Shown here piece after piece: positions 1 to 33,364 of a stretch of 33,364 nt of DNA. Every line of letters begins with the position of its first letter. Position 1 is the first letter of the stretch. The stretch is taken from positions 1 through 33,364 of IMG/VR virus record IMGVR_UViG_3300046005_001106; one strand, 5' to 3'. Under the pieces are notes generated by a model. The model searched no databases and was not told the DNA's origin. It saw nothing but the letters and a program-made list of their open reading frames with translations. The position numbers were made by a program, and so were the translations under genes. The stretch comes from a virus.

Positions 1-126
1 TTTCACTTTTTTTTTTATTTTTTTTTTCAGCTAAACAAACGTGTTTCTCTTTTGACATTGTTATTTCACTTGCTGAATTACCACTAAATAAAGCCTTTGC
101 AACCGCTGGTTCAAATTGTAACATTT
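1..126. repeat. Terminal direct repeat, left copy
   Basis: These 126 bases recur without a mismatch at 33236-33361, including two runs of ten T separated by one A. Both copies lie inside the portal gene, and that gene's frame continues across the junction. This is therefore an assembly overlap of a circular or circularly permuted genome of 33235 bp. A packaging repeat would not normally split an essential gene. Confidence 0.95.
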
Positions 127-1303
127 GAATTAAGAATGTAATAGCTTGGTCAATAGTTAAAACGCCATCTTTTACCGCTTGCATAATATCTAATGAACTC
201 GAAATTTGCGCTCCGTTGTAACTTGCTTCTTTCTTAATTAAATCCTCACTTGCTACTGCTGTATCTGTAGGCACTCCTTCAACTTGTTTTACTTCTTCTT
301 CTCTTAAATTAACAAATTCCAAACCGCTTAACCCTTTCACAAACTCAATAGCATCTAAAATACTTTCTTGAATAGGTTGTATAACGTTTAAATAGGTTTC
401 ATTAAAAGCGGTTTCAATTTCTTCTGCGTTGGAACTGAATCCAGTACTTTTTGTAATTCCTAAAATAGCACCAGATACAACTTTATGAGCAATACATATT
501 TTATTCTGTGACTCTTGCGTTAAGAAGTCATATTGTTTGTGTGCGTCGCTTACTTGCAAAGCCGAAATTGTAGTTTCACTTTCTTTATTATCATTAAAAG
601 ATAATAAAAATTTACCCGCGTTTGTACTACCTGTTAATTGGTTACGTATTTGTCGACTAAATTTGTTTAAATCTTCCTCACTTTCAGGCTTGCCACCATT
701 CACGTTTATAACATGGCCGAAACTCATTCCGTTTTTAATATGGTTAACGTAGTAATTCGCCAATTCACTTTCTACTTCACAATATGGTAACGCTGAAATA
801 TAAGAAGGATTACCGAAATAGAATTGTCCTACTTGATTTGACTTAATAACAAAGACTTGATTTTCTGTTTTTTTACCAAATCCATAAGTCGGTATTTGTT
901 TAGGTGGGTATTTTTGTTGATTATCCCAATCAAAACAAAACCAATAAGATTTTATTTCTCCGTCTTCGGCTTTGTTTGGTAACAACTTATTCTTTTCAAT
1001 GTGGTAAAGATTACCTTTTGGAGTTACTTCGAAAGATGCTTCTCCAAACAAAACCATATCAAAACAAACCTTTCTTAAATCCGTTTTAGATATAAATTTT
1101 TGTTGGATGTTTAAACCTAATCCATAAATATAACGTGCGTATGAATCGATAATAGCTGAGTTTGTAGGACTTCCGTAATAGCTCGCTATAATATCTTTAT
1201 ACATTTGGTTATTTTCCCCATTCATAACAAAGTCTTTATTCGGACTTTCTTTGATTTCGGGTCTTACATATTCCTTTGCTAATTTTAATACTTCTATTTT
1301 CAT
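1..1303 (-). CDS. Portal protein, N-terminal 434 residues
   Basis: The frame opens at an ATG at 1303 (MKIEVLKLAKEYVRP) and stays open to base 1. It continues through the circular junction to the stop at 32685, giving about 617 residues. Residues near 45-70 contain YYGSPTNSAII followed by IYGLGLN, and the middle carries NPSYISALPYCEVE and SGAILGITKSTGFSS, in the manner of portals of Bacteroidota siphoviruses. A portal dodecamer forms the capsid vertex through which DNA is packaged. The start overlaps the stop of the upstream gene as ATGA, so it is translationally coupled. The identification rests on these motifs and on the neighbouring capsid and connector genes. Confidence 0.85.
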   Translation of the reverse strand, partial: MKIEVLKLAKEYVRPEIKESPNKDFVMNGENNQMYKDIIASYYGSPTNSAIIDSYARYIYGLGLNIQQKFISKTDLRKVCFDMVLFGEASFEVTPKGNLYHIEKNKLLPNKAEDGEIKSYWFCFDWDNQQKYPPKQIPTYGFGKKTENQVFVIKSNQVGQFYFGNPSYISALPYCEVESELANYYVNHIKNGMSFGHVINVNGGKPESEEDLNKFSRQIRNQLTGSTNAGKFLLSFNDNKESETTISALQVSDAHKQYDFLTQESQNKICIAHKVVSGAILGITKSTGFSSNAEEIETAFNETYLNVIQPIQESILDAIEFVKGLSGLEFVNLREEEVKQVEGVPTDTAVASEDLIKKEASYNGAQISSSLDIMQAVKDGVLTIDQAITFLIQMLQFEPAVAKALFSGNSASEITMSKEKHVCLAEKKNKKKSE

Positions 1304-1554
1304 ATTGCTTTCGCTTTGCTTCTGTATATTAATGTACTATTGTATGTTATTTCAAGCGTATACGTTCCATTTAAAACAAAATTATAATCAAATGAAGTGA
1401 TGCTATAACCATCTACTAACTCACATTCTAAACCTGTTAAAACGCTTTTAGTATTTGTAAGTTCGTGCCATAAAGTAAGTGTTACAATAGGCTCGAAAGT
1501 CCTATGTAAAAATCTTAAATTATGCGTTTCGCTTGAAGTAATAAAATAGTCCAT
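1300..1554 (-). CDS. Small structural protein, first gene of portal operon
   Basis: This 84-residue protein (MDYFITSSETHNLRF) alternates hydrophobic and polar residues as a beta-rich domain would. It has no membrane segment or catalytic motif. It lies between the tail tube gene and the portal, and its TGA overlaps the portal ATG. A hairpin terminator (1597-1626) separates it from the tail tube gene, and the octamer TACGTTAT lies 6 nt before its ATG, so it probably starts a new late transcription unit. I do not recognise the family. A minor virion or tail accessory role is inferred only from position. Confidence 0.75.
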   Translation of the reverse strand: MDYFITSSETHNLRFLHRTFEPIVTLTLWHELTNTKSVLTGLECELVDGYSITSFDYNFVLNGTYTLEITYNSTLIYRSKAKAI

Positions 1555-1560
1555 ACTTTA

Positions 1561-1568
1561 ATAACGTA
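1561..1568 (-). promoter_or_regulatory. TACGTTAT late-gene motif
   Basis: On the minus strand TACGTTAT is followed by 6 nt and the ATG at 1554, and preceded by CAAAGTAA and an A-tract. The same octamer at the same spacing precedes the genes starting at 11910 and 14500, with a two-base variant before 4199. A phage-sigma promoter element or a translation signal is inferred. Confidence 0.6.
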
Positions 1569-1594
1569 TTACTTTGTTTTTTTTACATAAAAAA

Positions 1595-1628
1595 AAAGCC
1601 TACTAAATTAATAGTAGGCTTTAAAAAA
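1595..1628 (-). terminator. Intrinsic terminator after tail tube gene
   Basis: The minus strand reads AGCCTACTA, a short AT loop, then TAGTAGGCT followed by a run of T. It lies just downstream of the tail tube stop at 1644 and upstream of the next unit. The plus strand has the same stem with a weaker T run, so termination could be bidirectional. Confidence 0.85.
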
Positions 1629-1643
1629 AAATGGAAGATAAAA

Positions 1644-2189
1644 TTAAACCTCTGGAGTTTCTCCGATGTATGAATTTTGAACCGTTGCTAATAACGCTGT
1701 TTTAGCAGTTGAACTTAAGAATGGTGCAAAGTCAGGGTCTTCTGCTGTGAACTCAAATGTAAATCCGTTTAAATCCCCTTTTGCAAGTCCTGTTACTGCA
1801 CTACCATTAGTTGCTTTTACTGAATTTTTATAACCCATCAATTTGATGTTTCCGTTATAATCTTCAACAAAAATAACTAATCTATTTCTCATCATTAATG
1901 ACAGCTCTTCTTGCGTTTCAGGGTCTAATATTGGTAAATTACCAACTAAAACCTGAGAAACGAATTTACTACCATTATCCCAATTTATATTAGGAGTTTC
2001 TGTTAATCCTTGCGTGTTACTTGAAAACTCATATTTAAAAGTTTCGTCTAACGTGCCTAAAGACGCCACAACTTGAGCAGTTGCAGTTATTCCATAGTCA
2101 GCATATAAACCAATAAATATATTTTTCACACCAGCAACCGCACCTAAACACGCTACTTTTTTTCCTTTTGTAATAAAATCACAACTCAT
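1644..2189 (-). CDS. Probable major tail tube protein
   Basis: This 181-residue protein (MSCDFITKGKKVACLG) resembles tail tube proteins of Bacteroidota siphophages. An N-terminal segment is followed by beta-rich sequence with a variable loop (YNGNIKLMGYKNSVKATNG) and ends in a region (TGLAKGDLNGFTFEFTA) similar in style to tube subunits, in which the last strands assemble the hexamer ring. It sits immediately downstream of the major capsid gene and is bracketed by two hairpin terminators, as expected for a highly expressed virion gene. The alternative is another abundant tail or decoration protein. Confidence 0.6.
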   Translation of the reverse strand: MSCDFITKGKKVACLGAVAGVKNIFIGLYADYGITATAQVVASLGTLDETFKYEFSSNTQGLTETPNINWDNGSKFVSQVLVGNLPILDPETQEELSLMMRNRLVIFVEDYNGNIKLMGYKNSVKATNGSAVTGLAKGDLNGFTFEFTAEDPDFAPFLSSTAKTALLATVQNSYIGETPEV

Positions 2190-2206
2190 ATTGTATATGT
2201 TTTTAA

Positions 2207-2230
2207 AAAGGCTCGAATTAACGAGCCTTT
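2207..2230 (-). terminator. Hairpin between capsid and tail tube genes
   Basis: A 9-bp perfect stem (AAAGGCTCG with CGAGCCTTT, 6-nt loop) lies 10 bases past the capsid stop, between it and the tail tube start at 2189. The T tail on the minus strand (CCTTTTTAAAAA) follows the stem in the direction leading into the tail tube gene, so it may cut expression partly or protect the capsid mRNA 3' end. Confidence 0.75.
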
Positions 2231-2239
2231 ATGTTAATA

Positions 2240-3151
2240 TTATGCTTCAGGAATTCTGTACCATACAATTTCAGGCGCATAAACGTAGATTACTCCAACG
2301 TTATAAACCATAGTACCTCTTACTTTACCAGTTAATAAACCGATAGCATCCTCGTCAACTACTTGAATTGAATTGTGGTCTTCTAAAGCACCTGTAACAA
2401 ATCCTAAATTTCCTGTTTCAGCGATTACAATAGTAGCTTCTGGTAAACCTCCCACTTCAACTAATCTATGTTTTCCAAATACTAATTCAGTATTAGCGTT
2501 TCCACCTAATCCGTTAGTAGTTCCTTTGTCGATTAAATAGAAGTTATACGCTTGTGCAACATCAGGCGAAACCATAACGTTTAAAGTTTTTCTTCTTAAT
2601 GCAACAGGAATAGCAGCAACCGCTTTTTCTAATTCAGCAATAACATTTGTTTTGTCGATAGCCTCTCCATCAACTGTGATAATATTTGTATCAGCAGCAA
2701 ATTGAGTTAAGAAACCATCATAACCATTTGTAGCGTCTACACCTTGCCAAATGTTGTCATCTGTATAAGATGCTTCGTTTGCTAATTTAGAAGCGATAAT
2801 TCCATCTAAAATTTCTTTAGGGAATACATCGTTAGCAGCACTTGCCCCCATTTCGTCAGCAGTCCAAGTAGCTCTAAAAGTTTCTTTACATAAATCCCAA
2901 TCATCTTTGAATTTTGTTGGAGTGATTGATTTCTCAGCTAAAGTAATTGAACCCGCTGGAGTGTGTCCGCAAGTGTACTCTCTTCTTCCATTTGTAGTTT
3001 CTAATTTTCTTAAAGAAAGTTTAGAGTTTACATTTGGATAAATTGTTACTAAATTGTTTTTTAACGTGTCCGCTTCTTTCCACGCTTTCAGGAATAAACC
3101 TCCTGCAACTTTACCATTGTAGTTTGAACCTACTGTTACTGTAGTAGCCAT
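2240..3151 (-). CDS. Major capsid protein (HK97-fold type)
   Basis: This 303-residue protein (MATTVTVGSNYNGKV) has the length of HK97-fold capsid subunits of Bacteroidota phages. Features include WQGVDATNGYDGF, a central helix-rich stretch (AELEKAVAAIPVALRRKTLN) and a C-terminal strand region (TGALEDHNSIQVVDEDAIG) like the P-domain. It lies 1 bp after the protease-scaffold gene, the classic protease-scaffold-capsid order. It would form the icosahedral shell. A hairpin follows the stop. Confidence 0.85.
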   Translation of the reverse strand: MATTVTVGSNYNGKVAGGLFLKAWKEADTLKNNLVTIYPNVNSKLSLRKLETTNGRREYTCGHTPAGSITLAEKSITPTKFKDDWDLCKETFRATWTADEMGASAANDVFPKEILDGIIASKLANEASYTDDNIWQGVDATNGYDGFLTQFAADTNIITVDGEAIDKTNVIAELEKAVAAIPVALRRKTLNVMVSPDVAQAYNFYLIDKGTTNGLGGNANTELVFGKHRLVEVGGLPEATIVIAETGNLGFVTGALEDHNSIQVVDEDAIGLLTGKVRGTMVYNVGVIYVYAPEIVWYRIPEA

Positions 3152-3152
3152 A

Positions 3153-4199
3153 TTAATTTTGTTTTTGTAATTCTAATAAAAATTTCTCTTGCAAGTTTTT
3201 AGGCTCTGCAACCTCTGTATGAATTGGAGCCGCTTTAGTCAAAATAACTTCCGCTTCTTCTTTTTTCATTTCAGTTTTGAAGTCCGCTAATTGTGCAGCT
3301 ACAGCTTTGGCAATTTCGCCTACATAAGCCTGCATAATTTCGTTTACTTTAGCTTCGACCGAGTCATCAGCCATTTCAACTTTTTCTTCTTCTTTAGCCA
3401 TTTCTTCTTCTACCTTTTCGGTAAGTTCTGAAATTTTACCTTCTGCAATAACCACTGTAAAACCTTCGATTTCGTAAGTGCCATCTGCAAAGGCTTCGGT
3501 CATTTCTTCATTAGCGAAAACCATTGTATCAACTGCCAAAGCATCGCCCTCAAAGAACATTGTTTGGTCGTCGATAGTCATTTGTTTTCCTAACTTAACC
3601 TGTGTTTGATTAAGAGAGGCAAAGCCCTCTTTAATCGCTGTTAAAATAGTTTCAATTGTCATATCTGTTTTTAAATTTACATTCTCTTCTAACTCAAAAG
3701 CACCATCAATTGATACGCCTTTGATTTCTCCCGCTTCTATTTTAGCCATAACCTCATCATCATCAACTCTAAAAATAGTAAACCACGTGCCAATAGGTTG
3801 ATTAAATCCTTTCATTACTGATTTATCGTGAACCTCATCATCTTTTATCCAGCTTTCAACAAAAGAAACACCATCTAATTTTAGATTAATGTCGTGTTCT
3901 AACGTGCTTTCATTTTGAAAACCTTGCTTTTGAAAGTTTTGTTGTGCTAATCTTATCGTTTCAGCTTCAAAAACTATATTAAAAGCATTGCCATTGCTGT
4001 CTAATCGTAGTATTTTTTGGTTTGGAATAAGTACAGGAGTCATAAACAAGCGTTTATCTTTGTCTATTTCTGCTAATTTTACTTCATATTCCTTTGACAT
4101 TTGCACAAAATACTCTTCTATTGCTGGGTCATTAACCAAACTAATAGCGTAAACGCCTTTGTTTTTATTGGGATTGAATTTTACTACATACGTTTCCAT
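3153..4199 (-). CDS. XkdF-like prohead protease fused to scaffold
   Basis: The 348-residue protein has two parts. Residues about 1-170 match the XkdF-type serine protease pattern: His102 in LEHDINL, then FVESWI, GFNQPIGTWF and the probable nucleophile Ser163 in GEIKGVSIDGAF. Residues about 175-345 are acidic and helical (repeated EEEMAKEEEK-type stretches), as in a scaffold domain. It should act inside the prohead, guiding capsid assembly and then removing the scaffold. It directly precedes the major capsid gene. The ATG at 4199 is preceded at 6 nt by TTCGTTAA, a variant of the late-gene motif. Confidence 0.88.
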   Translation of the reverse strand: METYVVKFNPNKNKGVYAISLVNDPAIEEYFVQMSKEYEVKLAEIDKDKRLFMTPVLIPNQKILRLDSNGNAFNIVFEAETIRLAQQNFQKQGFQNESTLEHDINLKLDGVSFVESWIKDDEVHDKSVMKGFNQPIGTWFTIFRVDDDEVMAKIEAGEIKGVSIDGAFELEENVNLKTDMTIETILTAIKEGFASLNQTQVKLGKQMTIDDQTMFFEGDALAVDTMVFANEEMTEAFADGTYEIEGFTVVIAEGKISELTEKVEEEMAKEEEKVEMADDSVEAKVNEIMQAYVGEIAKAVAAQLADFKTEMKKEEAEVILTKAAPIHTEVAEPKNLQEKFLLELQKQN

Positions 4200-4205
4200 A
4201 ATTAT

Positions 4206-4213
4206 TTAACGAA
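4206..4213 (-). promoter_or_regulatory. Variant late-gene motif TTCGTTAA
   Basis: On the minus strand TTCGTTAA precedes the protease ATG by 6 nt, the same spacing as TACGTTAT before 1554, 11910 and 14500. It differs from them at two bases. It lies back to back with the rightward lipoprotein promoter. Confidence 0.45.
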
Positions 4214-4219
4214 AAAAAA

Positions 4220-4250
4220 TTGTTATTTTACATATTTTATTTTACATTTG
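4220..4250 (+). promoter_or_regulatory. Bacteroidota-type promoter for lipoprotein cassette
   Basis: TTG at 4220-4222 and TACATTTG at 4243-4250 are separated by 20 nt, matching the -33/-7 pattern of the Bacteroidota primary sigma factor. It fires rightward, against the surrounding late genes. Confidence 0.8.
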
Positions 4251-4254
4251 TACT

Positions 4255-4314
4255 TCGCTACAACAATAAGATATTTAATCCCTGACATTTGTAGCGAGTG
4301 TTGGGGATTTTTTT
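4255..4314 (+). ncRNA. Pseudoknot leader with terminator-like hairpin
   Basis: TCGCTACAA (4255-4263) is perfectly complementary to TTGTAGCGA (4289-4297). AATCCCT (4277-4283) pairs with GGGGATT (4303-4309) and is followed by seven T. The order of the four arms is that of an H-type pseudoknot, with the 5' arm pairing inside the loop of the terminator-like hairpin. It lies between the promoter and the lipoprotein start, so attenuation is likely. Confidence 0.65.
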
Positions 4315-4326
4315 AAACAATTTATT

Positions 4327-4686
4327 ATGAAAAAAGTATTATTAATTTTAGGATTGTCTTTGACTTTATTTTCTTGTTATGATTTTGAAAGAGAACAAGC
4401 AGAAAAAGACGCAACAAGTCAAGGTAAACAAATTTTATTAAAAGCAGAAAGTTCTAAAAAGGCAAAGATTGAACAAGCAAAAGCAGATTTAGAAAGTGCA
4501 AAGTTAGAAGCAGAAACAAGGCTTATAGAAGCAGAAGCAAAAGCTAAATCAATTAATGCAGTATCTAAAGCATTGAAAGAAAATCCAGAGTATTTAAAAT
4601 ACTTAATGATTCAAGGCATGAACAATAGTAAAAATAAAATTTATATTCCTACAGAAGCTAATTTACCAATTTTAGAAGCTAAATAA
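4327..4686 (+). CDS. Lipoprotein moron with SPFH-like C-terminus
   Basis: This 119-residue protein starts MKKVLLILGLSLTLFSC, a lipoprotein signal with Cys17 as acylation site. The middle (about 25-80) is a charged Ala/Lys/Glu coiled coil. The end, SINAVSKALKENPEYLKYLM then IYIPTEANLPILEAK, resembles the tail of band-7/prohibitin-like proteins. It is the only long gene on the plus strand inside the late region and has its own promoter, leader and terminator, the hallmark of a moron. It is likely expressed in the host envelope apart from the lytic genes. Superinfection exclusion or host modification is an inference; nothing shows it directly. Confidence 0.85.
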   Translation: MKKVLLILGLSLTLFSCYDFEREQAEKDATSQGKQILLKAESSKKAKIEQAKADLESAKLEAETRLIEAEAKAKSINAVSKALKENPEYLKYLMIQGMNNSKNKIYIPTEANLPILEAK

Positions 4687-4687
4687 A

Positions 4688-4786
4688 ATGAAATTTACTT
4701 TATATATTTTAGTAGGTATTCCTTTATTAATTGTTTTTTATTTAGGAATAATTCGTTTAATAAAATATTTTTTTAGTAATAAATAA
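4688..4786 (+). CDS. Mini membrane protein after lipoprotein
   Basis: A 32-residue frame begins 1 nt after the lipoprotein stop. It is one hydrophobic helix (TLYILVGIPLLIVFYLG) with basic residues after it. Close spacing and shared terminator suggest co-expression with the lipoprotein at the envelope. The family is not recognised, and a short helix of this kind in AT-rich DNA could also arise by chance. Confidence 0.5.
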   Translation: MKFTLYILVGIPLLIVFYLGIIRLIKYFFSNK

Positions 4787-4791
4787 TTTAT

Positions 4792-4868
4792 TACATTTGT
4801 ATTTTCCATCTTTTTAAATTTTAAGTTATTTTTCATTAAAGCCACTTACCTGAGAGAGTGGCTTTTTT
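4792..4868 (+). ncRNA. Possible small RNA ending at terminator
   Basis: A second TACATTTG (4792-4799) stands about 40 nt ahead of the terminator at 4839-4868 with no open frame between. Transcription from it would give a short RNA of about 60-65 nt. No clear -33 element is seen, so this is tentative. Confidence 0.3.
4839..4868 (+). terminator. Intrinsic terminator of lipoprotein cassette
   Basis: AAGCCACT pairs with AGTGGCTT (8 bp, 10-nt loop), followed by six T. It ends the rightward cassette just before the 3' end of the leftward tape measure gene (4870). The minus strand has only three T after the stem, so leftward readthrough into the capsid genes is plausible. Confidence 0.9.
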
Positions 4869-4869
4869 G

Positions 4870-6954
4870 TTATCCTAAACTTGCGTTACTTACTATATTC
4901 CTATCTAAACTTTGTTGAGTAGTTACATTATTCGCTACTACATAAGCCTGTATAGGTTGTTGTGCTCCTAAAGTATTGGCTATTTGATTAACTCCCGCAT
5001 TACCTACTACATTGAAACTCGGTGCAGCACTTCCACCACCAACAACAGAACTCGCACTTATTGAAGGAGCCGAACCTCCACCGCCACCACCAGGAACTTT
5101 AACAGAAACTATTTTTTTAACAGTTGCCAAACCTGTTGCAATTGCTCCAGCAGCAGCAACTCCACCCGCAACAATTCCAGCAGGTCCTGGAATAACCGCA
5201 ACCATTCCCTTAAATGCCGACATTGAAGATTGTAAAGTGTCAACGGTTGTAGCAGCAATAGCCATGGCTTTACCAGCAACCGTATTTTTTCCTAATAATT
5301 CAGATGCGGTTGCAAGTGTTTGACCGATAGCAGCCACCATTTTAGCTTTAGCTTGTGCTTCTAATTCGTCAATCTTTATTCTTGCGTCTGTATATTGCTG
5401 TTTTAAAGTTGTTCTTTGCTCTTCCGTTAAAAGTTCATCATTAAGTAAGGCTGTCTCTCTTTCCATTAAAATAGATCTTTGCTCTTCAAAAGATAATTTG
5501 TCAAACTCTTTTTTAAGCTCTAAATCCTTAATTAGTTTTTCTTGGTCTTTTGCCTTTTTATCTTCGGCTTCCTTTTCGTCTTTAGCGTCTTGCTCTTTTT
5601 TACGATTACGCTCTTGCTCGTCAAATTTTAAATTAATATCGTTTTGCTCGTTTAATATTTGGAGTTCAAGCTCTGCAGTATCTTTTCCGTATTTCTTTAA
5701 AAGTGCTAATTTCGCATCGTTTTTAATTTTGTTATCATTAAGCTCTTTTTCACGTTCAGTAAGTACGCTATCGTCGTTTGCCTTAACAGCCTCTTGTTGA
5801 ATTTTTTTAATTTCTTCAAGGTCTTTCTTCTGTTGGTCTCTTAGCTCTTGACGTGCTTTGTCTCTTTCTTCTTTTCTACGCTTTTCATTTTCTTTAGCAC
5901 TTGAAGTTTCAGCAGTTTGTATTTCAACTAAATGACGATTTTGTATGTCTTTCTTTTCGTCAAGTGCTTTTCTTACATCTTGATTTTGTTTATTAAATTG
6001 CTTAATACTTTCGCTTGCTGTTTCTTGTTGCTTTTTAATAACTTCTTCATCAGCTCCAGCAGCTTTTAAACTTGCAAGCGTGTTTAAATTCTTTTGATAT
6101 GTATTCTCTGCAATTGCTCTTTGTGATTTCTCGTAAGCTATTTTTTCATCAATTAATTTTAATTCTAATTTACGAATAGCCTCGGCACTCATTCCGCTTG
6201 CTTTTGCCATGGCAAGTTCTTGCTTTTGCTTTTTATCGAATTGCTCCGAATTTCTTTCAAGTGTTTTAGTCTGACTTTCTAAAGCAACTTTATTTTGTTC
6301 AACCGCTGCGGAATTTGCTTTTGCTGCTTCTGAATTATCTATAAAATATTTTGTTAAAGCTACACCCGCTGCAATAAGAGCTACAACTGCAGCGATAATT
6401 GCGCCGATTGGATTCGCCGCTTGTGCTGCATTCCATAACCACTGACCCGCTGTAATTGCTTTTTGAACTATTGTATATTGTTGTGCAACCGCTGCTAAAC
6501 GTTTGAAGTCTTTAGCACTATCCGCAATTCCTGACAAACTTTGTGAAAGTGCCATAGCGGATTGAACTTTTAAAAGTGTTTCTTGTGCAGCCTCTCCCTC
6601 AACTCCTAACAAACCAAGTGCTGCTTGATAACCCTGCACTGCATTCGCACCCGCAGCGATAGCACCTGTAGCAGCTTGAAACTTTGCTCCTGGGTCAAAC
6701 AATTTAGACGTTTCTTGCGCTTCTTGAATTTGGTCTTTTAAAGTTGCTACTTTTTTAGCAGCATTTAAAGCAGCCTCTGAATAGTCCCCGAATTCCTTTT
6801 GAGCGTTTACCAATTCGATAGTAGCTTCTTTAATTTGAGTTTTTAAAGATGCAGTAGTTTTGTCAGTTTGAGCAACCGCTTTGTTTAAGTTGTCAAGTCC
6901 ACCTAACGCTTTAAGTTCGTCAACATCAATTTCTATTACCTTAGTTATCGCCAT
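4870..6954 (-). CDS. Tape measure protein
   Basis: This 694-residue protein sets tail length and passes through the tail lumen. Residues 1-60 and about 215-545 are long charged coiled coils (many KDLEEIKKIQQEA-type heptads). A hydrophobic stretch lies near 175-200 (NPIGAIIAAVVALIAAGVAL) and an Ala/Gly-rich segment near 555-610, followed by a glycine run (PGGGGGGSAPS). This layout is typical of siphovirus tape measures, and the length fits a tail of roughly 100 nm by the usual 1.5 angstrom per residue rule. It follows a 43-residue gene and the large tail protein. Its stop abuts the lipoprotein terminator. Confidence 0.85.
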   Translation of the reverse strand: MAITKVIEIDVDELKALGGLDNLNKAVAQTDKTTASLKTQIKEATIELVNAQKEFGDYSEAALNAAKKVATLKDQIQEAQETSKLFDPGAKFQAATGAIAAGANAVQGYQAALGLLGVEGEAAQETLLKVQSAMALSQSLSGIADSAKDFKRLAAVAQQYTIVQKAITAGQWLWNAAQAANPIGAIIAAVVALIAAGVALTKYFIDNSEAAKANSAAVEQNKVALESQTKTLERNSEQFDKKQKQELAMAKASGMSAEAIRKLELKLIDEKIAYEKSQRAIAENTYQKNLNTLASLKAAGADEEVIKKQQETASESIKQFNKQNQDVRKALDEKKDIQNRHLVEIQTAETSSAKENEKRRKEERDKARQELRDQQKKDLEEIKKIQQEAVKANDDSVLTEREKELNDNKIKNDAKLALLKKYGKDTAELELQILNEQNDINLKFDEQERNRKKEQDAKDEKEAEDKKAKDQEKLIKDLELKKEFDKLSFEEQRSILMERETALLNDELLTEEQRTTLKQQYTDARIKIDELEAQAKAKMVAAIGQTLATASELLGKNTVAGKAMAIAATTVDTLQSSMSAFKGMVAVIPGPAGIVAGGVAAAGAIATGLATVKKIVSVKVPGGGGGGSAPSISASSVVGGGSAAPSFNVVGNAGVNQIANTLGAQQPIQAYVVANNVTTQQSLDRNIVSNASLG

Positions 6955-7076
6955 TTCATATAGTCTTTAAGTTCTTTAAAATTTTCAGGTAGTTTGTATT
7001 TACCTTTTGCGAAATCAATCGTTTCACATTCTCCTTTTGGTGCTATCTTCAATAGCTCGATAATTAGTTTAAGCAT
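6945..7076 (-). CDS. 43-residue protein between tail genes
   Basis: This frame, starting MLKLIIELLKIAPKGE and ending KDYMKWR, overlaps the upstream tail gene by 8 nt and the tape measure start by 10 nt. Such overlaps on both sides suggest a real, coupled gene. It is partly amphipathic and contains no motif I know. A small tail assembly factor is possible from position only. Confidence 0.55.
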   Translation of the reverse strand: MLKLIIELLKIAPKGECETIDFAKGKYKLPENFKELKDYMKWR

Positions 7077-9252
7077 TTTGTTCAATTATTATTACATCAT
7101 TTTGGTTAGAAATTATACTTGCAATTTTTGGTAATCCACTAACATTATCATTTGGTTTAACGGTTACCCTATCATCGTAACTTAAAACTTCAAATATTAT
7201 ATTATCATCATCACTTAAAACACTCCAAGTTAATGGCTCTTTTGAAGTTGTAAAAAAAGTTAATAAAGCCGAAGTACTTTCTATAATTCTTAAACCGCTA
7301 TTATCAAAATTTATAGTTCTAAAATCTTGTATCAATTCAAAATCACTTTCAAAAGTTGTTAAGTCAGTTGTGTATTGATTAATCACATAACGCTTATCTC
7401 GTATCACTATCCTATCGTTTAACTTTAAATCTAACAATTCATTGTAAGGCAAGCGCATTTTTACTTTTACTAACCTTGATTTTAAAGAATAAAGATTAGT
7501 TAAGTAAGCTAAATAATAATTATTAAATAAAGACCTATTAATAGGGTTCAAATAATAACTTGAAATTTCTACACCCCAATTTAAAGTGTTTATTTGTCCG
7601 TTTGCAATATTGTCTTGTCCGAAATTTGCAATAGTATTCAAGTTTACTGTTGTAGTTCCATTATTAAAATAAACTGTTTGAGCATCATTTTTAATAAAGT
7701 AAAGAATTACAGGCTTTGGAATATATTTTTGTAAATCAGTTTTTAAAGAATAAGCAACTTGTAAATTGGTTCCTGTAAATTTACTAAACAATATATTTTC
7801 AAAAGGTAATTTAATAGTGTACTCACTTCCATCGTTATTAAAAGTTGAACTTAAACTTCCATATTCACGCAAATTTGTATCTCCAAAGTTTCTATTTAAA
7901 ATACTTTCAGATTTTTCATATTCAAAATTTATTTTCTTATATGGTTTTATTCTGTTATAATCAAAATCAGTAACACAATATTCTGAATAGTCTTTTATAT
8001 TTCCTAAAAAATACCAATTCTCTAACTGCTCTATTGTGAAATTAACACCATCCGTACTAAATGCTGTTAAGTTAAACATCTTTAATATTCCGCTAAAGAA
8101 ATCACTTACTTTAATGTCAGGTGCTAAAGCGGTTAAATCCAAATTACTTGATAAAGTTCCACCGCCACTAACCGATAAACTATTTTGCCAAATATTTGGA
8201 CTTCCAGGTTCTGAATCAAAATAGAAAGTATTTAAAGTATAAGTATAAGTAGTGCTTTCAGATGTTTGCAAATAAAATTCATAAACACCAGTACCTATAC
8301 TTTGGTCAACTCTAAAACTAAATGAAGTATTAACTCCTTGAATTGAAGTATATTCTGCACCATCTTTAAAAACTTTTAAATTATAATTTGTAGATGAAGA
8401 AAAAAAGATTGATAATTCAGCATAAGCGTTAATATAAAAAGGATCTACAACAAAAGTAATAGCTGTTAATTTATCATTAGTTGAATTAATATCAAAAAAA
8501 CTATCATTTTGATTAGACGTAAAATTTATCTTTTGTGGCTGTGTATAATTTTGAAATACATCTTTATTTTTGAACCAACAATAAGCGTCTGTAAACAATT
8601 CATTTGATAAAAAAGAACCATCAAAAGTAACTGCGTATTTTGTAGCTATTGCATCAAATATTCTCTTAACTTTTACTGCTGGGAATAATTCTGTGTAAAC
8701 AATTGCATGAGCTGAATTGCCTATATTTTGAGAGCCAGATCCATATTGCCAAACTCTATTCGAACTTATTAAAGGAAATGCAACATTGTTACCATTAAAA
8801 GATTGAATTGCGCTTTGTACATTTGCACCTGTGTATTGAATTGTGTAATTATTTAAAGTTTCAACATCTTTTAATTTGTCATCTCCGAACTTATCAGTTA
8901 AACTTTTTAAATCCCCATAAAATGTAATCTTATAATCTTCAACTCTATTTTCTTTTATAGTTGCACTTTCTAATTGCCACTTTCCAACTCTAAAAGTACG
9001 TGTGTCTATTTCAATATACCCATCGTATCTAATGCGTTGGTCAAATCCATTGTCAATACTATTGTCATACCAATATTTAAAGATTGCGTTATTATTCGCA
9101 CTCGCAGGAATAGTAAAAGATTGAGAGTAATCTGTAAAAACTTTTGATATATCGTTAATGTTTTGAATACTTGAAGTAACTGAAATCTTTTCATCTTCAA
9201 ATAATTCAATGCGTTTCGCTATTCCATCAACATAAATGTAAAGTGCTACCAT
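7069..9252 (-). CDS. Large tail or baseplate protein
   Basis: This 727-residue protein starts MVALYIYVDGIAKRIELF, and its N-terminal region contains SIQNINDISKVFTDYSQSF and FTIPASANNNAIFKYWY. This recurrent N-terminus is known to me from large minor tail proteins of Bacteroidota phages. The rest is beta-rich with many Asn, Thr and Tyr and no enzymatic motif. It is encoded just upstream of the tape measure, after a second tail protein whose stop overlaps its ATG (TAATG). A distal tail or baseplate hub role is inferred. Confidence 0.6.
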   Translation of the reverse strand: MVALYIYVDGIAKRIELFEDEKISVTSSIQNINDISKVFTDYSQSFTIPASANNNAIFKYWYDNSIDNGFDQRIRYDGYIEIDTRTFRVGKWQLESATIKENRVEDYKITFYGDLKSLTDKFGDDKLKDVETLNNYTIQYTGANVQSAIQSFNGNNVAFPLISSNRVWQYGSGSQNIGNSAHAIVYTELFPAVKVKRIFDAIATKYAVTFDGSFLSNELFTDAYCWFKNKDVFQNYTQPQKINFTSNQNDSFFDINSTNDKLTAITFVVDPFYINAYAELSIFFSSSTNYNLKVFKDGAEYTSIQGVNTSFSFRVDQSIGTGVYEFYLQTSESTTYTYTLNTFYFDSEPGSPNIWQNSLSVSGGGTLSSNLDLTALAPDIKVSDFFSGILKMFNLTAFSTDGVNFTIEQLENWYFLGNIKDYSEYCVTDFDYNRIKPYKKINFEYEKSESILNRNFGDTNLREYGSLSSTFNNDGSEYTIKLPFENILFSKFTGTNLQVAYSLKTDLQKYIPKPVILYFIKNDAQTVYFNNGTTTVNLNTIANFGQDNIANGQINTLNWGVEISSYYLNPINRSLFNNYYLAYLTNLYSLKSRLVKVKMRLPYNELLDLKLNDRIVIRDKRYVINQYTTDLTTFESDFELIQDFRTINFDNSGLRIIESTSALLTFFTTSKEPLTWSVLSDDDNIIFEVLSYDDRVTVKPNDNVSGLPKIASIISNQNDVIIIEQNA

Positions 9253-10223
9253 TATATCACATCGTTTATTAGTCCGTAGTTGTATTCAAACTCAACTTCG
9301 TAGTTTATATTCTTATCTTTCAAATGCGTTTTAATATCAGCACTTTGACTTTTCACAATTGTTGGTTTATTATCTAATAAAACAACTTGACTTAAAAGTA
9401 AATCTTGAATTAACTCGCTGTAATTCTCATCCACCCACCCTGTATTACATTTTATCTTTTGCGTACCTTGAAAATTAAAACGTTGTTTCTGACCTTGTAA
9501 TGTATTGTAATTTATAGATGAAGGCAATAGGTTATAATCTTTAGAAGTTACATCTATAGCTTGCTGATTTGCTTTAAAAAATGTTAAGTATTGCCAACCT
9601 CCAAACCGATTAATAAAAGTGCAAATTACAGGCGTATAAATAGGCTCGCATAATTGTTCAGCGTAAAAATTAAATCCTTCTACATTTTCATTCGCTTGCA
9701 ATATTGGAAATTTCCAAATAGCTGGCTCGGTCACATCAACATAATCGTAAGAAGTATCATAATATTCAACTTCTAAAAAGAAACTTACGTAATTAGTTTC
9801 AAAATCTTTTACGTAGTTTTTAATATCTGTATTGAAAAGAGGGACTATTGTGTCAGTTGTGCTTTGATTGTAGCCATCTAAATAGTTTGTATATCCGTTT
9901 AGACAAACAAATGTTTCATCGTCTAACTCAACATCATCTGAATATCGTACTACTTTCATATAACACCATGTATTTACACTTTCTTCTGTTGGTTCAGTAG
10001 GTACAACAGGTGCAATTGGTTTTATAAATTCCTTTGCTAAATTAGAAATATTCCATTCTAACTTGGTTTGTGTTGGACTTGGTATTGGTTTACTAAATGT
10101 ATAATTTGGAGTTGTTGGTTCAGTTGTTCCTTTATTCCATAAAAACACCTCAATCTTTGCAGAAGTTTGACCGACCTCATTAACCTCGATAAAATACGGA
10201 CTTCTAATAAATATCTTTTTCAT
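9252..10223 (-). CDS. Tail structural protein
   Basis: This 323-residue protein (MKKIFIRSPYFIEVNE) is beta-rich, with fibronectin- or Ig-like strand spacing near residues 1-75 (QTSAKIEVFLWNKGTTEP) and aromatic-rich sequence later. It has no catalytic site or membrane helix. The start overlaps the stop of the 180-residue neighbour as ATGA, and the stop overlaps the next ATG. It is part of the tail operon; baseplate or distal tail protein is likely but unproven. Confidence 0.6.
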   Translation of the reverse strand: MKKIFIRSPYFIEVNEVGQTSAKIEVFLWNKGTTEPTTPNYTFSKPIPSPTQTKLEWNISNLAKEFIKPIAPVVPTEPTEESVNTWCYMKVVRYSDDVELDDETFVCLNGYTNYLDGYNQSTTDTIVPLFNTDIKNYVKDFETNYVSFFLEVEYYDTSYDYVDVTEPAIWKFPILQANENVEGFNFYAEQLCEPIYTPVICTFINRFGGWQYLTFFKANQQAIDVTSKDYNLLPSSINYNTLQGQKQRFNFQGTQKIKCNTGWVDENYSELIQDLLLSQVVLLDNKPTIVKSQSADIKTHLKDKNINYEVEFEYNYGLINDVI

Positions 10224-10762
10224 TTCTTAAATGTTGTTTCTTTTAACAATTTTTCTACATCCAAACCATACGCTTCAATCAATTCATCTGGCAAACGTTC
10301 GAATCCAACCTCAAAAGGTTTACTAAAAAATCGAGTTGCTTTAATTCCTTTTTGATATATGCTTCGAGTAATTAAAAACGCTGTTTGTTCATAACTTAAA
10401 AATCTTCCGCTCTCATTATCTTTAAATTGAAAACGTCTGTCTTTTACCCATTGATTAATTCCTTCCGTTAGACCGCCTTTCTTTCCCGTTCCAGTTCCAA
10501 ATCTAAAACCTCCCTGCTTAAAAGTACTTAATGAATTACCACTGCTTTTACCTTTTACTCCGCTATCTTGATAAGCTCCATACTCCTCCATTTCAAAATA
10601 GATACCTATACTATTTTTTGAAGTAGTAGCCTCTCCTTTTATGCTATCATATAGCCTTCTTTTAACATTTTTATCTTTTCGTGTTAAATTTGAACGTGAC
10701 TGACTTACGACATATTTCGTAAACTTTGAAAGTACTCTATTTGTTTCCGTTCTATCTAACAT
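10220..10762 (-). CDS. Tail completion / neck protein (gp10-like)
   Basis: This 180-residue basic protein (MLDRTETNRVLSKFTK) contains MEEYGAYQDSGVKGK. The pattern of Tyr-Gly, Gln-Asp and Gly-Val-x-Gly recalls HK97 gp10-type head-tail joining proteins in Bacteroidota phages. A Gly/Lys-rich loop follows (FGTGTGKKGG), then a helical C-terminus. It overlaps its neighbours on both sides, next to a probable tail terminator. It would help join tail to head. Confidence 0.6.
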   Translation of the reverse strand: MLDRTETNRVLSKFTKYVVSQSRSNLTRKDKNVKRRLYDSIKGEATTSKNSIGIYFEMEEYGAYQDSGVKGKSSGNSLSTFKQGGFRFGTGTGKKGGLTEGINQWVKDRRFQFKDNESGRFLSYEQTAFLITRSIYQKGIKATRFFSKPFEVGFERLPDELIEAYGLDVEKLLKETTFKK

Positions 10763-11199
10763 AACCTATTAGGAAAATTCAAAGTAATCAAAACAGAATA
10801 CCCATCTAATCCGTTAGCAAATGCGTTATCTATTAAGATAGGGCTTGAACTAGTTACAAAAGAAATGTTTTCATCATTTTGCAAACGTTCAGTTTTATTT
10901 ATAATACTTCTTAATACGTCATAAGCTAAACTCCAATTGTCCCAACGATTATCATTTCCGTTAAACTTATTAGTTATAGCTCTTTTATTCGTGTCACGTT
11001 GATCAACTACCGTTACTTCAAAAGTTACGTCGTTAGAATTAAAATCGTTTGAATTTACCCTAACGTTTGCCATAGGGTACAAATCCTTTTTGTTGAAATC
11101 TAACTCATCTTCATTTGCTGAAAATATAGTCTTAATACGTTCATCCTCGTTTAAGTGTCCGACTATTAAATTAAGTCCTGCTAAAATAACGTTTCGCAT
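10756..11199 (-). CDS. Probable tail terminator protein
   Basis: This 147-residue protein (MRNVILAGLNLIVGHL) has the layout of small alpha/beta tail terminator subunits: an N-terminal helix, then strands (YPMANVRVNS, DVTFEVTVVDQRD), a helix (WSLAYDVLRSII) and a final strand (GYSVLITLNFPN). It lies between the tail chaperone and the gp10-like protein, the expected place. Its start lies inside the predicted frameshift extension of the chaperone gene, a 29-nt overlap. The family assignment is by architecture, not by a catalytic motif. Confidence 0.5.
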   Translation of the reverse strand: MRNVILAGLNLIVGHLNEDERIKTIFSANEDELDFNKKDLYPMANVRVNSNDFNSNDVTFEVTVVDQRDTNKRAITNKFNGNDNRWDNWSLAYDVLRSIINKTERLQNDENISFVTSSSPILIDNAFANGLDGYSVLITLNFPNRLC

Positions 11200-11910
11200 T
11201 TTCTTGTTTAAATTTTTCTTCCTGTGCCTTATCTTTTAAATAATCGATATGCGTAAGAATTTCATTAATATTTAGTTGTGATACAACTTCTTTAAATCGG
11301 AGCCTATCTCCTCCAGCGAGTTCATCAATTGTGATATACCAACCCCATTTTTCTCCAAAAGAGCTACTTCCGAACTCGTTAGATTTTTTAGTGTATATTG
11401 AGGGATAGTTGTCAATAAGTCGATTGTTAAACTCGAAAAAAAAACCTTTGCACCTATGTAGGCACTTGCAGGGGCTTTACGCATTATCTCGGCATACTTA
11501 TCGCTACCTTTGTATTTTTCAATTGTGTATAGTTTGTTTTTCTCTCTTTTAATCGGTCGATATAAAACAGCCATAGTTTTAAATATATCTACATTTAAAT
11601 ACATTTCAGCATCTAAAAATTCTTCTCCCGGCATAGTGTCAAGATTTGGAATAAAACCAAACTTTATACCGTCAATTGTAAAATGTTCAATCGGTGGTTT
11701 TGAGTTTAATAAATTCAAAACGCTATCAGCTATTTCGTTTATATCGCTCATTGAAAACTTTACTACTTTGTCAAGTTGCAATTCGCAAACTATTGACACG
11801 ATAGTCATTTTTAAAAGCGTATCATTATCAATTAGCTTAACAGCTTCCGTAATTTTATGAAGTTGTAAACAAGTAATTTCTTTTAGTGATGTTGGTATAG
11901 TAACTTCCAT
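11171..11910 (-). CDS. Chaperone -1 frameshift fusion product
   Basis: The -1 frame overlapping the chaperone gene is open from 11476 to its TAA at 11171 with no ATG of its own. It encodes conserved-looking sequence such as SSFGEKWGWYITIDELAGGD and LNINEILTHIDYLKDK. Candidate slip sites on the minus strand are T9 at 11444-11436 (frame GTT TTT TTT TCG), A AAA AAT at 11389-11383, and T TTA AAG at 11296-11290. A -1 slip at any of them gives a 246-residue product, like lambda gpGT. The upstream T9 site would preserve the whole -1 domain, so I favour it, but the site is not settled by sequence alone. Confidence 0.65.
11272..11910 (-). CDS. Tail assembly chaperone, frame-0 product
   Basis: This 212-residue protein starts at the ATG at 11910 (MEVTIPTSLKEITCLQ). 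It has an N-terminal helical domain, the central segment IDGIKFGFIPNLDTMPGEEF, and FKTMAVLYRPIKREKNKLY, a pattern I associate with tail chaperones of Bacteroidota phages. In frame 0 it ends in LMNSLEEIGSDLKKLYHN. Three possible slip sites lie in its last third, and the -1 frame is open and protein-like from 11476 to 11171. It would hold the tape measure during tail assembly. TACGTTAT stands 6 nt before the ATG, and TerL is just upstream. Confidence 0.7.
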   Translation of the reverse strand: MEVTIPTSLKEITCLQLHKITEAVKLIDNDTLLKMTIVSIVCELQLDKVVKFSMSDINEIADSVLNLLNSKPPIEHFTIDGIKFGFIPNLDTMPGEEFLDAEMYLNVDIFKTMAVLYRPIKREKNKLYTIEKYKGSDKYAEIMRKAPASAYIGAKVFFSSLTIDLLTTIPQYTLKNLTSSEVALLEKNGVGISQLMNSLEEIGSDLKKLYHN

Positions 11911-11916
11911 ATTATT

Positions 11917-11924
11917 ATAACGTA
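11917..11924 (-). promoter_or_regulatory. TACGTTAT late-gene motif
   Basis: TACGTTAT, then AATAAT, then the ATG of the chaperone gene. Upstream lie CAAATAAA and an A-tract, as at 1561 and 14507. The gap between TerL and the chaperone is only 35 bp and holds nothing else. Confidence 0.6.
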
Positions 11925-11945
11925 TTTATTTGATTTTTTTTTTAA

Positions 11946-13109
11946 TTATCCGAACATTAATTTCCCTTTTGACTTTCCGAGTCCTATCGTTTCCATTTCA
12001 TGGTATCTGAAACCATCAATTGCATGGTTAAAATCGTCAATAGGTTTGTTTAATTTCGCACCCGTTTTTTTGTCTTTGTCCCAAGCATATTTTCGTAGCT
12101 CTTTAATTAGATTAGTACTTTTACTTGTAACTAAATAGTCCTGCTCCTGCATAACTTGAATACCGAAGTTAATACTATCAGCTCCTTTTGTAACTCCGAA
12201 CGCCCTCACTCCTAACTTTGTAAGCTCCGCTATTGATTTTGGTTCCGCACTATCACAATAGACTGGCATTTTAGTAGGTATCATTTTAGCAATTTGTGAG
12301 TTGCTTAATTCCTTTTGATAGCATATTTCGTTTACTATTCTTTTGTCATTCCATTTGTAAACCTCAACTATTGCTGTCGGGTCGTTTGAATATCCAAAGT
12401 CAAGACCGTAACCAAGTAAACGTGCATCGTTTGGTATTGTATCAATAGTTTGCCAATTATTAAAAATAACTCCTTCTAAATTACCTATTAAACCAAGTCC
12501 GTAAACATTGTACCAATTTTCCCAATAGGCAGAAGTCTTTGCTTTTTCTTTTGCTTTTAAAATAAAGTTAAGAGCTGATTCAGGGCAAGCCTCGTTATCT
12601 AAATAATTAACAATTATAAAATCAACATCGTTATCATCTTTCAACTCGGTGTGAAACCAAAACTCATTGACAGGATTCCAATCTAAATAAACGCCTTTCT
12701 TTGTACGTGATGCCAATTCAGTATAAGCGTGAAAGGTCATGTTATTTGATTCATTCATATACAAATAGTCACGTCTTGCACCTCTTAACTTTGAATCGTT
12801 ATCAGCACTGAAAAATTCTATTTGTGAACCATTTGCGAAAGTATATTTAAAATCGGTTGCGTTCCATCGGCTATCAACAAAACGCCCCGTTTCAATCATT
12901 ATCTTTTTAAAGTCCTTCATTGCACCACGTTTGAGATGTGGTATAGATTCCGCTACAACTGATATTTCAGTAAGTTTATTTTTAGTAGCTATATCAATTA
13001 AAACAGGAAGAACACCAAAGGTCTTGCCCGCTGATGTTCCTCCTTGTATTCCTTTGACAAATTTTGTCAAATTTAATATCTTATTTATTACCGTTGTTCT
13101 TACAAACAT
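11946..13109 (-). CDS. terL: Terminase large subunit
   Basis: This 387-residue packaging motor is the ATPase and nuclease that fills the capsid through the portal. Walker A is GGTSAGKT at 23-30; the Walker B-like segment is YLYMNE at about 115-120. The C-terminal nuclease shows acidic residues in GLDFGYSNDPTA (near 235), CDSAEP (near 290) and DDFNHAIDGFRY (near 360). It is shorter than many TerL proteins but has both domains, as in the Terminase_3 group. The ATG overlaps the TerS stop by one base. Confidence 0.93.
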   Translation of the reverse strand: MFVRTTVINKILNLTKFVKGIQGGTSAGKTFGVLPVLIDIATKNKLTEISVVAESIPHLKRGAMKDFKKIMIETGRFVDSRWNATDFKYTFANGSQIEFFSADNDSKLRGARRDYLYMNESNNMTFHAYTELASRTKKGVYLDWNPVNEFWFHTELKDDNDVDFIIVNYLDNEACPESALNFILKAKEKAKTSAYWENWYNVYGLGLIGNLEGVIFNNWQTIDTIPNDARLLGYGLDFGYSNDPTAIVEVYKWNDKRIVNEICYQKELSNSQIAKMIPTKMPVYCDSAEPKSIAELTKLGVRAFGVTKGADSINFGIQVMQEQDYLVTSKSTNLIKELRKYAWDKDKKTGAKLNKPIDDFNHAIDGFRYHEMETIGLGKSKGKLMFG

Positions 13110-13516
13110 TACTTATCTGGGAATAGTGGTTGTTCAGTTACAATTGTATTTTCTTGTCTTTCAACTAAGTTATTTAAACGCTGTGTAATAGATGGATTGT
13201 AGATTCCAGCCATACCGCCTTCTATTTGGTCACTACGAACTTCTTTTCTAATATGTGAACAGATAGTTGAATATTCAGAGTACTTATTATCACTATTAGC
13301 AAAATAGTTGCTTAAATCGCTTATAATTCCTTTTTTAAATAACCACACTTCAAAGCCATCAATTGTTAAAGGTCTTTCCTTAGTTCTATAAACCATATCG
13401 GCATCTTTTCCTACATAGTCTTGAACTTGAATAGGATTGCTTTTAGTTTCTTTTTTATATTCTTCAAAGTACTCTAAAAGTTTTTCAGGTGTTTCTATGT
13501 ATTTTCGCTTTCCCAT
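13109..13516 (-). CDS. terS: Terminase small subunit (gp3-like)
   Basis: This 135-residue protein starts MGKRKYIETPEKLLEYFEEY. It contains GFEVWLFKKGI, then YSTICSHIRKEVRSDQIEGG and the end YNPSITQRLNNLVERQE, the signature order of gp3-like DNA-packaging small subunits in Bacteroidota phages. It should bind phage DNA and recruit TerL. It begins inside the 3' end of the Cys-rich gene (22-nt overlap) and ends at the TerL ATG. Confidence 0.85.
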   Translation of the reverse strand: MGKRKYIETPEKLLEYFEEYKKETKSNPIQVQDYVGKDADMVYRTKERPLTIDGFEVWLFKKGIISDLSNYFANSDNKYSEYSTICSHIRKEVRSDQIEGGMAGIYNPSITQRLNNLVERQENTIVTEQPLFPDK

Positions 13517-13833
13517 AATCTTTTTAAATCTTTCATGTAGTTATTTTGATAAGTAGAACCACAACTTTTGCAAGGTGCAGTAGTAACATTAAATAAGCGC
13601 ATCCAAATATCCTCACAATTTGCAATATCTTCACCTTTTCCTGATGGGATAGGTAAACCTTTATACCAACTAAAAACATCGTTTAAAAATATCATATCTT
13701 CTTCGGTTGGCTTTTGTGCTTTTTTGAAAGGGAATAGTCTATTTAATTTGCTTTGCCTTTTCTGACAATTATCGCATTGCTCTATTCCTAAGGCATCAGT
13801 TACAACTTTGACTGCATCTCCAAGTCCTTGCAT
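13495..13833 (-). CDS. Zinc-site protein upstream of terminase
   Basis: This 112-residue protein has two cysteine pairs, CDNCQ near residue 20 and CKSCG near residue 90, suggesting one zinc site joined across the chain. The middle contains FLNDVFSWYKGLPIPSG. It lies between the sigma factor (34-nt overlap) and TerS (22-nt overlap). I recall such proteins beside terminases in Flavobacterium phages but know no function. A packaging or late-transcription accessory role is only a guess. Confidence 0.7.
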   Translation of the reverse strand: MQGLGDAVKVVTDALGIEQCDNCQKRQSKLNRLFPFKKAQKPTEEDMIFLNDVFSWYKGLPIPSGKGEDIANCEDIWMRLFNVTTAPCKSCGSTYQNNYMKDLKRLWESENT

Positions 13834-14282
13834 ATTTTTAATTTTATTCGTTGAAATCGTGTGTATATAGTTCGGTAAGGTATCCCTGTTTCACGTGATA
13901 ATTTCGAAAGGTTTGCACCATCAATTTCTGCAATAATTTCGTTTTTATCATTTGTAATCTTTCTACCAAAGTAAGCGTAGTATAATTGCTTTTCAACATT
14001 TGAAAGTTTGTTTAAATTAATTCTTTGCTCTTGGTAATCTTCATTTGATATTTCAAAAACGCTAAAGTCATCGATTGGGATTTCTTTTGTATTTCTGATT
14101 TTATTAATGTAGATTGAACGCATTACGATATAAATATAACCAAAATCTATTTCGTGAAATTGTTTACCTGTTTCGTAAAGTTTAATGTACGTGTCTTGTA
14201 AAAGGTCGTCGGAGTTATTATGATCAAATTTCTTTGCCATTGATAATAAATCTTTATGATACTTTACAAGCTCGTTTAACAT
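13800..14282 (-). CDS. Phage sigma-70-family factor
   Basis: This 160-residue protein has the two minimal sigma domains. Region 2 is at about 22-65 with DDLLQDTYIKLYE at 25-37, and region 4 is at about 95-150 with the helix-turn-helix LSKLSRETGIPYRTIYTRF. It lacks regions 1.1 and 3, like ECF-size factors. It would direct host RNA polymerase to phage promoters. It follows the gene at 14500, which carries TACGTTAT before its ATG, so the factor may drive its own operon as well as the blocks at 11910, 4199 and 1554. No anti-sigma partner is seen. Confidence 0.82.
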   Translation of the reverse strand: MLNELVKYHKDLLSMAKKFDHNNSDDLLQDTYIKLYETGKQFHEIDFGYIYIVMRSIYINKIRNTKEIPIDDFSVFEISNEDYQEQRINLNKLSNVEKQLYYAYFGRKITNDKNEIIAEIDGANLSKLSRETGIPYRTIYTRFQRIKLKICKDLEMQSKL

Positions 14283-14500
14283 TAATCTTTTTTAGAGCGA
14301 CCTCTTTTTTTAATAACTTTTTCTACCTCAACTTCTAAATCTAATTGTTCAGGATTTGCTTCAATTAAAACTTCTAAAGCTCCTTTAAGTGCTTTGTTGA
14401 TTTCTTTGATGCGTTCAGATGACGCTTCAAATGTTTGTCCTGGTTTATATTGTAAACCTGAATCTTTATCTTTAAAAGATATTTTTACTGTTGCTTTCAT
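14282..14500 (-). CDS. Small basic-tailed protein heading sigma operon
   Basis: This 72-residue protein starts MKATVKISFKDKDSGLQYKP. It has short beta strands then an acidic helix and a basic tail (EKVIKKRGRSKKD). Similar short 'F.D...G..Y..G..F' proteins occur beside head-tail genes in many phages, but no role is assigned. Its stop overlaps the sigma factor ATG (TAATG). It has both an attenuator-like leader with a TAnnTTTG promoter (14541-14606) and a TACGTTAT motif at 14507. Confidence 0.7.
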   Translation of the reverse strand: MKATVKISFKDKDSGLQYKPGQTFEASSERIKEINKALKGALEVLIEANPEQLDLEVEVEKVIKKRGRSKKD

Positions 14501-14506
14501 ATTAGT

Positions 14507-14514
14507 ATAACGTA
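14507..14514 (-). promoter_or_regulatory. TACGTTAT late-gene motif (sigma operon)
   Basis: TACGTTAT, then ACTAAT, then the ATG at 14500. It is preceded by CAAAAAT and an A-tract. The spacing is identical to the sites at 1561 and 11917. Confidence 0.6.
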
Positions 14515-14540
14515 ATTTTTGTATTTTTTTCTAAAATAAA

Positions 14541-14593
14541 TCAGGAATAGCCAAACCTGAATTAATACAAGCCATTGTAAGAACGTTGCTATT
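14541..14593 (-). ncRNA. Leader hairpin with loop-complementary 5' end
   Basis: The minus-strand RNA begins near AATAGC (14593-14588). Downstream is the hairpin TCAGG (14560-14556) with CCTGA (14545-14541), whose 10-nt loop contains GCTATT (14551-14546), the exact complement of AATAGC. TTTATTTT follows the stem. It may act as a terminator for the gene ending at 14604, an attenuator for the sigma operon, or both. Confidence 0.5.
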
Positions 14594-14598
14594 TTTAA

Positions 14599-14614
14599 CA
14601 AATTTACAAATTTA
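14599..14614 (-). promoter_or_regulatory. Tandem TAAATTTG promoter elements
   Basis: Two adjacent copies of TAAATTTG (14614-14607 and 14606-14599) fit the TAnnTTTG -7 consensus. A TTTG lies at 14624-14621, with spacing shorter than ideal to the second copy. They overlap the last codons of the preceding gene and would drive the 14500-sigma operon. Confidence 0.5.
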
Positions 14615-14861
14615 TTCTTTCAAAACTAAAAAAATTATCAAAATAATCAATTTCGATATTAAAACCTTCTTGTAAATGTGATTTGTCTGTGTATCTATAT
14701 TCTAAAACCCAATGCCAATGTTCTGACTTATCAACCCATTTTGAAGGCTTGCGTGTTTCTTTTACTACTCCGATTAAACGGAATTGTCTTTGACTTGGTG
14801 CAGTTTGATTTCTTAAATCTGTGTATATCTTTGAACCCTTAACAATGTAAAATAATTTCAT
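14604..14861 (-). CDS. Hypothetical protein, 85 residues
   Basis: It starts MKLFYIVKGSKIYTDLRNQT and contains KWVDKSEHWHWVLEYRYTD, so it is rich in aromatic and basic residues in the manner of a small beta-rich domain. It is coupled to ninG by a 4-bp overlap (ATGA) and is the last gene of the replication operon before the sigma operon. I do not recognise it. Confidence 0.7.
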   Translation of the reverse strand: MKLFYIVKGSKIYTDLRNQTAPSQRQFRLIGVVKETRKPSKWVDKSEHWHWVLEYRYTDKSHLQEGFNIEIDYFDNFFSFERINL

Positions 14862-15391
14862 TGTAATTCTTTTATTTTTTGTTTATAGATTGCAATAAGT
14901 TCTTTTACATCATCTACGCTTAATTTAAGTGGTTTGTGTCGCATTTCTAATAGTTCTTTATATTCTTTATCACTTATAACATTTTGAAGTCTTAAATCGT
15001 ATTCTTTTACGTTTCCGTGTTTATGTAGGTTACATTCTACGCATTGGCCGTGTACGTTGTTTTCATTAAATCTTAAATTTGGATAAGCTCCAACAGAAAA
15101 GAAATGCCCAGCGTGAAAAGTTTTACCTAATTGTTTACCACACGAAATGCAAGGTTTAAGTTTGTCTCTTTGTCTTATGTAAGTATTAAAAACTTTCTGA
15201 AATATATTTAAGTAATCAGACTTTGACATTAATTTTATTTTGATTTCTTTTTTTTCTTGTTTCCAATTTTTAGCGTTTTGCTTTTTCATATACTCAACTG
15301 CACAAGATGGACTGCAAACTATTTGAGTGCTGTTTTTAGGTGTAAACTTATCTTTGCACACTAAACATTTCCTTTCGTATATCTTAAGCAT
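14858..15391 (-). CDS. ninG: NinG/Rap-type recombination nuclease
   Basis: This 177-residue protein matches lambda NinG (Rap), a structure-specific endonuclease that cuts branched recombination intermediates. An N-terminal zinc knuckle (Cys9, Cys12, Cys26, Cys30) is followed by the HNH-like core: CISCG at 81-85, HAGHFFSVGAYPNLRF at 93-108, then NNVHGQCVECNLHKHGN at 111-127. The C-terminus is helical. It overlaps both neighbours. With the ERF annealase upstream it forms a phage recombination set. Confidence 0.9.
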   Translation of the reverse strand: MLKIYERKCLVCKDKFTPKNSTQIVCSPSCAVEYMKKQNAKNWKQEKKEIKIKLMSKSDYLNIFQKVFNTYIRQRDKLKPCISCGKQLGKTFHAGHFFSVGAYPNLRFNENNVHGQCVECNLHKHGNVKEYDLRLQNVISDKEYKELLEMRHKPLKLSVDDVKELIAIYKQKIKELQ

Positions 15392-15728
15392 TTCTTTTTT
15401 CTGATTTTAAAAATGATATATGTGTTCGTATGCTATCGGAACATCTGTAACCGCTGTCTAATATCCTACGCAATAGATATAATTCGGGAACCTCTACTTC
15501 GGCAAAGTTTATTGAACGTGCTACTGTCATTTTTTTATCAGTTGTAAGTTCGTAAATTCTATTTTCGTATTTCTTTTTAAATATGGCACGTTCACTTTCT
15601 AAATAGAATAAAGTTGTGTTTATCTTTTGAAGTAAGAAGTTAAGATTTTCTCCATCGTTTAAACTTACATCGTCATACTCTTGTATGTAGCTTGTAAGAT
15701 TTTCAAGTGTTTTTTCAAAGTTTGTCAT
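15384..15728 (-). CDS. Hypothetical helical protein, 114 residues
   Basis: The protein (MTNFEKTLENLTSYIQEYDD) is largely helical with Leu/Glu/Lys heptads and no cysteine pairs or nucleotide-binding motif. It sits 9 bp after the primase-helicase and overlaps ninG by 8 bp, so it belongs to the replication operon. Its role is unknown. Confidence 0.65.
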   Translation of the reverse strand: MTNFEKTLENLTSYIQEYDDVSLNDGENLNFLLQKINTTLFYLESERAIFKKKYENRIYELTTDKKMTVARSINFAEVEVPELYLLRRILDSGYRCSDSIRTHISFLKSEKRNA

Positions 15729-15737
15729 AGTGTTATT

Positions 15738-17537
15738 TTAAAATGGTACTTCTGAATTTTCATCATAAGAATTTCCAAAAGCATCAACTGGATTTATAAA
15801 TGGTAAATTTTCTTTTTCTTGTATTGGTTCGTTTTTTAAAAGTAAATTATTTGTTTGTATTTTTGTATCTACTTCATAATATCTACCAGAAGGAATATGA
15901 TAATTAAATTCTAACTCTTTGCCTATTTCTCCCTGAAAAGAATATTTTGTTTTTAAGTTTGTAAAAGTAGTATAATTTTCATCTCCAAAGTATCTATAAA
16001 TACAAAATCCATCATGAGTTTGATTTCTAAAGTCAGCAGAACCAGCAACATCATAAAGGCTTGGCTTTTCATAAATACCTTTATCATTCTTTTTCATCTT
16101 TGTTGGGTGTGCAATTACAATAATTAAAACGTTATTTTGTTGTGCAAATTGCGTTAACCTTGAAAGTGTAATACCTATATTCTCACGTTCACTTTTATTG
16201 CCTGTAAATTCTACTTTGTTCCATGCATCAACTACAAATATATTAATTCCAAATGATATAATTTGCTCTTTAAACTTTTCAAATAACCAATCCCAATTTG
16301 CAAACTCTCCAGCTTCTGGACTTGTTAAATATATTTTTTGGTTTGCCCATTCATGAAATTGTTTTATTTCTTCTTTGCTTACTCTTTCAGTTCCTTGCAC
16401 ATCGTAAAAATAATTTTTACCAATAACCTTTTGAACAAATGTTGAGTAATGTAATTCCATAGGTTGATGTTCTGGACTAAAGAAACTTGCTTTTAAATCG
16501 TTTTCTAAAACATAATTTAAAACTAACCATTCCGTAAAGTTTGATTTACCATGTGAAGGTATACCAGTACCAATACACAAATGACCAAACATTAATTTAA
16601 AAATGTTGTTTAATCCTTTCATGCTTTCATTTTTCAATTCTAAACAATTTGGTAAACCACCATCGTATAAATCAATCATTTTATCATATAAATCTTCACT
16701 TGTAAAAGTTCCGCTTACAGGATATTTTTTTGTATTGTAAATTGATTTATTTAAAACACCGCTTTTTAAATCGTCGTTTGCATCTTTACCATCAAATATA
16801 ACTCTTTCACATCTAAAACGCCCTAAACGTTGCGCTATCTTTTCAGCTACATTGTTTCCACTTTCATCATTATCAGTTGCAATATAAAAACGTTTTATTT
16901 CTTTTAAATACTTTTCAGAATTTAACCAGTAGTTATCATTATCGTTTGCACCATTTGGAATAGATATTGCATTTTTAATTCCTATTTCGTAAAGTGCAAG
17001 TACATCAAATTCTCCTTCTACAATATACGCTTCATCTTCTCCAATAATTGAATTTATATTGTAAAAAATTGGTTTACCATTTTTAGATTGTGTGAATTTT
17101 TTATCTCCTGAACGATATTTTTTATTTACAAGTGTATCACTTTCAAAATAGTTGAAAACAACATTACTAACTTCTTTGTTTAAACTCGGTTGATAATATT
17201 TTTCTTCTGTAATGTTAAAATGATTTAAAGTGTATTGATTTATTTTACGTTCAGTTTCACACCACTTAACCAATTTATCAGAAAGTTTAGTGTAATTTTT
17301 CCATTCTTGACTTGGTAATGTATAATTGTTTTTTACAATTGATTTTTCTACACTATCACGAAAAAATAAAGCATTGCAGCCATCATTAAAACACTTAGCC
17401 GTTCCGCTGTTATGCCAAACAGTAAGACTTTTGTCAGACTTGTTTTTTCTTCCGTCATGGCAAACAGGACATTTTAATTTTTCAGTTCCGTTGGATTTCT
17501 TTAATTGAAGTAAATCCCAATTTTGTATATTTGCCAT
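15738..17537 (-). CDS. Bifunctional DNA primase-helicase
   Basis: This 599-residue protein has the T7 gp4/Twinkle arrangement. A zinc-binding primase finger has Cys23, Cys26, Cys49 and Cys54. A TOPRIM core follows with VEGEFD at 173-178 and ATDNDESGN at 220-228. The hexameric helicase domain has Walker A GIPSHGKS at 325-332, Walker B IFVVDAWN at 433-440 and the sensor segment VIIAHPTK-like near 474. It primes and unwinds at the phage fork. The end, DENSEVPF, resembles the acidic SSB tip, which may tether it to replication partners. It lies 2 bp after the DUF4373 protein. Confidence 0.93.
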   Translation of the reverse strand: MANIQNWDLLQLKKSNGTEKLKCPVCHDGRKNKSDKSLTVWHNSGTAKCFNDGCNALFFRDSVEKSIVKNNYTLPSQEWKNYTKLSDKLVKWCETERKINQYTLNHFNITEEKYYQPSLNKEVSNVVFNYFESDTLVNKKYRSGDKKFTQSKNGKPIFYNINSIIGEDEAYIVEGEFDVLALYEIGIKNAISIPNGANDNDNYWLNSEKYLKEIKRFYIATDNDESGNNVAEKIAQRLGRFRCERVIFDGKDANDDLKSGVLNKSIYNTKKYPVSGTFTSEDLYDKMIDLYDGGLPNCLELKNESMKGLNNIFKLMFGHLCIGTGIPSHGKSNFTEWLVLNYVLENDLKASFFSPEHQPMELHYSTFVQKVIGKNYFYDVQGTERVSKEEIKQFHEWANQKIYLTSPEAGEFANWDWLFEKFKEQIISFGINIFVVDAWNKVEFTGNKSERENIGITLSRLTQFAQQNNVLIIVIAHPTKMKKNDKGIYEKPSLYDVAGSADFRNQTHDGFCIYRYFGDENYTTFTNLKTKYSFQGEIGKELEFNYHIPSGRYYEVDTKIQTNNLLLKNEPIQEKENLPFINPVDAFGNSYDENSEVPF

Positions 17538-17539
17538 AA

Positions 17540-18271
17540 TTAAAATGCTAAACCTGAATCACGAATACCGCCAGTAGGTTTTCTATATCCAGAAGTTAAA
17601 CTATCTTTTTTTGGTTCTTTTTCTAACCATTTTTTAGCTGTCAAGTATAAAGATTTATATTTTTTATTATCCTTGTAATTTTCAATACTATCCAAAACAG
17701 AATCAATAGTTTTAATATCGTAATCAATTTTTAATTTTTCTACCTCATCAATTGAAATAGATAAATGAATAAAAGAACGGTATATATTTTCTTTATTTTC
17801 ATTTACTTTACTATTGTTTACTTTACTTTGTGTGTTTACGTGTACTGTACTCGTACCTTTAATAGGTTTACGTATCCCTAAACTACATAAAAGTAATAGT
17901 AAACCATCATAAGTTATACATTTATTATTTCTCTTATTATAAGCATCTTGTATGCTATCAATAAAATCTTGACACCATATTATTTTATTTTCATTCCATA
18001 AAACAAAATCAAATTTACCAAGTTCTACCAAGTCATTAATAATTGATATTAAAACATCTTTACTTACTTTACATTTCGCACTTAAAAACATTTGTGTAGT
18101 AGGTTTTGATAAATCTAAATAATGATAATTAGTTTTTGCTAATTCACGAAGTAATTTTAAAAATGTAGCAAAACCATCATTTCCGTATGTTTCTTCTATA
18201 TAAAACATTTTATTACCATCTTCACACATAAAAGGAAAATAGTCTACGTTGTTTCTTTCCGGTCTTGCCAT
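17540..18271 (-). CDS. DUF4373 replication initiator-like protein
   Basis: This 243-residue protein starts MARPERNNVDYFPF, the typical start of the DUF4373 (Lin1244/Lin1753-type) family, a winged-helix-like domain in phage replication proteins. Residues about 1-125 form this domain. A low-complexity Asn/Ser/Lys linker follows near 145-160, then a helical C-terminus and a basic tail ending SGLAF. Position directly before the primase-helicase fits an origin-binding or helicase-loading role, as in other phages, but neither is shown here. Confidence 0.75.
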   Translation of the reverse strand: MARPERNNVDYFPFMCEDGNKMFYIEETYGNDGFATFLKLLRELAKTNYHYLDLSKPTTQMFLSAKCKVSKDVLISIINDLVELGKFDFVLWNENKIIWCQDFIDSIQDAYNKRNNKCITYDGLLLLLCSLGIRKPIKGTSTVHVNTQSKVNNSKVNENKENIYRSFIHLSISIDEVEKLKIDYDIKTIDSVLDSIENYKDNKKYKSLYLTAKKWLEKEPKKDSLTSGYRKPTGGIRDSGLAF

Positions 18272-18477
18272 TACTTTCTTAATTTAGATTGAACGTGTAG
18301 TAATGTTCCAATAAATGAATGTAATTCTTCTTTGGATAATACAAATTTAGTTTCAATTTCTAATTTACCGTTAGAATTAGAAAATTGTTCAATAAGTATT
18401 TCAGCTTTATTTTCTTTTTCAAAAATACTTAATACGCTTGTACAACTGTACAATTCTTTTACAATTGAATGTTTCAT
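18271..18477 (-). CDS. Small protein at head of replication operon
   Basis: The 68-residue product (MKHSIVKELYSCTSVLS) reads as beta strands (IEQFSNSNGKLEIETKF) followed by a helix (KEELHSFIGTLLHVQSKL). It is the first gene after the pseudoknot leader and TATATTTG promoter, and its TAA overlaps the next ATG. The family is unknown. Being first after the leader, it would respond most directly to any attenuation. Confidence 0.65.
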   Translation of the reverse strand: MKHSIVKELYSCTSVLSIFEKENKAEILIEQFSNSNGKLEIETKFVLSKEELHSFIGTLLHVQSKLRK

Positions 18478-18503
18478 TTTTACTTTAATTTAATTTATTA
18501 AAT

Positions 18504-18583
18504 GACAAAACCCGATAGGCTCTCACACTCTATCGGGTTTGTCGGGTGGTTTTTACACCAATATTTTCCGTTGTAAGTGAGAG
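18504..18583 (-). ncRNA. Pseudoknot leader of replication operon
   Basis: The minus-strand leader has CTCTCAC near its start (18583-18577), a small GGTG/CACC hairpin (18559-18545), then a long stem 18543-18530 with 18518-18504 (GACAAACCCGATAG with CTATCGGGTTTTGTC, one bulge). The 11-nt loop of that stem contains GTGAGAG (18526-18520), an exact 7-nt complement of the 5' segment. TTTT lies on the 3' side of the stem. This predicts a loop-closing pseudoknot that could gate the operon. Confidence 0.65.
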
Positions 18584-18593
18584 ATTACTTATG

Positions 18594-18601
18594 CAAATAT
18601 A
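18594..18601 (-). promoter_or_regulatory. TATATTTG promoter for replication operon
   Basis: TATATTTG fits the -7 consensus and is followed by CATAAG, as in the promoter-like sites near 25799 and 29848. The region upstream is T-rich with TTTG at suboptimal spacing. The RNA would begin about 5-7 nt downstream, just before the pseudoknot leader. Confidence 0.65.
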
Positions 18602-18617
18602 CAAAAAAAACAATACA

Positions 18618-18654
18618 AAAAATAAAACCGCTAATTTATTTTAGCGGTTTTTTT
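18618..18654 (-). terminator. Terminator after SSB-like gene
   Basis: A 10-bp stem AAACCGCTAA/TTAGCGGTTT with 6-nt loop lies 8 nt after the stop at 18659. T runs follow on both strands, so it may work in both directions. It isolates the recombination genes from the downstream replication promoter. Confidence 0.85.
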
Positions 18655-18658
18655 AACA

Positions 18659-18946
18659 TTAAAAAGGTAATGAATCAGCATCTACAATGTCCGCTTCTAC
18701 AACTGGCATTTCTAACGGAGTTGATTCCTTAAGATTACCAAAGTAAAACTTATCTTCCTTTGTAGCGCCTTTAAAATTGCTTTGGAAAGATGCACAGTTG
18801 CCGTACTTATCCACCTCATCGTTAACATAAACTCTTACGTTTAAATAGATTTTACCATTTTCGTTTTTTGTAAACGCTTTGTTACCTGATTTCGCTTGTT
18901 CTAATAATTTAGAAAAGTCAATTGATCCATAAAAACTTGTTGCCAT
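18659..18946 (-). CDS. SSB-like protein with acidic LPF tail
   Basis: The 95-residue protein (MATSFYGSIDFSKLL) has a strand-rich core (GKIYLNVRVYVNDEVDKYGN) and ends EADIVDADSLPF. The acidic stretch closing in Leu-Pro-Phe is the hallmark of the SSB C-terminal tip that recruits replication and repair proteins. It is shorter than a canonical SSB (about 110-180 residues), so a complete OB fold is not certain. It follows the ERF annealase by 11 bp, a common neighbour. A role in ssDNA binding or recruitment is inferred. Confidence 0.5.
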   Translation of the reverse strand: MATSFYGSIDFSKLLEQAKSGNKAFTKNENGKIYLNVRVYVNDEVDKYGNCASFQSNFKGATKEDKFYFGNLKESTPLEMPVVEADIVDADSLPF

Positions 18947-18957
18947 AATAAATAAAA

Positions 18958-19452
18958 TTAAAGATTAATAAATTCTTGTTGTTGTTGTGTTGTAATTGTA
19001 TATTTAGATTTAATTTGTTCCAATGAAAAGCCACCTTGTTTTGCCTTAAGTAAAATTTCAGTTGTTGCGTTTGGTTTGTTTTGTACTGCTTTTTGTCCAT
19101 CGTCGTCATCTGCACCTACGCAAACAAAAGATTGCAATGCGTAACGTCTTGCGTAGCTTATTCCGCTACCTTGTGCCTGTGCATCGTTTTGTTTATTGTA
19201 GATAATTTCAGTAAGCGAGTCCATTAACTCGCCAGATTCGTGAAGTAAAATAGTTTTTACAAAGTTTTTTCCTTCAACGTGTACAATTGGTTGTAGTACA
19301 CTAATTCCGTTTTCGTTTAACGTAGGTATAACTGCCTCACGTATTGCGTTTAAATCAGCGTATTTTGATTTAAAGAATGGATTTGTAGCACCCTTTTTAG
19401 GATTACTCATTTCAGATTGTGCTTTTAATAAAGCTGTTGCAATTTGTTTCAT
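18958..19452 (-). CDS. erf: ERF-family single-strand annealing protein
   Basis: This 164-residue protein carries the ERF signatures NPFFKSKYADL at 24-34, GSGISYARRYAL at 95-106 and DDDDG at 115-119, with a short C-terminal helical domain. ERF proteins form rings that anneal complementary ssDNA, used for genome circularisation and recombination. A consensus promoter (TTTG-N19-TATCTTTG at 19514-19484) stands 32 nt before its ATG. No partner exonuclease is recognised nearby. Confidence 0.9.
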   Translation of the reverse strand: MKQIATALLKAQSEMSNPKKGATNPFFKSKYADLNAIREAVIPTLNENGISVLQPIVHVEGKNFVKTILLHESGELMDSLTEIIYNKQNDAQAQGSGISYARRYALQSFVCVGADDDDGQKAVQNKPNATTEILLKAKQGGFSLEQIKSKYTITTQQQQEFINL

Positions 19453-19483
19453 AAAGATAAGATATTTAATTAATTAAGATTTT

Positions 19484-19514
19484 CAAAGATAAGAATTAAA
19501 ACGATATACTCAAA
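19484..19514 (-). promoter_or_regulatory. Consensus promoter for erf
   Basis: On the minus strand TTTG (19514-19511), 19 nt, TATCTTTG (19491-19484). This fully matches the Bacteroidota -33/-7 pattern. It overlaps the end of the upstream gene. Confidence 0.75.
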
Positions 19515-19945
19515 GAACTTTTGCGAATATTCTCGCTAACTTTTGGAACTTCACACCCTTCGCCATCAAAGATAGTTTCATTTGACTTTTGAGCTACTTT
19601 TAAAAGCATTTCTCTGTCGGTTAAAGCGTTCTTTAGATGTTGCCATTTTTCATCCTCTGAATAGTTAGGAGTACTTCCGCCATTGCGATAAGTTCCTTTG
19701 ATACCGAACGATTCAAAATTTTCACTTGGTAAGCTACTTTTAAGCTCATCAGTAACGATTGATAAAACCTCGTTTAATCTAATAGCCTGTGCGAATAATT
19801 CCATTTTGTCAACTTCGCCAGCGTCTAATAAATCGGTTGTGAATTTCTTTGCGGAAAGTTGTAATTCCTTCTTACTTGGTAAGAAGTTGTTAGTGTTTAA
19901 CTCCTGTTGAGCCATTAACTCGAATAATTGTTTAGATTTTCCCAT
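19496..19945 (-). CDS. Hypothetical protein before erf
   Basis: This 149-residue protein (MGKSKQLFELMAQQEL) is mostly helical in its first 75 residues, then has a polar segment (YRNGGSTPNYSEDEKWQHL) and ends SSLSISF. I recall similar proteins next to ERF or RecT genes in Bacteroidota phages, but no activity is known to me. Its 3' end contains the erf promoter. A recombination accessory role is inferred from context. Confidence 0.65.
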   Translation of the reverse strand: MGKSKQLFELMAQQELNTNNFLPSKKELQLSAKKFTTDLLDAGEVDKMELFAQAIRLNEVLSIVTDELKSSLPSENFESFGIKGTYRNGGSTPNYSEDEKWQHLKNALTDREMLLKVAQKSNETIFDGEGCEVPKVSENIRKSSLSISF

Positions 19946-20037
19946 GTTTTTTAAGTTTTAAATTTTGTAAAAAATAGCTGTCTTTCCAGCTTGTCAACCC
20001 TGTACGAATACTGTGGGATTTTTAAGTTAAAACAGGA

Positions 20038-20277
20038 TTATTTAATAACCCTGTTTTCAAAATACCATTCAGTTGAAGTTTCATTATTTGGCAATCTATA
20101 TCTACCACTGTTAAATCTACCACAATTACCTCTGTTTTCTTTAGAACATTGTTTTAGCATAATGTTTTTATCAGTTACGTTGTCAATAAGATGTTCTGTT
20201 CCGCAATACATTACTACTCTTTGAAAGTTTCCGTTTACTTTTTGTTCTCTTAAAAATTGGTTTGTTAAAGTTGCCAT
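20038..20277 (-). CDS. Cysteine-containing small protein
   Basis: It is 79 residues (MATLTNQFLREQKVNGN) with Cys in VVMYCGTEH and in QCSKENRGNCGRF. The spacing could hold a metal but there is no classical zinc finger. A perfect promoter (TTTG-N19-TATATTTG, 20340-20310) precedes it, so it is likely strongly expressed early. It is unrecognised. The 92-bp gap downstream holds a weak AGCTG/CAGCT hairpin followed by T6 near 19985-19960. Confidence 0.65.
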   Translation of the reverse strand: MATLTNQFLREQKVNGNFQRVVMYCGTEHLIDNVTDKNIMLKQCSKENRGNCGRFNSGRYRLPNNETSTEWYFENRVIK

Positions 20278-20309
20278 AATTTGTATTTTTATTTGTTGTT
20301 ATCTGAGTA

Positions 20310-20340
20310 CAAATATAACACTATTTTTTTAATATACAAA
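20310..20340 (-). promoter_or_regulatory. Consensus promoter, early operon
   Basis: TTTG at 20340-20337, a 19-nt spacer and TATATTTG at 20317-20310 on the minus strand. This is the best match in the window to the Bacteroidota primary-sigma promoter. The leader is about 30 nt and shows no hairpin. Confidence 0.85.
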
Positions 20341-20356
20341 TTTTTTATACTTTTTT

Positions 20357-20599
20357 TTATAAAAAAATATTAATTAAGTAATATCCAGCAATTGAACCAA
20401 AGCCGGCACCAAATGAATATATTAGTTTTCTTTTGGTATCAGATAACGCCACACGTGAAACGTTATAAGACCAAAGTAGGCTAATTGTAAAGCTTGCTAA
20501 GAAAATGCCTAAAACAAAGCCTTTTGCTATTAATACGGTATTTATTGCAACAAGTCCTATTTGTGAGAAACTTGTAAAGAAGATTTTAGTATTTTCCAT
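20357..20599 (-). CDS. Small polytopic membrane protein
   Basis: The 80-residue product has two to three hydrophobic helices (GLVAINTVLIAKGFVLGIFL; FTISLLWSYNV; AGFGSIAGYYLINIFL) split by a basic loop (SDTKRKL). It should sit in the inner membrane. It lies in the early region, far from the lysis cassette, so a holin role is unlikely. Superinfection exclusion or membrane remodelling are possible but unsupported. Confidence 0.7.
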   Translation of the reverse strand: MENTKIFFTSFSQIGLVAINTVLIAKGFVLGIFLASFTISLLWSYNVSRVALSDTKRKLIYSFGAGFGSIAGYYLINIFL

Positions 20600-20704
20600 G
20601 TTTTAATATTTTTAAATAAAGTTCATTTATTTTTTCCGAATTATGACCTCTTTTAGCTAGTAGTCAAGTATTTTGAGTATTCTTTGTAGTGGTGTTTGTT
20701 TCAT
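20586..20704 (-). pseudogene. Possible frameshifted small gene
   Basis: The frame from the ATG at 20704 reads MKQTPLQRILKILDY and stops. A second frame continues LLAKRGHNSEKINELYLKIL up to a stop inside the start of the membrane-protein gene. Together they look like one small protein broken by a frameshift. Nothing else occupies 20600-20798 except a weak AAAGATAAG/CTTATCTTT inverted repeat near 20738-20792. Confidence 0.3.
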
Positions 20705-20798
20705 TTTAAAAAACGATTAGCCTATACATCGTGAGGTTTTAAAGATAAGTTATATAAAATCAAATCACGTAATTAATATTATCTTATCTTTTTGTTAA

Positions 20799-22985
20799 TT
20801 AAAATAAAGTTAAAGTTGCATTCATTTCTTCAACGCAATCTTTATGGTTTTTTGAATTAAGAGCAAAGTAAGATTCTTTTAATTCAATTGATATACTTTT
20901 ACGATTCATTTTTAAAGCACAAAACCCCTCGCTACCAATCCCACCAAAAGGACTAAAAACTGTTTCATTTTCATTTGAATATAAATGTATTACTCTTTCA
21001 ATAGTATCTAATTGCAAAGGGCAAATATGCTTTTCATCATTTCCATCTCTACCACTTCTATATTGTAAGGTTCTTGAATAATCAATGTCATACCAAACAG
21101 GACTTGCATATTTTTGCCACAAATCAACTGGTAAATAATCTCTTTTGCTTGCGTCTTTATCTTGATGAGTTATTGGTGTTTCATTTTCTCCTTCGTTTCT
21201 AAAAAATAAAACATAATCCGGAATACCTACCCTTGTCATTGAACTATCTTTTTTAATAGTTTTATGAAGTAAACCAAGTGCTTTTGTTCTTTGCATTTCA
21301 GTTACAGGATTTTTCCAAATTGTAACCCTTGAATGATAAATAAAACCCTCACTTTGAAACCAATCAATTAACATTCCGCTAAAATCACGCAAACCAATAT
21401 AACCTTCTTTACCTTTTTGAATTGGTAAATCCATACAATGAACTGCACAAATACGCCCACTTTTAAGAACTCTTTTTAACTCAGGAATAAGATATTTAAA
21501 ATGTTGTTCAAATTGCTTATAATCGCTAACATTACCCATGTCCTCTTCTTTGTCTGAATAAACGTATAACTCGGCAAAAGGCGGACTAAAAACAACTAAA
21601 TCAGCTGAATTATCTTGTAACTTTTTACTTTCTTGAACGCAATCACCATTTAATAAATGATAATTATCTGTTTTAATTTCTTTTTTATTTATCATAACTT
21701 TTGATTTTGCACTTTTATAATCTGCTTCACTTGAGTATTTTGACATTTCTTGTATCATTTCAAAATGTCTTTGTTGTTTTTCTAAAATAGTACTTCTTAC
21801 ATTAGTTTGACTTTCAGGAACTAAAATATGAACTTTAACTTTTTTATTTTGACCAAATCTATACGAACGCCTAACGGCTTGATAAAATGCCTCAAATTTA
21901 AAATCATAAGAAGTAAAAACCATATTGCAACAGTTTTGATAATTCATTCCAAAAGATGCAATACTTGTTTTTGTAATTAAATTTTGAAATTCATTTTTAG
22001 CAAATCCGTTTAGGTATTTAGCTTTATATTCTGGACTATCAGAACCTTGAACATTAATACTATTTTTTAATTGTTTTTTTAATACTTCCGCTTCATCATT
22101 TTTTAAAGTCCATATTAACCATTGCTCATCTGAATTATTAACAAGCTCTTTTGTTTTTTCAATTCTTAAATCAAAAGAACGTTTTAAATCTTTGTGTAAA
22201 TCAGTAGCACTAACCGCAACATCTCCGAATAAAGTTTCTGTATTATTTTCAACAGGAATAATATGCTCTATAAATTCAATTTCAGGTAAATCATATCCTT
22301 GATGTGAAAATCCTAATGTATCAGGTTTATCACAAGCCATTGACCATGTACAAACATATTTCCAGAATGGGTCTTTTGCGTGCTTTCTTAATCTCCATTT
22401 TGAAGTTTCTCCTCCATCATGAACAAAGAACATCGCTAACATTTCTAAATAACTCATAGCTCCTAAAAATTCAGAATGTTGCCCTAATTCCATATGGTCG
22501 TTTGGTGATGGTGTAGCGGTACAAGCTAATTTATAAGGTGTATTTTTAAAACTCGATATAATAAGACTTGACAATTTACCATCTCTACCTTTTAAAATAG
22601 AGCTTTCATCTAAAACAACTCCAGCATATTGATTGATATTTTCAATATTTTTTAACTGGTCGTAATTTGTAATATCAAAACTATCTAAAGAAATACCAAA
22701 CTTTATAGCTTCATCTTTTGTTTGCTCTACAACCGCTAAAGGTGCTAAAACTAATACTTTCTTTTTAGTTTCATTAAATACAGCTTCTGACCAACTTAAC
22801 TGCATTAAAGTTTTACCTAAACCACAATCAAAGAATAAAGCAAATTTACCTTTTCTTAAAGCCGTTTTAACTGCGTACTTTTGAAAGTCAAATAAGTTTG
22901 AATTAAGGTTATTTTCTTCAATATCGAATCCACTTTCGATAAATGTTTTTTTCTTAGTGTCTAAAAATTTTTCATATTCTGTCAT
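20799..22985 (-). CDS. SNF2-like helicase fused to DNA methyltransferase
   Basis: This 728-residue fusion has an N-terminal superfamily-2 helicase: Walker A DCGLGKT at 53-59, DESS at 126-129, ATPSP at 157-161, and the SNF2-type motif VI QAVRRSYRFGQ at 369-379. From about 440 follows a beta-class methyltransferase in the order IV then I: NGDCV, catalytic SPPF at 467-470, and the AdoMet-binding SPFGGIGSEG at 678-687, where the usual Asp is Ser. The SPPF form suggests amino-methylation of C or A. Protecting phage DNA from restriction, or coupling DNA movement to methylation, is inferred; no restriction subunit is present. Confidence 0.9.
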   Translation of the reverse strand: MTEYEKFLDTKKKTFIESGFDIEENNLNSNLFDFQKYAVKTALRKGKFALFFDCGLGKTLMQLSWSEAVFNETKKKVLVLAPLAVVEQTKDEAIKFGISLDSFDITNYDQLKNIENINQYAGVVLDESSILKGRDGKLSSLIISSFKNTPYKLACTATPSPNDHMELGQHSEFLGAMSYLEMLAMFFVHDGGETSKWRLRKHAKDPFWKYVCTWSMACDKPDTLGFSHQGYDLPEIEFIEHIIPVENNTETLFGDVAVSATDLHKDLKRSFDLRIEKTKELVNNSDEQWLIWTLKNDEAEVLKKQLKNSINVQGSDSPEYKAKYLNGFAKNEFQNLITKTSIASFGMNYQNCCNMVFTSYDFKFEAFYQAVRRSYRFGQNKKVKVHILVPESQTNVRSTILEKQQRHFEMIQEMSKYSSEADYKSAKSKVMINKKEIKTDNYHLLNGDCVQESKKLQDNSADLVVFSPPFAELYVYSDKEEDMGNVSDYKQFEQHFKYLIPELKRVLKSGRICAVHCMDLPIQKGKEGYIGLRDFSGMLIDWFQSEGFIYHSRVTIWKNPVTEMQRTKALGLLHKTIKKDSSMTRVGIPDYVLFFRNEGENETPITHQDKDASKRDYLPVDLWQKYASPVWYDIDYSRTLQYRSGRDGNDEKHICPLQLDTIERVIHLYSNENETVFSPFGGIGSEGFCALKMNRKSISIELKESYFALNSKNHKDCVEEMNATLTLF

Positions 22986-23129
22986 AACTTATTTATTTTT
23001 TCAATTTCTAATTTTTTCCAAGTTCCTTTTTTTAATCTACTGTCTAAAGTAGGTCTGCTGATTCCTAATTTTTCAGCTAGTTCTTTTTTTTCGTACTTCA
23101 AAAGAAGTAATTTAAGTTTTTGTTCCATG
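22982..23129 (-). pseudogene. HTH regulator gene interrupted by one base
   Basis: The frame MEQKLKLLL from the ATG at 23129 and the frame KYEKKELAEKLGISRPTLDS, ending at a TGA that overlaps the helicase ATG, join into a 48-residue helix-turn-helix protein if one T is removed from the T5 run (23104-23100). As written, the first frame stops after 18 residues. It may be an assembly or sequencing error, a true mutation, or slippage. The coupling ATGA with the next gene argues the gene was recently functional. Confidence 0.6.
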
Positions 23130-23162
23130 TGTAAAATTTTTTACGTTATTAAGGTTAAAAAT

Positions 23163-23199
23163 AGCGGACACTATATCCGCTTTGTTGAGTACAAATATA
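23163..23199 (-). promoter_or_regulatory. TATATTTG promoter with promoter-proximal hairpin
   Basis: TATATTTG (23199-23192) is followed within about 10 nt by AGCGGA (23181-23176) pairing with TCCGCT (23168-23163) over a 7-nt loop, then ATTTTT. It looks like an early terminator in the leader of the HTH/helicase-methyltransferase genes. Pairing of the RNA 5' end with the loop is only weak here (TACT with AGTG). Confidence 0.5.
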
Positions 23200-23204
23200 T
23201 AAAT

Positions 23205-23363
23205 TTATTTCAATAAGTATTTAATTTTTTTATTTTTTATTTCATCGGGTGTATTTTCAGCCACTTCAATAGCTTTCAATCTACTATCTTTTTGGATTTC
23301 GTAAGCTGTCGGTATTCTTTTACCTACTGCAACTATTGTTTTACGTTTGGATAATTTGCTCAT
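23205..23363 (-). CDS. Small basic protein, 52 residues
   Basis: The frame starts at an ATG at 23363 (MSKLSKRKTIVAVGKRIPTA), overlaps the upstream gene by 23 bp and stops just before the 23199 promoter. It is basic and mostly helical after residue 20 (SRLKAIEVAENTPDE). Tight packing supports it being real. I do not recognise it. Confidence 0.55.
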   Translation of the reverse strand: MSKLSKRKTIVAVGKRIPTAYEIQKDSRLKAIEVAENTPDEIKNKKIKYLLK

Positions 23364-23862
23364 ATTCTTTAAAATCTTCGTTAGTCCATTTTGTATAAAC
23401 TTTATCGTTTAAATAAGTTCTTTTTTTTCTTAAATTAGTTGCCACTTCTAAAATGTGAGGCTTTTTAATTATTGGCTTTATTTCATCTATTTTATTTTTA
23501 CTTATTGTTACAATGTTGGGTTTTGATAATCTTTTTACTTTTACTCTTGATGCGTTATAATCGTTTATTTCTTTGATTTTAGCTTCTAAAAATTCATTTG
23601 ATTTTTGAAGTAAAGACTTATCTTTATTTTGATAGCATTCTAAAATCAATTTAAAATAAATATCATCTTTATAACTATTGTAAGTTCTTAAAATATAAAA
23701 TACACTGCTCCTATCTTTTTTAATATTTTTAGCTATTTCTACAATACTCATATTTTCAATGTTTTCTTTTGTATAAATAGCTCTTAAATAAATAAACAAT
23801 TTATCACGTTTATTTGTTGTTATGTCTATGCCGTAAAATTCTTTTATTTCAAATGGTGTCAT
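23341..23862 (-). CDS. DnaA-domain-IV-like DNA-binding protein
   Basis: In this 173-residue protein, residues about 18-62 resemble the DNA-binding domain of DnaA: RDKLFIYLRAIYTKEN, then MSIVEIAKNIKKDRSSVFYI, where the last part parallels the DnaA signature GRDHTTV. The ATPase domain is absent. The rest is helical and basic. It could bind a phage origin or compete for DnaA boxes. Overlaps on both ends tie it to the early HTH genes. Confidence 0.6.
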   Translation of the reverse strand: MTPFEIKEFYGIDITTNKRDKLFIYLRAIYTKENIENMSIVEIAKNIKKDRSSVFYILRTYNSYKDDIYFKLILECYQNKDKSLLQKSNEFLEAKIKEINDYNASRVKVKRLSKPNIVTISKNKIDEIKPIIKKPHILEVATNLRKKRTYLNDKVYTKWTNEDFKEYEQIIQT

Positions 23863-24118
23863 CGTAATTCATTTTAGATTCGTAAATGTGGTAAGTTTCA
23901 ATAATTGTTTTCTCAATAATAGTAGTGTGCATTTTTCTTTGATATCCGTTACTATCCAAAATTAAATCCATTTGTTCTTTTGAGTAGTATGGGATTCGTG
24001 CCTTTCCTATATTTTGTTTATGCACCTCTTTTATACCTAACTTATTAATTATTTTGTTTATCGAACTTCTATGCTTTTGAGCTTTATTAGCTATAAATTC
24101 AACTGTATAAAATTCCAT
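23849..24118 (-). CDS. Small HTH (MerR-like) DNA-binding protein
   Basis: The 89-residue protein begins MEFYTVEFIANKAQKHRSS, a helix-turn-helix of the MerR/excisionase type, followed by NKIINKLGIK and the wing-like KARIPYYSKEQMDLIL. It is coupled to its neighbours (overlaps of 1 and 14 bp). A role as transcriptional regulator of the early region is likely. Excisionase is less likely because no integrase is found. Confidence 0.65.
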   Translation of the reverse strand: MEFYTVEFIANKAQKHRSSINKIINKLGIKEVHKQNIGKARIPYYSKEQMDLILDSNGYQRKMHTTIIEKTIIETYHIYESKMNYDDTI

Positions 24119-24489
24119 TATTCTAATTTTAAAATTTTCATTACTTCTTCGGGCCTTTTAGCATACTCTTTTAGTATTAAATCCATTTGATGATAATCTG
24201 TTAAAACTCTTTTGCTCATCGTTTCAAAAAGATTTTCCATACTTTTAAATATTTCATCTACTCTTTGCGTATCTACTTCATCCATCTTTTCAAACTCTTT
24301 ACGCTCTGCATTGATTAATATGTTAATACAAGGCCTTAAAACCTCTTTTAAACGCCCTTTGTAGTATTTACTATGCTTGAGTATTTCGTTGCAATGTAAA
24401 GCGTACTGATTAGCTAAAATGCTTTTCGCTAATGCTGTATTGAATATTACTTCTAAATATTCTTGTTGTGTCATTTCTTTAGTTTCCAT
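24118..24489 (-). CDS. Hypothetical helical protein, 123 residues
   Basis: I place the start at the ATG at 24489 (METKEMTQQEYLEVIF) rather than the in-frame TTG at 24510, because the former overlaps the preceding 21-residue frame by 11 bp, as is usual in this operon. The sequence is all-helical and rich in Lys/Glu. The stop overlaps the next ATG. It has no recognised family. Confidence 0.65.
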   Translation of the reverse strand: METKEMTQQEYLEVIFNTALAKSILANQYALHCNEILKHSKYYKGRLKEVLRPCINILINAERKEFEKMDEVDTQRVDEIFKSMENLFETMSKRVLTDYHQMDLILKEYAKRPEEVMKILKLE

Positions 24490-24544
24490 TTTGTTTTTTA
24501 ATATGTTCAAAAATTATTTTAGCTTTTCCTTGTTTTAATGTCAT
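24479..24544 (-). CDS. 21-residue frame in coupled operon
   Basis: The ATG at 24544 overlaps the stop of the upstream gene as ATGA and the frame ends inside the start of the next (MTLKQGKAKIIFEHIKKQNG). The coupling on both sides suggests translation, whether of a functional peptide or merely to carry ribosomes forward. Confidence 0.35.
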   Translation of the reverse strand: MTLKQGKAKIIFEHIKKQNGN

Positions 24545-24750
24545 AGTTTATTTACATATTTGAATTGCCAAAAATATTTATTAAAATCAGCTAATAAACT
24601 TAAATTACTAACAAGTTCAAAGCCATACTTATCTATTAAATATTTAGCAAATTGTTCTGATTTAATTTTAAAAAGTTCATCACTCATTTGAATATTATCA
24701 ATTAAATATATTCTTTTGATAATGTATTCTTTTTGTTCAATTGGTGTCAT
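24541..24750 (-). CDS. Hypothetical protein, 69 residues
   Basis: It starts MTPIEQKEYIIKRIYLIDNI and has a helical, hydrophobic-patterned body (FKIKSEQFAKYLIDKYGFEL). It is coupled upstream (ATGA) to a 41-residue gene and downstream to the 21-residue frame. It is unrecognised. Confidence 0.6.
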   Translation of the reverse strand: MTPIEQKEYIIKRIYLIDNIQMSDELFKIKSEQFAKYLIDKYGFELVSNLSLLADFNKYFWQFKYVNKL

Positions 24751-24872
24751 AATTTTAAACTATTTTTCATTTCTTCAAAAAACTGATCCAATAATAATAT
24801 TTCATTTGATGTTAAGTCTGTAAGCGGTTTATTATTCACAAACCAAACTTCGTTTATTAGTTTAATTTCCAT
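24747..24872 (-). CDS. 41-residue acidic protein
   Basis: It starts MEIKLINEVWFVNNKPLTD and contains LTSNEILLLDQFFEEM, a small strand-plus-helix pattern. Its TGA overlaps the next ATG, and its ATG lies 11 bp inside the upstream gene. No family is known. Confidence 0.5.
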   Translation of the reverse strand: MEIKLINEVWFVNNKPLTDLTSNEILLLDQFFEEMKNSLKL

Positions 24873-25011
24873 ATACTTTAATTGTTTTTTTGTCTTTATA
24901 AATTTGTGTTTCAATTATTAAATTAGTGTTTGTTTTTTCGATAATAACTTTTTTAGGTGTTCTAAAAATTTGTTTAAATCTATCTAAGTAAGTTAATTTT
25001 ATTATTTTCAT
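24862..25011 (-). CDS. 49-residue basic protein
   Basis: It starts MKIIKLTYLDRFKQIFRTPK. It is basic with short beta stretches (VIIEKTNTNLIIETQIY). The start overlaps the upstream TGA as ATGA. No family is known. Confidence 0.5.
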   Translation of the reverse strand: MKIIKLTYLDRFKQIFRTPKKVIIEKTNTNLIIETQIYKDKKTIKVYGN

Positions 25012-25163
25012 ATTATTTCTTTTATTTCTCTTATTTTTACAAATGGGTTATTATGTCTAAATCTTGCAAATGCTTCATCAAAAGACGCCGCTTCTATTAT
25101 CTTTTCGCAATCTATACAATCATCGTTTTTATGGCGCCAGTAATATATTTTAAATTTTTTCAT
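25008..25163 (-). CDS. 51-residue protein
   Basis: It starts MKKFKIYYWRHKNDDCIDCE, followed by ASFDEAFARFRHNNPFVKI. The pattern of a strand, a short loop, then a helix containing D.A...FR recalls small host-interaction or DUF-type proteins of phages. It overlaps neighbours by 14 and 4 bp. The function is unknown. Confidence 0.55.
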   Translation of the reverse strand: MKKFKIYYWRHKNDDCIDCEKIIEAASFDEAFARFRHNNPFVKIREIKEII

Positions 25164-25368
25164 CATTAAATAAATTATCTACGTTTTCAATAGTTGTTGG
25201 TTCTCCTGTTGTTTCTTGCATTAAAAAGATAACGCTTTCAAATCTTAAGTTAGTCCAAGCGACTTCACTTTTCAATTCGCATATTAGTTTTTTAGCTGTA
25301 AAACTGTAAGGGCAAGATTTTAGTTTAGATCTGTTTTCCTTATTTAATTTTTTCCAAAGTGTTCTCAT
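25150..25368 (-). CDS. MRTLW-type paralogue B
   Basis: This 72-residue protein starts MRTLWKKLNKENRSKLK. It shares the opening MRTLW(x)(x)L(x)(x)EN, a Tyr/Ser stretch, a W.NL segment and the same length with the gene immediately upstream, so the two are tandem duplicates. The helical, charged sequence has no catalytic motif. Confidence 0.65.
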   Translation of the reverse strand: MRTLWKKLNKENRSKLKSCPYSFTAKKLICELKSEVAWTNLRFESVIFLMQETTGEPTTIENVDNLFNDEKI

Positions 25369-25374
25369 AATTGT

Positions 25375-25593
25375 TTAATTTCTAAAAAGTTCGTCTAAAA
25401 TTGTAATAAAATCTTTATCATACTTGGTTAAGTCATGAACTAAATGATGTGCGTCAGACACGCTTAAATTATGCCAGCCATAAGTATTTTTAAGGTTTGA
25501 AACAATACTACTATACAAAGTAGGATATTCTTTTTGATTCTCTAATAAAATTAATTGATTTTCTTCTGATAATCGTTCCCAAAGTGTTCTCAT
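25375..25593 (-). CDS. MRTLW-type paralogue A
   Basis: This 72-residue protein starts MRTLWERLSEENQLILL and contains GWHNLSVSDAHHLVHDL. It is a paralogue of the downstream gene, separated from it by 6 bp. Such duplicates in early phage regions often diverge in host-takeover roles, but no function can be read here. Confidence 0.65.
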   Translation of the reverse strand: MRTLWERLSEENQLILLENQKEYPTLYSSIVSNLKNTYGWHNLSVSDAHHLVHDLTKYDKDFITILDELFRN

Positions 25594-25595
25594 AA

Positions 25596-25712
25596 TTATT
25601 TTTTAGTTTTAAAGATTAATATTCCGCATACAATTAATGCGCCTGTCATTACAATAAAATTATCGGTACTCATTCCGATAGTTGCAACTGATAAAAAGAT
25701 AATTGTTTTCAT
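25596..25712 (-). CDS. 38-residue membrane peptide
   Basis: The first frame leftward from the divergent promoter region starts MKTIIFLSVATIGMSTDN and contains the helix FIVMTGALIVCGILIF, ending in KTKK. One or two membrane passes are likely. TACATTTG lies 22 nt before its ATG. Confidence 0.5.
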   Translation of the reverse strand: MKTIIFLSVATIGMSTDNFIVMTGALIVCGILIFKTKK

Positions 25713-25733
25713 GTTTTAAATATTTTGATAGGG

Positions 25734-25741
25734 CAAATGTA
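25734..25741 (-). promoter_or_regulatory. Leftward early promoter (TACATTTG)
   Basis: TACATTTG on the minus strand, 22 nt before the 25712 ATG. It stands back to back with the rightward TATATTTG at 25799, and together they split the genome into leftward and rightward early units. No clear -33 element is visible. Confidence 0.6.
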
Positions 25742-25798
25742 AAACGAAAAAAGTTATAAAAAAAATTATTTTATATTTTTTTATTTAAAATATTTGTA

Positions 25799-25806
25799 TA
25801 TATTTG
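25799..25806 (+). promoter_or_regulatory. Rightward early promoter (TATATTTG)
   Basis: TATATTTG, followed by CATAA, lies 20 nt before the ATG at 25827. The 58-bp stretch between the two -7 elements is nearly pure A/T and contains no clear repressor operator, though one could hide there. Confidence 0.6.
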
Positions 25807-25826
25807 CATAAATAAAATTATAAGAT

Positions 25827-26072
25827 ATGAAACAAACAGCAGTAGAATGGTATGAAATAGAAATTAATTTATTAATTGAAAAATATGAAGCAAAAGAAAT
25901 TTCACAAAGAGATTTTATAACAATGAAACACAATCTTTTTTATAAAGCCAAAGAAATAGAAAAGAAACAACTTATTGATTTTGCTTGTAAAGTTTATAAT
26001 AAAAATTATACAAATGATAAATCTTTTAAAGATGTATCCGAACAATATTACAATGAAACATTTAACAAATAA
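25827..26072 (+). CDS. Hypothetical protein MKQTAVEWYE
   Basis: This 81-residue helical protein starts MKQTAVEWYEIEINLLIEKY. The opening 'MKQTAVEW' is one I know from many small proteins of Flavobacteriaceae phages, none with a known role. It is the first gene of the rightward block and ends 4 bp before the HTH gene. Confidence 0.7.
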   Translation: MKQTAVEWYEIEINLLIEKYEAKEISQRDFITMKHNLFYKAKEIEKKQLIDFACKVYNKNYTNDKSFKDVSEQYYNETFNK

Positions 26073-26076
26073 CATT

Positions 26077-26283
26077 ATGAACATACTACAAAAATTGATT
26101 TCGGAAACCGCAAAGAATAATAACACCTTTGCTAAAATGGTAGGAGTAACGCCTTCAAAATTAGCGTTACAGATTAAAAGTAAAAATCCAATGGCACCGG
26201 CTATTACATACGCTAAATTATTAAAAGTAAAATTAGAGTTTGAAGAAAATGGCTGTAAAGTTGAATTAGATTATAGTAAATAG
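26077..26283 (+). CDS. Small HTH protein, Cro-like candidate
   Basis: I start this at the ATG at 26077 (MNILQKLISETAKNNNTF), 4 bp after the upstream stop, not at the earlier in-frame codon inside that gene. Residues about 18-45 (FAKMVGVTPSKLALQIKSKN) fit an XRE-like helix-turn-helix, followed by a strand-rich tail (LEFEENGCKVELDY). At 68 residues it resembles Cro-size regulators. It could bind the divergent promoter region just upstream. Confidence 0.6.
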   Translation: MNILQKLISETAKNNNTFAKMVGVTPSKLALQIKSKNPMAPAITYAKLLKVKLEFEENGCKVELDYSK

Positions 26284-26348
26284 TAACGTTGAGCAACTAC
26301 ACGTATGTTGCCGAAAATACAAGACCAACTTTAAATTAAACACTAAAA

Positions 26349-26714
26349 ATGGAAAGTACAAAACCAACATCGAATGAAGCCGAATGTGGCAATAAGTCAA
26401 AACCACTGTTACAAGATGTTTTAGATTTTGAAATTGAGGAAGTTTTTAACAGAACAATGTTGATTCGAGAAAAACCGCCTAAACAAGATGGAATAGGTGC
26501 GTTCCCTGGAAATTATGATGCTAAACATTGGGAGTGTTTAAAGGTTACAAGAAAGAAAGATAATTTACTATTAGTTAAAGAACTTACAATTACCGATAAA
26601 GGTTCTATTTTGTATTTTAAATTTAGATTTATTGAAAAAAATAAAAAATGTTTTATAGGAACTGTTTTGGGAGAATATGAAATTAACGAAGTAGTTGTGA
26701 AAAATATCTTGTAA
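26349..26714 (+). CDS. Hypothetical protein, 121 residues
   Basis: It starts MESTKPTSNEAECGNKSKPL and contains NRTMLIREKPPKQDGIGAFP, then a beta-rich half (SILYFKFRFIEKNKKCFIGT). It has no membrane helix or known motif. It is flanked by intergenic pieces that both begin TAACGTT right at the preceding stop, unlike the tight packing elsewhere. Confidence 0.65.
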   Translation: MESTKPTSNEAECGNKSKPLLQDVLDFEIEEVFNRTMLIREKPPKQDGIGAFPGNYDAKHWECLKVTRKKDNLLLVKELTITDKGSILYFKFRFIEKNKKCFIGTVLGEYEINEVVVKNIL

Positions 26715-26768
26715 CGTTCTCCAGCTTGTTGCAGTTGCAAAGATTATTAACTAAACATTACAAAAATT

Positions 26769-27008
26769 ATGGATACTAAACAATTTTTAAAAGAAAAAGG
26801 AATAAGTAATAACGACTTTATGGATAGTGGAGTTGCCGATTTAATAGAAACATTGCTGACAGAATACCAATCCTTGCAATTGCAACAAACTGGTGTTATA
26901 AAATTGTTGCCCGAATCTGACGAAATTAGAATGAAGGCACGAGAGCTTGACGAAAAAGACTTTGACAAATGGTGGTGGGAAACTATTTATAAGGGCAATG
27001 TTTTATAA
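26769..27008 (+). CDS. Hypothetical protein, 79 residues
   Basis: It starts MDTKQFLKEKGISNNDFMDS, a small acidic helical protein with a C-terminal aromatic patch (FDKWWWETIY). I associate the opening with small Flavobacterium mobile-element proteins of unknown role. It ends directly at the GC-rich hairpin element. Confidence 0.65.
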   Translation: MDTKQFLKEKGISNNDFMDSGVADLIETLLTEYQSLQLQQTGVIKLLPESDEIRMKARELDEKDFDKWWWETIYKGNVL

Positions 27009-27107
27009 TAGGCGGGCGCTTGACGAAGTCGCTTGAGATTTTTTCAAGCGTCGAGTTGAGCGAAGTGCCCGCCTATTGAGCGAGATGCCTTCGGGCATTT
27101 TGCTCAA
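27007..27107. repeat. GC-rich double-hairpin element
   Basis: AATAGGCGGGC (27007-27017) pairs with GCCCGCCTATT (27067-27077), enclosing a second stem CGCTTGA/TCAAGCG around a T-rich loop. The next hairpin is TTGAGC (27076-27081) ATGCC TTCG GGCAT and GCTCAA (27102-27107) with a TTCG loop. The composition is far more GC-rich than the rest of the genome. It may be a host-derived palindromic repeat, a bidirectional terminator or a structured RNA. Confidence 0.7.
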
Positions 27108-27142
27108 CTTGTCGCTAACCTCAATAAAAGTATTACTTATCT

Positions 27143-27331
27143 ATGTCAAAGCCTATTAAATATACAAAAAGTAAAGTAATTAAGCTAACAGAAGTTCAAT
27201 ATAATACTTTAAAAAAGTTAGAAAATTATAATGTAAGAGTTTGCGACTTTGTAAGAGATGCAATTGCAGAAAAATTAGAGCGTGAAAAACATGAAATTTT
27301 GAAACCAAAGGCAGAGTATTGCCCTTTTTAA
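27143..27331 (+). CDS. Ribbon-helix-helix-like protein
   Basis: This 62-residue protein (MSKPIKYTKSKVIKLTEVQY) has a short strand (SKVIKLTE), helix (QYNTLKKLENYN) and second helix (VCDFVRDAIAEKLEREK), the order of ribbon-helix-helix DNA-binding proteins. The second-helix start (N-V-R-V-C-D-F-V) fits the RHH turn. It is likely a local repressor, but no operator was identified. Confidence 0.55.
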   Translation: MSKPIKYTKSKVIKLTEVQYNTLKKLENYNVRVCDFVRDAIAEKLEREKHEILKPKAEYCPF

Positions 27332-27345
27332 AAATAAAAATTAAG

Positions 27346-27561
27346 ATGGAACCAAAATTAAAAGCAAAAGAGTTAGTAGACAATTTTAGATTAAATGTTT
27401 TAGATTATGAAGGTTGTGGAATAAACGAACATAAAGCAAAACAATGCGCATTAATAGCAGTTGATGAAATATTAAAATACATAGGAGAAGATGATTTTAT
27501 ATATCCAAGCCCGCAATTTGAATATTGGCAAGAAGTTAAAAACGAAATCAAAAAATTATAA
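27346..27561 (+). CDS. MEPKLKA-type paralogue A
   Basis: This 71-residue protein starts at the ATG at 27346 (MEPKLKAKELVDNFRL), not the earlier in-frame codon, because its tandem paralogue begins the same way. It contains AKQCALIAVDEILKYIG and ends EYWQEVKNEIKKL. This family is common in Flavobacteriaceae phages and prophages; its function is unknown. Confidence 0.7.
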   Translation: MEPKLKAKELVDNFRLNVLDYEGCGINEHKAKQCALIAVDEILKYIGEDDFIYPSPQFEYWQEVKNEIKKL

Positions 27562-27564
27562 ATT

Positions 27565-27792
27565 ATGGAACCAAAATTAAAAGCAATTGAACTTATAGAT
27601 AAGTTTGAAGATTTTGTAGACTATCAAGAAGATGATTGTTTTACACAAAGAGAAAAAATATTAATTAATGCCAAACGATGCGCATTAATAGCAGTTGATG
27701 AAATACAAGATTTTATGATTGATTCTGATGATTTTAATATTTATTGGGTAAATTATTGGCGAGAAGTAAAACAAGAAATTGAAATATTATGA
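27565..27792 (+). CDS. MEPKLKA-type paralogue B
   Basis: This 75-residue protein (MEPKLKAIELIDKFEDFVDY) has the same core as the upstream gene, AKRCALIAVDEIQDFM and YWREVKQEIEIL. The two are 3 bp apart and clearly arose by duplication. The stop overlaps the next ATG (ATGA). Confidence 0.7.
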   Translation: MEPKLKAIELIDKFEDFVDYQEDDCFTQREKILINAKRCALIAVDEIQDFMIDSDDFNIYWVNYWREVKQEIEIL

Positions 27793-27872
27793 TAGAAATT
27801 ATATTTTGGAGTTGCATTATGATTTTTGTGCAATTTATTTTTTACAAATGGTTAACTTATAAAAAAAAATAA
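27789..27872 (+). CDS. 27-residue membrane peptide
   Basis: The frame is coupled to the preceding gene as ATGA. It has one hydrophobic helix (IIFWSCIMIFVQFIFYKW) and a Lys-rich end. It may be a translated membrane micropeptide. The evidence is coupling and composition only. Confidence 0.4.
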   Translation: MIEIIFWSCIMIFVQFIFYKWLTYKKK

Positions 27873-27873
27873 C

Positions 27874-27981
27874 ATGAAAGAATTATTAAAAAAACTTTTA
27901 GAGATAGAGAAAATTGTAATTAAATTAAAAGAAGAAAATGCAAAATTAAAGTATGAAAATGAAATTTTAAAAAACAAATAA
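27874..27981 (+). CDS. 35-residue coiled-coil peptide
   Basis: The frame starts 1 nt after the previous stop: MKELLKKLLEIEKIVIKLKE and then ENAKLKYENEIL. Leu/Ile at heptad positions make it a near-ideal short leucine zipper. It could pair with a larger partner. The function is unknown. Confidence 0.45.
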   Translation: MKELLKKLLEIEKIVIKLKEENAKLKYENEILKNK

Positions 27982-27982
27982 C

Positions 27983-28120
27983 ATGGGAATATTGATAATT
28001 TTAGGTATAGTGTTCGTTTTAATATTAGCACACCAATCAGATGAATCAGGTTATAGAGAAAAATGCATTGATGATAAAGTAAGATTTGAAGCAATGTATA
28101 AAGACAAAATTCATGTTTAA
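27983..28120 (+). CDS. 45-residue single-pass membrane protein
   Basis: It starts MGILIILGIVFVLILAH, a membrane helix, followed by a polar tail (QSDESGYREKCIDDKVRFE). It begins 1 nt after the zipper peptide stop. The family is unknown. Confidence 0.5.
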   Translation: MGILIILGIVFVLILAHQSDESGYREKCIDDKVRFEAMYKDKIHV

Positions 28121-28177
28121 AAAATAGGTAAAAATAAAATAATAATTACATTTAATGAAAACAAAAAATGACTAATT

Positions 28178-28387
28178 ATGGATAAAACAATTATTATAAA
28201 ATCCTTGCAATGTTATATAACAAGGAAAACGCAAAAAATAAATCGAATTAATAGAATTATTTTAAATGACCCGAGTTGCGAAAATTTACAGAATTTAAAA
28301 AGAGGATTAAGGCATAATAGAGCATTGATAAAAAGAGCTGAACAGCAAATCTTATTCTTTGAAAATTTTGTTTTTAATAAACTATAA
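28178..28387 (+). CDS. Basic helical protein, 69 residues
   Basis: It starts MDKTIIIKSLQCYITRKTQK. It is basic and mostly helical (NLQNLKRGLRHNRALIKRAE), possibly nucleic-acid-binding. It is the last gene of the rightward block, and its stop overlaps the stop of the convergent spanin-like gene by 6 bp, so the two units end face to face with no terminator between. Confidence 0.6.
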   Translation: MDKTIIIKSLQCYITRKTQKINRINRIILNDPSCENLQNLKRGLRHNRALIKRAEQQILFFENFVFNKL

Positions 28388-28951
28388 AGCACTACCCACA
28401 ACTAAACCAAACACCACAGCGAAAGGCACAGCGTATTTAAGTGATTTACTTATGCGCTGTTGCTTTTTTATATAGCGTTCCTGTTCCTTTGCAAGTTCAA
28501 TTAAATTTTTCTCTTTTACTTCAAATTGTCCTATAATACTATCTTTAAAAATGCCGGCAGTTTTTTCATTTCCTAACATTTCAGTAGTAACAACATACAT
28601 ACTATCCACATAGTCGCAATCAACTAAGCGCAAAGCAATTTGTAAACTATCTTTATATTTTAAAACAACTTTTGGATTTACTCGTTTTAAGGCGTTATTT
28701 TTATTTTTGTATAGTCTTTGTAGTTCAATTGATTTCTTTTGATTTTGAATATCTAAAAACGCTATTGTGTCCCTATATTTAGCAATTACTTCTTTATCTA
28801 TGGAATCATTTTTTACTTTTACTTCTTTATAGACTAATTTAGGTGCATGACTTTCGCAACCTCTAAAAAGCATAAATACTAAAAGTACCACAAAAGCGAC
28901 AAACCAAATGTTTAATTGCTTAATAAAATTGTATAGGTTAATTTGTTTCAT
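28382..28951 (-). CDS. Spanin-like membrane/coiled-coil protein
   Basis: This 189-residue protein has an N-terminal membrane helix (LNIWFVAFVVLLVFMLF), a long periplasmic-type helical middle (about 40-160, with KKSIELQRLYKNKNNAL) and a second hydrophobic segment at the end (AVPFAVVFGLVVGSAL). It lies last in the lysis block after endolysin and phosphoesterase. This fits an Rz-like or unimolecular spanin that disrupts the outer membrane at the end of lysis. A membrane-anchored structural protein is the alternative. Confidence 0.55.
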   Translation of the reverse strand: MKQINLYNFIKQLNIWFVAFVVLLVFMLFRGCESHAPKLVYKEVKVKNDSIDKEVIAKYRDTIAFLDIQNQKKSIELQRLYKNKNNALKRVNPKVVLKYKDSLQIALRLVDCDYVDSMYVVTTEMLGNEKTAGIFKDSIIGQFEVKEKNLIELAKEQERYIKKQQRISKSLKYAVPFAVVFGLVVGSAL

Positions 28952-28956
28952 TTTTT

Positions 28957-29793
28957 TTATCGTGTTAATGTGAATTCATATTCTAACCCGCTTTTTTTTA
29001 CATATACTTTCATCCAACAGCTTCCCAAATGTTTCGGCATTCCTATTTTTTCAACTGCCCAACCTTGACCGCTATCAAACTCCTCTTTATAAGTTCCCGT
29101 TTTAACGTGCCATTGTTTTTTAACTTCTACAATCCCTTTAAATTGATTCATTATATATCTGTTATGCGTCATTATCCATCCATCGTGAGTATGCCCTGAC
29201 ATTATAACATCAGCATCAGGAAAAATAGAAGCGTGTCTACTAACCGCTAAAGCACCCTTTGTAATAACTCCGCCCCAATGACCATGGTCATAAGCAATAT
29301 TACATGGAAAATTAGAAGTACCATATTTAAAAGTTAGGTTAATATAGCCCATATAGGCCCCTAATTGAATATCAGTTTTTGCAATAGTGTTTATTCTTTC
29401 AACTAAACGCATTAAAATATTAGTTTCGGCTCTTTCTGAAACACTACTCTCGTGGTTGCCTGTATTAATTTGTAGTATATTTTCAGCATACGGAATCATT
29501 TTTAAAGCGGTGTCATTAATTACCAAATCTAAATAATCATTTCCGTTATGTTCAGGTCGTATTGCGTTCTTTGCTTTTCGTGGGTCATACTTCCCTTGCA
29601 TTAAACAAAGCATATCACCGTTAATAATTATTTTAGCGTTTCTTTTTTTAGCCTCGTCAAGGTGTTCAAATAAAAGTTTTCTATTTGCTTTCGGATTGTC
29701 AAAGTGCCAATCGGAAGTAAGTAAGAATTCAAAAGTTTTATTATTTTCAAAAGTATATCTATGAAAATTGTGAGCTTTTTTTGTTATTATCAT
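28957..29793 (-). CDS. Calcineurin-like metallophosphoesterase
   Basis: All metal-binding motifs are present in this 278-residue protein: DWH (Asp28, His30), GD (Asp60), GNHES (Asn113, His114), the YDHGHW segment near 170 and GHTH (His201, His203). The family hydrolyses phosphodiesters with two metal ions. Whether the substrate is nucleic acid, nucleotides or cell-wall phosphodiesters is not shown. It lies between the endolysin and the spanin-like gene, so it may assist host breakdown. Confidence 0.88.
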   Translation of the reverse strand: MIITKKAHNFHRYTFENNKTFEFLLTSDWHFDNPKANRKLLFEHLDEAKKRNAKIIINGDMLCLMQGKYDPRKAKNAIRPEHNGNDYLDLVINDTALKMIPYAENILQINTGNHESSVSERAETNILMRLVERINTIAKTDIQLGAYMGYINLTFKYGTSNFPCNIAYDHGHWGGVITKGALAVSRHASIFPDADVIMSGHTHDGWIMTHNRYIMNQFKGIVEVKKQWHVKTGTYKEEFDSGQGWAVEKIGMPKHLGSCWMKVYVKKSGLEYEFTLTR

Positions 29794-29798
29794 AATAG

Positions 29799-29895
29799 TT
29801 GGTTAATTATAAGGGATTCAAACCCTTGTCAGATGCTTATGCAAATATGTTATACTTGTCAGTATTTATTCCTGATTACACCAATAATTTACCAA
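29799..29895 (-). other. tRNA-like cloverleaf element
   Basis: TTGGTAAATTAT (29895-29884) pairs with ATAATTAACCAA (29810-29799) with one mismatch. Inside lie a D-arm-like GTGT/ATAC hairpin, CAAGT/ATTTG with a 7-nt loop that has T before AAC, and a T-arm-like AAGGG/CCCTT with loop TTTGAAT. The 3' end reads ACCA. The T-loop lacks the usual C, and the spacing before the second hairpin is 3 nt, so a working tRNA is doubtful. CATATTTG within it may instead be a promoter for the phosphoesterase gene. Confidence 0.3.
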
Positions 29896-30263
29896 CGTGC
29901 TTTTCTTCCTCTATGGTCGTAATGCGTGAAAGTAGGGTAAACACCTATACCGCCCTCTTTCATTTTCCCGCTTTCAATAAGTCCTTCAATTACTAAAGCA
30001 ACTTCTTTAGGTGTCATTCCTTTTACTTTAATATCCGCAGCAGTACCTCTCAAATGTTGGCTGTCTTTTACACCGCCTATTTTAGCGTTATATTTAGGAC
30101 TTCTGTAACCACTTGTTATTGCAATAGGTTTATTTATTGCAGTACGTAATACTTCTAAATTGCGTGCAAGTTCGGTAATGTTTAAAAGTGCGATGTTTGG
30201 AATATCTCCGCCATCTTTACATTTAAATTCCTCAAGACTAAAATTCTGTGTTATTTTTGCCAT
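29889..30263 (-). CDS. Peptidase M15-type endolysin
   Basis: This 124-residue protein matches the M15 (VanY/endolysin) metallopeptidase pattern SGYRSPKYNAKIGGVKDSQH (residues 51-70) with His70, then GTAADI with Asp77, and the last zinc ligand His114 in TFTHYDHRG. It would cut peptide cross-links in the host wall. There is no signal peptide, so release depends on the holin genes just upstream. The 3' end overlaps the tRNA-like element. Confidence 0.9.
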   Translation of the reverse strand: MAKITQNFSLEEFKCKDGGDIPNIALLNITELARNLEVLRTAINKPIAITSGYRSPKYNAKIGGVKDSQHLRGTAADIKVKGMTPKEVALVIEGLIESGKMKEGGIGVYPTFTHYDHRGRKARW

Positions 30264-30417
30264 CTTTTTTATTTTTAATTAATTCAATAGTTTTCATAAT
30301 TGTGTAAACAATAGAAACACAAAGTAATAATATTTTTAAAGTAGCCTCTACATTTGAAAAGCTAATTGCCATTGTTAGTGAATTTAGTGCGTAAAGTTTC
30401 AAATCGTTAATTGACAT
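30238..30417 (-). CDS. Small membrane protein between holin and endolysin
   Basis: This 59-residue frame (MSINDLKLYALNSLTMAISF) has a hydrophobic core (ATLKILLLCVSIVYTI) and a Lys-rich end. It overlaps the holin by 11 bp and the endolysin by 26 bp. The opening resembles small membrane proteins beside endolysins in Flavobacterium phages. A second holin or an antiholin is the likeliest role. Confidence 0.6.
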   Translation of the reverse strand: MSINDLKLYALNSLTMAISFSNVEATLKILLLCVSIVYTIMKTIELIKNKKDGKNNTEF

Positions 30418-30607
30418 TTTTTGCTTTCATTAAACGTTCTACAATATTCGTTGCTCCTTCTATTGCTATGTAAGATGTCGCAATAATTACCCAATCAGTT
30501 GAAGTAATAACGCCACCAAATAAACCAGCAGACGCTACTACAAAAACCGTTAATTTTCTACTTACCCATTTTGATAGGAATAAGTCTATTTGTTCTTTTC
30601 TACTCAT
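30407..30607 (-). CDS. Holin candidate
   Basis: This 66-residue protein has a charged N-terminus (MSRKEQIDLFLSKWVSRK) and two hydrophobic helices (LTVFVVASAGLFGGVI; WVIIATSYIAIEGA), then a Lys/Arg/Asn tail. Size, topology and place just before the endolysin fit a holin. It overlaps both neighbours. Confidence 0.7.
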   Translation of the reverse strand: MSRKEQIDLFLSKWVSRKLTVFVVASAGLFGGVITSTDWVIIATSYIAIEGATNIVERLMKAKNVN

Positions 30608-30800
30608 TTGTTTGCGTGTATTCTATTCGTTCTAATTCGTTAAGTTGGTCGTGAATTTCTGAAAAGTTAGAATCGTTTAAGACCTCTAATCCAACTATCC
30701 ATCTATCACTACCATCTTTGACAAATAGTAATTCGCTTGAATTATTTTTATAACCATTCAATGCGCTATATTGCTCTGTGTTTGGGTGTAGTACTAACAT
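30600..30800 (-). CDS. Hypothetical protein, 66 residues
   Basis: It starts MLVLHPNTEQYSALNGYKNN with short strands (SELLFVKDGSDRWIVGLEVL) then an acidic helix. It sits 1 bp after the receptor-type tail protein and overlaps the holin by 8 bp. I know similar small proteins after tail fibres in Flavobacterium phages; a tail accessory role is possible. Confidence 0.6.
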   Translation of the reverse strand: MLVLHPNTEQYSALNGYKNNSSELLFVKDGSDRWIVGLEVLNDSNFSEIHDQLNELERIEYTQTNE

Positions 30801-30801
30801 A

Positions 30802-31845
30802 TTATAAAGAGTTTAAATAAGTATCAAAAGCGTTTACAAAAGCTGTATTTTCTGTTATAAGATTAGAACCCATTGCGTAAGCAGATATTTCAGAATTTGC
30901 ATAATTTCCGCCAATTCTTAAAATCCACTGATTTGCATTAGGCAATCCTGTTGACAATAATGTTCTATTTTCTCCTACTGCTGAGTTATACAAAGTAACG
31001 TTAGTTGAACTTGTACGATGAATAGATTTCATTCCTTTAGTCGTAGTATAGTTGAAAGCACTGCTTAATAAATTAATTGCTCCTGAATTAATTTTATTTG
31101 TGTTATAACTTCCTAAACGTATATTGTTTGTGTCAATACCATTTCCGTCTAATCTATTAGCTAAAACACCATTAAAAACGTACATATATCTTGATGCGTC
31201 ATTAGTGACGTAGTTAGTACTTTGAGTACTTGGATTGAAATTAGTATCAATATAGCTACTTGTACCATTACCCATAAATCCTTCATTAGCTGTAAAAGTT
31301 GGAGAGTTAACAGCAGTATATTGCGTTAATCTTTTCCAATCTATTAAAGCAAAAGCACTACTTCCATCAGTAGCAAAATTTGTAAACGTGTCAAGTTTAC
31401 TCCATACTCCAGCGCTTTTCAAACTACTCAATAAAGTATTTTGTTTTAGTCTTTGCGCAGTACTTGGTAAAGTATAGCTATTAGTTGTTGCATAGTCTAA
31501 AATAGCTTTATATTCACTTTCGTAAATTGTTAAACTATTAGAAGTCGCATTTGCACTACCTACTAAATTAGTAGCGGTAACTTTACAAGATACTAAAGTT
31601 GAAGTATCGGCAGTTACTAAAGTATAAGTAGATGAAGTCGCACCGCTAATATTACTACCATTTCTTAACCATTGATAGGTATAAGTAATAGGCAAACTTC
31701 CGCTCCAACTTCCATTAGTAGTTGTTAATAAACTACCAACAGTATTAGTTCCACTTACAACAGGTGCAATGGTGTTTGAAGGTGCAATACCTCCGCCTCT
31801 TTTTATCCTATTATTATGTATTAAACTATTACCTAATCCTAACAT
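30802..31845 (-). CDS. Ig-domain tail protein, receptor-binding candidate
   Basis: This 347-residue protein has an Ig-like domain at about 22-108 (TNGSWSGSLPITYTYQWLRN and then TADTSTLVSCKVTATNLVGS, the W and C positions of Ig-like repeats). The C-terminal part is rich in Asn/Ser/Thr (YESEYKAILDYATTNSYTLP onward). Such domains on virions bind surface glycans. It lies after connector genes and just before lysis genes, where adhesins often sit. Host specificity is inferred. Confidence 0.6.
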   Translation of the reverse strand: MLGLGNSLIHNNRIKRGGGIAPSNTIAPVVSGTNTVGSLLTTTNGSWSGSLPITYTYQWLRNGSNISGATSSTYTLVTADTSTLVSCKVTATNLVGSANATSNSLTIYESEYKAILDYATTNSYTLPSTAQRLKQNTLLSSLKSAGVWSKLDTFTNFATDGSSAFALIDWKRLTQYTAVNSPTFTANEGFMGNGTSSYIDTNFNPSTQSTNYVTNDASRYMYVFNGVLANRLDGNGIDTNNIRLGSYNTNKINSGAINLLSSAFNYTTTKGMKSIHRTSSTNVTLYNSAVGENRTLLSTGLPNANQWILRIGGNYANSEISAYAMGSNLITENTAFVNAFDTYLNSL

Positions 31846-31847
31846 AA

Positions 31848-32141
31848 CTATCCTTTATAAGCTATTACTTTCCCGCTTTCAACATCCAAATCGTAAAATC
31901 TACCATATACAATTGTTCCAGCCGTAAGTGCTAAACTTGCAATATCAGTATCACCTACAATTTCGCTATCAGGTGTTGGATATGGTTTTAATTTTGAAGT
32001 AATAACTGCATCTGTTAAAACTTGTATAGCAACAAAAGTTTCGCCTTCGACCGCTGCAACTGCGTTTAAAACTCTTAATCCAAATTGACCAAAAGAAGCT
32101 AATCCTTGATTTGCTCCGTTAAAATAATCTTTGTGTTTCAT
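31848..32141 (-). CDS. Small structural protein, 97 residues
   Basis: It starts MKHKDYFNGANQGLASFGQF and is beta-rich with many Ala/Thr (FVAIQVLTDAVITSKL; ALTAGTIVYGRFYDLDVE). It has no membrane helix. Position between the head-tail connector and the adhesin suggests a virion or tail-tip protein. The family is not recognised. Confidence 0.6.
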   Translation of the reverse strand: MKHKDYFNGANQGLASFGQFGLRVLNAVAAVEGETFVAIQVLTDAVITSKLKPYPTPDSEIVGDTDIASLALTAGTIVYGRFYDLDVESGKVIAYKG

Positions 32142-32145
32142 AATA

Positions 32146-32685
32146 TTATTGTTTGTTTAATTTTTGTCTTACATATAAATCTTCATCTATAAACTCGTTT
32201 GTTAAAAACCAACTACCAAAACTTGGCTTGTTAGGATTTACAACGTTATCACTACTACAACGCCACTCGGGTAAATTCTTTTTACAAAGCCATCTATACA
32301 TACGCTCTGCAAACATATCAGCTTTGGCACGCATTTCGCTTACTAAATTTGACAACATTTTACTATCTATTGCCGAAGTATTAGCAGGAGTGGGTAAAGC
32401 AATACCATTATTTCCAATTGTAAAAGCTCCTATCTTTAAAAACTCCAAAGCACCTTGACGAATTAAAAAAGGTTTAATATAATTTTCGTAAAGCGTTAAG
32501 TAATCCCCTTCTAAAGTTTCAGCATCGTACTCGTTGCAAATCTTATCGTATAAATCCTCTCCTAACAATTCTTCTAACCTTGTAATTTGAGCGTCTAAAA
32601 TGCATTGACGCAATCTATCTACATCGATATTACCACCTAATGGAGTGTTTTCTGTTATTTCATTATCTTTTAAAAGTACTATCAT
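32146..32685 (-). CDS. Head-tail connector (DUF6712-like)
   Basis: This 179-residue protein (MIVLLKDNEITENTPLGG) is mostly helical, with ILDAQITRLEELLGEDLYDK near residues 30-48 and a Trp/Cys-rich end (WLCKKNLPEWRC). This pattern is that of the Bacteroidota head-completion family placed beside portals. It starts at the portal stop (TAATG overlap). It would plug or extend the portal and receive the tail. Confidence 0.65.
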   Translation of the reverse strand: MIVLLKDNEITENTPLGGNIDVDRLRQCILDAQITRLEELLGEDLYDKICNEYDAETLEGDYLTLYENYIKPFLIRQGALEFLKIGAFTIGNNGIALPTPANTSAIDSKMLSNLVSEMRAKADMFAERMYRWLCKKNLPEWRCSSDNVVNPNKPSFGSWFLTNEFIDEDLYVRQKLNKQ

Positions 32686-33364
32686 TATTTTAGTCTAAAA
32701 TAGTTATTGTTTGCTTGTGCTGGTTGTGCTACTAAAGGGTCATTCTCTTGCCATTTAGCATCCTTTCTATCTTTTGGGTCAAGTGCTAAAATCATTTTTC
32801 GTGCCTCGTTTACCGAAAGTGAATTATTGCCTTTTCTTAAATATATTTTACGCATCCAAAAATGCTTGCAATTCACTCCGCCTTTGTATAACCAAATGTT
32901 ATAAGTGTCCGCTCCTTCTGGCCCAAATCCTTTATTTACTACTTTACTACCGGCCAACTCTATATCTTCTTTACGATAAACTTTATTAGCTGAAATCATT
33001 TTATTACAAAATTCTCTTTGACCTTCTCCATCTCCAGCGTATTGATAACGAATTTTAAAAAGGCTTGTATCTTGTTCACTTGTTACATTTGGAAATGAAC
33101 TCGGTACTTTAGCAAGTTTTAATTCAAGCTCTCCAAATGTAGGCTCTCCACTCATTGCAACCTCATCAATCAACTCCCATTCTTCGCCGTTAATTTCTTC
33201 ACCTAAATTAATTAACTCATCAGCGATTAAATCAGTTTCACTTTTTTTTTTATTTTTTTTTTCAGCTAAACAAACGTGTTTCTCTTTTGACATTGTTATT
33301 TCACTTGCTGAATTACCACTAAATAAAGCCTTTGCAACCGCTGGTTCAAATTGTAACATTTTCC
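32685..33364 (-). CDS. Portal protein, C-terminal part with fused domain
   Basis: This is the continuation of the portal frame from base 1 through the circular junction; the ATG at 33359 is an internal Met, not a start. After the portal core comes a polar linker (KEKHVCLAEKKNKKKSETD) and a final domain of about 140 residues: FKIRYQYAGDGEGQREFCNK, then ANKVYRKEDIEL, then GPEGADTYNIWLYKGGVNCK. I know similar Cys/His-containing segments from head-maturation or minor head proteins of Bacteroidota phages, so the portal may carry a minor-head-like domain. The last 3 bases of the window (tcc) do not match the repeat and look like a stray end. Confidence 0.8.
   Translation of the reverse strand, partial: KMLQFEPAVAKALFSGNSASEITMSKEKHVCLAEKKNKKKSETDLIADELINLGEEINGEEWELIDEVAMSGEPTFGELELKLAKVPSSFPNVTSEQDTSLFKIRYQYAGDGEGQREFCNKMISANKVYRKEDIELAGSKVVNKGFGPEGADTYNIWLYKGGVNCKHFWMRKIYLRKGNNSLSVNEARKMILALDPKDRKDAKWQENDPLVAQPAQANNNYFRLK
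33236..33361. repeat. Terminal direct repeat, right copy
   Basis: This is the exact copy of bases 1-126. It marks the circular junction and should be removed once when the genome is closed. Confidence 0.95.

Follow-up and report, generated by a model that had tools for sequence, protein, structure and literature searches.

The late genes of a large and mostly uncultured group of phages, related to the phages of flavobacteria, are very likely (probability of about 0.82) transcribed from sigma-dependent late promoters that give leaderless mRNAs (0-2 nt of leader), although no 5' end has been mapped and no binding of the sigma factor to DNA has been shown. The sequences themselves establish that a two-part motif stands in a fixed place, that it is conserved and linked to a sigma gene, that its variants are phage-specific and coherent, and that terminators lie close upstream; that the sigma factor binds the motif, that transcription starts (+1) on the A of the ATG, and that translation is leaderless, is inferred.

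The window, meaning the whole stretch of DNA that was analysed, is the entire 33,364-base IMG/VR contig IMGVR_UViG_3300046005_001106. Its portal gene is cut across both contig ends (minus strand; N-terminal part at 2-1303, C-terminal part at 32685-33359), and judging from this split the record, though classed as linear, appears to be circularly permuted. The features on which the argument rests are as follows.

14525-14534, minus strand: -35-like A-rich region, an A-tract, at -34 to -25 of the ATG and at the position of the second information peak
14507-14514, minus strand: -10-like element TACGTTAT before the ATG at 14500 of the gene heading the sigma operon, with GTT at -11 to -9 of the ATG
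14282-14500, minus strand: 72-aa gene heading the sigma operon, weak Arc-like/phrog_933 match
13800-14282, minus strand: ECF-like sigma factor of 160 aa, regions 2 and 4
13109-13516, minus strand: terminase small subunit (terS)
11946-13109, minus strand: terminase large subunit (terL)
11935-11944, minus strand: -35-like A-rich region, at -34 to -25
11917-11924, minus strand: -10-like element TACGTTAT before the ATG at 11910 of A2, the gene after terL; conserved in the 5' regions of A2 homologs
11272-11910, minus strand: A2 gene (phrog_32199), first gene after terL, predicted leaderless
4252-4299: hairpin between the divergent plus-strand gene at 4327-4686 and the putative 4199 promoter
4224-4233, minus strand: -35-like region ATGTAAAATA, at -34 to -25
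4206-4213, minus strand: -10-like element TTCGTTAA, 6 nt before the ATG at 4199 of the XkdF-like protease and capsid block
3153-4199, minus strand: XkdF-like serine protease gene, preceding the capsid gene, predicted leaderless
1589-1622, minus strand: intrinsic terminator with an 11-bp stem and U-tract, ending 34 nt before the 1554 ATG (-15.4 kcal/mol, z -5.6)
1579-1588, minus strand: -35-like region ATGTAAAAAA, at -34 to -25 and immediately 3' of the terminator
1561-1568, minus strand: -10-like element TACGTTAT before the ATG at 1554, portal block
1300-1554, minus strand: 84-aa gene before the portal gene, predicted leaderless

The gene at 4327-4686 is the lone plus-strand gene within the minus-strand late region, and elsewhere in the window an ORF at 20799-22985 (minus strand) encodes an SNF2/DEAD-like helicase fused to an N6/N4 DNA methyltransferase.

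An earlier note, made from the sequence of the window alone, had claimed that a motif stands at a fixed 6 nt before the ATGs at 14500, 11910 and 1554, with a variant before 4199, and that all four genes head late blocks (sigma operon, tail, capsid and portal); the spacing held exactly, and so did the late-block heading. The exact TACGTTAT occurs in four copies, of which the three on the minus strand are each exactly 6 nt before an ATG, where 0.05 such arrangements (TACGTTAT-N6-ATG) are expected under a third-order Markov model of the window; for the looser TWCGTTAW-N6-ATG, four were seen against 0.18 expected under the same model. The fourth TACGTTAT, at 23142-23149 (plus strand), is not followed by an ATG; on the other strand, the same stretch is upstream of a small HTH-like ORF (minus strand, start at 23128). 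Only the genes that head blocks have the motif, which is absent at the internal late genes of the window; behind the 14500 site, for example, the block comprises the 72-aa gene, the sigma gene, terS and terL, and the late motif precedes the 72-aa gene in the window and its close relatives.

The claim that the motif differs from the host TAnnTTTG also held. The 100 nt upstream of each of the four late sites contain no such box (the Bacteroidota sigma-A -7 box); it stands instead before early genes, at 19452, 20277, 23128 and 25827, with 20-63 nt to the ATG. The earlier note had further pointed to a CAAA about 8 nt before the three exact sites, which is indeed present (7-8 nt upstream) but failed as the second promoter element and was rejected, since it is not conserved in relatives outside the clade and the conserved second element sits further up. 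The core is accordingly corrected to (C)GTT at -11 to -9 plus an A-rich/ACAA box at approximately -34 to -26, with phage-specific variants.

This two-part structure emerged from a set of 35 related viral contigs, retrieved by sigma and A2 searches of viral contigs (98% down to ~25% identity), together with the cultured Nonlabens phages P12024L/S. A2 homologs with 33-50% identity carry, at the same place and directly before the ATG, TTCGTTGTATAGTT, TACGTTTATAAGAT, TACGTTATATAAAT, TTTGTTATATAATT and TCAGTTATATAAGT. Information content over 35 dereplicated upstream regions peaks at -30 to -26 and at -14 to -4, plus a T at -1, and before the late genes of the relatives the motif reads as an A-rich/ACAA box near -34 to -26 and (C)GTT at -11 to -9, ending in a T that abuts the ATG. 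ACAA itself lies within -34 to -24 at 42 of 81 sites, mostly at -33 to -29 and with GTT at -11, while in the clade of the window the -35 box is merely an A-tract.

A 31-nt position weight matrix (PWM), trained on the upstream regions of the A2 gene only, was scanned over the 35 whole contigs at a threshold of at least 12 bits. An ATG followed directly in 62 of 153 matches, with no other single offset exceeding 9, whereas a reversed-sequence control gave 83 matches and none with an ATG. The 62 include the A2 (training) sites by construction; in a 9-bit list, the 86 matches at ORF starts divide into 24 A2 sites and 62 non-A2 sites. The non-A2 matches that abut an ATG precede the XkdF-like protease and the small pre-portal gene, besides some others that look like late genes, and at least two of the three late head genes have TT at -10/-9 and T at -1 in 28 of the 36 records with assignable genes. 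High-scoring matches without ATG in contigs G032, G033 and G040 were set aside, the frame there being readable as coding sequence. In a second sample of 42 further dereplicated contigs, for which the protease served as query, 20 of 42 protease starts had both GTT at -11 and T at -1, vs. 25 of 312 other ORF starts; the PWM matched 17 of these other starts, some of them at A2 homologs or at genes whose starts resemble that of the pre-portal gene.

The search upstream of late genes in related phages, proposed in the earlier note as a check, thus found the motif at the same late genes. Relatives having a homologous sigma factor without the motif would have counted against the idea, and this is not the general picture, although some contigs miss the motif at one gene class (9 of 36 A2 starts and 4 of 33 protease starts). 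Contig G018 barely fits, and G035/037 and G039/041 have shifted or altered cores. Among named phages, close nucleotide relatives have only the primase/NinG region in common with the window, tblastn with the window sigma found no named phage, and a search of genome contigs with the A2 alignment returned no prophage relatives.

Box variants are common to the genes of one phage and differ among phages, which is the expectation for one trans-acting factor per phage; two clades, for example, have CGTTAT and CAGTTAT as their respective cores. Between different genes of one phage, the identity of the -10 core averaged 7.88 of 10 positions, compared to 5.78 between phages, and that of the -35 region 5.94 compared to 4.59 (0 of 5000 permutations in both cases). 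The spacer between the boxes had no significant within-phage coherence (p 0.075), and such covariation of both boxes without the spacer is typical of a protein that recognizes the two. An upstream control region was slightly coherent within genomes (p 0.027), implying that base composition contributes a little.

The obvious candidate for such a reader is the sigma-like protein. A sigma HMM detected an ORF in 32 of the 35 contigs, the remaining three being cut short with little sequence upstream of A2, as well as a match in the motif-bearing P12024L/S. FpV9 and TCUEAP1, which share the terminase with this group, had no sigma in the HMM search and no motif in the gene starts inspected. One contig, L167 (G043), encodes two sigma-like ORFs (7920-8426 and 10470-10958, minus strand). 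The window protein matches ECF sigma profiles (SigE and SigW, best E 3.5e-5), its PDB profile matches are ECF sigmas, and the top matches of its predicted fold are sigma-E/H/L with probabilities of 0.97-1.0, while Foldseek gave no match reaching E 0.001. Pfam Sigma70_r2 was matched by 16 of 18 family members (best 1.4e-10); the window protein scores 21.4 bits, below the curated cut-off of 24, and P12024L_35 carries PF04542 in the annotation of its depositors. In the model of the 160-aa protein, helices within residues 2-65 are joined by a low-confidence linker (66-79) to C-terminal HTH-like helices, and the SigW match covers profile positions 9-145. The region 2 fold and sequence expected of an ECF (group 4) sigma are therefore met, as is the layout of a region 4 HTH and linker without regions 1 and 3, for which the evidence is weaker than for region 2. 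That the protein binds core RNA polymerase and initiates at its cognate promoter is inferred, in the absence of sigma-DNA binding data.

The position of the transcription start was estimated from the geometry of the motif and its surroundings. In P12024L, AAAACA[AC]-N13..16-CGTTA occurs in eight copies over both strands, of which seven end 6-7 nt before an ATG, and these sites take the form AAAACA-N17-GTT-N8-ATG, with N17 at six of seven sites and N16 at one. At 22090, the distance from motif to ATG is 1 nt shorter while the spacing between the elements is unchanged, and the ATG is likewise shifted by 1 nt at the G039/G041 sites. The open complex of Mycobacterium tuberculosis (Mtb) sigma-H has GGAACA, an optimal spacer of 17 bp and GTT with T-10 and T-9, with +1 nine bases after the GTT (PMC6411747). 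The P12024L motif superposes on this geometry, which by analogy would place +1 on the A of the ATG. The features of ECF-type promoters (AAC/ACA and CGT/GTT boxes across a rigid spacer of 15-17 bp) are met, with the window clade being only A-rich at -35.

Intrinsic terminators offer a second line of evidence: when one mismatch and G-T pairs are allowed, 17 of 64 site clusters have one whose T-run stops 31-42 nt short of the ATG (mode 32). Among comparison genes, terminators were found at 39 of 998, at scattered distances and with only four of the 39 at 31-42 nt; a strict definition leaves 6 of 64 sites vs. 10 of 998. Two of the 17 are weak enough to be in doubt, namely those at 14500 and at the G002 homolog of this site. 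A sigma promoter needs the whole stretch from terminator to ATG, and the start can hence hardly lie more than a few bases upstream of the ATG. In addition, T occupies -1 at 53 of 54 sites (38% in other genes), while -2 to -6 vary. From geometry and terminator distance, without transcript data, we infer a 5' end at or within a few nucleotides of the AUG, be it on the A itself or one or two bases off.

In the mechanism that we propose, the motif would be the core of a late promoter for host RNA polymerase carrying the phage ECF-like sigma (13800-14282), whose region 4 would read the A-rich/ACAA box at approximately -34 to -26 and whose region 2 would read the (C)GTT box at -11 to -9. The fixed distance to the ATG would put +1 on the first base of the start codon, for a leader of 0-2 nt, making the late mRNA of each block leaderless at its first gene. 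Since the sigma gene of the window itself sits behind one such promoter, early read-through followed by self-amplification is a likely, albeit inferred, course of events. The suggestion of the earlier note that the motif is a -10 element giving leaderless mRNAs is supported by same-gene conservation in divergent phages, two-element coherence within genomes, co-occurrence with the ECF-like sigma, terminator spacing, T at -1 and superposition on ECF promoters, and is still an inference with no 5' end mapped.

The alternative that survives best, which we nevertheless regard as unlikely, keeps the promoter of the same sigma but gives it a short true leader (3-6 nt) or a +1 inside the ATG, i.e., near-leaderless mRNAs. 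In its favor, starts at phage sigma promoters scatter over a few bases (in phiEco32, 6-8 bp downstream of the element; PMC8948821), and displacements of 1 nt do occur, in G039/G041 and at one site of P12024L. Against it stand the nearly invariant T-1, next to variable -2 to -6 positions, and the sigma-H geometry that points to the A of the ATG.

It is very unlikely that the motif is instead a translation-initiation signal within a longer 5' leader, by which late genes would attract ribosomes strongly in a phylum that lacks Shine-Dalgarno pairing. A fixed distance to the ATG is as expected of a ribosome signal, and Flavobacterium ribosomes do sense the sequence ahead of the AUG, where A at -3 is a known translation determinant (PMC6847099). 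However, A at -3 is not enriched (46% at sites vs. 55% elsewhere), the motif marks block-heading and not internal late genes, and the terminators leave scant space for a separate promoter. Moreover, the second element lies at sigma-promoter distance, covariation of both elements per phage is not expected from a shared host ribosome, and P12024L 22090 keeps the element-to-element spacing while its ATG distance shortens.

Even less probable is an operator for another phage regulator, e.g., the 72-aa protein, acting on a nearby host-type promoter. Any DNA-binding protein could account for conservation at specific sites and coherence within genomes, and the 72-aa gene has its weak Arc-like match, but there is no host-type TAnnTTTG near the four genes, the space from terminator to ATG is tight, the motif is without dyad symmetry, and the spacing of its two elements is that of ECF promoters. 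A continuous promoter of a phage single-subunit RNA polymerase, which a conserved block directly before the start would resemble, is the least likely of these readings in view of the two separate boxes and the presence of a sigma gene instead, and PF00940 had no match in 15 records (a weak search, as control genomes gave none either).

Late promoters of Bacteroidota phages are poorly known, and the motif would constitute a concrete, genome-readable late promoter with its likely sigma factor. For the cultured P12024L/S (host Persicivirga/Nonlabens sp. IMCC12024), the prediction names seven start sites with single-base precision, with ATGs at 179, 3031, 5412, 22090, 24771, 26011 and 27612 of JQ823123. 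If the reading is true, an entire late program is set off by leaderless translation in a phylum that does not initiate by Shine-Dalgarno pairing, and pairs of sigma and promoter that covary would be a resource for orthogonal expression in Bacteroidota. A bolder interpretation, which we consider likely, is that in a widespread group of relatives of flavobacterial phages the position of the sigma-dependent late promoters is hard-wired to the start codon, each late transcription unit thus beginning with a leaderless mRNA. Sigma, boxes and ATG would then evolve together, and late translation would have a start mode of its own in hosts that themselves rarely use leaderless mRNAs.

Phages that encode small sigma factors and have late promoters for them are known; for sigma-dependent late promoters whose position is tied to the start codon throughout a broad group of phages, the literature searched offered no precedent. 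The papers searched (most subscription papers were outside the search) describe neither a leaderless late promoter in Bacteroidetes phages nor a flavobacterial phage sigma. Similar in function are phiEco32 gp36 and phage 7-11 gp47, small phage-encoded sigmas that direct host RNA polymerase to late genes, the 7-11 promoter being bipartite (GTAAtg-16-aCTA) and +1 lying 6-9 bp from the element in these systems (PMC8948821). Their promoter sequences and host phylum differ, the gp36-like tAATGTAtA is not met here, where (C)GTT and an upstream box take its place, and a leaderless layout fixed to the start codon is not described in the relevant sections of that paper. In sequence, the motif resembles mycobacterial and actinobacterial ECF promoters of the sigma-H/sigma-R type ((GGA)ACA-N17-GTT, T-10/T-9, rigid spacer; PMC6411747), whose spacing P12024L matches base for base, although the phage sigma is far diverged, the host is in Bacteroidota, the -35 box is rich in A and T, and the predicted +1 falls on the start codon. 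Nearer to the host, the SM6 motif of Flavobacterium psychrophilum represents host ECF promoters with a CGT box (PMC9723704), but it drives cellular genes, and host mRNAs mostly have a leader; only 5.5% of mapped mRNAs in this species are leaderless, with a median leader of 24 nt (PMC9723704), and this rarity in Flavobacterium itself speaks against our leaderless reading. Late start sites placed at TATG have a precedent in the jumbo phage phiKZ (as cited in the AR9 paper, PMC5312081), which relies on its own multisubunit RNA polymerase and a 4-base motif, whereas here an ECF-like sigma would recognize two boxes.
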